DNA from: Deltaproteobacteria bacterium | GTDB taxonomy: Bacteria; Myxococcota_A; Polyangia; Polyangiales; Houyiibacteriaceae | Assembly: GCA_013151775.1 (NCBI GenBank) | Contig: JAADHO010000051.1 | Span: 1-42,599, forward strand | Direction of reading: 5' to 3' | Length of the DNA stretch: 42,599 nucleotides | Part shown: piece by piece, positions 1 through 42,599 of the stretch | Layout of the letters: every line of letters starts with the position of its first letter | Numbering within the stretch: position 1 is the stretch's first letter | Translations under genes and position numbers: made by a program | The notes under the pieces: generated by a model | What the model saw: only the letters and a program-made list of their open reading frames with translations | Told to the model about the DNA's origin: nothing | Database searches by the model: none

Positions 1-79
1 CGGCGATGGCAGCGGTCCCGGAGGCCGCGGCGGCGCCCGAGGCGCCAATGGCGTGGCGGTGGACGTCTACACCCTCTGA
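1..79 (+). CDS. C-terminal end of a glycine-rich protein (partial)
   Basis: The first 79 bases read without a stop in the frame that ends at TGA 77-79. They encode a Gly/Arg/Ala-rich tail (G-D-G-S-G-P-G-G-R-G-G-A-R-G-A-N-G) finishing in V-D-V-Y-T-L. The start lies outside the window, so no family can be assigned. Gly-rich beta-helix or collagen-like tails of this kind are common in myxobacterial cell-surface proteins, but that is only a resemblance. The gene is convergent with the kinase at 84, with four bases between the stop codons. The stretch is too short to exclude chance. Confidence 0.4.
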   Translation, partial: GDGSGPGGRGGARGANGVAVDVYTL

Positions 80-83
80 GGCG

Positions 84-1361
84 CTAGTCGTCCCGGAAGA
101 CCTGATCCACGGCGCCGGGCTCGAGCTGCATGTAGACGCCGGAGTCTTCCTCCGGGCTCCCCTGGGGTCTGCCGCGTGGGCCGCGCAGCGCCGCAGGAAC
201 AGGCGGCGGCTGGACCTTGGAGCTCCCGAGCACGGCCGAGGGCTGCTCAGGCTCCGACTCCACGTCCGCGGATCCATCTAGGTGTGCCGCGAAGAGGTCC
301 AGCTCGTCGAGCAGCTCGCGCCGCTCGCGATCCGAGAGAGAGGCGGAGGCGTCCGCCGTGAAGATCTCGTCGTCGTCCTCCAGCATCAGCTCGGGCACCT
401 CCCCGGTGCCGTGCTCCTCGTCCTCGGGCAGGTAGCGCGGCGCGTCAGCGACCGGGAAGATCAGCTCCACATAGGCTCGTAGCGGCGCCTCACCCAGCTC
501 GAGACCAGCTTCTCTCGCGAAGGCCAGCAGGTCGTCGCGAAGCTCCCGCGCCGTGCTCTGCCGCTCGTCTGGCTCTCTGGCCAGCGCCCTCATCACGATC
601 GCCTCTAGCACCTCGGGATACTCGGGCAGCACGCTCCTCGGAGTCGGAAACGGCCCGCGGGTGATCGCCTCGAAGAACGCCAGGTCCTCCGTCGGGAAGA
701 GGGATCGTCCCACGGTGATCTCCCAGATCAGCTGCCCCAGGAGGAAGACGTCCGCTCGCCGGTCGACCTGATGACGCCGCGCAAACTGCTCCGGCGACAT
801 GTAGCCGGTGGTGCCACGCACGCCCGAGAGCGGCCCGCCACGACGGTCGCGCGCCGTGGTGGCGATGCCAAAGTCGAGCAAGCCGACGCGCCCGCAGGGA
901 CGCAGCACGATGTTGCTGGGCGTGAGATCCTGATGCACGAGATCCACCGCGCGACCGTGGGCGTCGCGCCGATCGTGCGCGTGGTCGAGCGCGTCGGCGA
1001 GGGCGAGGGCGACCGAGAGCCCGACGTGCAGCGGAATTGGGCGACCTCTGCCGAGCTGAATCTCCGAGACGCTCTTGAGCGTCGGTCCGTTCAGATGCTG
1101 CATCACGAGGTATGGAGAGTCTCCATCCATGCCGAAGTCGAGGGCGTGGGGGATGGCAGGGTGGTCGAGCAGCGCTAGGATGCGCCCCTCGCTCTCGAAC
1201 GCCGCGCAGGCCTCGGGCTGCTCCGCGAGGTGGGCGTGGAGGCGCTTGATCACCACGGTGCGGATGAAGGACGCGCCCGCGCGCTGCAGCGCCACGAACA
1301 CGTCCGCCATGCCGCCCGTGGCGATCTTCTCGAGCAACTCGTAGCGATCCAGTGAGGCCAC
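84..1361 (-). CDS. Serine/threonine protein kinase (non-RD, HQD)
   Basis: A 425-residue eukaryote-like (Hanks-type) protein kinase, inferred to phosphorylate Ser/Thr on cytoplasmic partners. The kinase domain fills residues 6-270. It has a glycine loop A-T-G-G-M-A-D-V, the ATP-anchoring Lys39 in V-V-I-K-R, a catalytic loop H143-Q-D145-L-T-P-S-N150, and D-F-G at 163-165. The loop carries Gln where most members have Arg (HRD), so activation-loop phosphorylation may not be needed. The C-terminal 150 residues are acidic and Pro-rich with no recognised domain, and no membrane segment is visible. The start is GTG at 1361: conservation begins just after it, and a TATCCT -10 element lies six bases upstream. 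An in-frame extension upstream exists but is not kinase-like. Confidence 0.93.
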   Translation of the reverse strand: MASLDRYELLEKIATGGMADVFVALQRAGASFIRTVVIKRLHAHLAEQPEACAAFESEGRILALLDHPAIPHALDFGMDGDSPYLVMQHLNGPTLKSVSEIQLGRGRPIPLHVGLSVALALADALDHAHDRRDAHGRAVDLVHQDLTPSNIVLRPCGRVGLLDFGIATTARDRRGGPLSGVRGTTGYMSPEQFARRHQVDRRADVFLLGQLIWEITVGRSLFPTEDLAFFEAITRGPFPTPRSVLPEYPEVLEAIVMRALAREPDERQSTARELRDDLLAFAREAGLELGEAPLRAYVELIFPVADAPRYLPEDEEHGTGEVPELMLEDDDEIFTADASASLSDRERRELLDELDLFAAHLDGSADVESEPEQPSAVLGSSKVQPPPVPAALRGPRGRPQGSPEEDSGVYMQLEPGAVDQVFRDD

Positions 1362-1367
1362 GGCCGG

Positions 1368-1373
1368 AGGATA
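1368..1373 (-). promoter_or_regulatory. Candidate -10 element of the HQD kinase
   Basis: On the minus strand the sequence TTGCTATCCT contains the -10-like hexamer TATCCT, followed by exactly six bases and then the GTG start. A transcript from here would begin at the start codon itself. No clear -35 box and no Shine-Dalgarno sequence are seen. Confidence 0.4.
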
Positions 1374-1455
1374 GCAACGACACGCTCCCGAGCGAAGTCG
1401 CCCGAAGCGAAGAGCGCGAATGATCTTGCCCGACGCGCTGAGCGAGCCTCGACGC

Positions 1456-2304
1456 TCACAGGTCTGGACGCGTGGACCAGCCGAGGGCCCAGCCCATGCT
1501 GTAGCGGGCGTTGATCTCCGAGCGCAGATTCCAGCGGGGCGTGTCCAAGGATCGCAGACGGTAGAGGTAGGCGTCGACCCCGAAGGGGCCGAAGTAGCCA
1601 CGCTCTCGCAGCGCGTGGCCGACCTCTCGCGCGGCTCCGCGGAGACTCGCCGCGACGTCGTCCGCCAAGTCTCCCGGCTCGAGGCGTCGCGACTCGCGCC
1701 ACACGCCGGCCACGCAGAATTGCTCCACGGGATCGCCCACGCGCACACGCTCGCCTTCGATGTAGCCGGGCGAGCCGACCTCGCGCAGCAGCTCGACGCA
1801 CGGCTCGACCTCCACACCACCGAGCCTCAGAGACGCGGCGAGCCAGCGTTCGTCGGACTCGGTCAGAGGCGCACGCACGGCCCGCTGGCCCCGACCGGCG
1901 AAGCCGAAGGCGCGCTTCAGGAGCCACTCCCCGGGCCCGAGGCGAAGCTCGCTTCGACACGTCAGCCCGTGGGCGCGCGGCAGGGTGCGGCCGAGGGCGG
2001 CGCAGAAGGCGCGATCGTTGGTGGCGCGCAGGACGTCGAGGCTGGGCGCCGGCCGCGTGCAGACGTCCGCGGCGGCGAAGCGAGCGAGCACGCGTGGTGT
2101 GGGGCAGAAGGCGCGACCCTCGAGCTCGCTCGCGTCGTGAAGCTCGGATCGGCCGTCCCACACGCGGTCGCCCCGAGGCACGAGCAAGCTGGCGGCGCGC
2201 GGCGCGAAGCGTTCGGCGGTGCGCAGGGTCGATGCGCTCAGGGTCTTTCGGGGCGACTCGAGCTCCAGATCCGCCGTGAGGTTCATGTGCCAGACGCGCT
2301 GCAT
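1456..2304 (-). CDS. ATP-grasp-like protein of unknown substrate
   Basis: A 282-residue protein. Its central and C-terminal parts resemble an ATP-grasp fold: W-L-L-K-R-A-F-G-F-A-G-R-G-Q-R (around residues 130-145) looks like the nucleotide-binding lysine and glycine loop. Near the C-terminus, G-Y-F-G-P-F-G-V-D-A-Y followed by L-R-S-E-I-N-A-R-Y-S-M-G-W looks like the metal-binding E-x-N region. ATP-grasp enzymes ligate a carboxylate to an amine or thiol; the substrate here is unknown. It starts six bases after the DUF455 gene stops, so the two are probably co-transcribed. The first Met (2304) is used; Met7 (M-N-L-T-A-D) is an alternative. The family call rests on motifs only. Confidence 0.72.
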   Translation of the reverse strand: MQRVWHMNLTADLELESPRKTLSASTLRTAERFAPRAASLLVPRGDRVWDGRSELHDASELEGRAFCPTPRVLARFAAADVCTRPAPSLDVLRATNDRAFCAALGRTLPRAHGLTCRSELRLGPGEWLLKRAFGFAGRGQRAVRAPLTESDERWLAASLRLGGVEVEPCVELLREVGSPGYIEGERVRVGDPVEQFCVAGVWRESRRLEPGDLADDVAASLRGAAREVGHALRERGYFGPFGVDAYLYRLRSLDTPRWNLRSEINARYSMGWALGWSTRPDL

Positions 2305-2310
2305 GCGGCC

Positions 2311-3114
2311 TCAGATCGTGGCCGGCTTGGGGCCCTCGGCTGTCGGCTGCCAGTCGGAGAGCGCCGAGAGGAAACGCTCGTCGAGGCCAGCCTCGCGTCG
2401 ACTCTCGAGGTTCAGCGGGCGGCCGCGCATCAGCATGGGTGAGAGCGGCGGGACCAACGCGCTCTTCCAGCTCTCGAAGTCGAAGCTGCCGTGGAACGTG
2501 CGGAACCAGCGCAGGGCGAAGCGCACGTGGGCGATCTCCTCGCGGCCGATGCGCTCCTGTGCGCGGGCTCCCGCCTCGTCGCCGACCTCGCGGAAAGCGT
2601 CGGCGAAGCGAAGGCTGTGGTCGAGGTTGCCGCCCTCGAGGCCCACGCCCATGCTGGCCACGAAGGAGAGAGGGGAGGCGCAGCTGGGCAAGCGCTCCCA
2701 GAACCAATCGCGCACGGGGAACTCGCCGAAGTGATGTCCCAAGGCCTCGACCTGCTCGAGGTAGAGCGCCGCGTGGCGAAGCTCGTCGTGCAGGATGCGC
2801 AGCAGACCGCGCCGGAAGTCCATGGGCGCGTCGGCGTAGGCGAGCAGCGCCCAGCCCATCAACTCCGCGGCTTGGAGCTCATGGTGCAGGAACGTGTGGA
2901 GTAGACGGGCGCGCGCCGACGGGCTGCGCAGGGAGCGTGGTCGGCGTGGAGCGCGCGGCACGACCCGCAGCTCCGGGGGACGTCCGGGAGCCTGAAGGCG
3001 CAAGACGCTCGGCGTCTCGGACCAGCGCGTCGGCGCAGGCTGCGGCGTGAGCTTCTGCTTCAGGGTCGTGGCGCAGATGAAGCGCTCGACCCAACGCTCG
3101 ACGGTGTCGGACAT
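2311..3114 (-). CDS. DUF455 family ferritin-like protein
   Basis: A 267-residue protein with the DUF455 (COG2833) ferritin-like four-helix signature. Candidate di-metal ligands are in H-H-E-L-Q-A-A-E-L, in H-D-E-L-R-H-A-A-L-Y and in R-E-E-I-A-H-V-R-F. Family members are cytosolic, and their reaction has not been established to my knowledge; a di-iron oxidase or hydroxylase role is possible. It is the first gene of a two-gene unit with the ATP-grasp-like protein. That pairing suggests an iron-dependent oxidation followed by an ATP-driven ligation on one small molecule, which is an inference. The upstream sequence GCTAGACC lies seven bases before the ATG, with no Shine-Dalgarno sequence. Confidence 0.85.
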   Translation of the reverse strand: MSDTVERWVERFICATTLKQKLTPQPAPTRWSETPSVLRLQAPGRPPELRVVPRAPRRPRSLRSPSARARLLHTFLHHELQAAELMGWALLAYADAPMDFRRGLLRILHDELRHAALYLEQVEALGHHFGEFPVRDWFWERLPSCASPLSFVASMGVGLEGGNLDHSLRFADAFREVGDEAGARAQERIGREEIAHVRFALRWFRTFHGSFDFESWKSALVPPLSPMLMRGRPLNLESRREAGLDERFLSALSDWQPTAEGPKPATI

Positions 3115-3124
3115 GCGGCGAGGT

Positions 3125-4324
3125 CTAGCACGCCGGCAAGGTCAACCTGCGCCGAGCGCTCTCGAGCAGGCGCGCGAGCTGGTAAGCGGCGCGGCGTGGC
3201 TCGGTCTCGAGCAGCTGTCGTAGGCCATCGAGTTGCGTCAGCAGGTCGGCCAACTCGAGGCGAATGCCATGGGCGTCGACGTCACGAGGAGAGCCCGCGG
3301 CGGGCAAGGACTGACGCCGAGGATCGACATAGTCGGGCGATCCGTGCGTGCGCCGCGCCTTCTCTCTGCGCGTCAGCACCCGCGCCGAATGCAGCGCCCT
3401 CAGAGGTGAACCCTGCGTTACCAGCGGCGGAAAGGGTGAGTCGCTGTTGACGTCCACCAGCGTGTGAAAATGCTCCGCCCATACGTGGTCTTCGCCATAA
3501 CCCGTGTCCGTGAACCCGACGCTCACGGCACCGTCCGCGAACATCTCCGGGAAACGCTTGCGCAGCCGCTCGACCTTGGCCGGACCAGAGTTGATGTGCT
3601 CCGGCGTGGAGCCGGTGAAGTCGTCCATGCCGAGCATCTCCGACGCCTCCGCCACCACCTCCACGGGTGACGCGCTCGCGAGGATGATTCTCACCCCTGG
3701 ACAGCGCTGCCGAATGAGGTCGATGTCCGCGCGCTCGATCACCTGATCTGGCGTGTGGCGAGTCAGCAGACGGCGGGCCAACACCCGCAGCTCTTCGCTG
3801 GTCGCCTCCTGCATATGCGTGATCAGCGTCCGTTGGGGTACGCGCTGCACCACGCTCACGGGCTCGGTACCGAAGCGGCGATAGGAGAGACGTCGCAAGG
3901 GCTCGCGTCGCGAGGCGATCTTGCCCCAAACCAGATAGTGAAGCCCGGGACGAGCCCAGCGGCGAGCGCCCCGAAAGAGATAGCGGACGAGGGCGCGAGG
4001 CTGGGCGAAGTCGAGCAGGAAGCGTCCCGTCCCACGTCGCTCTTCCATCCGCGCGAGGGTCGCGGCGCCGTAGGTCTGGTAGGCGCAGAGCTCCCAGCCG
4101 AGCAGCTCGCCGATGTTGCGTCCGAGGTGGATCGTGCGGTCGAGATCGAAGACCACGAAGCGCGTGTCTCCGGGCAGGACGCGCTCGAGCAGCTCCGAGA
4201 ACATCAGGGGCGCGCCGTGGTCCACGAAGCGCTCCACGGGACGGCGGAGGCAAGGGACTTCGGTCTGCAGGGACGAGAACATGGCCCACATGAGATAGCG
4301 CGACCCGAGGAGCGCCACCGTCAC
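3125..4324 (-). CDS. HAD superfamily phosphatase (SerB-like)
   Basis: A 399-residue haloacid dehalogenase-type hydrolase. Motif I is V-F-D60-L-D62-R-T, giving the nucleophile and acid Asp residues. Motif II is probably I-I-L-A-S-A-S-P. The late acidic motif is V-G-F-T-D-T-G-Y-G-E-D. The separation of motif I from the later motifs by about 150 residues with a helical insert fits the phosphoserine phosphatase-like (HAD-IB) subgroup, whose members dephosphorylate small molecules or act in phosphotransfer. The C-terminal 90 residues are Arg-rich and helical, without a known domain. Translation probably starts at GTG 4324; a start nearer M-F-S-E-L-L is possible. The gene is divergent from the sensor kinase across 87 bases. 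Confidence 0.85.
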   Translation of the reverse strand: MTVALLGSRYLMWAMFSSLQTEVPCLRRPVERFVDHGAPLMFSELLERVLPGDTRFVVFDLDRTIHLGRNIGELLGWELCAYQTYGAATLARMEERRGTGRFLLDFAQPRALVRYLFRGARRWARPGLHYLVWGKIASRREPLRRLSYRRFGTEPVSVVQRVPQRTLITHMQEATSEELRVLARRLLTRHTPDQVIERADIDLIRQRCPGVRIILASASPVEVVAEASEMLGMDDFTGSTPEHINSGPAKVERLRKRFPEMFADGAVSVGFTDTGYGEDHVWAEHFHTLVDVNSDSPFPPLVTQGSPLRALHSARVLTRREKARRTHGSPDYVDPRRQSLPAAGSPRDVDAHGIRLELADLLTQLDGLRQLLETEPRRAAYQLARLLESARRRLTLPAC

Positions 4325-4411
4325 ACTTCGGTCACGGAGCCCGTCGTGCTCACGATCGAATCCTGCAGTTCCACCAGAAGTCCTCTACGATCCCGTGGAG
4401 CAGGACCGCGG

Positions 4412-6448
4412 ATGTCTGGAGACACTCACAGCCAAGCGCAGAGCTGGACGCACCACCACTACCTGGAGGTGCTCGATCGGCTCCACCGCGTGGTCCGCGC
4501 CGGGACCACGCTCGAGCAGATGCTCTCCGACGTGCAGGACCTGCTGCTCGAGGTCTTCTGCTGTGATCGCGCTTGGCTACTCTATCCTTGCGATCCCGCG
4601 TCGTCGGTCTTCCGAGTTCCAATGGAGCGCACGCGTCCCGAGTGGCCGGGCGCCAAGCAGCTTGGAGTCGACATCTCGCTGGACACGCAGACGCGCGACT
4701 CCTTCGCCGCCGCACTCGCCCACGAGGGCCCCTTGCCTTTCGACTCGATCCCTGACGCACCCGACCTCGGCGGCAGCGTCTTCGCGACCTTTCATGTTCA
4801 AGCACAGATGACCGTCGCCCTGCACCCGGAGGTCGGCGCTGCGTGGCTGCTCGGGATTCACCATTGCGCTGAGAGACACCGCTTCAGTGAGGCGGAGGTC
4901 ACGCTCTTCGGCGCCATCGGTCGGCGCATATCAGACGCGCTCAGCACCCTGCTCACGTTGCAGAATCTTCGTGAGAGCGAGGACCGATCCCGGGCCTTGG
5001 TGGAGTGCGCACCCGAGGCTATCCTGCTGCTCGACACCAAGAGTGGCCGTTTCGTCGAAGCCAACAAGAGCGCCTCAGAGCTCTTTGGGCTCAGCAGAGA
5101 CGAGCTGCTCGCGACGGGCTTCGACGGCATCGACTCGAACGCTGAAGATCTGCGATCTGGGATCTCCGCGGCGCTCGACGGAAAGCAGACCGATGTGGAG
5201 TGGTCTTTTCGAGACCCCGAGCGAGGCACGGTGCCGTGTGAAGTGCGTCTGAGCGCCTTCCCGACAAAAGACCGCGCGCTCATCCGCTGCGCAGTCACAG
5301 ATATCACTGTTCGCAAGCGCGAAGAAATGCTGCGTCGTCAGTCGCAGAAGCTAGAGGTTGTAGGCTTGCTCGCCGGCGGCGTCGCCCACGACTTCAACAA
5401 CCTGCTGACCGTCATCAGTGGCCACGCCGAGATCCTGAGCCTCGATGAGCGCATCGACGCCGAAGATGTGCAGGCGATCATCAGCGCCGCGCAGCAAGCG
5501 GCTGCGCTCACGCGCCACCTGCTGAGCTTCAGCCGTGGAGCGGTCAGTCAACCGCGAATCGTAGACCTCAACACGGTGTTGTCCTCGTCGATGTCGCTCT
5601 TGCAGCGGCTCATCGGTGAGCGTCATCAGCTGAAATTCGAGCCTGGACCGGGGCTGTGCGGCACGCTCATCGACCCGTCTCAATTCCAACAAATCGTGAT
5701 GAATCTCGTGCTCAACGCGCGAGACGCCATGCCGAGCGGCGGCGCGATAGTCCTGAGGACCGCGGCCCTCGAATCTCCTTCGAACCTGCGCGGACCTTGT
5801 GTCGGCGTCTCGGTGGAAGATCAGGGCGTCGGCATGAGCGCTGACGTTCGGGCGCGCATCTTCGAGCCGTTCTTCACCACCAAGGCCCTCGGCAAGGGGA
5901 CGGGTCTCGGCTTGTCCACCGTGCTGGACATCGTTCGCTCGAGGGACGGCGCCCTCGAGGTGGAGAGCGAGCCCGACCGCGGCACCCGCGTGGACGTCTA
6001 CTTGCCCGGATGCCAGGGCAGCCTGACCCACGAATCCACCGCCCGAGGCGATCCCGCCAAGACCTTCCGAGGCCGAGGCGAGCGGCTGCTGCTCGTGGAG
6101 GACGACCAGCGGATCCGCGTGCTCTGTGTCACCGTCCTAGAGCGCGCGGGCTACCGCGTGGAGGCCTCGCCTCGCGCGGAGGAGGCGCTCGCGCTCTTCG
6201 AGTCGCGGCCCGACGACTTCCTCCTGCTGATCAGCGACGTGGTGATGCCCGGCATGAGCGGCATCGAATTGGCGAAGCGAGTGATCGCCCTGCGACCTGC
6301 GATAAAGGTCTTGTGCATCTCGGGCTACGCCCCGGAGGCGGTCCTGAAGCGAGCCGTGAAAGACGGAGACGTGGAATTCCTGCCCAAGCCCTTCAGCCCC
6401 GGGGACATGCTGCGGAGAGTGCACGAGATGCTCGCAGATCGCGCCTAG
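4412..6448 (+). CDS. Hybrid sensor histidine kinase / response regulator (GAF-PAS-HisKA-HATPase-REC)
   Basis: A 678-residue soluble hybrid kinase with no membrane segment. A GAF domain covers about residues 25-185 and a PAS domain about 195-305 ([14 protein letters not shown]). HisKA carries phospho-acceptor His326 in [11 protein letters not shown]. HATPase_c has the N-box [10 protein letters not shown] near 430 and E-P-F-F-T-T-K followed by G-T-G-L-G-L-S. The C-terminal receiver domain has acceptor Asp609 in L-I-S-D-V-V-M-P-G and the conserved Lys in F-L-P-K-P-F. The H-D-F-N-N form is typical of the PAS/NtrB-like class. With no output domain, it probably signals to a separate regulator. ATG 4412 was chosen because the upstream in-frame extension is antisense to the HAD gene. 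Confidence 0.95.
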
Positions 6449-6496
6449 CTCGACGGAGACGCCTCGAGGTCAGATGCAGATCGCGGAGACGCCGGG

Positions 6497-8389
6497 TCAG
6501 CGGATCTCGTGCCCCACGGCGCCTCGGCTCAGCCCCTGGCTGGCCAAGTAGGCGTCTGTGAGCGTTCCGTCCGCTTGAAAGTCACTAGAACTCACGCCTT
6601 CGAGGTTGCTCGACAGCGTGGGCACCGCGGGAGGCCCGCCGAAGTCCGTGGGAACGATGCTGCCCACGTCGATGGACTGGTCGCCCACGTTGTTGTCGAG
6701 GGCGATGGTGTCGGCGCAGGACTGCCAGATCCGGGTCATTGCGGAGGTCCCGCCGCGGCTGGTGTTGAAGTAGGAGTAGAACGGACCATCGACTCCCCTG
6801 AAGCCAAACGCGCTGGGCCTGAGGTAGAGCAGACCGTAGCGCGAGGGCGCGTTCCAGTTGCAGCGGGTCACCTCGATGTTCTGGTACTGCTGCTGGTTAG
6901 GCCTGTTGTCAGCCCGCAGGTCGACCACAGCGTAGCCGCCGATGTTGCAACCCTCGAGGCAGGTGAGCCGCCGGATGGTCACGTCGGAGATGTCTCGCTT
7001 GGAGTAGATGGCCTGCGACGCGACATCACTCGTGCCCCAGTTCCGTAGGGTGATGTTGTCGACCAAGGCGTACTTCCAACCGTTCATGTCGATCAGCGCG
7101 CCACCGTTGGGCAGGTCGGCCCCGAGCACATCGCTGGCAGTGATGTTGATGAATGCGATGTGTTTGCGTGGATTTCTTCCAACATTATTGAAGTTGAAGA
7201 CAGATGGATTAAAATTATTCGGTGCCAACCTCGCGTTGACGACGAGTTCGAGGTTTCCGATCAAGGCTCTGTTCCAAGACGAGCCATACTCAGAAGCGAA
7301 GGAACCGTGCCAGTCTGTCGTATAGGTCGTGCGACCATTGATCGCCTTGAACCCCCAGAAGAATCCATCGTTGGATCTCGCACCTTGCCATCCCCACAGG
7401 CTCGTCCGGCCTCGACAGTCGATTACGGGACGCTCGCCGGGGATGCTGATGATCCCCGCCGGGAACCGAGCAGGCGACCAATTCCAGCTAGCAAACTTCT
7501 GATACGGCGACGAGGCGGAGTCGCCCTCGCGTATCACGAGGATCTTCTGGGCCGAGCTCGCGCCATCTCCGGCCGCCAGCCAGCCGGGCTCGTCGATGTT
7601 GTCGAAGGGTCGGGCGAAGGAGCCGTCACCGTTCGTCCCGGCTGAATTGTCGGCGAAGAAGAAGTGGTCGAGATCTGCGGCCTCCCTCTGAAAGGACCAC
7701 CAGACCCTGAGCTGCTTTCCCGCCTGATCGATCGCTCTCACGCTGACCGTGTACTCGGTCGCGGAGGCCAGGTCGGCGATGGTCGCTGCCGGAATGGTGA
7801 CGAGGTAGGCGTTGGTCGAGTCGTAGTTGGCACCTATAGCGATGGAGGAGCGCAGCTCCAGGCTGGTGCCCTCCATGTCGATCTCGAGGTGGTAGGGGAA
7901 GGCGCCACCGCGAAGAGCGATGGGGATCTGGTAGTCCATCTGTGGATGCGCCCAACGCTGACGCGCGTAGTCCTCGGTCTCCGAGTTGGGCCGCGGGAAG
8001 ATCACGAAGGGCTCCGTGTCGGCGGCGGTCTGACCGGCGAAGGCCGCGCTGGGCCACGGGATGGCTTCGTAGTAGTGCCCAGGCTCCAGCTGCCAGGCGT
8101 CGCCCGTCCCCGCGTCAGCGCCCGTGCCGGTGTCCGCGCCCGTCCCCGCGTCCGCGATAGGCCCGCTGTCCGCGATAGGCCCGCTGTCCGCGATAGGCCC
8201 GCTGTCTGCGATAGGCCCGCTGTCCGCGATAGGCCCGCTGTCCGGAATCACGCGGCTGTCCACGCCGGCGTCGTTCGGACCGACCGGCGAGCCACCGCCA
8301 CACGCGCATGCCACCAGGGCCAGCAAGGCCCAAGGCTGCCTGTGATTCTGGGTCCGGCCATTCCGATGAGCGTGCTCGAGACTTAACAT
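6497..8389 (-). CDS. Surface lipoprotein with tandem-repeat linker and right-handed beta-helix
   Basis: A 630-residue predicted lipoprotein. The signal peptide ends in A-L-L-A-L-V-A-C, a lipobox, after a longish polar N-terminus. It is followed by a low-complexity linker of repeated D-S-G-P-I-A units, then G-T-G-A-D units. Residues about 100-240 look like beta-sandwich or fibronectin-like material (E-Y-T-V-S-V-R-A-I-D). The C-terminal half has the short hydrophobic strand and Asn ladder pattern of a parallel beta-helix (for example I-A-F-I-N-I-T-A-S-D-V-L-G-A-D), as in surface polysaccharide-binding or lyase proteins. No catalytic residues were identified. The ATG overlaps the stop of the upstream cyclase gene (TGATG), so expression is probably coupled to it. 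Confidence 0.82.
   Translation of the reverse strand: MLSLEHAHRNGRTQNHRQPWALLALVACACGGGSPVGPNDAGVDSRVIPDSGPIADSGPIADSGPIADSGPIADSGPIADAGTGADTGTGADAGTGDAWQLEPGHYYEAIPWPSAAFAGQTAADTEPFVIFPRPNSETEDYARQRWAHPQMDYQIPIALRGGAFPYHLEIDMEGTSLELRSSIAIGANYDSTNAYLVTIPAATIADLASATEYTVSVRAIDQAGKQLRVWWSFQREAADLDHFFFADNSAGTNGDGSFARPFDNIDEPGWLAAGDGASSAQKILVIREGDSASSPYQKFASWNWSPARFPAGIISIPGERPVIDCRGRTSLWGWQGARSNDGFFWGFKAINGRTTYTTDWHGSFASEYGSSWNRALIGNLELVVNARLAPNNFNPSVFNFNNVGRNPRKHIAFINITASDVLGADLPNGGALIDMNGWKYALVDNITLRNWGTSDVASQAIYSKRDISDVTIRRLTCLEGCNIGGYAVVDLRADNRPNQQQYQNIEVTRCNWNAPSRYGLLYLRPSAFGFRGVDGPFYSYFNTSRGGTSAMTRIWQSCADTIALDNNVGDQSIDVGSIVPTDFGGPPAVPTLSSNLEGVSSSDFQADGTLTDAYLASQGLSRGAVGHEIR
8154..8243 (-). 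repeat. Five tandem 18-bp repeats inside the lipoprotein linker
   Basis: Plus-strand unit GCGATAGGCCCGCTGTCC occurs five times head to tail at 8154, 8172, 8190, 8208 and 8226; the third copy has a final T. A sixth, degenerate copy follows at 8244-8261. Each unit adds six residues (D-S-G-P-I-A) without changing the frame. A second, looser repeat coding for G-T-G-A-D lies at about 8105-8153. The near-identity at DNA level points to recent copy-number change by slippage or recombination. Confidence 0.95.
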
Positions 8390-9996
8390 CAGACCTCACT
8401 ACCACATCGTAGGCCTCGAAAGCGCAACGGTTCGGCCACGTTCTTGACCTTGGCCTGACGTGCTTCAGCGAAGGCCTCGCTGCGATCCAGTGTGTCGACG
8501 AAGCTCTCCATGCACAGGATCTCGTCCCGCTCGGCGACCCCCTGCAGACGCGCCGTGTTGTTCATCCCGGAGGAGAAGCCGGTGAAGTCCTCGTTTGGAC
8601 CGAAGAGCCCCACGAAGAGCGGGCAGTGGTTCAGCCCAGTGGCCACGCCGATGGGTGGCTCGAGGTTTTCCAACTGGGGCAGGCCTTCGGCGGCGCCGAG
8701 CGTGCGCGTGTAGTCCCGAATACGTTGGGCCGCGCGGGCGGCGGCGCCGCAGCGAGCTTGCGCGTCCAGCTCGTAGAAGGGTGGGCCGAAGAGCCCGATC
8801 ACGCAGTCACCGACCATCTTGTCGAAGACGCCACCCTCCTCCCAGATGATCTTCACGACCTGCGCACCCCAGGTGTTGATCAGCTGGCCGATCAGCGCGG
8901 GATCCTTCAGCACCTGCTCGCTGACGCGAGTGAAGCCGGAGATATCGCTGAAGAGGATCGCCACGTCTTCGAGGCGCGGCTCGAGGTAGTTGGCGCGGTA
9001 GTCCGCCGCGCGCAGCAGGCGATTCGTGTGAGCCTCGGAGAAGCAGAGGGAGAGGTGCCGGAACTCGCGGCTCCAATCCACGATCCGTTGGCGCAGCAGA
9101 TCCGCGAAGCGATCGAGCAGATCGCGATCGAAGGTGTTCAGCTCGCCGGCGCGACTCGTGATGATCAAGCGACCGAGGACGCGCTCATCCTTGACGCCGT
9201 CGATCAGCACCTCCTCGCGAAAACGGTCGAAGCCGAAATGCTCGAGCAGCGCGCGTGACTCGCCACGGATCATCGCCGAGGCGTGCTCGCGGATGAAGTC
9301 GTCCACCTCCATCGCGCCGCCGACATCGGAGTCGTGAGTGACGACGCCCTCCTGCACGATGCGGTAGTGGAGGTTCTCGCCTCCGTCGCTGTCTTCGTGA
9401 CGGAAGACCAAGAGCAGGTCGTCGTAGGGGACCTCGCGCCGCAGCGCCTCGAGGGCCTTCTCGATTCCGTCGTCGAGGATCGGCTCGCGCAGGGCGGTGC
9501 CGATGGCGCGGGTGATGACCTCCTTCTTGCGAGCGTCCGAGATGGCCGCGAGGTAGTTGTCGAGCACCTCGGCGAAGCACTCGAGCAGCGACAGAGCGTG
9601 TGCGGCCTGCTCCTCGAGAACGCCCTCGGGAAGGCGCGCGGCGATCACGCCGAAGGACTCGCCGGCGACATCGAGGGCGAGCACCACGCGCGTGACGCCC
9701 TGCGCCTCGAACACCGCACGACGCTCACCATCGAGAGCCGCCAGCAGCGCCTCGCCGCTGCTCTCCATCGCCACACCTGAGACGAATTCCCGCATGCTCA
9801 GGTCCTCGCCATACGTGCGCACGAGCGCGCCCTCGGCGGGCAGGCGGCTCAGCAGCACGGGCAGCATGCGCTCGAGGGTCACGCTCAGCGGCAGGCGCGC
9901 GACCTGCGCCTCTTCCAAGGTCGCGTCCGCTTCTTCGATCATGGCGAGGCGTGCCTCGAGCTGCTCGAGTCTCTCTCGTGTGGCGTCGTTGGTCAT
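8389..9996 (-). CDS. Class III adenylate/guanylate cyclase
   Basis: A 535-residue cytoplasmic protein that starts with a coiled-coil (about residues 1-30). A GAF-like sensor region follows, and a class III nucleotidyl cyclase domain covers about 330-530. The cyclase domain keeps the residues expected for activity: the metal Asp in I-L-F-S-D-I-S-G-F-T, the second metal Asp in K-M-V-G-D-C-V-I-G-L-F-G, and the transition-state Asn/Arg pair in M-N-N-T-A-R-L-Q. It should make cAMP or cGMP; which one cannot be told by eye. A protein with two cyclic-nucleotide-binding domains lies at 28793. It is the upstream partner of the lipoprotein in a TGATG overlap. A TACTCT -10 element seven bases before the ATG suggests a near-leaderless transcript. 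Confidence 0.93.
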   Translation of the reverse strand: MTNDATRERLEQLEARLAMIEEADATLEEAQVARLPLSVTLERMLPVLLSRLPAEGALVRTYGEDLSMREFVSGVAMESSGEALLAALDGERRAVFEAQGVTRVVLALDVAGESFGVIAARLPEGVLEEQAAHALSLLECFAEVLDNYLAAISDARKKEVITRAIGTALREPILDDGIEKALEALRREVPYDDLLLVFRHEDSDGGENLHYRIVQEGVVTHDSDVGGAMEVDDFIREHASAMIRGESRALLEHFGFDRFREEVLIDGVKDERVLGRLIITSRAGELNTFDRDLLDRFADLLRQRIVDWSREFRHLSLCFSEAHTNRLLRAADYRANYLEPRLEDVAILFSDISGFTRVSEQVLKDPALIGQLINTWGAQVVKIIWEEGGVFDKMVGDCVIGLFGPPFYELDAQARCGAAARAAQRIRDYTRTLGAAEGLPQLENLEPPIGVATGLNHCPLFVGLFGPNEDFTGFSSGMNNTARLQGVAERDEILCMESFVDTLDRSEAFAEARQAKVKNVAEPLRFRGLRCGSEV

Positions 9997-10003
9997 TGGG
10001 CCG

Positions 10004-10009
10004 AGAGTA
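10004..10009 (-). promoter_or_regulatory. Candidate -10 element of the class III cyclase
   Basis: The minus-strand hexamer TACTCT lies seven bases before the ATG at 9996, with no Shine-Dalgarno sequence between. It is one member of the short-leader promoter set described in the findings. Confidence 0.35.
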
Positions 10010-10098
10010 GGGTGCTCGCGCAGGATCTGGAAGAGCCGGCGTCTCGGGCTGATGCGGCAGGCGCGAGAGCGAGCCTTGCGCGCGCCGAAGCGCTGGAG

Positions 10099-11217
10099 CT
10101 ACACCAACTCGGCGAGCAGCTTGTGGGCGGGGGCGACGCGGATGCCTTCTGGAGTCAGGAAGTCCTTGTCTCCATGCGCCGAGACTTGCCACGCCTGCGT
10201 CGGCTGGGTGCGCTCGACCAGATACCGGAGGTTCTTGTCTAGGCGTTGGCTACGCCACTTGCACTCGACGGCCAAAATCAACGCCCCGCCTTCGCTGACC
10301 ACGAAGTCGACCTCACGTCCATCGGTGTCACGAAAGTATCGCAGCTCGAGGTCTCGGCCGAGGCAGTCCTGTTGCTGATGTACCCACTTGAGCAGGTGGC
10401 TCGCCACGAGGTTCTCGAACTGCTGCGGAGGCTCCGTGGGGAGAGTCCAGTCCATGTGGTAGTGCTTCGCAGCCTTCTTGATCGCTCGAATGCCCGGAGC
10501 GCCATGGGGTGACAACCGGAAGATCGCGTAGAGGCGCTCGAGAGCTTCGAGCCAGCGCGCCACGGTCTTGTGGCTTACACGGAGATCTTCACGGAGCGCG
10601 TTGATGGAGAGCGGCGAGCCCACGAGCGCTGGCAGCCGCAGCATCAAGAGCTCGAGGTTGCCCAGATCATGGATCTGCTCCAGGTCTGCGATCTCGTCAT
10701 GCAGCAAGAGGTTCCTGTATTCGCGAGACCAGCGGCGCGCCTGCAGCTTCGAGCCGCCGAAAAAGGGCTCGGGGAAGCCGCCGAGGGTGAGCAGTTCACG
10801 CAGCTCGGCCGCGGTCGAGAGCCCGAGCTCGGCGGCCGACAGCGGGTGCAGCCGCAAGAGGTGATAGCGCCCCTGCAGGGAGTCGCCTCCGCGGCGGTAG
10901 AGGTCGAGACGCGCGCTACCCGTGACGAGGATACGCTGCCCCTCGGCGCGCCCGTCATAGAGGCCCTTCAGCATGTTGCGCCAACTCCGGTACTTGTGGA
11001 CTTCGTCCAGCACCCAGAGCGGGGAGACGGGCAGCTCACCTTGCAGGATGCGCGTCCGGTCGGCGGGTACGTCCCAGCTGAGGTAGCCCTTCTTGGCGTG
11101 CGGCAGGCTACGCGCGAGAGTCGTCTTGCCCACCTGACGGGCCCCCGCGAGGAACACCATCTTGCGCTCGAGATCTGCGAGGACCTGTGATCTGAGATAT
11201 CGTGTGTGGAGAGCCAC
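10099..11217 (-). CDS. AAA family ATPase with DUF4143 domain
   Basis: A 372-residue ATPase of the AAA_14/DUF4143 group. It has Walker A G-A-R-Q-V-G-K-T-T at residues 25-33, Walker B in P-L-W-V-L-D-E-V-H-K-Y, a sensor region I-L-V-T-G-S-A-R-L-D, and a C-terminal DUF4143 part. That part contains a D-x-D/E-x-K-like nuclease core (R-E-V-D-F-V-V then A-V-E-C-K-W). The family is widespread, patchily distributed and of unknown cellular role; it behaves like horizontally moved accessory DNA. Translation begins at GTG 11217. A perfect inverted repeat lies 49 bases upstream, and gene remnants lie beyond it, consistent with insertion into an older gene. It is separated from the cyclase gene by 102 bases. 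Confidence 0.93.
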   Translation of the reverse strand: MALHTRYLRSQVLADLERKMVFLAGARQVGKTTLARSLPHAKKGYLSWDVPADRTRILQGELPVSPLWVLDEVHKYRSWRNMLKGLYDGRAEGQRILVTGSARLDLYRRGGDSLQGRYHLLRLHPLSAAELGLSTAAELRELLTLGGFPEPFFGGSKLQARRWSREYRNLLLHDEIADLEQIHDLGNLELLMLRLPALVGSPLSINALREDLRVSHKTVARWLEALERLYAIFRLSPHGAPGIRAIKKAAKHYHMDWTLPTEPPQQFENLVASHLLKWVHQQQDCLGRDLELRYFRDTDGREVDFVVSEGGALILAVECKWRSQRLDKNLRYLVERTQPTQAWQVSAHGDKDFLTPEGIRVAPAHKLLAELV

Positions 11218-11266
11218 GACTTCACTCTACGGACGTTTTCACCCAGAGGCAAAAATCTCCGTGGGT

Positions 11267-11288
11267 ATTTTGGACAGGTGTCCAAAAT
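11267..11288. promoter_or_regulatory. Perfect inverted repeat upstream of the DUF4143 ATPase (operator candidate)
   Basis: Arms ATTTTGGACA and TGTCCAAAAT are perfectly complementary over 10 bases and separated by GG. The element is palindromic at DNA level and AT-rich at its outer edges in a GC-rich genome. It ends 49 bases before the ATPase start, and a further TGTCC follows immediately. Size and symmetry suit a dimeric repressor. It could also be a hairpin or an insertion scar. No regulator gene lies beside it. Confidence 0.6.
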
Positions 11289-11510
11289 GTCCGTGCGGCA
11301 TCGCGATGTGGTGGCCGTCGGGCGGGGGATCGCCGCCAGCGCCGCACCGGCCGCGTTGGTGAGCGACGCGCCCGTGAGCTTGGCGAAGCGCGCGACACCC
11401 CGGAAGATCAGGTGGTCGCAGCTCTGATCGACAAGGGGCTGAGCGAGGTCGAGGCGAAGGCGATGGTGAGCTGGCTCGACGACGACGCGGTCATCCTGCT
11501 GCCGAAGTGA
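11287..11510 (+). pseudogene. Frameshifted gene remnant (C-terminal part)
   Basis: In one frame, D-V-V-A-V-G-R-G-I-A-A-S-A-A-P-A-A-L-V-S runs to about 11395. The natural-looking continuation, T-P-E-D-Q-V-V-A-A-L-I-D-K-G-L-S-E-V-E-A-K-A, is in another frame and ends at TGA 11508-11510. The two halves together read like one small protein with a Gly/Ala-rich helix and a conserved-looking end. They loosely recall DUF1269-type membrane proteins, whose ends often read E-E-E-A-K. No start was found, and the reading begins right at the inverted repeat. This suggests truncation by arrival of the ATPase cassette plus a frameshift. Confidence 0.35.
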
Positions 11511-11571
11511 GCGCTGACCTCGATCGTGGCCTGCTCCGCAGACTCGCGCAGAAACCCCTGACACGGCCGGA

Positions 11572-11785
11572 GCGAGCTTCGTGCGCGCGGCGCTGGCGCG
11601 CCCGATGGGCGGATCCAATTTCCAGGTGGAGGTGGATACCGCAGCCTCTGGGGCGACGGCGACGTCGCAGGCAGAAGCACGAGGCCCAGGAAGCCGTCTT
11701 CTTCGAAGGCCTGAATGAGCTGCGGAGTGAGCTGCCTGAGCCCTACGCCTCGGGAGTCGAGAGTTCCCTGGTCGAGCTGCGCTAG
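11572..11785 (+). pseudogene. Second broken coding remnant
   Basis: The stretch A-S-F-V-R-A-A-L-A-R-P-M-G-G-S-N-F-Q-V-E begins at 11572 in one frame and degenerates after about 11660. A second frame then gives F-F-E-G-L-N-E-L-R-S-E-L-P-E-P-Y-A-S-G-V and ends at TAG 11783-11785. The pieces have the composition of real protein but no common frame or start. It may be an eroded gene or chance; the evidence is weak. Confidence 0.25.
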
Positions 11786-11788
11786 GCT
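11783..11788 (+). promoter_or_regulatory. Candidate -10 element of mutM
   Basis: The sequence GCGCTAGGCT holds the hexamer TAGGCT, five bases before the mutM ATG. There is no Shine-Dalgarno sequence in the gap. It is identical to the hexamers before the MoxR gene and the DegT-type gene. Confidence 0.4.
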
Positions 11789-11793
11789 GTGCC

Positions 11794-12669
11794 ATGCCGG
11801 AGCTCCCCGAGGTCGAGGTCACGCGTCGCGAGCTATCGCCACATCTGCTCGGTCGCGTGATCGAGCGCGCGCGCACGACAGGGCCGAGTTACTTCTTTCT
11901 GACGACGCCGCGCACGCTTTCCCGTCGGCTGCGCGGCAGGCGTGTCGAGTCTCTCGAGCGTCGCGGCAAGTACCTGCTGCTCGGGCTCGAGGGTGGAGCG
12001 CGTCTCCTGCTCCACCTCGGCATGACCGGACAGCTCTTCTTCGACGGCGCGAGCAGCGTGCGTCTACTCTCCTCCACCGCAGCCGCGAGCTTGGCGCCGG
12101 AAGTCCAAGCGCGCTTCACGCCGGACGCGCACACGCATCTCACGCTCGAGTTCGAAGACGACGGCCCGCGTCTCTTCTTTCGTGACGTGCGCAAGTTCGG
12201 GAAGGTCGAGTGGCTGCCCGCCGGCGAAAGCTGTGCGCGTCTCGACAAACTCGGCGTAGACGCCCTCGAGGCGACGGGCGCGAACCTCCACGCCGCGGCG
12301 AAGAAGCGTCGCGCGCCGATCAAGAGCGTGCTCCTCGACCAGCGCGTGCTCGCCGGCGTCGGCAACATCTACGCCGACGAGGCGCTCTTCCTCGCGGGCG
12401 TGCGCCCCGACCGCGCAGCGAATCGTGTGAGCCGTGCGCGCTGCGACGCCATCGTCGAGGCCGCCCAGTGCGTGATGTTGCGCAGCATCGAGACGGGAGG
12501 CTCATCCATCAGCGACTACGTGCGCCCGGGCGGAGAGGACGGCGGCTATCAGGACGAGCGGCACGTCTATGGGCGTGAAGGCGAGGACTGCCCGACCTGC
12601 GGCGCGCTCATCCGAAAGACCAGCGTCGGTCAACGCGGCACGCACTACTGTCCACGCTGTCAGCGCTGA
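11794..12669 (+). CDS. mutM: Formamidopyrimidine-DNA glycosylase (Fpg/MutM)
   Basis: A 291-residue base-excision repair enzyme that removes oxidised purines such as 8-oxoguanine and nicks the abasic site. The N-terminus M-P-E-L-P-E-V-E supplies the catalytic proline (after Met removal) and glutamate. The conserved lysine is in R-R-G-K-Y-L-L-L. The helix-two-turns-helix region contains D-Q-R-V-L-A-G-V-G-N-I-Y-A-D-E-A. The C-terminal zinc finger has four cysteines in C-P-T-C and C-P-R-C-Q-R. Length is normal for the family. It stands alone, is convergent with the Cys-rich lipoprotein, and ends 18 bases before that gene's stop. Confidence 0.98.
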   Translation: MPELPEVEVTRRELSPHLLGRVIERARTTGPSYFFLTTPRTLSRRLRGRRVESLERRGKYLLLGLEGGARLLLHLGMTGQLFFDGASSVRLLSSTAAASLAPEVQARFTPDAHTHLTLEFEDDGPRLFFRDVRKFGKVEWLPAGESCARLDKLGVDALEATGANLHAAAKKRRAPIKSVLLDQRVLAGVGNIYADEALFLAGVRPDRAANRVSRARCDAIVEAAQCVMLRSIETGGSSISDYVRPGGEDGGYQDERHVYGREGEDCPTCGALIRKTSVGQRGTHYCPRCQR

Positions 12670-12687
12670 GCTTTGGAGACGGGGCGG

Positions 12688-13506
12688 TCAGAGGTAGGGA
12701 CCGCAGCGGCCCGTGGTGCTGTAACAGGTGTAGACGTCGCGCGAAGGACACTCCGCCGGCGTGGAGCAGGCGCACTCGTCGATCGGGATGCAGCGATCGG
12801 TCCAGCAGCTTCCCTGGACCTCCGGCGCCTGACCGTCTGGGCACACGGGCTCCACGCGGCGGCAGGTCACGGCGCTGCTGTTGCAGTTGGCGCCGGCTTC
12901 GCACGAGCCGAGGTGCGCGATGGGCTGGGAGGCGCAGGTCGAGCTGCCCGTGAACGAGCTGCCGTCGCAGCCGCAATAGGAGACGATGTCATCGGTGCAG
13001 GCGACGCCCAAGACCGAGCAGGTCCAGCTGTCTCCGCAGGCGGGACCGCCGATGCAGACGGCTCCTCCGGTGCACGGTGACGCGGCGCTGCAGCTGCCGT
13101 CCGTGGCGCCATCGAGCCGTGGACTCGCGTCGGTGCCCGCGTCCGTAGCGGCGTCGCTCACCATGGCGTCCATCGAGCCCGAATCCGCGATCGAAGAGTC
13201 GACCGCGGCGTCGGGCATCGAGGCGTCGAGGCATGCATTTGCGGTACAGAACGATGGCCCTGCGCAGGTGCACTCGCACCAGTTGCAGCCATTGTAGCAG
13301 GTGCTCTCCGAGCCGCCGCCTGTTGGAAAGGCGCTTGGCGTGCAGGCAGGGGCGCAGTTCGCAGCCGGGATCAACACGCTCCCCGGATCCGCGGCGCCTC
13401 TGCACAAGTCGCTAGCGTCCGTTCCTGTCGCAGCGTCGACCGATGTCGCGCCGTTGTTCGACGAGCACGCGAGCGCGAACACCAAGACCAAGAAGAGATA
13501 TCGCAT
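12688..13506 (-). CDS. Cysteine-rich lipoprotein
   Basis: A 272-residue secreted lipoprotein of unknown function. A short signal peptide ends in V-F-A-L-A-C (lipid-modified Cys14). A cysteine-rich section (C-Y-N-G-C-N-W-C-E-C-T-C) follows, then an Asp/Ala/Ser linker of the type found throughout this window, and a second Cys-rich part (about residues 135-272). The even spacing of cysteines suggests disulfide-stapled small modules outside the inner membrane. Paired motifs such as C-G-C-D-G-S-S-F are reminiscent of Kazal-like or myxobacterial surface modules, but no family was recognised. A Shine-Dalgarno sequence (GGAGGA) precedes the ATG. It is divergent from the acetate kinase-PduL gene. Confidence 0.82.
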   Translation of the reverse strand: MRYLFLVLVFALACSSNNGATSVDAATGTDASDLCRGAADPGSVLIPAANCAPACTPSAFPTGGGSESTCYNGCNWCECTCAGPSFCTANACLDASMPDAAVDSSIADSGSMDAMVSDAATDAGTDASPRLDGATDGSCSAASPCTGGAVCIGGPACGDSWTCSVLGVACTDDIVSYCGCDGSSFTGSSTCASQPIAHLGSCEAGANCNSSAVTCRRVEPVCPDGQAPEVQGSCWTDRCIPIDECACSTPAECPSRDVYTCYSTTGRCGPYL

Positions 13507-13647
13507 ACCAAGCCTTCCTCCGAGCGCAGCGGCTCGGTCCCGGCCTCAGCGTAGCAGGAACGCTTTGGCCGACCCAACTAGGCCTGCTACATCCGCGTTC
13601 GGGGCATCGATGACCTGTTGCGCTGGGCTTGGTAGGCTCCGCGCCTC

Positions 13648-13652
13648 GGAGG
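13648..13652 (+). promoter_or_regulatory. Shine-Dalgarno sequence deciding the ackA-pduL start
   Basis: GGAGG lies five bases before GTG 13658. An in-frame GTG at 13652 overlaps it and so is unlikely to be the start. A TAGGCT -10-like hexamer sits at 13633-13638. Confidence 0.6.
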
Positions 13653-13657
13653 TGAGC

Positions 13658-15424
13658 GTGAACGTCCTCGTCATCAATTGCGGCTCGAGCAGCGTGAAAT
13701 ACCAGGTGGTGGATCCAGAGCAGGCGACGCCTCTGCTCGACGGAAAGATCGAACGCATCGGCGAGCAGGGGCGCACCCACGCCTCCGCCGTCGCCGACGT
13801 GCTGAAGGCGGTGGAGGGGTCGGCTGTCGACGCCGTCGGCCATCGGGTCGTGCACGGAGGCGAGCGCTTTCACGACGCCTCCTTGATCGACGACGACGTG
13901 CTCGCAGCGATCGAGGCGTGTGTGCCCCTCGCGCCGCTTCACAACCCCGCGAACCTCGCGGGCATCCGCGCCGCGCGCGAAGCCCTGCCCGACGTGCCGC
14001 ACGTGGCCGTCTTCGACACGGCGTTTCATGCGCGCCTGCCGCGCCGAGCGCGCACTTACGCCCTCGACACCGAGCTCGCCGCGAAGCATGGCTTCCGGCG
14101 CTTCGGCTTCCACGGACCTTCTCACGCCTACGTCTCGGGCCTCGCGGCCAAGCACCTCGGGCGTCCGCTGAATCAGCTGCGGATCGTCAGCTGCCACCTC
14201 GGCAACGGCGCGAGCTGCGCGGCCATCGAGCTCGGCCACAGCGTCGAGACGAGCATGGGCATGACGCCCCTCGAGGGTCTCGTCATGGGCACCCGTTCGG
14301 GTGATCTCGATGCCGGAGTCGTGCTCGCCCTGGCCAAGGCCGAGGGCGTCGAGCGCGCCGACGAGATCCTCAACCGCGAGAGCGGGCTCGCCGGCCTCTC
14401 GGGTCACGGCAAGGATCTGCGCGACATCGAGGCGGCGGCGGCCGAGGGCGACGACCGGGCGCGCCTCGCCATCAGCGTCTTCGCTCACCGCGTGCGCAAG
14501 TACATCGGCGCCTACGCTGCGGCCATGGGTGGGCTCGACGTGGTCGTGATGACCGCGGGCGTCGGTGAGCACAGCGTGAGCATGCGTCGGCGTATTCTGC
14601 AGCGGCTCGACTTCTTCGGGCTCCTGCTCGATGAGGACAAGAACACCGACGCGAAGGTCAGCGCAGAGTCTCCCGTGGCGGAGATCCACGCCGCCGAGTC
14701 GAGCGTGAAGGCGCTGGTGGTCGCCACGGACGAGGCCCGGATGATCGCGCGTGAGACCGCGCGCATCGCCACGGGCCACACGCAGGTGAAGCAGCCGGGG
14801 CCCATCCCCATCGCCATCAGCGCGCGTCATGTGCACCTCGACCGGGCGAGCATGGACGCGCTCTTCGGCGAAGGCAGTGAGCTGACTATCTACAAGCAGA
14901 TCTCACAGCCAGGACAGTTCGCGAGCAACGAGCGCGTCAGCTTGGTGGGGCCGCGTGGTCAGCTCGAGCGCGTGCGCATTCTCGGACCTCTTCGCAGCAA
15001 ACCGCAGGTGGAGATCTCGCGCACGGACGAGTTCAAGCTCGGCGTGGACGCGCCCATCCGCGGATCCGGCAAGACCGAAGGCTCGGCGCCAATTCGCCTG
15101 ATCGGTCCGAAGGGCACACTCGATCTGAAAGAAGGGCTGATCTGCGCCTGGCGCCACATCCACATGACGCCCGAGGACGCCGAGGCCTACGGCGTGGAGC
15201 ATGGCGACGAGGTGGAGGTGGCCGTCACGGGCGGTCCGCGTGATTTGGTCTTCGGTGACGTGATGGTGCGCGTGAAGTCGAGCTACAAGCTCGAGATGCA
15301 CATCGACACGGATGAGGCCAACGCCGCGGAGCTCTCACGTGGAGCGGCGGGTGCGCTGATCGACGACGAGGTGTACGTCACCCCCGCGGGTGATGCGCGC
15401 GCGAAGCTGAAATGCAGGCGCTGA
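13658..15424 (+). CDS. Fused acetate kinase - PduL phosphotransacylase
   Basis: A 588-residue two-enzyme fusion for interconverting acetyl-CoA (or propionyl-CoA) and acetate with ATP gain. Residues 1 to about 370 are an acetate/propionate kinase: N-V-L-V-I-N-C-G-S-S-S-V-K-Y, H-G-P-S-H-A-Y-V, H-L-G-N-G-A-S-C-A-A, and G-V-G-E-H-S. Residues about 383-588 are a PduL (PTAC) phosphotransacylase: I-S-A-R-H-V-H-L and W-R-H-I-H-M-T-P supply the zinc ligands, and V-E-I-S-R-T-D-E-F joins them. Both halves look complete. PduL is normally a separate protein, often in microcompartments; no encapsulation peptide or shell gene is seen here. GTG 13658 is preferred because GGAGG precedes it by five bases and it begins exactly at the conserved N-terminus. 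Confidence 0.96.
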   Translation: MNVLVINCGSSSVKYQVVDPEQATPLLDGKIERIGEQGRTHASAVADVLKAVEGSAVDAVGHRVVHGGERFHDASLIDDDVLAAIEACVPLAPLHNPANLAGIRAAREALPDVPHVAVFDTAFHARLPRRARTYALDTELAAKHGFRRFGFHGPSHAYVSGLAAKHLGRPLNQLRIVSCHLGNGASCAAIELGHSVETSMGMTPLEGLVMGTRSGDLDAGVVLALAKAEGVERADEILNRESGLAGLSGHGKDLRDIEAAAAEGDDRARLAISVFAHRVRKYIGAYAAAMGGLDVVVMTAGVGEHSVSMRRRILQRLDFFGLLLDEDKNTDAKVSAESPVAEIHAAESSVKALVVATDEARMIARETARIATGHTQVKQPGPIPIAISARHVHLDRASMDALFGEGSELTIYKQISQPGQFASNERVSLVGPRGQLERVRILGPLRSKPQVEISRTDEFKLGVDAPIRGSGKTEGSAPIRLIGPKGTLDLKEGLICAWRHIHMTPEDAEAYGVEHGDEVEVAVTGGPRDLVFGDVMVRVKSSYKLEMHIDTDEANAAELSRGAAGALIDDEVYVTPAGDARAKLKCRR

Positions 15425-15468
15425 GAAGCACGGACGCGAAGACGCAGCAGGCGTAACCCGACTGCCGC

Positions 15469-15474
15469 TATACT
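15469..15474 (+). promoter_or_regulatory. Candidate -10 element of the amidohydrolase lipoprotein
   Basis: CCGCTATACT contains TATACT, five of six matches to TATAAT. Exactly six bases separate it from the ATG, so +1 would coincide with the A of the start codon. This is the clearest leaderless candidate in the window. Confidence 0.5.
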
Positions 15475-15480
15475 CCCAGG

Positions 15481-17106
15481 ATGGTGATTCGATATCTTCC
15501 CCTCGTCCTGCCCCTCGTCCTCGGATCATTCGCCTGCGGTGGTGACGATCTTCCACCTATGGATGGCGGAGTCGACGCGCCAGCGGACTCGGGCATGGAC
15601 GACGCGAGCGCGGACGGCGCCGTGGACGGGGCCATGGACGCCGACACAGACGCAGCGACGGATGCGGGTCCTCTGCCAGACAGCGGCACGGTCGCGTCGC
15701 CAGCCGCGGAGGTGCTGCGCACGGGCACGGGCGGCTTCTTGTTGCGTGGCGTTGTGCTCGCGCCGGACGCCGTCCTCGATCCCGGCGAGGTGCTCATCGT
15801 CGGCGACACCATCACCTGCGTCGCAGCGGACTGCAGCGCGGAGCCCAGTGCGGATAGCGTGACGCTGATCGACACGCACGGCACGATCAGCCCGGGGCTG
15901 ATCGACGGCCACAACCACCTCACCTACGACTTCTTGCCGGAGTGGGTGCCCGACCCCGCACGCCTCTTCGACGACCGCTATCAGTGGGCCGACGATCCCG
16001 CCTACGAGGCGCACATCGCGCCCTTCGGAGATGGTCGCAGCCGAGGCGATCACATCTGTCCGGGCGCCAAATGGGGAGAGCTGCGCTCTCTGATGCACGG
16101 CACGACAACAGTCCAAGGGCAGTCGCGGAATCTGTCATGTTTGAACCGCTTGGTGCGCAACGCCGACCATCATCATGGGCTCGGGCGCGATCAGATGCAG
16201 ACCAACATCGCCTCCGTGCGTGACCTGACAGACGCCGACGCCACGCGGCTGCTCGACAACTACATCGACGCCACGCCCACGACTCGCTACGTCGTCCACA
16301 TGGCGGAGGGCCTGAGCGACAAGGCGCGGCTCGAGTTCGCTTCCCTCGCCGGGCGTGATCCGCGCAGCAACCGCCACATGGGTCAGTCGCTGCTCGCTGG
16401 AAACTACATGGGGGTCGACTACTCGGGTGTCGCCGTGCTGATCCACAGCATGCCGCTCACCGAATCCGAGCTGATGGAGGTGGCCGACACCGGCTCCATG
16501 ATCGTGTGGTCGCCCTCGAGCAACATCGTGCTCTACGGCGCGACGGCACCCATTGGCCGGATGATCGAGCTGGGGCTGACCATCGGCATCGGTCCCGATT
16601 GGACGGTCTCCGGTGAGGACGATCTCTTGAGCGAGATGCGCTTCGCCCTCGACTGGGCTGGTATCGAAGGCGAGACTGAAATTACGCCACAGAGGCTGTG
16701 GGAGATGGCCACCTTCGACGGCGCCACCGTGGTTGGTCTCGACGCCTTCATCGGCAAGCTCGAGGTCGGAATGCGTGCTGACATCAGCGTCTTCGGGCGC
16801 CTTGGGAGGGCGCCCTTCGAAGCCGTCACCGACAGCCGCGCGGCGGATGTGCGCCTAGTGCTGATCGATGGTCAGGGCTACTACGGCGACTCGGCCCTCG
16901 AGGACACCACCGCGGTCAATCGCGACTGTGAGATGTTCGACGCCTGTGGCACCGACAAATTCGTGTGCCTCGCCAACACACCCGGCGCCACCACGAGCAC
17001 CGCCCGCGCGAGTGAGACCGTGGTCGACGTGGAGTCCGAACTCGTCGCCATCCTCGACGACTACGGACGCGGCTCCGAGCTGCTCCCACTCGTCGCCTGC
17101 GACTAG
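15481..17106 (+). CDS. Amidohydrolase family lipoprotein
   Basis: A 541-residue exported metal-dependent hydrolase. A signal peptide ends in L-G-S-F-A-C (Cys19) and is followed by an Asp/Ala/Gly/Met linker to about residue 75. The small beta-sandwich and TIM-barrel of the amidohydrolase superfamily follow. I-S-P-G-L-I-D-G-H-N-H-L carries the first metal histidines; H-S-M-P-L and S-P-S-S-N lie in the barrel; G-P-D-W-T-V-S-G-E-D-D gives the terminal Asp. This resembles the chlorohydrolase/deaminase (ATZ/TRZ) branch, but the substrate is unknown. An exported, lipid-anchored member is unusual, because most are cytosolic. Its stop overlaps that of the convergent MBL gene in the sequence CTAG. Confidence 0.88.
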   Translation: MVIRYLPLVLPLVLGSFACGGDDLPPMDGGVDAPADSGMDDASADGAVDGAMDADTDAATDAGPLPDSGTVASPAAEVLRTGTGGFLLRGVVLAPDAVLDPGEVLIVGDTITCVAADCSAEPSADSVTLIDTHGTISPGLIDGHNHLTYDFLPEWVPDPARLFDDRYQWADDPAYEAHIAPFGDGRSRGDHICPGAKWGELRSLMHGTTTVQGQSRNLSCLNRLVRNADHHHGLGRDQMQTNIASVRDLTDADATRLLDNYIDATPTTRYVVHMAEGLSDKARLEFASLAGRDPRSNRHMGQSLLAGNYMGVDYSGVAVLIHSMPLTESELMEVADTGSMIVWSPSSNIVLYGATAPIGRMIELGLTIGIGPDWTVSGEDDLLSEMRFALDWAGIEGETEITPQRLWEMATFDGATVVGLDAFIGKLEVGMRADISVFGRLGRAPFEAVTDSRAADVRLVLIDGQGYYGDSALEDTTAVNRDCEMFDACGTDKFVCLANTPGATTSTARASETVVDVESELVAILDDYGRGSELLPLVACD

Positions 17107-18194
17107 GCCGCGGGTGCGCTCTCGAAGACCTGGGAGGGAAACACACCGGGCGCCAGCAGCGAGGGAGTGACCTCACTCGAGGGGAACATGCGCACGAAGG
17201 CCGGCGCGTCCCCCACGCGGTCCACGATCTCGCGCTCGAGCATCATCGAGGTGTACTGCTCGGCGCCGAGCTCGAGGCTGTTGGCGTTGCGCACCACCTC
17301 GAGATCGTAGCCGCGCGCGAAGGAGGGCAGACCCGGCAGACGCGACTCGTAGGGAGTCCAGGCGTCGGCGCTGACGCCGTTCTCGCTGCAGCCGAAGACG
17401 CCGTCTCCGTGATGCGCGAAGAGGGTCTGATTGCCCAGCGTGTGTCCAGGCGTGCGCACCAGCGCGAGACCGTCGCCGAGGCTCAGGTCCGCGTCCGTCA
17501 GAACTACCCGCTCGGAGGGCACACCGACCTTGCCGTCCGCCACGTACCACGCGCGCTGCACCGGGTGCAGATCATCCCACGACTCCCACTCCACGCGCGG
17601 AGCGAGCAAGAGCGCGTTGGGGAAGAGCGGGCCCGGCGTGCGATCTTCTTCGTCGGGGATCTCGCATCCGAGCAGCGGGCGGAGATCCTGTGAATGGAAG
17701 TGATCGAAGGCCAAGATGTCGATCTGTTCAGGCGCGATCCCGAGCTTCGCGAGCTGCTCGAGCAGCGGAGGAAAATCTCCGCGCAGGCGCTCGGCGGCCG
17801 CCGGACCGAAACGCTCGACCAGCCGACGAAAGAAGGGCGCAGCGAGAGAGGCGCGCCACTGCGTGGGGTTGAAGAGCAGGCGTCGCGTCTCTCCCTCGGC
17901 CTCGAAGGTGACGAGCAGCGCGCGGTGGGTCACCAAGACGTAGGGCAGCGGCAAGCGCAAGGCGCCGTCGAAGGCGCGCTTGGTCGGGTAGGGGAACGAC
18001 GTGAGCGGCAGCGTGTCCACGGAGAGCACGCGCGGACCGCCGCGCAGCTGATCGCCGAAGCGTGCGCCCGCGTCCTTCAGAGCGCGCAGCCGAGGGCCGG
18101 CTCCGCTCAGGGCTCGCGCCTCTTCGAAGTTCGAACTCGAACGCACCCAAGGCAGGCGTGGATCGATGCATTCTCCGGTGTCAGGCACGTTCAC
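17103..18194 (-). CDS. Metallo-beta-lactamase fold hydrolase
   Basis: A 363-residue protein with MBL-fold signatures: F-D-H165-F-H167-S-Q-D170 matches the H-x-H-x-D metal motif, and T-P-G-H-T-L-G-N-Q supplies the next histidine. A later acidic position in F-G-C-S-E-N-G is Glu where Asp is common. The expected role is hydrolysis of an ester, thioester or lactone; the substrate is unknown. An N-terminal 90-residue extension precedes the domain. GTG 18194 overlaps the rhodanese stop by four bases (GTGA) with GGAG just upstream; a second GTG two codons later is also possible. Pairing of an MBL hydrolase with a rhodanese recalls persulfide dioxygenase/sulfurtransferase units, but this MBL protein is not an obvious ETHE1 homologue. 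Confidence 0.86.
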   Translation of the reverse strand: MNVPDTGECIDPRLPWVRSSSNFEEARALSGAGPRLRALKDAGARFGDQLRGGPRVLSVDTLPLTSFPYPTKRAFDGALRLPLPYVLVTHRALLVTFEAEGETRRLLFNPTQWRASLAAPFFRRLVERFGPAAAERLRGDFPPLLEQLAKLGIAPEQIDILAFDHFHSQDLRPLLGCEIPDEEDRTPGPLFPNALLLAPRVEWESWDDLHPVQRAWYVADGKVGVPSERVVLTDADLSLGDGLALVRTPGHTLGNQTLFAHHGDGVFGCSENGVSADAWTPYESRLPGLPSFARGYDLEVVRNANSLELGAEQYTSMMLEREIVDRVGDAPAFVRMFPSSEVTPSLLAPGVFPSQVFESAPAA

Positions 18195-18628
18195 TGCTCC
18201 TTCACGCGGGCTTCGAGCTCCGCATAGCTGCGACCCTCTAGGGCTTCGTGCGCCACAGGCAATCCGGCGGCCTGCCAACCGGCCTCCACGACCTGCCCGA
18301 AGGGCCCTCCGGCGCCGCTGAAGCCCGCACGCTGATCGACCACGGTGGTGTAGCCTTCGCGCAAGAGCATGTGGGCCGCGCGTAACGATCGTCCGCCCGA
18401 TCGACAGCCGAGCACCAGCTTCGTGTCCTTGGGAAAGACGGCGACGAAGACGCGCACGAAGTCCGCGTTGGGCTGCATGCCATGGGGACTGGAGTTCAAC
18501 AGAGGCAGGTTGTAGGCGCCCGCGGGATGTCCGTTTTCGAACTCGGTCACGGAGCGCACATCGACGTGGACGTGTCCCTCCTCGAGCAACTCGAAGGCCT
18601 CTTGGGGCGAGACTCGTCTGACCGTCAT
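18191..18628 (-). CDS. Rhodanese-like sulfurtransferase
   Basis: A 145-residue single-domain rhodanese that moves a sulfane sulfur through a cysteine persulfide. The active-site loop is L-G-C75-R-S-G-G-R-S. The substrate-binding D-V-R-S-V-T-E-F and H-P-A-G-A-Y-N-L-P motifs are intact. No signal peptide is seen. ATG 18628 was chosen because the family fold begins there (V-S-P-Q-E-A-F). An in-frame Met at 18688 would add 20 residues of unlike composition. It is first in a two-gene unit with the MBL hydrolase through a GTGA overlap. Confidence 0.93.
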   Translation of the reverse strand: MTVRRVSPQEAFELLEEGHVHVDVRSVTEFENGHPAGAYNLPLLNSSPHGMQPNADFVRVFVAVFPKDTKLVLGCRSGGRSLRAAHMLLREGYTTVVDQRAGFSGAGGPFGQVVEAGWQAAGLPVAHEALEGRSYAELEARVKEQ

Positions 18629-18699
18629 GACCGCTTCTTTAGAGCCTGAGTGCCACCGGGTAAAGGTGCGTGATGGTCGCGTGGCCAAGTCCAGTCTCC

Positions 18700-19692
18700 T
18701 CAGGACTCCACCGCCGTGTTGGCCTCGTCCTGAAGAAACAGCGCCTCGAGATCTTCTCGTCGCGTGTGGACCGTCTGCACCTGCGCGCCCGCGGCGAGCG
18801 CCTGGGTCAAGAACGCGCTGACCGCCTCGGCGTCGGCGAGCTCGACGGAGAGGCTGTCGCCGGCGCCGCTCGCGTCAGGATGTTCGCGTTCGAGAGCCTC
18901 ACGCAGCTCGGGAGACACGCCCGCGAGCACGACCTCCACCCGCTGCTCCGTGGGTCGCAGGAGCTCGTCGATCGTGCCGGCGTGGGTCACGCGGCCGTCC
19001 CTCAGCAGCACGACACGATCGCAGATGCGCTCCACGTCGCTGAGAATGTGACTGGTGAAGATCAACGTCTTGCCGCGCTTGCGCTCCTCGAGCAGCAGCT
19101 CGCGCACCTGCTTGCGGCCGATGGGATCGAGCCCGCTCATGGGCTCGTCGAGGATCAGGAGCTCGGGATCGTGCAGCAGCGCCTGCGCCAGGCCGATGCG
19201 CTGCGTCATGCCTTTGCTGAATTTTCCGATACGCCTCTCGGTGGCGTGACCGAGGCCCACGCGCTCGACCAACTCCATGGAGCGCTTGCGCCGCTCCGCC
19301 CGGTCCATGCCGTTGAGACGCCCGCAGAGGTCGAGGAATTCTAGAGGTCGCAGGTAGCTGTAGACGTAGGGGTTCTCGGGCAGGTAGCCGAGCCGCGCCA
19401 TCACCTTCCGATCCCCGGGGCGACCACCGAAGACCCGCGCCTCGCCCGCGCTCGGGAAGATCAACGCGAGCAGCATCTTCAGCGTGGTGGTCTTGCCTGC
19501 GCCGTTCGGTCCGAGCAGCCCAAAGACCTCCCCGCGCCTCACCTCGAAGTCCACGCCGCGCACCGCCTCGACGTGCTTCCTGAAGAAGCCCAAGTGAAAG
19601 GTCTTCTTCAGCCCTCTGACCTCGACCACAGGTGCCCCGTGGACTTCATGATCAACGCTCATGTCACTACTGTGTACTTCGACATCGCTCAT
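18700..19692 (-). CDS. ABC transporter ATP-binding protein
   Basis: A 330-residue ABC ATPase of the two-component exporter type (CcmA/NatA-like). Walker A is G-P-N-G-A-G-K-T-T at 61-69, the signature is K-F-S-K-G-M-T-Q-R-I, and Walker B L-L-I-L-D-E-P-M-S-G-L-D is followed by the switch His in F-T-S-H-I-L-S-D-V. A C-terminal 80-residue tail looks like the regulatory extension of the DrrA/NatA group. No permease gene adjoins it, so its membrane partner must be elsewhere. Its ATG overlaps the aminotransferase stop (ATGA), so the two are made together. The first 20 residues are non-conserved; a later start is possible. Confidence 0.94.
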   Translation of the reverse strand: MSDVEVHSSDMSVDHEVHGAPVVEVRGLKKTFHLGFFRKHVEAVRGVDFEVRRGEVFGLLGPNGAGKTTTLKMLLALIFPSAGEARVFGGRPGDRKVMARLGYLPENPYVYSYLRPLEFLDLCGRLNGMDRAERRKRSMELVERVGLGHATERRIGKFSKGMTQRIGLAQALLHDPELLILDEPMSGLDPIGRKQVRELLLEERKRGKTLIFTSHILSDVERICDRVVLLRDGRVTHAGTIDELLRPTEQRVEVVLAGVSPELREALEREHPDASGAGDSLSVELADAEAVSAFLTQALAAGAQVQTVHTRREDLEALFLQDEANTAVES

Positions 19693-20771
19693 GATTGTGT
19701 GAGTGCCTGTTTCAACGCCTCGACCACCTGATCTACCTCCTGAGCGCTCATGCCCTCGAAGAGCGGCAAGGCGAGCCCTCGGTCAGCGAGGGCGTCCGCC
19801 ACGGGCGTCTCCGCCGGACAGAGGAGATGTGGCAGGCGCGCGAGGGAGTAGGACAAGATCCCGGCGCCCACACCCAGGTCGCGCATCCGCTGCATGACCT
19901 CGGGTCGTGGTGGAGCGGAGTCGGGCAACCACACGGCCATTGTCTGGCGATTCGACCTCACGCCTCGGGGCGATCGCTGAACCCGCAGATCGAGCGCGAG
20001 CGCTTCCAGCGCAGCCACATAGCGTTCGGCGAGCTTCGCGCGCTGATCGAGCATGGCGTCGAGGCGCGCGAGCTGACACAGGCCGATGGCGGCCGCGATC
20101 TCCGTCATTCGGTGGTTGCCCGCCGCCTCCAGAAACTCGCCCGGCGCAGACTGCCCGTGATTCCGCAGCGCACGCAGACGCGCCGCCAGCTCCGCGTCGT
20201 CCGTGAGGCAGGCGCCGCCTTCACCCGTTGTCAGCAGCTTGCGCGGATGAAAGCTGAGCGTGCTGAGCACACCGAAGCTACCGCAGGGAGCGTCCTCGAA
20301 GTGACTGCCCAGAGCGCAGGCGGCGTCCTCGACCACGGGCAAGTCGCCCACGACGTCGTCCAGCTCCGCGCGCCTTACGGGGTTGCCGAACTGATCGATC
20401 ACGAGGGCCAACTTCGTACGTGAGCTGCGCGCCTCCGCGTACGCCTCGGGGGCGCCGTTCCAGTCCTCGGGATCCACATCCACCAGCACGGGTGTGGCGC
20501 CTAGCAGGCGGATGGCGTGCGCCGGGCTCGGCCAGCTGAGCGCAGGACACAGCACTTCATCTCCGGCGCCGACCCCCAGAGCCTGCAGCCCGAGCAGGAG
20601 CGCGGAGGTGCCGCTGCTGACCGCCACGGCGAACTCTCTGCCCGCGCGTAGGGCCAGCTCGCACTCGAAGGCCGAGACGCGCTGACCCTGCACCAACATG
20701 CCGCTCTCGAGCACCTCCTGGACAGCGCGGGCTTCGGTCTTGCCGAGCTGAGGTCGAGCGAGGGGGATCAC
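19689..20771 (-). CDS. DegT/DnrJ/EryC1/StrS family aminotransferase
   Basis: A 360-residue PLP-dependent sugar aminotransferase-type protein. Schiff-base Lys178 lies in S-F-H-P-R-K-L-L-T-T-G-E-G-G, and Asp149 in V-V-E-D-A-A-C-A-L-G would contact the PLP nitrogen. S-S-G-T-S-A-L matches the phosphate-binding loop. The family usually transaminates nucleotide-linked keto-sugars for O-antigen, capsule or antibiotic sugars. No other sugar genes are close, only the ABC ATPase coupled by ATGA. Together they may serve export of a surface glycan made elsewhere. The start is GTG 20771, giving the classic V-I-P-L-A-R-P-Q-L-G N-terminus. Confidence 0.95.
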   Translation of the reverse strand: MIPLARPQLGKTEARAVQEVLESGMLVQGQRVSAFECELALRAGREFAVAVSSGTSALLLGLQALGVGAGDEVLCPALSWPSPAHAIRLLGATPVLVDVDPEDWNGAPEAYAEARSSRTKLALVIDQFGNPVRRAELDDVVGDLPVVEDAACALGSHFEDAPCGSFGVLSTLSFHPRKLLTTGEGGACLTDDAELAARLRALRNHGQSAPGEFLEAAGNHRMTEIAAAIGLCQLARLDAMLDQRAKLAERYVAALEALALDLRVQRSPRGVRSNRQTMAVWLPDSAPPRPEVMQRMRDLGVGAGILSYSLARLPHLLCPAETPVADALADRGLALPLFEGMSAQEVDQVVEALKQALTQS

Positions 20772-20779
20772 GGCCTCGT

Positions 20780-20785
20780 AGCCTA
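20780..20785 (-). promoter_or_regulatory. Candidate -10 element of the DegT-type aminotransferase
   Basis: The minus strand reads TCGCTAGGCT, and the TAGGCT hexamer lies eight bases before the GTG. The 74-base divergent gap with the large kinase holds a second -10-like TAGACT on the plus strand at 20829-20834, eleven bases before that gene's GTG. Confidence 0.4.
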
Positions 20786-20828
20786 GCGAAGCTCGGGCTC
20801 TTTTGCACCGCGCACGCGCGTTCTGCTG

Positions 20829-20834
20829 TAGACT
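20829..20834 (+). promoter_or_regulatory. Candidate -10 element of the multidomain kinase
   Basis: GCTGTAGACT contains TAGACT, four of six matches to TATAAT. It lies eleven bases before GTG 20846, predicting a leader of about five bases. A TTGCAC upstream is too weak and too far to be called a -35 box. Confidence 0.3.
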
Positions 20835-20845
20835 CCGCAGCCGTC

Positions 20846-23800
20846 GTGACGCAACGCGAAGGCGAAGCCCTGCCTGAGACCCTGGGCCGCTACCGAATCA
20901 GTAGGCGGCTCGGTGCTGGCGGCATGGCCGAGGTCTTCCTAGCGCGCAGCACGGGCGCGGAGGGCATCGAGAAGGTCTTGGTGCTCAAGCGCATCCTGCC
21001 GAGCTTCGCCCGCAGTGCGAAGTTCATCGCGATGTTCGTGGATGAAGCCAAGCTGGCGATGCGCCTGAACCACCCGAACATCGTGCAGGTGTACGCCTTC
21101 GAGCAGGTGCGTCGGGAGTTCCTGCTGGCGATGGAGTTCGTCGACGGACTCGACCTCGGGCGCCTGGTCAGCAGGGCGAAGAAGGCTCAGCGTGTCGTAC
21201 ACCCCGGCATCGCCACCTACGTCGTCTCGGAGGTCGCCAAGGGTCTCGACTACGCCCACAAGCGACGCGACGAGCAGGGCGAGCCGATGGAGATCGTGCA
21301 CCGCGACGTGAGCCCGCAGAACGTCCTGCTCAGCCACGACGGCATCGTGAAGATCGCCGACTTTGGTATCGCCAAGGCGCGCCTCGTCTCGGAGGAGACG
21401 GGCGTGATCAAGGGCAAGTTCGCCTACATGTCGCCGGAGCAGGCGCGCGGTGAACGCGTCGACGCGCGCAGCGATGTCTACGCGCTAGGCGTGCTGCTCG
21501 CGGAGCTGCTGATGGGTCGCAGCATGTACCCGGGTCTGCACGGTCTCGACGTGCTCGAGCGTGTACGCGAGGGTCAGGTCACGCCACCTCGCCAGGTCAA
21601 CCCGATGGTGTCGGAGGAGTTGAACCAGATCGTCCTGCGCGCCCTCGAGGCCGACCCTGAGGCCCGCTACCAATCGGCCCGATCCCTCGCTGGCGCCCTC
21701 GCACGCTATCTACACAGCCTCGATCAAGTCTACGATGCCGAGGCTCTCGAGCGCTTCATTCACGCGGTCTTGCCCGAGCAGGCGCGCGGCACGGGCTCCG
21801 CGGATGCCGATCGCCAGACTCTGCTCTCGGACGCGGCCGCTGGAACCGGAGAGGTCCGCGAACGTCGCCGGGTCGTGGTTGTCGCGGGCAATATCCATGG
21901 TGACGTAGATGATACGTCTTCGCGACCGGGCACGGGTGAGGGCGTGCCGCCGCTGCGGGTAGGCGAGGAGACCGCGAAGATCTTGTCCGAGATCGCCTAC
22001 AAGGAAGACGCCGTGCTGACCTGGCCCGAGGGACGCGGGCGCGCGCGCTTCCGCTTCCTGCTCGGTCTGGGAAAGGTGCGCGTCTCCGACCCGCTCAAGG
22101 CGGCGCGCGTGGCCATGGACGTCCGCGAGGCGCTCGAAGGTCTATCTGCGGACCTGCTTCAGCCCGTTCACGCCTCCCTGGGCATCTCCCGAGGCACGGT
22201 CTCCGCCGTGCGAGACGCCGGGGGTCGGCTGCTGCGCTACGAACCCGTGGGGGCCGTGCTCGACGTCGCCGAGCGCCTAGCAGACGCCGGGACCTGCGGC
22301 GAGATCCTGGCGGCGGGAGAGGTCTACCGCCTGGCCCGCGGCGAGTTCGACTTCGACGCGGCCGAGGAGCGGCAGGTCGCGGTGAAGACGGGCGCTGGAG
22401 GAGCGCGTGGAATCCGCGCTCACAGACTGCGAGGCGCTCTCGGACGTCAAGCGCGCGAGGCGGCCCTGAAGCGAGGGCCTGCTGGAGGATTCGTAGGTCG
22501 ACGTCGGGAGACCGCGCGCATCGAGGCGCTGTACCGAGAGGCCGTCGAAGGTCGGCACACGCTCTTCGCCTCCTTGCTCGGAGAGCTCGGCGTGGGCAAG
22601 AGCGCGCTCGTGGCGGAGCTCTTGCGCGACCTCGAGCCGGCGCCCCATGTGCTGAGAGCCGAGTGCACCTTTGGAAACGCGGACGTGCCCTACGCGGCCG
22701 TCGCCACCGTGGTGAGGTCCGCGTTGAATATCAACGATGAGGCCAAGCCAGACGAGGCTCGCGTCGAGCTGGCCGTAGCTCTGGCGGCGCTCGAGTTCGA
22801 GCCGGATCACGAGCTGGCCGCACGCACGGGTTTGGAGGCGCTGGTCGCGCCGCTGCGTACGAAGGACGGCGAGGCGCCGGTGGAGCCCTCCGTGATCGCC
22901 CGCTCGGTGGAGCTGCTGCTCGCTGTCCTGGCGACTCGACAGCCTGTCTTTCTGTGGGTCGATGCGCTCGAGTTCTGCGACGCACCGAGCCTCGAGCTGC
23001 TGCGAACCTTGATGCAGCGGAGCTACCCCGTGGCCTGCTTCGTGCTGCTCAGCTCCCGACCGGAGGAGTCCCTCGAGCCCGTGCTCCTCGGTGTACCCGA
23101 GCTGCGACTGCAAGAGCTGCCCGAGACCGACGCCCGCGCGTTGGTGCGCAAGGGCTTCGACGACGCTGACGTGCCCGAGGAGGTGATGGCGGCCATCGTC
23201 GAGCGCGCCGGTGGCAACCCCTTCTTCCTCTTGGAGTTGGTGGAGGCGCTGCTCGAACGCGGCGTGGTCGCGGTGGAAAAGACGGGCGAGCTTCGGCGCG
23301 TGACGCGCCAACCGGGGGTGCCCATCGCCCTGCCCGCCACCCTCGAGGACGTGGTCGCGGAGCGTCTCGACGAGCTCCCCGATGGACCGCGGCAGGTGTC
23401 GCGGTGGCTCGCCGTGGTCGGCTCCGGCGCGACGGTGGAGGACCTGTCCGGGCTGGCCGACCGGCCTGTCGACGCCGACGTCGCCGAACTCTGTGACCGA
23501 GGCCTGCTGGCTTCGCGAGGCGAAGACGGCCTCGCCTTCGTCAGCGGGGTCGTGCGTCAGGTGGTGTACGAGGGCACGGATCCGGCCGATCGCGTGCGCA
23601 TGCATCGCGCCGTGGCCCAGCGCCTGTCGGCCCGGGCGGCGGTCGCGCCTGCTCGCATCGCGCGGCACCTCGAGTACGCGAGGCAAGACGCAGAGGCCGC
23701 CGTCGCTTACCTCGACGCCGCCGAGGCGGCCCGCGCCGTCTACTCGAACCGTGATGCCATGCGCTTCTTCGCGCGCGCTCTCTCCCTGCTCCCGGACGCC

Positions 23801-25078
23801 TCGCCCGAACGCTTCCGCGCTCACCTCGGTCGCGAGCAGATCCTGCGTTTCCTCGGGCGCACCAACGAGCGCATGCGAGAGCTCACCGAGCTGCGCGCCG
23901 CGGCGGAGGCCAGCGACAACCCACGGATGAAGGCCGAAGCCCTCGGACGGCAGGGACGCTTCGAGCTGGACGGAGGCCGCTCCGAGGGCGTGCGTGCGCT
24001 GCTCGAGGAGGCGCTCGAGGCGGCCCGAGAAGCTGAAGATGCGCGAATCGAGATCGATACACTGCGCATGATGGCGGAGCTGCATCGCGACACGGGAGCG
24101 CCTGCTGAGGCGCTCGAGGCCTGTGATGATGCGCTCGCCCGCGCCGGTACGACGCCGAGCCTCATGGGAGCTCGTGGCTCCGTGCTCGTGCAGCGCGGCA
24201 TCCTGCTGAGGCGTCTCGGAAGGCTGCCCGAGGCATTCGAGGCCTACACCGAGGCGATCGTGATCTTCCGGCGCCTCGGCGTGACCCGCAATGAGGCCTT
24301 CGCGCTCAACTCCTTGGGCGTCGCCTTGGCCTCCGCGGGCGGCTACGAGGACGCCATCGCGGTCATCCGCGCGTCCATCCGACTCGATCGCCTCACGGGG
24401 GATCGTCTCCGCCTCGGGCGCAAACTCTCCAACGTGGGTCAGCTCTACGCCGTGCTCGGAGATCGCGAGCGCGCCACGGAGTTCGTGCAGCGCGCCCTGG
24501 ATGTGTTCGAGGTCGTGGACGACGGGCCTGGACGCTGCGACGCCTTGGCCGCCATGGCCGAGATGCTGCTCGAGGGCCACGAGCTGCCTCTGGCGCGGCG
24601 CGAGCTCGACAGCGCCCGGCGGGTGGCTGTGAAGCTCGGCACTCGCTACGAGCTGTCGCGCGAACGTGTCGTGCGCTCCGAGCTCGAGTTGCTGGCTGGA
24701 GACGCCGAGCTCGCCGAGAAGATGGCGCGCGAAGCCGCGGAGCTCGCCCATCAAGACGGCGTCTTGCCACACGAGGTCGCCGCGCGCACCGCCTTGGCGG
24801 AGGCGCTGATCACCCGCGGCGAGAAGGCCGAGGCCATACAGACGGCGCGGGACACGCGCGCGCTGATCGCCCACGCCGAGGTCGAACGGCGGGAGCGCAT
24901 CGAGCTGCGACTGTCTCGCGTCTTCTCGCGCGCCGGAGAGCAGGCGGAGGCCGCCGCGTGTCTGGCTGCGGGTGCAGAGGTGGTGGCCGCGCGAGCCGCT
25001 CGCATCCGTGATCCAGAGCTTCGAGAACGATACCTGAACACGCCAGACGTCTCGGCCATCGCCGCAGGGGCTCGATGA
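20846..25078 (+). CDS. Multidomain Ser/Thr kinase - cyclase-like - AAA ATPase - TPR protein
   Basis: A 1410-residue cytosolic signalling protein. Residues 15-290 are an active-looking kinase: G-A-G-G-M-A-E-V, Lys48, H152-R-D-V-S-P-Q-N, D-F-G at 172-174. Residues about 340-520 resemble a class III cyclase domain, but the metal aspartates are replaced (V-V-V-V-A-G-N-I-H-G where D-I-S/D-G is expected), so it is probably a catalytically dead sensor. An AAA_16 ATPase follows, with Walker A G-E-L-G-V-G-K-S-A-L near 580 and Walker B V-F-L-W-V-D-A near 700. TPR helices run from about 930 to 1390 (for example R-R-L-G-R-L-P-E-A-F-E-A-Y). This architecture is characteristic of myxobacteria. Its stop overlaps the patatin start (ATGA), making that phospholipase its likely partner. 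Start GTG 20846. Confidence 0.95.
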   Translation: MTQREGEALPETLGRYRISRRLGAGGMAEVFLARSTGAEGIEKVLVLKRILPSFARSAKFIAMFVDEAKLAMRLNHPNIVQVYAFEQVRREFLLAMEFVDGLDLGRLVSRAKKAQRVVHPGIATYVVSEVAKGLDYAHKRRDEQGEPMEIVHRDVSPQNVLLSHDGIVKIADFGIAKARLVSEETGVIKGKFAYMSPEQARGERVDARSDVYALGVLLAELLMGRSMYPGLHGLDVLERVREGQVTPPRQVNPMVSEELNQIVLRALEADPEARYQSARSLAGALARYLHSLDQVYDAEALERFIHAVLPEQARGTGSADADRQTLLSDAAAGTGEVRERRRVVVVAGNIHGDVDDTSSRPGTGEGVPPLRVGEETAKILSEIAYKEDAVLTWPEGRGRARFRFLLGLGKVRVSDPLKAARVAMDVREALEGLSADLLQPVHASLGISRGTVSAVRDAGGRLLRYEPVGAVLDVAERLADAGTCGEILAAGEVYRLARGEFDFDAAEERQVAVKTGAGGARGIRAHRLRGALGRQAREAALKRGPAGGFVGRRRETARIEALYREAVEGRHTLFASLLGELGVGKSALVAELLRDLEPAPHVLRAECTFGNADVPYAAVATVVRSALNINDEAKPDEARVELAVALAALEFEPDHELAARTGLEALVAPLRTKDGEAPVEPSVIARSVELLLAVLATRQPVFLWVDALEFCDAPSLELLRTLMQRSYPVACFVLLSSRPEESLEPVLLGVPELRLQELPETDARALVRKGFDDADVPEEVMAAIVERAGGNPFFLLELVEALLERGVVAVEKTGELRRVTRQPGVPIALPATLEDVVAERLDELPDGPRQVSRWLAVVGSGATVEDLSGLADRPVDADVAELCDRGLLASRGEDGLAFVSGVVRQVVYEGTDPADRVRMHRAVAQRLSARAAVAPARIARHLEYARQDAEAAVAYLDAAEAARAVYSNRDAMRFFARALSLLPDASPERFRAHLGREQILRFLGRTNERMRELTELRAAAEASDNPRMKAEALGRQGRFELDGGRSEGVRALLEEALEAAREAEDARIEIDTLRMMAELHRDTGAPAEALEACDDALARAGTTPSLMGARGSVLVQRGILLRRLGRLPEAFEAYTEAIVIFRRLGVTRNEAFALNSLGVALASAGGYEDAIAVIRASIRLDRLTGDRLRLGRKLSNVGQLYAVLGDRERATEFVQRALDVFEVVDDGPGRCDALAAMAEMLLEGHELPLARRELDSARRVAVKLGTRYELSRERVVRSELELLAGDAELAEKMAREAAELAHQDGVLPHEVAARTALAEALITRGEKAEAIQTARDTRALIAHAEVERRERIELRLSRVFSRAGEQAEAAACLAAGAEVVAARAARIRDPELRERYLNTPDVSAIAAGAR

Positions 25079-26277
25079 GCGCCGTCGGGGTCGTGCTCTC
25101 GGGTGGCGGTGCGCGCGGTGCCTACGAGGCCGGCGTGCTGAGCTACGTCTTCGGAGACCTGGCTCGGGCCCACCCCATCTCGCGCTTGGCGCTGGTCTCT
25201 GGCAGCAGCGTCGGCGCGATCAACGGAGCCTTCTTGGCCGCCATGGCCGGGGATCCGGCGGCGGGAATCGCGAGCCTCGAGCAGACCTGGGCGAACCTCG
25301 AGCTACCCCACGTGCTGCGCTTCGGTGTGCGGCAGGCGACCGAACTGCATCGCGTTTTGCTCGGTGGCAACAAGGCCTCTGGCTTGTTCGACGCCCGGCC
25401 ACTGGCGCGTGTCGTGGGGCAACAGATCCCTTGGAAGCTCTTGCGCCGCAACATCCGCTCGGGCGTCTTGCGAGCGTTCATCGTCTCCGCCACCGACGTC
25501 TCCACAGGGCGCCCTACCATCTTCGTGGACCGCGCCCCGGGCGTGCGGGTGCCGGGCGGGCTGGCGCCCATGGCGCGTGTGCGTCGGGAGCGCATTGGCC
25601 CACACCACGTGCTCGCGTCGGCGGCCATCCCGATCATCTTCCCACCTGTTCAGGTGGGTCCAAACCTGTACTGCGATGGTGGCCTTCGGCTCAACACCCC
25701 GATGGCTCCTGCGATACACCTCGGAGTGCGCAAGCTCTTCGTGGTAGGAGTATCTAGTCCGATACATTCGACTCATCTGCCCGCTCTGGGTCCTGGTCGC
25801 TTTCCCGGCGCGAGCTTTCTGCTGGGCAAGATCATGAACGCCTTCCTGCTCGATCATCTGAACAGCGATCTCGACGAGCTGGCTCGCATCAACAACTACA
25901 TCGAGGATGGCTGCGCGGTCTACGGGAAGGACTTCATCGAGCGCATCAACCAAGAGTCTGCCAAGCGTGGTGAGCCCGCACGCCAGATCGTGAGGGCGCT
26001 CGCGGTGCGGCCCACGGTCGACTTGGGGCGTGTCGCATCCGAGCACCTCCGCAGAAACCGCGCGCGTTTCGGTCGCGTGCTGGGTCGAGCGTTCCTGCGT
26101 CTGCTGGATGTGGGAGAGGGCGCTGACGCAGATCTCGCGAGCTATCTTCTCTTCGATGGTGACTTCGCCCGACGACTGATGGATCTCGGCCGCGCCGACG
26201 CCCGCGCTCTCGCTCCAGAGATCTTGGAGTTCCTCACACCGGCACCAAGCGAAGCCAGCATCATCCCCGACTCCTAG
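25075..26277 (+). CDS. Patatin-like phospholipase
   Basis: A 400-residue lipid acyl hydrolase of the patatin/RssA type. The oxyanion loop is S-G-G-G-A-R-G-A-Y (residues 9-17), the nucleophile is Ser45 in G-S-S-V-G, and the catalytic Asp201 is in C-D-G-G. The Ser-Asp dyad is therefore complete. No signal peptide is present, so it should act on inner-membrane lipids or be delivered by another system. A middle section of about 60 residues between GSSVG and DGG and a C-terminal helical extension are longer than in the shortest bacterial members. It is coupled to the large kinase/TPR protein by an ATGA overlap, so its activity may be controlled by that protein. Confidence 0.95.
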   Translation: MSAVGVVLSGGGARGAYEAGVLSYVFGDLARAHPISRLALVSGSSVGAINGAFLAAMAGDPAAGIASLEQTWANLELPHVLRFGVRQATELHRVLLGGNKASGLFDARPLARVVGQQIPWKLLRRNIRSGVLRAFIVSATDVSTGRPTIFVDRAPGVRVPGGLAPMARVRRERIGPHHVLASAAIPIIFPPVQVGPNLYCDGGLRLNTPMAPAIHLGVRKLFVVGVSSPIHSTHLPALGPGRFPGASFLLGKIMNAFLLDHLNSDLDELARINNYIEDGCAVYGKDFIERINQESAKRGEPARQIVRALAVRPTVDLGRVASEHLRRNRARFGRVLGRAFLRLLDVGEGADADLASYLLFDGDFARRLMDLGRADARALAPEILEFLTPAPSEASIIPDS

Positions 26278-26348
26278 CCTAGTTTCCACAGCCGAGGAGA
26301 GCCCGTGGACGAACTGTGGACGAAGTCTGCTAACCCGTTGAAGTCACG

Positions 26349-26403
26349 ATCATATCGACACATGTAATCGCTGTGCTACAATTGTGGACAGGTATCATAT
26401 CGA
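26349..26403. promoter_or_regulatory. Duplicated ATCATATCGA motif around a promoter
   Basis: The 10-mer ATCATATCGA occurs exactly at 26349-26358 and at 26394-26403, with starts 45 bases apart. The 132-base gap is conspicuously AT-richer than its surroundings. The first copy overlaps the candidate -35 and the second follows the predicted start site. This layout fits a transcription factor binding at two sites, roughly four helical turns apart. Confidence 0.5.
26355..26382 (+). promoter_or_regulatory. Candidate sigma-70 promoter of the TPR gene
   Basis: TCGACA (26355-26360, five of six matches to TTGACA) and TACAAT (26377-26382, five of six matches to TATAAT) are separated by 16 bases. The expected transcript starts near 26389, about 20 bases before GTG 26410. 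It is the best consensus-like promoter noticed in the window. Confidence 0.5.
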
Positions 26404-26409
26404 GGCCGT

Positions 26410-27153
26410 GTGACGGAAGCTACGCTCGACGCTGAGCAGACCGCAGAGGAGCACCTCTGGGGAGCCCTGCATGCCGCGAACGCGCCAGACCGTCTGAAGC
26501 GCGCGCGACAAGGTCTGCACGCCCTGGTGGCGGAGTCGGAGCCAGATACACGCGTCCTGCTGCTGCGCCAAGCCTATCTAGCGCATCTGGAGCTGGGAGA
26601 ATTGCAGGAGGCCCTGACAACCACTCAGACGATGGGCGAGGTGGGTTCGCTGCGGGACATCGTGCTCGCGGATCGGGCGAGGGTGGAGTGGGCCATGGGC
26701 GACGCCCAGTCGGCGATCGAGGCCCAGCGCCTGGCCGTGCGCGCGGCTCCTGCGAGTCGCCGGAGTTTCCATCTCTGGAGCCTGGCGACTCTGCAACATT
26801 TCGCAGATGATACACAGGCTGCGCTGACGACCTTGGAGAAGGCCGAGCAGTGGGCCGAGAGGGATGGGCCCTTGGTGCGAGCGCACGCTGCCTACGTGCG
26901 GCTCGATGCCGAGCTGCCTATCGAGGACCTGGCGGGTGTGCTCGACGAGCTCGAACGCTCACCCGCACGCGAGGGCTATGGGGCCTATCTACTCGGGATG
27001 CTCAAGTATCATATTCGAGACAGGCGTGCAGCGGCCGTGCATCTGCGCGCCTTCCTGACTCGGAACGCCTCGGTCGACGCCGCCAAGCGCCTCACCCTCG
27101 CCGAGGAGCTGGCGCGGGCTCGACGAGCGCTCGCGGACATCGAGTCCGACTAG
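26410..27153 (+). CDS. TPR-like helical repeat protein
   Basis: A 247-residue soluble protein built of helix pairs. Segments such as L-R-Q-A-Y-L-A-H-L-E-L-G-E-L-Q-E-A-L, D-R-A-R-V-E-W-A-M-G-D-A-Q-S-A-I-E-A and A-L-T-T-L-E-K-A-E-Q-W-A-E have the spacing of tetratricopeptide repeats, so it probably scaffolds protein contacts. No catalytic domain is present. It follows the patatin gene after a 132-base gap with its own promoter and a duplicated 10-mer. That suggests control separate from the kinase-patatin unit. Start GTG 26410 (V-T-E-A-T-L-D). Confidence 0.8.
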   Translation: MTEATLDAEQTAEEHLWGALHAANAPDRLKRARQGLHALVAESEPDTRVLLLRQAYLAHLELGELQEALTTTQTMGEVGSLRDIVLADRARVEWAMGDAQSAIEAQRLAVRAAPASRRSFHLWSLATLQHFADDTQAALTTLEKAEQWAERDGPLVRAHAAYVRLDAELPIEDLAGVLDELERSPAREGYGAYLLGMLKYHIRDRRAAAVHLRAFLTRNASVDAAKRLTLAEELARARRALADIESD

Positions 27154-27225
27154 CCCGAAGGGGGGGGCCTGGGCGTCGCCGCAAAACTCCGCTACCTTGC
27201 GCGCCATCCACAGGGAGGTCTCTTC

Positions 27226-28668
27226 ATGAGCCCAGCGCGCGCACTCCTCTTCTCGTCCCTCTACCTCAGCCTCGGCGGCTTCTTCACGGCCTGCTCCAAT
27301 AGCCACAGCGTGGACGCTGACGCCGGCATCGTCTTTGACGCCAGCCGAGACGGCAGGGCGCCAGACACGGACGGAGCTGTACTCCCCGACGCGGGCCCTG
27401 CCCCCGTCTGTGGAGACTCTCGCCTCGACCCGGGCGAACAATGCGACGATGGCAACACCACGGACGGCGACGGCTGCAGCGGCGCGTGCAGGCGCGAGGC
27501 GTACTGCGGAGACGGCACGCTCGACCCAGGAGAGCTGTGCGACGATGGCAACCACCGCTCGGGCGACGGCTGCCGCTCCGACTGCGCCTCGGACGAGAGC
27601 TGTGGCAACGGCGTGCGCGACATCGTCGTCGGCGAGCAATGCGACGATGGCAACATGCTGGACGGCGACGGCTGCAGCGCCGACTGTCTCTCCCTCGAGA
27701 GCTGTGGCAACGGGATGCTCGACCCCGGCGAGCAATGCGACGACGCCAACTCCGACCGTTGGGATGGCTGCGCACCGGACTGCTACATCGAGCTGAGCCA
27801 GGTCATCCAGACCTTGGCCTTCGCGGGCAGTGGCTCCGGCTGCGACTTCAGCGGCGACGGTGTGGCCGACAATCAGCTCGCCGTGGCCCTCGGCCCCGTC
27901 CTGCCCCTGCTCAACGACATGGGCATCCAGCAGGGCATCGACAACGGCAACGTGATCCTGCTGATGAGCATGCTCGGTATGGACGATCTGACCGGCGCTG
28001 ACGACGACTCGCTGACCGTGGCGTGGATGCAGGGCGCAGATCCCGACGGCGACCCCAGCAACAACTTCAGCGGCAGCGCGACCTTGGCGCCCTCGGGTGG
28101 CTCCTTCGACACGGCGGGCAACCCCACGACCTCCTTCGCCAGTAGCCTGATGAGCAGCCAGCTCAACGGTGGACCCGAGGACATCGAGCTTCCGATCGCG
28201 GTCTTGCCCATCGAGCTGATGGGCGCCCAGATCTCGGGCACCACGCGCGCCGTGGCGGGCGAGCTGCACGACATCCAAGAAGGTCAGCTCTGCGGCGCCA
28301 TCCCGGTCACGACCTTCGCCTTCTTGCCCAACCTGCTCGACATGTTCACCGGCATGGCCAGCGAGGGCTGCGACGGCACGGCCGGCGCGACCTCCATGGC
28401 CGACGTGATGGTCGGCGGCACACCTCGTGGTTCACTGATCGCGCTGCGCGGCACGCAGCCCGACGTGGACGTGGACGGTGACGGACTCGAGTCCTTCGAG
28501 GTCGTTCGCAGAGGCGCCACCGGCTGTCAGCCGGTGATCACCGCCTGCATCGATGGCGACGGAACCCGAGTCGAAGGCCGCGACTGCGCCCTCGACCCAC
28601 GCTTCGAAGACGGCTTCTCCGCCTCCCTCGACTTCACCTCGATCCGCGCCAACCTCGTCGCGCCCTGA
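27226..28668 (+). CDS. DUF4215 (C-D-D-G-N repeat) lipoprotein
   Basis: A 480-residue secreted lipoprotein. The signal peptide ends in G-G-F-F-T-A-C (Cys23) and is followed by a short Asp/Ala linker. Four copies of the myxobacterial cysteine-rich DUF4215 module follow (about residues 60-190): [11 protein letters not shown] then D-G-D-G-C-S, with small variations and a near-exact DNA repeat around CAATGCGACGATGGCAAC. The C-terminal 290 residues have no recognised domain but are rich in Gly, Asp and Thr, like an extracellular beta fold. The modules are predicted to be disulfide-bonded and calcium-associated; their function is unknown. GGGAGG precedes the ATG at a good distance, unlike most genes here. 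Confidence 0.9.
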
Positions 28669-28776
28669 GCTGGGCGGTCGACTGGCGCGTGAGCCGAAGC
28701 CATGGACTCGCTCGACCTCCGACGCAGCCGGGAGTGCGTGCGGGAACTAGATCGCGCTCCGCCGCCGATCACGTGC

Positions 28777-28782
28777 TATCGT
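28777..28782 (+). promoter_or_regulatory. Candidate -10 element of the cyclic-nucleotide-binding protein
   Basis: GTGCTATCGT contains TATCGT, ten bases before the ATG, without a Shine-Dalgarno sequence. It shares the GCTA prefix of the other short-leader promoters. Confidence 0.3.
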
Positions 28783-28792
28783 CCTCGGCCCC

Positions 28793-30127
28793 ATGACCGG
28801 CGAACGCGACGACTCCATCAGCAAGCTCTCTCCCCTCGACGTCGCGCACCAACGCCGCCTCGAGGGCGACGCCGCGGGCGCGTTGAGACACGCGCTGCCG
28901 ATGCTCGAGTCGGACATGGCGCAGGTCGGCGCGGCGGCGCTGATCTGCCGTGTGCTGATCGACGCGGATCGCTCCTTCGTCGCAGGCGAGGTGGCCAAGC
29001 GCTTGGTGGACGCCTTCTGTCGACGTGGGGACCTGCCGGCCGCGGTGGTCGCCGCGTCCATGGCCGAGAGCGCCGGCGAAGACGCCGCTGCCCTGCATCA
29101 GAGCATCGCCGAGGTCTTCGGCGCGGACTCGAAGCGCATCGGGGACGTACCTCCGGCGCCGCCTCCGCTGCCTGCAGCCGACGCGAAGGTGCTGCCCGCG
29201 ACGCTGAAGCTCGAGGCCCTGCTCGATCGCGCGGAGACCAGCCTCGAAAAATACCTGGCGTCGGACGACGCGACGGCGAAGGATTCACCCGTGCCTCGCT
29301 TGCCGCTCTTCGCCAAGCTCGCTCCGGAGGCCTTGGCGGTGTTGCTCGCTGCCTTCGAGGTGATCGAGCGCGCCGAAGACGACACGGTGATCGACCAAGG
29401 TGAGGAGGGACGGGAGGCCTTCGTGGTGGCGCGCGGCGCTCTGCGCGTCGTGCGTGACGTCGGGCAAGAGTCGGAGCTGCTGCTCGCGGCCCTCGGCCCC
29501 GGCGCCATCTTCGGTGAGATGGCCCTCGTCAGCGACGCCCTGCGCGCCGCTTCGGTGATCGCGGTGGAGCCGGTGATCCTGCTCGCCGCAGGACGCGACG
29601 CCCTGGAGTCCTTGGCCGCGCGCGAGGAGGTCGTGGGCGCCGAGCTCGGCGCCTTCTGTCAGGGGCGCATGGTCTCGAACCTCATCCGCCACAGCGCCAT
29701 CTTGGGCAGCGTTCCGCCCGACGAACGGCGCGAGTTGGTGCAGCGCTTCCAGACGCGCACCTTCGCTCCCGGCGAGAAGTTGATCGAGCGTGACCACGAC
29801 GTCGACGGCCTGTATCTCGTCGCGAGCGGCTGCGTCGAGGTCGTGGGTGAGGACGAAGACGGAGACAGCATCCGCATCGCCGCTCTGGGGCCCGGCGACG
29901 TCGTGGGCGAGATCTCCCTGCTCTTGCGTCGGGAGGCCACCGCGGACGTGGTCGCCAAGCACCCCACTGTCGCGCTGTGGCTCGAGAAGGACGCCTTCCG
30001 TGAGGTCATCCGCGAGCATCCCGCCCTGCTCGGCGAACTCTACGAAACCGCGACCCGACGCGAAGAGGAGACCCGCAGCGTGGTCGCCCAAGAGGCCCTC
30101 GAACTCGGCGACATCATCCTCCTGTGA
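28793..30127 (+). CDS. Protein with two cyclic-nucleotide-binding domains
   Basis: A 444-residue cytosolic protein. Residues about 1-110 are helical and TPR-like, followed by a Pro/Ala linker. Two Crp-type cyclic-nucleotide-binding beta-barrels follow: the first at about 165-280 with G-P-G-A-I-F-G-E-M-A-L, and the second at about 305-425 with G-P-G-D-V-V-G-E-I-S-L-L. Both keep the phosphate-binding G-E-x-x/L helix start. The usual following Arg (R-x-A) appears as L-R-A-A-S-V in the first and R-R-E-A-T-A in the second. There is no DNA-binding domain, so it is an effector or scaffold, not a Crp regulator. The class III cyclase at 8389-9996 could supply its ligand. It ends about 40 bases before the RiPP-type genes. 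Confidence 0.9.
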   Translation: MTGERDDSISKLSPLDVAHQRRLEGDAAGALRHALPMLESDMAQVGAAALICRVLIDADRSFVAGEVAKRLVDAFCRRGDLPAAVVAASMAESAGEDAAALHQSIAEVFGADSKRIGDVPPAPPPLPAADAKVLPATLKLEALLDRAETSLEKYLASDDATAKDSPVPRLPLFAKLAPEALAVLLAAFEVIERAEDDTVIDQGEEGREAFVVARGALRVVRDVGQESELLLAALGPGAIFGEMALVSDALRAASVIAVEPVILLAAGRDALESLAAREEVVGAELGAFCQGRMVSNLIRHSAILGSVPPDERRELVQRFQTRTFAPGEKLIERDHDVDGLYLVASGCVEVVGEDEDGDSIRIAALGPGDVVGEISLLLRREATADVVAKHPTVALWLEKDAFREVIREHPALLGELYETATRREEETRSVVAQEALELGDIILL

Positions 30128-30167
30128 TGCGACTTGAACAGATCCACGTCGGGACGAAACCTCTGTG

Positions 30168-31049
30168 ATGATGATGCCTCTAGCCCAGCCCTGCACCGAA
30201 ATCGGGAAGACCACGCGACTGAGCTTCGGAGGCGTCGAGGTGGAGTTGCTCGCGGACACCGCGCTGAGCCTGCCCGACACACACCTCGCTTGCGTCCCCT
30301 CGGGCTCCACGCCAACGGGGACTCCACGTGTGGTGTGCAGCGTGAACACCGACGCCTCGCTCCTTGGAGAGCGCCGCGAGACGCGTGCGATCACGCTCTC
30401 TGACGATGGTGATTGCCTGAAGACCCCGGGTGGGCGTCTGCGGCTCTCGAAGACCGGCGCTCGATGCTGGGTGGCGAGCGGTCGCGTCGCGCCTTCGGAG
30501 ACGGCGCTGGGAGCTCTGCTCGAAGGCCTCACCGCGGCCGTGCTCGAGCTGTCCGGCGGTCTGGTGATGCACGCGGCCGGTGTCGAACTAGACGGCAAGG
30601 CCTACCTCTTCGTGGGACCATCGGGTGCGGGCAAGACCACAGCGGCGGGTCAGGTCTTTGGCGGGCGCAGCTTCACCGTGGACCGCGTGGCGCTGTGCAT
30701 CTCGGCCCATGGCGCAGAGGCGTGGGCATTGCCAGGTGGCACGAAGCCAGACGAAATCGCTCCGCCAAGCGCACATGCTCGACTGCCCCTCGGAGGTGTG
30801 CTCCGGGTAGTGCAGGCGTCCAGAGTGCTCGCCCTCGAGCTAGCATCACATCAGGCGCTGTTGGTCTTGCGCGAGTCCATCTTGACGACGAACTCGAGTC
30901 AGGGCGCCGAGGAGCGGCGCCTCGACGCGATCCAACACTTCCTCTCTCCGGCGCCGATCGTTCGACTCGAGTTCGGCCTTGGTGCGCCTCTGGCGCACAG
31001 CTTGCGGTCGCTCGAAAGCCGCGCGACGAGACCTCGGGAGACTCCGTGA
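30168..31049 (+). CDS. HprK-related kinase of a RiPP locus
   Basis: A protein of about 293 residues with an HPr kinase-like P-loop domain in its second half: H-A-A-G-V, then Y-L-F-V-G-P-S-G-A-G-K-T-T (P-loop at about 150-158), then F-T-V-D-R-V-A-L, matching the Asp-containing strand of HprK-type enzymes. The N-terminal half is unassigned. Relatives without the HprK sensor domain occur in peptide-modification clusters, and lasso-peptide kinases of this fold phosphorylate a C-terminal serine. No HPr or PTS gene is seen here. The stop overlaps the PqqD-like start (GTGA). Several starts are possible: GTG 30165 and ATGs 30168, 30171 and 30174; 30168 is a compromise, and no strong Shine-Dalgarno sequence separates them. 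Confidence 0.88.
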   Translation: MMMPLAQPCTEIGKTTRLSFGGVEVELLADTALSLPDTHLACVPSGSTPTGTPRVVCSVNTDASLLGERRETRAITLSDDGDCLKTPGGRLRLSKTGARCWVASGRVAPSETALGALLEGLTAAVLELSGGLVMHAAGVELDGKAYLFVGPSGAGKTTAAGQVFGGRSFTVDRVALCISAHGAEAWALPGGTKPDEIAPPSAHARLPLGGVLRVVQASRVLALELASHQALLVLRESILTTNSSQGAEERRLDAIQHFLSPAPIVRLEFGLGAPLAHSLRSLESRATRPRETP

Positions 31050-31333
31050 AACCGCCCCTTCGCGTCCGGCAGTCGGAACGTCTTGCGGCTCGAACTATCG
31101 ATGGAAAGGGCGTGGTGATCGTGCTGGATCGCCAGATCGTGCACACGTTGAACGCTGTCGGGATGCGGGTGTTCGACCTCGCGGATGGACGTAGCACGGA
31201 CGAGATCGCTCAGGCTCTGATCGGGGAGTTCGACGTATCCCAAGAACAGGCCCATGCGGACGTGGATATATTTGTGCAAGAGTTGCTCGGACTCGGTGCT
31301 CTCGAAGAAGTAGAGCAGGGAGATCCCGCGTGA
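31046..31333 (+). CDS. PqqD-like RiPP recognition protein
   Basis: A 95-residue protein of the PqqD family, a small winged-helix recognition element that binds the leader of a precursor peptide and presents it to a radical SAM enzyme. Typical features are the N-terminal strands (V-V-I-V-L-D-R-Q-I-V-H-T-L-N) and G-M-R-V-F-D-L-A-D-G-R-S-T. The helical end is I-A-Q-A-L-I-G-E-F-D-V. It overlaps the HprK-like stop (GTGA) and the radical SAM start (GTGA), so the three proteins are made in a coupled way. GTG 31046 is the only start consistent with the overlap and the family length. Confidence 0.93.
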   Translation: MKPPLRVRQSERLAARTIDGKGVVIVLDRQIVHTLNAVGMRVFDLADGRSTDEIAQALIGEFDVSQEQAHADVDIFVQELLGLGALEEVEQGDPA

Positions 31334-32667
31334 GCACGACCAACTTTCTACTAAGCCAGGGCGCCGCCTCTGCCGTGGCAGCGCTGCGTACGGACGTCCA
31401 TAGCCCTTACACCGCGATGATCGAGGTGGCGGATCGCTGCAACGAGGTTTGCGTTCATTGCTATCAGGTGCAGGGACAGAAGGGAGAGATGACCACCGAG
31501 GAGGTCTGCTCCGTCATGGATCAACTCGCCGAGCTAGGCGTAATCTTCCTGACTCTGTCGGGCGGCGAAGCTACCCTACGCTCCGATTTTCTCGAACTCG
31601 TCGCGCACGCGCGCAAGCTCCGTTTCGCCGTGAAGCTCTACACCAACGGCTTGCGGATCGACGATGCCATGGCCGATCGTCTGGCCGAGCTCGCGGTGCA
31701 GGAAGTGCAGATGAGCCTCTACTCTCCTCGCCCGGAAGTGCACGACTGGGTCACGCGCGTGCCGGGGTCCCATCAGCGCACCGTCGCCGCGGTGCGCAGG
31801 CTCGTCGCACGAAAGGTACGAGTCGTCGTGAAAACGCCCGTGATGCGCTTCAACGCTCACGATCGTGACCGTTTCATCGACCTCGTGGAAGATATCGGTG
31901 CCCATTATATGCTCAGCACACACGTCGATCCGCGGGAGGACGGTGTGCGTGACCCAGAGATGTTGAGCATCGACCATGGAACGAACCTCGACATCCGTCG
32001 GGACTCCCGCGTCTTCGGCGAGACGGAAGAGGAGCCGGAGCCGCGAGCGCCCAAACTCGACCGAGCGCCCTGCGGAGCGTGCAGCGGCATGGTGCACGTA
32101 GAACCCAACGGTGAAGTTCATCCGTGCACCCAACTGAACCTCCGAATTGGCGGCGCCCTCGATGAGGGCGGCATCGCCAAGGCGTGGCAAGAGAATGCCG
32201 AGGCTCGGCTGCTACGCCACACGACCTACGCGGACCTGCACGGCTGCCGCGACTGCGCGCTTCATCCCTACTGTGCGCGATGCTACGCCAACGCTCTGAC
32301 TCAGGCCGGGGACGCCTTCGGGCCCTATGCGAGCGCCTGTGCAGACGCTCGCTTGGAGTACGAACTCGCTCACGGAGAGCCAGCACAGATCATCGACCAG
32401 CCGGACGCGATGGGTCCCTACGCCGCCGTGGCAGGAAACGCATTTCGGACAATCGAGGACCGGCTGACGGAAGAGGACCGAGCGAGGTACGCCAAACACG
32501 CCTGGCTACGACAGCCCGTCAAGGCGGAACCGCTCGCGCCTGCAGGCGGGCTGGTTCAAATTCGCCGGCCGGGAGCGCGAATGCCCGAGCCGTTGCAGTG
32601 GCCCGGTGCCTCGCCGACGTCCCACGAGGACGAATCCGGCAAGGCCAACCCCACGGCGGCAGAATGA
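31330..32667 (+). CDS. Radical SAM/SPASM peptide maturase
   Basis: A 445-residue radical SAM enzyme. The SAM-binding [4Fe-4S] motif is C37-N-E-V-C41-V-H-C44, followed by the G-G-E motif in L-S-G-G-E-A. The C-terminal SPASM domain has cysteines at 248, 251, 266, 306, 309, 315, 318 and 337, enough for two auxiliary clusters. SPASM enzymes with a PqqD partner install thioether, carbon-carbon or ether crosslinks, or epimerise, in ribosomal peptides. The last 60 residues are Pro-rich and unlike the family. The likely substrate is the 58-residue peptide at 36867. Start GTG 31330 overlaps the PqqD stop. Its own stop overlaps an ATG (32664) in frame with the next gene. Confidence 0.96.
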   Translation: MSTTNFLLSQGAASAVAALRTDVHSPYTAMIEVADRCNEVCVHCYQVQGQKGEMTTEEVCSVMDQLAELGVIFLTLSGGEATLRSDFLELVAHARKLRFAVKLYTNGLRIDDAMADRLAELAVQEVQMSLYSPRPEVHDWVTRVPGSHQRTVAAVRRLVARKVRVVVKTPVMRFNAHDRDRFIDLVEDIGAHYMLSTHVDPREDGVRDPEMLSIDHGTNLDIRRDSRVFGETEEEPEPRAPKLDRAPCGACSGMVHVEPNGEVHPCTQLNLRIGGALDEGGIAKAWQENAEARLLRHTTYADLHGCRDCALHPYCARCYANALTQAGDAFGPYASACADARLEYELAHGEPAQIIDQPDAMGPYAAVAGNAFRTIEDRLTEEDRARYAKHAWLRQPVKAEPLAPAGGLVQIRRPGARMPEPLQWPGASPTSHEDESGKANPTAAE

Positions 32668-32804
32668 CGCTATGCTTCTGCGGCCGGACGGCCGAAAGAC
32701 ATGCTGCCATGACGCCGACCGGGCGATGCTGTTACAGTTCTTACCTCGGGCCGAGAGCCCGGGAGGGGTGGTCGAAGAAGATGAACCAGAGCGAGGATTC
32801 CAAG

Positions 32805-35800
32805 ATGCGTGCTTTCTTTTCCGTTGAGCCTAGGGCGACGTCGGTGGTCGGTCTCATGCTGCTGGCCGCTGGGCTGCTCTCCGGATGTGGGGGAGGATCG
32901 AACGCGGCCACCCTGGTGATCGTGACCCCGCTGAACAACACGAACATCTCCTTGGCCGACGACGTGGACCCGGCGACCGCCGGCGTACAGATCGACGTGC
33001 TGGTGGATTCGACCCGCCTGACCGTCGACGACGGCGACATCACTATCTACATCGAGCCGAGTATCGACCGCTCGACCTTCGACTCGTCGAGCCTCACACC
33101 GGCGGGCAGCGCCACCCTCGCGGAGGATGGCACGGCCACCATTCGGGTGACGCTCGCCGACGGTGACTACGACATGATCGCCTGCGCTCGAGGGTTGTTG
33201 TGCGCTGTGCGCTCGCAGGTCGTGCGCATCACCGCGAGCACGGGCTGCGCCGCCATCTCCTTCACGCTGCCTGCAGGCCCGATCGCCGGCCGCACGGTCC
33301 TCGGACCGGAGGATGACGAAGACGGCACGGCCTGCGGCGAGACCTTCCAGACCACCATCAGCGTCTCCACCGACGCGGGCGACGGCGCGAGCGTCGCCTT
33401 GAGCGTCAACGGCGTCGCGGCGGGCACGACCAGCGTGGCCGGCACGGTGGCGACCTTCCCGGCGATCGTTTTGGGCAACCGCGGCGACACACCCAACACG
33501 CTCTCCGTGACTGTCACGCGGGCCGACGGAGTGAGCTGCGATCAGGACTTCCCCGGTCAGGTGATGGTCGACTGCATGGGCGTGAGCTGCACGCTGACTC
33601 AGCCGGACACGACGCGCGCCTTCCTCAACGCCTCCGACGACGTCTCGGCCATGGACGGATTCCAGGCTGACTTCGAGGTCAACAGCGACGCGGACGCCTT
33701 GGGTCAGCCCATTCAGCTGGTGATCGATGGCGACGAAGGCGGCGCCCTGAGTTCCGATCCCACCGCAGGCGGTGGCGGCGCCACGGCCAGCTTCGGTCCA
33801 GTCGACCTCACCGAGGGCCTGCATCGCGCCCAGGCGATCTGCTCGGACCGGGCCGGCAACGTGACGCGCTCGAGCGTGGGTGAGTGGACCATCGACACCA
33901 CGCCCTGCGGTGTCAGCGTCACAGACCCCGCAGCCGACATGCTCTTCGTCGACGCCGACGACGTGGACTCTTCCACGGACGGCATCCAGATCAACGTGAC
34001 GGGCACCAGCACGGGCAGCGACTGCAGCTTGGCCCGGGTGGGTATCTGCGAATCGACCTTGGCGGACGCGACCCTCACGGCGGACGCCTTCAGCGGTGTG
34101 GCGACCTTGGCCAGCTCGACCATGCAGGAGATCTGCGCCGAGGTGGAGGACGCGGCCGGCAACATCGCCGAGGCGCGCGTCGCGGTGCGAGTGCGCACGG
34201 ACGCACCGCAGATCGAGATCACGACGCCCACGGCGCCAGCGGCCTTCAACTCCGCGGGGGACGCGACCCACGGCGCAGACATGGACACGGCGACGCCCGC
34301 CTGCGACGCGGCCTTCAGCGTGAGATGCACCGAGGTCGACTCCGCGGTCGAACTCGTCCGCGAGGACACGATGGTGGTGCTCGGCACCGCGAACTGCGAC
34401 GCGACGGGTGGTCTGCCCGCGCCCTTCCTCGGCCAGGCGAACTTCGCCAGCGTCGCCCTCTCGAGCGTGAACGCGGCTGCCGGCAGCTACAACGTCATCG
34501 CACGCCAGACGGCGGATCGTCTGACGGGCACCTCCGCGCCGCTCTCGGTCGTCCCCGACTGCGACGTGCCGACGTTCACGCTCCTTCGTCCCTCGGCTTG
34601 TCTCGTGGGCGGAGCGGCCGTTCTTCGACCCGCAGGAGGCGATGACTCGGACCCCAGCACACCCGGATTCCAGTACACAGTCACCGTCGGCAACTCCAAC
34701 GCACCCCCACCCGACGTCGACCTTCGTGTGGATGGTAGCGTGGTGGCCACCAGCACGACCCGTTCGGGCGGCTCCAACGTCTTCACGAATCAGGATTTCA
34801 CGACGGGCGGCACGCTCGCTGTGGACGCCTGCGGCACGGACGTGAACGGCAACACGGGCTGCGCTCCGGCGTGCTCCGTGACGATCGTGGATCTGCCCAC
34901 GGTGAACATCACGGCGCCGACCGAAGGAGCGATCCTCGACGCCAGCGCCGACTGCGATAGCGGCACGGCGGGCTTCCAGGTGCGGGTGCAGGGAACCACC
35001 GACGCCTCGGCAGGGGCCGGTACGAGCGCCACGGTCACCATCAACGGCGGCGCGCCGGTGACCATCTCGCTTACGGGTTCGAGCTTCAACGCCTGTGTCG
35101 ACGCTCCTCAGGGTGCTGGTTTGCCGATCGTGGTCGAGGTCACGGACTCGCGCGGCAGCGCATCGGACACCGTGAACGTCACCATCGACAGCATGCCGCC
35201 CACGACCGCCATCTCGGATCTCGCGGTCGGTGCGGCCACGGATCGCCGCGGCGGCACGCTGCCCTTCACCTGGACGGCCGTTGCAGACGGCGGCACGGGC
35301 GGCGCGCTCTCGAGCTACGAGATGCGCTGCGCCAAGACGGCCATCACGAGCGAAGCCGACTGGACCGCCGCCACGACCTTCGCCATCAGCACGACGCCGG
35401 GTAGCCCGACGAGCGTGGAGATGGAGACCGTCGGCGGGTTCCGCGTGGGTGAGACCATGTACTGCACCATGCGCGGCAGCGACGTCACGGGCGCCATGAC
35501 GCCCATCGGCAACGACCCCACCGTGACCCTCGACTTCCTCGAGCAGTCGGTGACGGGCTCCACCTCGGATATGGGCTGGAGCTTCGCCGCGGTGGGTGAT
35601 GTGAACGGTGACACGGTGGACGACTTCATCGTGGGTGGAGTGACGACGGCCTACCTCTTCTTCGGCTCCACGACCAGCCTTCCCACGGCGCCCGCGGTGA
35701 CCTTCACCGGGTTCACGACCAACGGCACGATCGGCGTGATCACCGCTGGCTTGGGCGACTTCAACGGAGACGACATCAACGATTTCGCGTTCTCTTCAGG

Positions 35801-36836
35801 GGGCGAGAGCTTCCCCGCTGGAGCCGCGTACATCGTCTATGGTCACGATTCCACCACGCCGTGGCCAGGGGCAGTCAGTATGGCTGCCGGCGGCTGCGGG
35901 GCTGATGTTTGCTTGCGAGGCACGGCGCCGTCCGGTCTGTCGGATGTGCAAGGTCTCGCGGCGATCGGTGATTTTAATGGAGATGGGTTGGCCGACATCG
36001 CGGTAGGTACCACCTTCGAAGGCTTCAGCGGGGGGATAGCGCCGGGCGCCGCATACGTCGTCCTCGGAAGCGCTTCGCTCAGCGGAAACGTGACCGTGCC
36101 GGGTGGAGCCGGCACCCTGGACGGCTTCAAGATCACGTCGCCGACTGGGTCCGACTTTTTCGGCAACGCGATCACATCGATGGGAGATGTCGATGGGGAC
36201 GGACGCGCCGACATCGTCGTCGCCGATGTCGGGCAGCCGACTGGGCACGTCTACATCGCCCGCGGCAGGGCTTACACCGGGACCGGGATGATCGACGTGT
36301 CCAGCACGCTGATCGATTCGGGTCCCGCGATTTTTGCCAATCGAGTGATGAACATCGGTGACTACGACGGCAACGGACAGGTTGATTTGGCCATCTTCGA
36401 AAAACTGACTATCAACCGCGGGCGTGTGCGCATCTATCCCGGCAGCGCTGGCGCATATTCCGCCGCCACTAGTTTTGTCGTTACCAACGACACGTCCTCG
36501 CCCAACAGCGACGGTTACGGTCGTTTCCTTGCTCAGGGCGGTCATCCTGTCTTCGGTCTGGTAGGTGATCTGGACGGAGACGGACGCGCTGACGCGCTGA
36601 TCGGATCAGAACAGCGCGGTGGTGGTCGTGGATCGGTCGAACTGTACTACGGTCAGGCTGCTGGAGATCGAAACCGATCGCAGGCGGACCATTCATTCCG
36701 TCCCGTGGCCAGCACCGGCAGCACAGCGCGAACGAGCAGCTACATTGGTGACGTGGACGGCGACGGCTTCTCCGATTTCGCCATCGGCGACCCCACCGGG
36801 CAATCCGGGGCTGGCGAATTCTGGATTGAGCACTAG
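32805..36836 (+). CDS. Large Ig-like/FG-GAP repeat lipoprotein
   Basis: A 1343-residue exported lipoprotein. The signal peptide ends in A-A-G-L-L-S-G-C. About six Ig-like repeats follow, each opening with I/V-x-x-P and a D-D-x-D-x-x-T-x-G-x-Q block (for example D-D-V-D-S-S-T-D-G-I-Q-I-N-V). A fibronectin-like segment (about 800-910) comes next. Seven FG-GAP repeats follow (G-D-V-N-G-D, G-D-F-N-G-D twice, G-D-V-D-G-D-G-R, G-D-Y-D-G-N, G-D-L-D-G-D, G-D-V-D-G-D-G-F), forming a predicted seven-bladed, calcium-binding, integrin-alpha-like propeller. It lies between the maturase and the precursor, so it may be the peptide's surface partner. ATG 32805 fits the signal peptide; ATG 32781 and the coupled ATG 32664 are alternatives but would put polar residues first. 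Confidence 0.9.
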   Translation: MRAFFSVEPRATSVVGLMLLAAGLLSGCGGGSNAATLVIVTPLNNTNISLADDVDPATAGVQIDVLVDSTRLTVDDGDITIYIEPSIDRSTFDSSSLTPAGSATLAEDGTATIRVTLADGDYDMIACARGLLCAVRSQVVRITASTGCAAISFTLPAGPIAGRTVLGPEDDEDGTACGETFQTTISVSTDAGDGASVALSVNGVAAGTTSVAGTVATFPAIVLGNRGDTPNTLSVTVTRADGVSCDQDFPGQVMVDCMGVSCTLTQPDTTRAFLNASDDVSAMDGFQADFEVNSDADALGQPIQLVIDGDEGGALSSDPTAGGGGATASFGPVDLTEGLHRAQAICSDRAGNVTRSSVGEWTIDTTPCGVSVTDPAADMLFVDADDVDSSTDGIQINVTGTSTGSDCSLARVGICESTLADATLTADAFSGVATLASSTMQEICAEVEDAAGNIAEARVAVRVRTDAPQIEITTPTAPAAFNSAGDATHGADMDTATPACDAAFSVRCTEVDSAVELVREDTMVVLGTANCDATGGLPAPFLGQANFASVALSSVNAAAGSYNVIARQTADRLTGTSAPLSVVPDCDVPTFTLLRPSACLVGGAAVLRPAGGDDSDPSTPGFQYTVTVGNSNAPPPDVDLRVDGSVVATSTTRSGGSNVFTNQDFTTGGTLAVDACGTDVNGNTGCAPACSVTIVDLPTVNITAPTEGAILDASADCDSGTAGFQVRVQGTTDASAGAGTSATVTINGGAPVTISLTGSSFNACVDAPQGAGLPIVVEVTDSRGSASDTVNVTIDSMPPTTAISDLAVGAATDRRGGTLPFTWTAVADGGTGGALSSYEMRCAKTAITSEADWTAATTFAISTTPGSPTSVEMETVGGFRVGETMYCTMRGSDVTGAMTPIGNDPTVTLDFLEQSVTGSTSDMGWSFAAVGDVNGDTVDDFIVGGVTTAYLFFGSTTSLPTAPAVTFTGFTTNGTIGVITAGLGDFNGDDINDFAFSSGGESFPAGAAYIVYGHDSTTPWPGAVSMAAGGCGADVCLRGTAPSGLSDVQGLAAIGDFNGDGLADIAVGTTFEGFSGGIAPGAAYVVLGSASLSGNVTVPGGAGTLDGFKITSPTGSDFFGNAITSMGDVDGDGRADIVVADVGQPTGHVYIARGRAYTGTGMIDVSSTLIDSGPAIFANRVMNIGDYDGNGQVDLAIFEKLTINRGRVRIYPGSAGAYSAATSFVVTNDTSSPNSDGYGRFLAQGGHPVFGLVGDLDGDGRADALIGSEQRGGGRGSVELYYGQAAGDRNRSQADHSFRPVASTGSTARTSSYIGDVDGDGFSDFAIGDPTGQSGAGEFWIEH

Positions 36837-36849
36837 AGTCTCCCTATGC

Positions 36850-36858
36850 GGAGGAGAG
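36850..36858 (+). promoter_or_regulatory. Strong Shine-Dalgarno sequence of the precursor peptide
   Basis: GGAGGAGAG lies eight bases before ATG 36867. It excludes the ATG at 36846, which lies in front of it, as the real start. It is the strongest ribosome-binding site noticed in the RiPP locus, as expected for a peptide needed in large amounts. Confidence 0.65.
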
Positions 36859-36866
36859 CAGGCGAT

Positions 36867-37043
36867 ATGTCTTCAAGAATCGACGACACGAAACAACCCA
36901 TCGAGAATCCCGGTCGCAAGCGATACGAGGCGCCTCGCGTCGAGGACTCGGCGCGCTTCGAAACCTTGGCAGCGGGCTGCGGAAGCATTCTGTCCGGTCC
37001 AGCCGACGGTGGAGCCTGTGGTTTCAGTTCGCAGTTCAGCTGA
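36867..37043 (+). CDS. Candidate RiPP precursor peptide (58 residues)
   Basis: A 58-residue peptide with a leader/core look. Residues 1-19 are polar and charged. Residues 20-35 form Y-E-A-P-R-V-E-D-S-A-R-F-E-T-L-A, resembling the Y-x-x-P-x-(hydrophobic)...E-T-x-A motif of small peptides next to PqqD/radical SAM genes. The core (36-58) is Gly/Ser-rich with Cys38 and Cys51 and ends in F-S-S-Q-F-S. Two cysteines would suit thioether crosslinks, and the terminal Ser58 would suit the HprK-like kinase. It lies 30 bases after the FG-GAP lipoprotein gene and 4.2 kb after the maturase, and is followed by a stem-loop. The role is inferred from context and motif. Confidence 0.75.
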   Translation: MSSRIDDTKQPIENPGRKRYEAPRVEDSARFETLAAGCGSILSGPADGGACGFSSQFS

Positions 37044-37082
37044 GGCGTCGAGCTAGCGCTCCGCGCGCCACACACGCGACCA

Positions 37083-37111
37083 CGCGCCAGTCTCAGCTCG
37101 AGGCTGGCGCG
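37083..37111 (+). terminator. Stem-loop after the precursor gene
   Basis: CGCGCCAG pairs perfectly with CTGGCGCG across a 13-base interval that can add a T-G wobble and CTC/GAG pairs, giving about a 12-bp stem with a five-base loop. It begins 40 bases after the precursor stop. No run of T follows, so it may work with Rho or protect the mRNA end rather than terminate alone. Confidence 0.5.
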
Positions 37112-37195
37112 CTCGCGTTCGTTGCCGGATCCGCGGGTGCGCTGTCTCACATGGCCTCGAGCTGAGCGAAGCGCGGCGCTCGCTTGGGAGCATGC

Positions 37196-37201
37196 TAGGC
37201 T
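37196..37201 (+). promoter_or_regulatory. Candidate -10 element of the MoxR operon
   Basis: ATGCTAGGCT contains TAGGCT. Six bases separate it from GTG 37208, predicting +1 at the G of the start codon. There is no Shine-Dalgarno sequence in the gap. Confidence 0.45.
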
Positions 37202-37207
37202 ACGTCG

Positions 37208-38200
37208 GTGTCCGAAGCGGCCATCGAGCATCCGCGCGCGGAGCTGTCCAGCGCGTCCATGACGGAGTCGGCGACGCGAGTCGCGCACGTCTTGGTGGCG
37301 AACGTGGAGCGCGTGCTCGAGGGCAAGCGCGACGTGGTGGAGCTGGCGGTCACGGCCATCCTCGCCAGCGGGCATCTGCTGGTCGAGGACGTGCCCGGAG
37401 TGGGCAAGACGACTCTCGCGCGTGCGCTGGCCGCTTCACTCGGTGTGACCTTTCGACGGTTGCAGTTCACGTCTGACCTGATGCCCTCCGACGTGATCGG
37501 CGGCAACGTCTACGATCCCAACACCGGCAGCTTCTCCTTCCGGCCCGGCCCGGTGTTCACGAACGTGCTGTTGGCGGACGAGATCAACCGCACCACGCCC
37601 AAGACTCAGAGCGCGCTGCTCGAGGCCATGGACGAAGGACAGGTCTCCGTCGAGGGTGAGACGCACGTCCTCGACGATCCCTTCTTCGTCGTGGCGACCC
37701 AGAACCCCGAGGATTTCTACGGCACCTATCCGCTGCCCGAGTCGCAGCTCGACCGCTTTCTTCTGCGCATCCACATCGGCTATCCGCCGGCGGACGTCGA
37801 GCGGCGTATCCTGCGCGAGCGCCGAGGACGCGATCCCCTCGACTCCATCAGCAGCTGCGTGTCGGTGGAGCAGCTGCGTCAGGCGCGCGCCGCGTTGAAT
37901 CACGTGCGCGTGGAAGACGTGCTGCTCGACTACATGCACGCGCTCGTGCTCGCGACCCGATCCACGCCCGCTCTGACTCTGGGCGCCTCCACACGCGCGG
38001 CCCTGGCCCTCGAGCGTGCGGTGCGCGCGCGTGCCTTGGTCGCCGGTCGACGCTTCGCCATCCCGGAAGACGTCGAGCAGCTCGCCGGATGCGTGCTGGC
38101 CCACCGCGTGCGAGTCGAGAGCCCGGACCCGCGCACGGCCACCGAAGACGCCGAGCGCGTCATCCGCGCGCTGCTCGAAGAGGTCGACGTCCCCGTATGA
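37208..38200 (+). CDS. MoxR family AAA ATPase
   Basis: A 330-residue MoxR-type AAA+ ATPase, a chaperone that remodels or activates metal- or membrane-associated partners. Walker A is D-V-P-G-V-G-K-T-T, Walker B is V-L-L-A-D-E-I-N-R-T, and sensor 1 is F-F-V-V-A-T-Q-N-P-E. The family hallmarks Y-P-L-P-E-S-Q-L-D-R-F and F-R-P-G-P-V-F-T-N are present. An N-terminal tail of about 20 residues is variable. It is first in the MoxR-DUF58-transglutaminase operon found across bacteria. The stop overlaps the DUF58 start (ATGA). Start GTG 37208. Confidence 0.96.
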   Translation: MSEAAIEHPRAELSSASMTESATRVAHVLVANVERVLEGKRDVVELAVTAILASGHLLVEDVPGVGKTTLARALAASLGVTFRRLQFTSDLMPSDVIGGNVYDPNTGSFSFRPGPVFTNVLLADEINRTTPKTQSALLEAMDEGQVSVEGETHVLDDPFFVVATQNPEDFYGTYPLPESQLDRFLLRIHIGYPPADVERRILRERRGRDPLDSISSCVSVEQLRQARAALNHVRVEDVLLDYMHALVLATRSTPALTLGASTRAALALERAVRARALVAGRRFAIPEDVEQLAGCVLAHRVRVESPDPRTATEDAERVIRALLEEVDVPV

Positions 38201-39240
38201 GCGCCGGGCGCCGCCGCAGGCGTTTTTGGCAGCGCAGACGCACCCGGCGCAGCTTTCGCCTCACACGCGAGGGCAAGGCCTTCGTCCTGGTCACCCTCGG
38301 TGTGGGCGTCGCCGCGGTGAACACCGGCAACAACCTGCTCTACCTGGTGCTCGGCCTGATGCTCAGCCTGTTGCTCGTCAGCGGTGTGCTCAGCGATCTT
38401 GCGCTGATCGGTCTGCACGCGCGACGCATCTTGCCTCGACGCATCTTCGCCCAGACGCTCTGTCGCGTGGAGGTCGTGCTCCGCAACAAGAAGCGCTTCT
38501 TCCCGAGCTTCTCGCTCGAAGTGGAGGACGTCGTCGATGGAGAGGACACGCCCACGCGCTCCTACTTCTTGAAGGTCCCGCCGCGCGGAGAAGATCGGGT
38601 CTTCTACCCGCACCTAGCAGCACGTCGTGGGCGCCGGCGCTTCACTCACCTGCGCCTCGTGACTCGCTATCCCTTCGGTCTGATCGAGAAAGGCCGCGTG
38701 ATCCCGGCGGAGGAAGAGGTGATCGTCTTCCCGCACATCGAGCCTCGCTCTCCCCCACGGCCCACGCGCCAAGCCAAGATGGGTGAAGACGCCACGTGCG
38801 TCCGCGGACCGGGTAGCGAGCTGGCGGGGCTTCGCGACTACGCGCCCGAGGACGAGGCACGCGACATCCATTGGCGCCGGACCGCCTCCCTCGGCAGCGT
38901 CGTGGTGCGCGAACGTGAGCGGGAACGGGGCGTGGAGCATTGGCTGGTTCTGGACGAGGCGACCGCAGAGCCCGACGATCCAGCTTTCGTCGAGGCCTTC
39001 GAGCTCGCCGTCTCCGAGCTGGCCAGCCTCGCCACCGCCAGCCTCGCCGCTGGATACGCCGTGCGCGTGGCGAGCCGCACGCTCACCTCACGTCGCTTCA
39101 CACCGGAGCGCTCGCCCGATGCGCTCTACCGCCTGCTGGCGCTGCTCGAGCCCAGGGCCCTCGAGGGCGCCCCGGCCTTGGTGGCACCCCACGACGCCAG
39201 AGTCGTGCGTGTGGCCGCGCAGATCGAGGCGGCCGAGTGA
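38197..39240 (+). CDS. DUF58 membrane protein (VWA-like)
   Basis: A 347-residue protein of the DUF58 family. A very basic N-terminus (R-R-R-R-R-F-W-Q-R-R-R) precedes two close membrane segments (about residues 27-65: F-V-L-V-T-L-G-V-G-V and L-V-L-G-L-M-L-S-L-L-L). A C-terminal cytoplasmic domain carries the family motif G-L-R-D-Y-A-P-E-D-E-A-R-D-I-H-W-R. Members work with the MoxR ATPase, presumably presenting a von Willebrand-like surface. Role details are unknown. It overlaps its neighbours on both sides (ATGA and GTGA). Confidence 0.95.
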   Translation: MSAGRRRRRFWQRRRTRRSFRLTREGKAFVLVTLGVGVAAVNTGNNLLYLVLGLMLSLLLVSGVLSDLALIGLHARRILPRRIFAQTLCRVEVVLRNKKRFFPSFSLEVEDVVDGEDTPTRSYFLKVPPRGEDRVFYPHLAARRGRRRFTHLRLVTRYPFGLIEKGRVIPAEEEVIVFPHIEPRSPPRPTRQAKMGEDATCVRGPGSELAGLRDYAPEDEARDIHWRRTASLGSVVVRERERERGVEHWLVLDEATAEPDDPAFVEAFELAVSELASLATASLAAGYAVRVASRTLTSRRFTPERSPDALYRLLALLEPRALEGAPALVAPHDARVVRVAAQIEAAE

Positions 39241-41354
39241 AGTTCTCGAGCCTGCACTTCGGCGTAACGTATCTCCTGGCGGGCCTGGGCTTCGTGGCCT
39301 TGAGTCTGGGCTCGGCCATGGGCCCGATCCAGCGCCTGGCCATGTTCCTGGCCTTCGTCGCGACGGCCTTCGTCACGCCTCGCCTGATGCGCGACGCGCG
39401 CTGGTCTCAGGCCTGGACCGTGATCGTCCTGGCCGGCCTAGGTGTACAGATCATGCGAGGGATCTCGGGCGAGCCCATCTTGCATCTGGGCATCGAGTAC
39501 GCGGCCCTGCTCCAGCTCTCGCGCCTCGCCTATCGCCCGACGGCGCGCGAGTACCAGCAGATCGCCATCATCAGCTTCCTGCACCTGATCTCCGCCACCG
39601 TGCTCTCCTCGGGCCTCGGCTACGGGCTGGTCTTCCTGGGCTTCGTGATCGTGCTGCCGTGGATGCTCGCGCTCACTCACCTGCGCGCCGAGATCGAGCG
39701 CCACTACGGGGACTCCACCACGGGGCCGAGCGTCGCGCGCGTGCTCGCCTCGAAGCGCGTGGCGGGGCCCGCCTTCTTGCTGGGCACCGCCTCACTGACG
39801 CTGCCGCTCTTCGCCATCACTGCGATATTTTTCCTGGCCTTTCCGCGGGTCGGCATGGGCTTCCTCAGCTTCGGCCATGGCCCGGGACGACAGGTGGCCG
39901 GTTTCGGTCGCAACGTGCAGCTCGGTGGTTTCGGCGCCATCCGAGACGACCCGACGGTGGTCTTGCGCGTGAAGGTGCCCGGGCTCCCGAGTCCTCCGCC
40001 CGAGCGCCTCGGCCTGCGCATGCGCGGGACCTCCTTCGACCACTACGAGGACGGCGAGTGGACGCGTTCCCACGGCACGACGGCGACCATTCGCGAACGC
40101 CACGGCTTCTTCCCGCTCTCCCGCTTGCCCCAGAGCGCCACCGAGCGGCGACTTCAGATCATTCTCGACCCCTTGGACGAGCCCGTGATCTTCCTGCCTG
40201 AAGGCACGATCGGGATCAGCACGCCTCCGCGCGTGCTCGCGGGCCTGTCCGTCATGCGCGACATCGTGCGCTCCGATGGCATGGACGTGCGCTACACGGA
40301 CGCTGACGGATTGGAGTTCACCTACACCGCGCATGTCTCCACGCGCGCGCCCTCCGCGCCGACGGATCCGATCGACAGCGAAGCCTTCGCCCGCTACCTG
40401 GAGCTGCCCAGAGGACAAGAGCGCATCGTCGCCTTGGCGCGGCGCTGGACCGCCGGCGCGGCTTCACCGGGAGCTCGAGCCGACCTGTTGCTGAGACATC
40501 TGCGCGACAGCGGTGACTTCCGCTACACGCTCGAGCAGCCCGACACCCACGGCGACGATCCTCTCGAGGTCTTCCTGTTCGAGGCTCGCGCCGGGCATTG
40601 CGAGTATTACTCGACCGCGCTCGCCGTGATGTTGCGCGGGCTCGGCGTGCCAGCGCGCAACGTCACGGGGTTCTTGGGCGGTCGCTACAATCGTTTTGGC
40701 GGCTACTACGCGGTGCGCCAAGGCGACGCCCATTCGTGGGTCGAGGCCTGGATCGACGAAGGCTGGGTCACCCTCGACGCGACCCCTGCGACCCGCGAGC
40801 TGCTCGGGCCGCGCGACGGCATGCTCGGCGGTCTGCGCGCGCTACTCGACGCCATGAGCATGCGCTGGGCGCGTCACGTGGTGGGCTACGATCTACGTCG
40901 GCAGGCCGCGACGCTGCGCGAGCTCATGGGCTACTTTGAGCGCTGGCGTCGCCCGGGAGGATCGACAGCCGAGCACGAGGAGATCAGCCCAGCCGCTGGA
41001 ACGCAGCGCCGCAGCCAGAGGCCGAGTCTCGCTTGGTTGCTGCTCGCGCTGCCGCTCCTGCTCGCGTGGTGGTGGCGAAGGCGCTCATCGCCTCCAGTCT
41101 CTCCAGACGACGCCCGCCTTCGACGAACTCTGCGCCTCTACCGCAGGCTGGACGCCCGCCTCGCCCGCCGAGGCCTCTCGCGTCCACGCAGCCGCGCGCC
41201 CACGCGTCACCTGCGGGCCCTGCGTGAAGCCGACTTCGAGGGGCTCGAGACCGCCGAGGAGATCACCGCGCTCTACCTCTCCGTGCGCTACGGCGGAGCC
41301 TCGGCCGAGAGTCAGGATCTACGGCGCCTGGAGCGAAGCGTGCGTGATCTGTGA
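39237..41354 (+). CDS. TgpA-like membrane transglutaminase (DUF3488)
   Basis: A 705-residue membrane protein. About six to seven membrane segments fill residues 1-210 (DUF3488). A periplasmic transglutaminase-like domain follows (about 400-530), with Cys in R-A-G-H-C-E-Y-Y-S-T-A, His in D-A-H-S-W-V-E-A-W, and Asp in T-L-D-A-T-P. A further membrane segment near residue 600 (L-L-L-A-L-P-L-L-L-A-W-W-W) leads to a C-terminal DUF4129-like helix region. The triad is complete, so it is probably an active peptidase or transglutaminase acting on the envelope. GTG 39237 overlaps the DUF58 stop by four bases. Confidence 0.95.
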   Translation: MKFSSLHFGVTYLLAGLGFVALSLGSAMGPIQRLAMFLAFVATAFVTPRLMRDARWSQAWTVIVLAGLGVQIMRGISGEPILHLGIEYAALLQLSRLAYRPTAREYQQIAIISFLHLISATVLSSGLGYGLVFLGFVIVLPWMLALTHLRAEIERHYGDSTTGPSVARVLASKRVAGPAFLLGTASLTLPLFAITAIFFLAFPRVGMGFLSFGHGPGRQVAGFGRNVQLGGFGAIRDDPTVVLRVKVPGLPSPPPERLGLRMRGTSFDHYEDGEWTRSHGTTATIRERHGFFPLSRLPQSATERRLQIILDPLDEPVIFLPEGTIGISTPPRVLAGLSVMRDIVRSDGMDVRYTDADGLEFTYTAHVSTRAPSAPTDPIDSEAFARYLELPRGQERIVALARRWTAGAASPGARADLLLRHLRDSGDFRYTLEQPDTHGDDPLEVFLFEARAGHCEYYSTALAVMLRGLGVPARNVTGFLGGRYNRFGGYYAVRQGDAHSWVEAWIDEGWVTLDATPATRELLGPRDGMLGGLRALLDAMSMRWARHVVGYDLRRQAATLRELMGYFERWRRPGGSTAEHEEISPAAGTQRRSQRPSLAWLLLALPLLLAWWWRRRSSPPVSPDDARLRRTLRLYRRLDARLARRGLSRPRSRAPTRHLRALREADFEGLETAEEITALYLSVRYGGASAESQDLRRLERSVRDL

Positions 41355-41389
41355 CGAGAACTGCCTCCTCCTGGTAATCTGCCCTGCGA

Positions 41390-42599
41390 ATGGGCACCGA
41401 TGTGCAAGAACTGGCCGCTCGCGCCAAACAGCTCGTGCTGGAGCGGGATTTCGCCGAGGCCGTGCGCGCCTGCCGCAGGCTTCTGCTCTCGCGTCCGGAC
41501 GACGATGACGCGAGGCTCTTGCTCGGGCGCGCGCTGATCGCCACCGAGCGCTTCGACGAGGTGCGGGTAGAGATGATGTCGCTGATTCGGCGGCGGCCGG
41601 AGTCGGCGACGGCCCATCGACTGCTCGGTGAGTCCTTTCTCCGAGCGAAGCAGCCCAAGCGCGGAGAAGAGTATCTGCGCCGCGCGCTCGAGCTCGATCC
41701 CGACGACGACGAGGCCGCCGAGCTGCTGGAAGATCTGGCCGCGGATCCTCCGCCCGTGTCCGCGACGGTGGAGCGCTGGTTCGACTCCGCCGGCGTCGCC
41801 ACCATCGAGACGCCCGCGTCCTTCTTCGACGACGGCAGTGAAGATCGTCCCGCGACGGCGCCGATTCAGGACGCGCCGCCCTCGATCCAGATCGACCCGG
41901 AGCTGGCCGCCGTGGCCGAGAGCATGGCGCTGCTGAAGTCCGAGGACACCGTGACGTCGGTGGAGACGCCGGAGCCCGATGGCGGCGAAGAGACCGACAC
42001 GGTGACGAATCCCGACGCCGAGTCTCCGCCTGCCGAGTCTCCGGCCGCGAAGCCGCCCGTGCGCCGACCGAAGCAGACGATGATGGGCATCGCCGGCCTC
42101 GGGCAGCTCGCGCCTGGCCTCGCGTCAGCGTCTAAGCCGGAGCGTGGGGCGTTCGGAGCGGAGACCACCTCCGAGTTGGGGTTGGACGACCTCGAGCAGG
42201 TCGCCTCGGCGTCTCCGCCGCCCACCCCGAAGGCGGCGGTGACGTCTGAACTCGACGCCGGGGATCTGGAGCCCGTGGACTCGAAGGCCTGCTTCGAGCC
42301 GCTCGACGCCGAGCCCATGGAGGCTGAGGCCACCTCGGTCGCTGGAGCTGGCCTGGCTCCGCTGGACGAGGAGGCGACACGGCTGAGAGCTCCGCCGCAG
42401 CGCGACGAACCCGAGCACACGCGAGATCTGCGATCACGGGCCGCTGTCGTGCCAGCTGCCTCCGTGCCGGCTCCGGTCGCCGCTCGGCCCCGAGTGGTCA
42501 CCCTGCCACCGCCTCCCGGACCGCCGCCGAACGTGTCGGCCCCTCCGGGCGCCGCGTCGCTGTCCCCCGTCGCCGCGCCGCCAATCGCCGCGCCGCCAA
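41390..42599 (+). CDS. TPR protein with long low-complexity tail (partial, 3' end outside)
   Basis: An open frame from ATG 41390 to the window end (403 complete codons, no stop). Residues 5-115 form three TPR units: A-K-Q-L-V-L-E-R-D-F-A-E-A-V, A-R-L-L-L-G-R-A-L-I-A, and Y-L-R-R-A-L-E-L-D-P-D. The rest is Pro/Ala/Glu-rich disordered sequence containing a short conserved-looking R-R-P-K-Q-T-M-M-G-I-A-G-L. That segment resembles motifs in myxobacterial kinase-associated proteins. It becomes P-P-P-P-G-P-P-P near the end. It follows the transglutaminase by 35 bases. A TAATCT hexamer nine bases before the ATG may be a -10 element. Confidence 0.85.
   Translation, partial: MGTDVQELAARAKQLVLERDFAEAVRACRRLLLSRPDDDDARLLLGRALIATERFDEVRVEMMSLIRRRPESATAHRLLGESFLRAKQPKRGEEYLRRALELDPDDDEAAELLEDLAADPPPVSATVERWFDSAGVATIETPASFFDDGSEDRPATAPIQDAPPSIQIDPELAAVAESMALLKSEDTVTSVETPEPDGGEETDTVTNPDAESPPAESPAAKPPVRRPKQTMMGIAGLGQLAPGLASASKPERGAFGAETTSELGLDDLEQVASASPPPTPKAAVTSELDAGDLEPVDSKACFEPLDAEPMEAEATSVAGAGLAPLDEEATRLRAPPQRDEPEHTRDLRSRAAVVPAASVPAPVAARPRVVTLPPPPGPPPNVSAPPGAASLSPVAAPPIAAPP

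Follow-up and report, generated by a model that had tools for sequence, protein, structure and literature searches.

We identified a locus of five same-strand genes that very probably directs the synthesis of a RiPP, in which an HprK-like kinase, a PqqD-family protein, a SPASM radical SAM enzyme and a giant FG-GAP lipoprotein accompany a short precursor peptide. The gene set, its conservation, the invariant residues of the peptide, and the adjacency of the lipoprotein and peptide genes are directly established. The locus lies in the window, i.e., the whole stretch of DNA that was analysed, which is one contig of 42.6 kb from the metagenome-assembled genome G000 (6.05 Mb). Close relatives of this genome, found by sequence, bear the names Sandaracinaceae, Polyangia or Myxococcales. 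The initial annotation had described a RiPP system of this composition, a reading that the conserved synteny in Myxococcota supports. All five genes are real, with coordinates that were correct to within a few bases, and the features are as follows.

28793..30127, + strand: cyclic-nucleotide-binding domain protein, directly 5' of the kinase gene and kept as upstream neighbour in 13 loci
30168..31049, + strand: HprK-like putative peptide kinase, with P-loop GPSGAGKT, His in MHAAG and a single Asp in TVDR
31046..31333, + strand: PqqD-family RiPP recognition element (RRE), with a GTG start and a GTGA overlap with the kinase stop
31330..32667, + strand: radical SAM/SPASM maturase, with CxxxCxxC at residues 37/41/44 and seven SPASM Cys invariant in its clade
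32781..36836, + strand: giant lipoprotein of 1351 aa, with a lipobox, an Ig-like region and an FG-GAP beta-propeller resembling integrin alpha
36850-36856, + strand: likely ribosome-binding site of the precursor gene, GGAGGAG
36867..37043, + strand: precursor peptide of 58 aa, with leader YEAPRVEDSARFET, Cys38 and Cys51, and a C-terminal Ser
about 37083..37111, + strand: 12-bp hairpin 3' of the precursor gene

Both GTGA overlaps that had been said to join the three modification genes are present (31046-31049 and 31330-31333). The stem-loop reported to close the locus was recovered as the hairpin listed above (z of -2.7 for a 117-nt stretch), but a terminator-like T run was looked for there and not found. 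The cyclic-nucleotide-binding domain gene is possibly the first gene of the locus or its regulator.

The peptide has the features expected of a precursor. In the 19 related loci where the contig extends beyond the lipoprotein, the next ORF is always one of 50-68 aa with the same leader, and the alignment of 18 precursors revealed four invariant residues: Y20, P23, C38, and C51. The spacing is kept more broadly, since 55 of 57 precursors have Y/W-xx-P with the first Cys at position +18 from the Tyr or Trp. F/L-E at Tyr+11/+12 is likewise retained in the leader, whereas the core is hypervariable except for its two Cys (exactly two in 52 of 54 distinct cores) and a Ser or Thr at the C-terminus. 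The latter ends 47 of the 54 distinct cores, against 14% Ser+Thr in the core interior (binomial 1.6e-32, uncorrected for shared ancestry). We rejected the idea of a chance ORF, since the precursor profile detects the peptide just once in the 6.05 Mb genome (E 1e-16, the runner-up being at 0.035) and YxxP-x14-C alone, at a short distance from a stop, is rare off precursors (about 5 occurrences in 972 kb), yet present at nearly every precursor site. The sequence LALAC led us to consider that the first Cys of the peptide might be lipidated. This was also rejected, because no hydrophobic stretch of a signal peptide precedes it. The 58-residue peptide with a leader-like motif and two core cysteines was found as annotated. 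A short precursor with a conserved leader and a variable core, adjoined by modifying enzymes, is the general signature of RiPPs and is present here.

The enzymes next to it fit this picture. Pfam agrees with the identities that had been proposed for the PqqD protein (PF05402, E 5e-14) and for the radical SAM/SPASM protein (Radical_SAM 4e-23, SPASM 4e-5). A PqqD domain together with Y/WxxP in 57 precursors is what is expected of an RRE. The radical SAM protein of the window has the CxxxCxxC motif and the auxiliary-cluster Cys of SPASM peptide maturases, and in 25 members of its family the three Cys of CxxxCxxC and seven SPASM Cys are invariant. When 54 members across the phylum are considered, eleven miss the CX2CX5CX2C part (four SPASM Cys). 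These eleven form one clade, which also lacks the lipoprotein. One might argue that the substrate of the radical SAM enzyme and the kinase is the lipoprotein, or some other protein, the small ORF being a regulator or adaptor. The lipoprotein is indeed cysteine-rich and, where present, always adjacent. We regard this as very improbable: the peptide carries YxxP, known to bind PqqD-type RREs (PMC13381572, PMC12710340), has a leader that is conserved and a core that is hypervariable, and is still encoded where the lipoprotein is absent.

The system is found across the phylum. The precursor profile has matches in 39 of the 184 genomes of the order and in 43 of the 379 Myxococcota genomes sampled (about one in nine), and the synteny of the five families was observed in about 22 loci of the order. 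Radical SAM loci devoid of such a peptide had been named as the evidence that would speak against a RiPP. Among the 26 genomes of the order with a close homologue of the radical SAM enzyme, only one (G079) has no detectable peptide. The peptide is on the same contig in 21 of them and on another contig, behind a fragment of the lipoprotein, in two, while in two more the contig terminates within the lipoprotein. In other classes of the phylum, the gene order is PqqD, lipoprotein, peptide, kinase, radical SAM, and S26 peptidase, and loci with different gene orders fall in deep clades of the maximum-likelihood tree of radical SAM proteins. The adjacency of lipoprotein and peptide persists in the two enzyme gene orders. 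The synteny envisaged by the initial annotation thus holds for the five families across Myxococcota, with the exception of one clade where the lipoprotein is absent.

The lipoprotein was correctly annotated as an Ig/FG-GAP protein: it matches FG-GAP in Pfam (E 7e-22) with six FG-GAP stretches, has one Ig-like match, and its lipobox LLAAGLLSGC, read from the sequence, has the Cys codon at 32886-32888. An automatic scan for lipoboxes gave 28 of 38, a value with several false matches that is too crude for counting. The predicted structure of the C-terminal 651 residues (mean pLDDT 81.9) has integrin alpha headpieces as best match (Foldseek E 2e-9), and this predicted fold, together with the lipobox, suggests a surface-binding role. 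In all 36 loci with a lipoprotein match, the peptide is encoded directly 3' on the same strand, with the stop codon of the lipoprotein 54-176 bases 5' of the Tyr codon of the precursor. We searched twelve genomes with the lipoprotein profile. Six have a match, and in each of them the copy at the RiPP locus ranks first genome-wide; in G231, G315, and G218 it is the sole match at E<1e-15. There was no match at this threshold in G251, G441, G364, and G410, so the homology of their lipoproteins depends on a broader profile.

These results suggest that peptide and lipoprotein are probably functionally coupled where both are present. The peptide could instead be a secreted signalling or antagonistic molecule, the lipoprotein being a mere operon neighbour, such as a co-regulated adhesin, that is neither target nor carrier. 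Some genomes of relatives do encode several FG-GAP proteins, and the g2 clade keeps the kinase, the RRE, the radical SAM enzyme, and the peptide without the lipoprotein. Against this alternative speak the adjacency in 36 of 36 loci, which span both enzyme gene orders and deep clades of the radical SAM tree, and the first rank of the locus copy in each of the six genomes with a profile match. We consider it the less probable reading, albeit a serious one. Since one clade keeps the other four genes without it, the lipoprotein is a partner outside the enzymatic core.

The kinase is the component least well recognised by sequence. Its profile matches (ScmC at E 3e-6, HprK_rel_A at 6e-4) are both far below the cut-offs and confined to the P-loop region, and when its sequence is compared with solved structures, P-loop ATPases dominate and HprK appears at E 2e-4. 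A structural model built from seven orthologues (mean pLDDT 75.7) is more informative, with matches to PEPCK (E about 5e-6) and HprK (E 2e-5) by Foldseek and to PEPCK with Z up to 13.6 by VIA-align. On this model, the kinase falls in the PEP carboxykinase/HPr-kinase fold, so that the annotation as HprK-like, weak by sequence, agrees with the predicted structure. Across the alignment, there is no variation in the P-loop, in the His before it, or in one Asp. Most other kinase clades retain SDD or SDE, whereas the first Asp is replaced throughout the clade of the window (TVD, AAD, VRD, GHD, SYD, AYD). In the window kinase itself TVD stands in place of SDD, i.e., the first Asp is a Val. Lasso peptide kinases require H, G, K, S, and two adjacent Asp, and D186 of BsfK is important for both catalysis and solubility (PMC10368454). 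The window kinase thus lacks the Asp-Asp motif of the kinases of lasso peptides and of the linear polyphosphorylated peptides (LPPs) described in Bacillota (Nat Commun 2026, PMC13381572), which is a point against a phosphorylation step.

Hence, the pathway might rely on the radical SAM enzyme only: the peptide would be cross-linked or otherwise oxidised, and the kinase homologue of the window clade would be a degenerate, non-phosphorylating subunit, e.g., a leader-binding scaffold. Besides the loss of the first catalytic Asp, with P-loop and His kept, this is in line with the f5 loci, which have two HprK-like copies each (SDD in the first kind, Asn in the second), and with the fact that four of the seven C-termini other than Ser/Thr belong to the window clade. 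On the other hand, the window kinase retains the second Asp along with P-loop and His, its gene is kept with translational coupling, and 9 of the 13 precursors paired with a kinase lacking the first Asp still end in Ser/Thr, so we find this explanation rather unlikely. The comparison of these 9 of 13 with roughly 90% elsewhere is only a weak hint that the loss of Asp goes with other C-termini, and we do not claim such an association. Phosphorylation of the C-terminal Ser/Thr is fairly likely for the family as a whole, and more doubtful for the window enzyme, with one catalytic Asp missing.

The leader would also be removed. At many related loci, an ORF resembling S24/S26 peptidases adjoins the precursor or the radical SAM gene. 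Pfam support for the S26-like ORFs is weak. A Ser, a His, and an Asp are invariant in them and have counterparts in S29, H68, and D93 of the SipW-like LppS (PMC13381572). We detected no S26 peptidase gene in the contig of the window; a candidate S26-like ORF lies on another contig of its genome (C296, E 1e-8). In LPPs, F-3, E-2, and T-1 of the leader direct cleavage by the SipW-like LppS (PMC13381572). If the window peptide is processed in the same way, cleavage would follow FET and leave LAAGCGSILSGPADGGACGFSSQFS; cleavage immediately before the first Cys is also possible. No conserved exporter was found among the clustered neighbour genes of the related loci. The S26-type peptidase of the relatives, the C-terminal Ser/Thr, and the likeness to LPP and lasso-kinase systems were not part of the initial annotation.

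LPP clusters (PMC13381572) share with our loci the HprK-like kinase and the discrete RRE, as well as, in many relatives, the SipW-like S26 leader peptidase. Their leader, YxxPxVLxHQxIxFETxxS, is partly kept here (YxxPxV/I and F/L-E-T/A/R), but HQ is absent and FE is two residues closer to the Tyr. The LPP core gene set, as described, has neither the radical SAM enzyme nor the FG-GAP lipoprotein. The phosphate of LPPs is on core Ser3, a register (Tyr+18) that is occupied here by the invariant first Cys. The clusters also differ in the MsbA-like exporter of LPPs, which has no conserved counterpart here, and in the NTP transferase: NTP_transf_5 occurs only in the vicinity of some loci (f5, g2, and others) and not in the window.

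Phosphorylated lasso peptides (paeninodin type, and BsfA of Bradymonas, PMC10368454) have in common with our system the YxxP leader, the PqqD-like B1 protein, and the HprK-like kinase. In lasso and LPP systems alike, an RRE assists the kinase in phosphorylating the precursor, and the lasso phosphate is mostly on a C-terminal Ser (lasso: PMC10368454), which parallels the C-terminal Ser/Thr observed here. Unlike lasso clusters, ours has a radical SAM enzyme and two Cys. The B2 transglutaminase-like protease (PF13471) is absent from the window genome, on which ground we rejected a lasso peptide, and no asparagine-synthetase-like cyclase was recognised among the conserved neighbours when genes of the loci were clustered. 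PqqD and SPASM radical SAM proteins are also common to PQQ and mycofactocin pathways. These and GeoRSP were rejected as well, since NCBIfam scores are far below the cut-offs (98 against 381 bits for PqqE, 23 against 46 for PqqD, 122 against 265 for MftC), and a cofactor precursor would not be expected to show such a hypervariable core. Lasso-type and redox-cofactor pathways are thus already contradicted and retain almost no probability. The SynChlorMet cassette (NCBIfam TIGR04248-TIGR04251: ScmC, ScmD, ScmE, ScmF) has the same combination of HprK-like, PqqD-like, and SPASM radical SAM proteins. It was rejected because the scores of ScmC (26.8 against 125 bits), ScmD (23.7 against 100), and ScmE (105.9 against 400) all fall far short of the curated cut-offs. 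Sactipeptides and other SPASM RiPPs (e.g., StsB/StsC) also use a SPASM radical SAM enzyme and a PqqD-like RRE on a core that contains Cys, and a YxxP-like motif was reported in the StsC group (PMC12710340). Our system differs from them by the kinase, the S26 peptidase, the FG-GAP lipoprotein, and the presence of only two Cys.

A search of the open-access literature (subscription papers and most preprints being outside its reach) found no report combining these parts, in agreement with the earlier suggestion that the system is unreported. Given this and the differences with LPPs, lasso peptides, and SynChlorMet, we regard it as a new form of RiPP with both a kinase and a radical SAM enzyme.

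We propose a pathway in five steps, which as a whole we consider likely. The PqqD protein would bind the leader through Y-x-x-P-x-V/I, as homology and the invariant motif suggest. The SPASM radical SAM enzyme would then modify the core at or near the two invariant Cys. That this modification is Cys-anchored, most likely a thioether or another cross-link, is about evenly balanced in our view; in the hypervariable core, no residue stands out as the acceptor of a thioether. The HprK-like kinase may phosphorylate the conserved C-terminal Ser/Thr. An S26-type peptidase, in the window genome acting from another contig, would remove the leader, most likely by a cut between F-E-T and LAAGC, or else just before the first Cys. 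Finally, the product would work with the integrin-like FG-GAP lipoprotein encoded upstream, most likely as a bound or displayed surface ligand, although we advance display or binding of the peptide at the cell surface only tentatively. A still bolder view is of a phylum-wide surface system that recognises other cells or prey: the peptide, cross-linked by the radical SAM enzyme and phosphorylated at its C-terminus, would serve the integrin-alpha-like FG-GAP lipoprotein as a dedicated ligand or displayed head group. We consider it speculative and, as a whole, improbable.

RiPP pathways with peptide kinases are known, as are those with SPASM radical SAM enzymes, but we did not find described one conserved pathway with both and a giant surface lipoprotein. 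Given their recurrence across one phylum, the peptide and its enzymes seem to represent a branch of ribosomal peptide chemistry not described before, and the near-invariant leader and Cys spacing make it an easy target for genome mining. The system also raises the question of the role of an HprK-like kinase after the loss of one catalytic aspartate. The direct coupling of lipoprotein and peptide suggests a function at the cell surface, a site where few modified peptides have been placed.

The genes around the cassette were compared with those around related loci of other Myxococcota genomes (L-numbers). Three features of the window were considered:

28793-30127, protein with two cNMP domains, adjoining the kinase gene directly on its 5' side
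37208-41354, operon of a MoxR ATPase, a DUF58-like and a transglutaminase-like protein, downstream of the cassette
18700-20771, ABC ATPase and DegT-type aminotransferase genes (neighbour-gene clusters c5 and c6)

The comparison of neighbourhoods showed that the cNMP-domain gene is kept in 13 related loci, and its product is a possible regulator of the cassette operon. Several relatives (L049, L052, L053) also have the MoxR operon 3' of their cassette, an arrangement that probably represents chromosomal synteny. The c5 and c6 genes recur in the wider surroundings of several cassettes, including those of another family of the class. In the window, a lipoprotein encoded at 6497-8389 on the reverse strand has a tandem DSGPIA amino-acid repeat close to its N-terminus.

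Other genes beside the cassette in some relatives are these:

L057, 14584-15528, NTP_transf_5 (PF14907) nucleotidyltransferase, close to the cassette
L108, 9850-10767, NTP_transf_5 (PF14907) nucleotidyltransferase, close to the cassette
L044, 14374-15348, protein with a C-terminal S26-like domain, immediately behind the precursor on the opposite strand
L045, 12513-13595, protein with a C-terminal S26-like domain, same arrangement

The nucleotidyltransferases found near some cassettes resemble the NTP transferases of the paeninodin and LPP clusters, and the S26-like domain proteins look like methyltransferases.

The FG-GAP lipoprotein is absent from L105, L112, and L157, where a large secreted protein of a single cluster adjoins the cassette in its place; that of L112 has a gingipain-type Peptidase_C25 domain. 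Further lipoprotein paralogues adjoin HprK-like and/or PqqD-like genes in L135, L136, and L138. The precursor profile had no match at these three loci, which are perhaps sister systems with a different peptide. In Bradymonas sediminis, the lasso cluster bsf, which includes a kinase and a YxxP leader, also has an FG-GAP repeat protein at its border; the authors presumed this protein uninvolved and set it aside (PMC10368454).

Two HprK-like genes, either in tandem or on both sides of the radical SAM gene, are present in L055-L062 (family f5), L064, and L066. Since one copy has the SDD motif and the other an Asn at the same position (FASN/FAHN/LGSN), their sequences suggest a pair made of an active and an inactive kinase.

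Follow-up and report, generated by a model that had tools for sequence, protein, structure and literature searches.

A widespread family of candidate precursor peptides encoded with a PqqD-type RRE, a radical SAM/SPASM enzyme and an HprK-like kinase in Myxococcota

Several described systems resemble parts of the locus analyzed here. In the paeninodin system the C-terminal Ser of the precursor is the residue that the kinase PadeK modifies, and the known lasso kinases carry the motif His-Lys-Asp-Asp, as given in the available portion of the source (PMC9266682). Linear polyphosphorylated peptides (LPP) are phosphorylated at core Ser3; the accessible text of the paper that describes them gives [Y/W]xxPx[L/V/I/A/F/Y] as the RRE-binding leader motif, names an NTP transferase as a partner gene in both paeninodin and LPP clusters, and does not contain the word "radical" (PMC13381572). 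In quinohemoprotein amine dehydrogenase (QHNDH), according to the sections available, a radical SAM enzyme crosslinks a small subunit whose partner is a beta-propeller subunit (PMC8172795). In the open-access PMC literature searched, no description of the combination reported below was found, and the precursor family, which is widespread, is apparently undescribed.

The DNA analyzed (the window) comprises 42,599 nucleotides of contig JAADHO010000051.1 (assembly GCA_013151775.1), from a bacterium placed in the Houyiibacteriaceae (Myxococcota_A). Genes for a cNMP-binding protein, an HprK-like kinase, PqqD, a radical SAM/SPASM enzyme, an FG-GAP lipoprotein, the peptide and a MoxR-DUF58-TgpA group follow one another in this order (Table 1). 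Just 5' of the cNMP-binding gene, positions 27226-28668 encode what is probably a lipoprotein, rich in Cys and containing DUF4215 repeats.

Table 1. Positions of the features of the locus within the window.
Feature	Position	Strand	Remarks
Protein with two cyclic-nucleotide-binding domains	28793..30127	+	Upstream gene, kept in near relatives
HprK/PEPCK-fold kinase-like protein (fold from a predicted structure)	30165..31049	+	His136 and Walker-A Lys157 present; first Asp of the DD pair is Val
Discrete RRE, PqqD family	31046..31333	+	PF05402 5e-14; nearest solved structures are lasso-peptide RREs
Radical SAM/SPASM maturase	31330..32667	+	CX3CX2C; C248, C266, C306, C309, C315, C318, C337
FG-GAP/Ig-like lipoprotein	32781..36836	+	Pfam FG-GAP 8e-22; lipobox LLSGC; immediately 5' of the precursor gene
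Shine-Dalgarno sequence GGAGGAG of the precursor gene	36850..36856	+	-10.2 kcal/mol
Precursor peptide gene (very probable), 58 aa	36867..37043	+	Leader YxxPxV (20-25) and FETLA (31-35); core from about Cys38; Cys51; C-terminal Ser58
MoxR - DUF58 - TgpA-type transglutaminase genes	37208..41354	+	Syntenic downstream in near relatives; no sign of a role in the pathway

The initial annotation had proposed a 58-residue precursor with the leader elements Y-x-x-P-x-V and F-E-T-L-A followed by two Cys. Translation yields exactly these elements (Y20-E-A-P23-R-V25, F31-E-T-L-A35, Cys38 and Cys51), and the homologues and purifying selection described below bear out that the ORF is real. An alternative start at 36846 would give 65 residues; the start adopted in Table 1 is the better one because the longer reading would begin upstream of the ribosome binding site. 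This site had been described as much stronger than those of the neighbouring genes, which holds against HprK (-4.0 kcal/mol), PqqD (-7.4), radical SAM (-8.2) and MoxR (-2.4) and is overstated in view of the FG-GAP gene (ATG at 32781; -11.9) and of the long spacing of 12 nt between GGAGG and ATG. The separation from the maturase gene was also as claimed: 4199 bp lie between the two genes and are occupied by the FG-GAP gene, which ends 30 bp before the precursor start. The layout is conserved in relatives, but it is one of several and not universal.

The 6.05-Mb genome holds a single PqqD (Pfam), a single HprK-like gene and a single precursor gene, all in this operon. No second precursor was detected in it by a single-sequence search (other rows at E 0.6 or worse) or by a profile search (one match). 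No exporter and no NTP transferase were found among the window genes scanned, nor any signal-peptidase-type motif in the window by regex. No Pfam or NCBIfam family matched the window peptide or six other peptides scanned, one of which is only a distant candidate (L201). Among the matches listed for the three enzyme genes against NCBIfam, none was above its cut-off. The 58-residue ORF very probably encodes the precursor peptide of a radical SAM RiPP system that depends on an RRE.

Homologues were sought in several genome sets. A scan of a genome contig collection with the single peptide returned no relative, and a single-sequence search of 33 genomes of the family returned three true relatives, which share the leader, differ in their cores and all lie in the order cNMP-HprK-PqqD-rSAM-FG-GAP-peptide. 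A profile of 20 precursor rows, with matches counted at E 0.01 or better, had matches in 40 of 183 genomes of the order and in 51 of 377 genomes drawn from the phylum; in both searches there was usually one precursor per genome. Those near relatives that come from named records belong to MAGs with the labels Sandaracinaceae, Sandaracinus, Polyangia, Myxococcales and Kofleriaceae. Beyond the phylum, a Chloroflexi record (L193; order HprK-PqqD-rSAM-peptide) and an unplaced bacterium (L195) also carry the peptide. In the latter, FG-GAP, precursor, two adjacent radical SAM genes and HprK stand in a row (positions 9690-13177), and both radical SAM enzymes may share the precursor.

The peptide gene tracks the maturase genes. 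A maturase search of the 183 genomes of the order found a close maturase in 26, and 21 of these carry the precursor at the maturase locus. In two others (G034, G045) it lies on another contig, the break falling inside the FG-GAP gene; in two (G053, G172) the sequence ends at or inside the FG-GAP gene, before the position of the precursor; and in one (G069) the maturase is present and the profile finds no precursor. In this last genome, an ORF just downstream of the maturase (L086:9684-10241) contains RRRPYVAPAREGGGGFTPITLGT and is perhaps a different precursor type. Conversely, of 40 regions fetched on the stronger precursor matches, 37 hold HprK-like kinase, PqqD or radical SAM genes, the remaining three being contig-end fragments with an FG-GAP gene. 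Fourteen weaker matches were also fetched. Ten lie beside system genes; four of these end in Ser/Thr, as read by eye from the printed tails, and at least one (L224) is without core Cys. The other four (L223, L225, L229, L236) have no system genes nearby and were taken as chance matches. In an acidobacterial locus (L201:935-2801; profile E 0.08), the ORF that follows a PqqD-rSAM pair contains YEPPRI and has a Cys-rich/Gly-rich tail ending in GIGS; judged by its sequence, it looks like a further precursor family.

The family follows the leader pattern Y-x-x-P-x-[VIFL]..(F/L)E.xx(A/S)LxxC. Sixty precursors were tabulated (L067 was left out as a duplicate of L066), and at least two Cys follow the leader in 60/60, a count that is not fully independent, as the Cys columns belong to the search profile; in three genomes (G177, G439, G386) the first Cys was missed by the regex and read by eye. 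The first two Cys are mostly 6-14 residues apart, and some precursors have a third; in L161, L162, L168 and L171 the core opens with a CxxC that includes this third Cys (C[AS]GCLN). Over the 20 profile rows, mean information was (i) 3.0 bits in the leader block, (ii) 2.0 bits between the Cys, (iii) 4.3 bits at the second Cys and (iv) 1.7 bits in the tail. The alignment of small ORFs in related genomes, suggested earlier as the check on which the proposal would stand or fall, thus came out in its favour: the leader and both Cys are kept and the rest of the core varies. The summed pN/pS of 14 close pairs, which share genomes, was 0.28, which indicates that close precursor pairs are under purifying selection.

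The last residue is Ser in 46 of the 60 precursors, Thr in 7 and another residue in 7, so that 53/60 end in Ser/Thr, compared with 38/238 for the genes that neighbour them (Ser 23, Thr 15). Members of one genus are counted repeatedly in the 53/60; by family, at least one member with a Ser/Thr terminus was found in 14 of the 17 families listed.

The leader of the window peptide and of the family agrees with the published RRE motif, and the closest PDB matches of the RRE profile were TbiB1 (2e-14), a PqqD-family protein, a lasso-peptide PqqD chaperone and TfuB1 (9e-7), with PqqD of PQQ biosynthesis after these (2e-5). The maturase matched the Pfam radical SAM (4e-23) and SPASM (4e-5) families, and its profile had its best PDB matches in the sactisynthase SkfB (7e-34) and PqqE (2e-26).

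For the kinase, the sequence profile retrieved mostly generic P-loops from the PDB, and the fold search was therefore relied on. The predicted structure (pLDDT 86.6) matched PEPCK (2e-7) and HPr kinases (6e-5 to 9e-4) in Foldseek, and a second structure aligner gave Z 13.3 against PEPCK (rmsd 5.4, 253 residues aligned); as modelled, the protein has a PEPCK/HprK fold. It is related to the kinases that act on the C-terminal Ser in paeninodin-type systems. His136 and the Walker-A Lys157 are invariant. The acidic pair reads D-[D/E] at 39 of the 53 loci and x-D or similar at 14, including the window (Val-Asp); phosphorylation of the terminal Ser may therefore be expected with good reason in most lineages and with much less assurance in the window. 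A terminal Ser/Thr is absent in 4 of the 14 loci with an incomplete pair; a link between a degenerate kinase and loss of the terminal Ser was considered and set aside as a mere trend (Fisher p 0.07). In family f3 (L076-L083), two HprK-like genes are found at most loci; the acidic pair is intact (DD) in one and replaced by S-N, H-N or N-N in the other, which suggests, from the motifs, pairs of a kinase and a pseudokinase.

Gene layouts vary around this core. A radical SAM gene is present on 53 of the 60 precursor stretches, codirectional in nearly all, and the gap between it and the precursor is above 3 kb in 26/53, 300-3000 bp in 15/53 and 300 bp or less in 12/53. In 38/60 loci the gene immediately 5' of the precursor, in the same orientation, encodes an FG-GAP protein, and 30 of these 38 proteins have a lipobox by a loose regex, some being fragments or doubtful. 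Family f38 mostly has the order PqqD-FG-GAP-peptide-HprK-rSAM. Nine loci have the order HprK-PqqD-rSAM-precursor with no FG-GAP gene, which is also the order in genus g10; in g10, f17 and f20 the fetched stretch carries the precursor and enzymes and no FG-GAP gene. In genus g56 (L085, L087) the precursor lies ~3.4 kb from the radical SAM gene on the opposite strand, and the profile finds no FG-GAP gene. An S26/S24-like, signal-peptidase-type motif occurs near 18/62 precursor loci and 5/34 other fetched loci (by regex only), with Peptidase_S24 confirmed weakly in L155 and L193; the Chloroflexi locus L193 holds this S24/S26-like peptidase together with an NTP transferase (7e-52).

We are confident that an RRE-dependent, radical SAM-modified peptide, either a RiPP or a RiPP-like small protein, is made from the product of the ORF, along the following proposed pathway. 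The PqqD-type RRE would bind the YxxPxV leader, a step for which homology gives good grounds. The radical SAM/SPASM enzyme would then modify the two-Cys core, as proposed because precursor and radical SAM genes co-occur; a thioether or another cross-link through the conserved Cys would be the most likely product, although thioether chemistry is a guess by analogy with the nearest enzyme, to which we give slightly less than an even chance. In most lineages, in which its active site is intact, the HprK-like kinase would phosphorylate the last residue, Ser, in the manner of PadeK in the paeninodin system; such phosphorylation is on balance probable for the family and doubtful for the window. The leader would be removed by a signal-peptidase-like enzyme or a host protease, and the product may function on the cell surface together with the FG-GAP lipoprotein of the adjacent gene, a partnership that we put forward tentatively.

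The FG-GAP gene is also central to a different account of the product, in which the peptide is not a secreted natural product but a small subunit or ligand that stays on the lipoprotein and is matured by the radical SAM enzyme, as the QHNDH gamma subunit is by QhpD. The position of the FG-GAP gene in 38/60 loci, the lipobox in most of the upstream proteins (30/38, loose regex), the single precursor per genome usually seen, the synteny with ordinary genes in near relatives and the QHNDH precedent of a crosslinked small subunit with a beta-propeller (accessible part of PMC8172795) all point this way; g10, f17 and f20, which keep precursor and enzymes with no FG-GAP gene on the fetched stretch, argue against it, and we regard it as somewhat unlikely. 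The same adjacency could mean that the FG-GAP operon encodes the peptide as a small, conserved protein that is no substrate of these enzymes at all. This is highly improbable, given that the precursor accompanies the enzymes in the nine loci devoid of FG-GAP and combines an RRE-binding motif with a variable core.

The likeness to phosphopeptide systems raises the question of whether the product is of lasso or LPP type and the radical SAM gene incidental. The lasso-like RRE, the HprK-like kinase, the C-terminal Ser and, in the Chloroflexi locus L193, the NTP transferase with an S24/S26-like peptidase would suit such a product, but the radical SAM gene on 53/60 stretches, codirectional in nearly all, the conserved two-Cys core and the failure to find a lasso cyclase domain in the scanned genes of the window (20846-41354) make it very unlikely. 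That the ORF arose by chance, with spurious motifs, has a negligible probability: the window is GC-rich and contains many short ORFs, but homologues, synteny and purifying selection refute such an origin.

Under the preferred reading, that of a radical SAM-modified precursor, the missing substrate of the radical SAM/PqqD/kinase operon is named and belongs to a family with dozens of representatives among Myxococcota that also reaches at least one genome of the Chloroflexi. It would join radical SAM modification of a core with HprK-type phosphorylation of a terminal Ser, which are separate in the literature searched, and the tie to a surface lipoprotein makes both the chemistry and the cellular role testable. 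A more specific picture, which we consider unlikely as a whole, is that of a system spanning the phylum, with a two-Cys peptide that the radical SAM enzyme cross-links, the HprK-type kinase marks at its C-terminal Ser and the large surface FG-GAP lipoprotein keeps bound; if true, the system would be a cell-surface module and not a diffusible natural product.

Among described systems, paeninodin-type lasso peptides (PadeA/PadeK) share with the locus a YxxPx[L/V] leader, a discrete lasso-type RRE, an HprK-like kinase and a C-terminal Ser, which in the window is Ser58. It differs from them in having a radical SAM/SPASM enzyme and a two-Cys core instead of a lasso cyclase (no Asn-synthetase-like cyclase was found by Pfam scan among the window genes at 20846-41354), and the His-Lys-Asp-Asp motif of the window kinase is incomplete, its first Asp being Val. 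LPP, as far as described in the available text of PMC13381572, likewise combine an HprK-like kinase, a discrete RRE and a YxxPx[V/L] leader, with a signal-peptidase-like leader peptidase shared by part of our loci; the present family differs from them in its Cys core, radical SAM enzyme and terminal Ser, and of the SpI peptidase and NTP transferase that accompany HprK and RRE in LPP, neither was found, the former by motif search of the window and the latter among its scanned genes, whereas both are present in L193. Sactipeptides and ranthipeptides (SkfB, CteB) share the core Cys and a radical SAM enzyme with a SPASM-like Cys pattern, SkfB being the closest solved one, and the pattern for auxiliary Fe-S clusters (predicted) typical of their maturases is present; the discrete RRE and the kinase set the present system apart, and a thioether is only putative here, where conserved Cys are seen.

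The SynChlorMet cassette (ScmC, ScmD, ScmE/F) also brings HprK-like, PqqD-like and radical SAM/SPASM proteins together, but the window has one radical SAM gene instead of two and scores far below the NCBIfam cut-offs (ScmC 26.8 of 125 bits, ScmD 23.7 of 100, ScmE 105.9 of 400). Scores also fell below the cut-offs of the models for GeoRSP (PqqD 36.8 of 100 bits, rSAM 105.5 of 400) and PQQ biosynthesis (PqqE 98 of 381 bits, PqqD 23.2 of 46). The quinohemoprotein amine dehydrogenase system (QhpC/QhpD) resembles the locus in that a small Cys polypeptide matured by a radical SAM enzyme is encoded with a beta-propeller protein; no heme or CTQ genes were seen in the present system. Judged by its sequence features, the window system thus falls outside SynChlorMet, GeoRSP, PQQ, lasso peptides and LPP, and it has the general features of an RRE-dependent RiPP: a PqqD-like RRE (PF05402) encoded with a short precursor that combines a conserved leader with a variable core.
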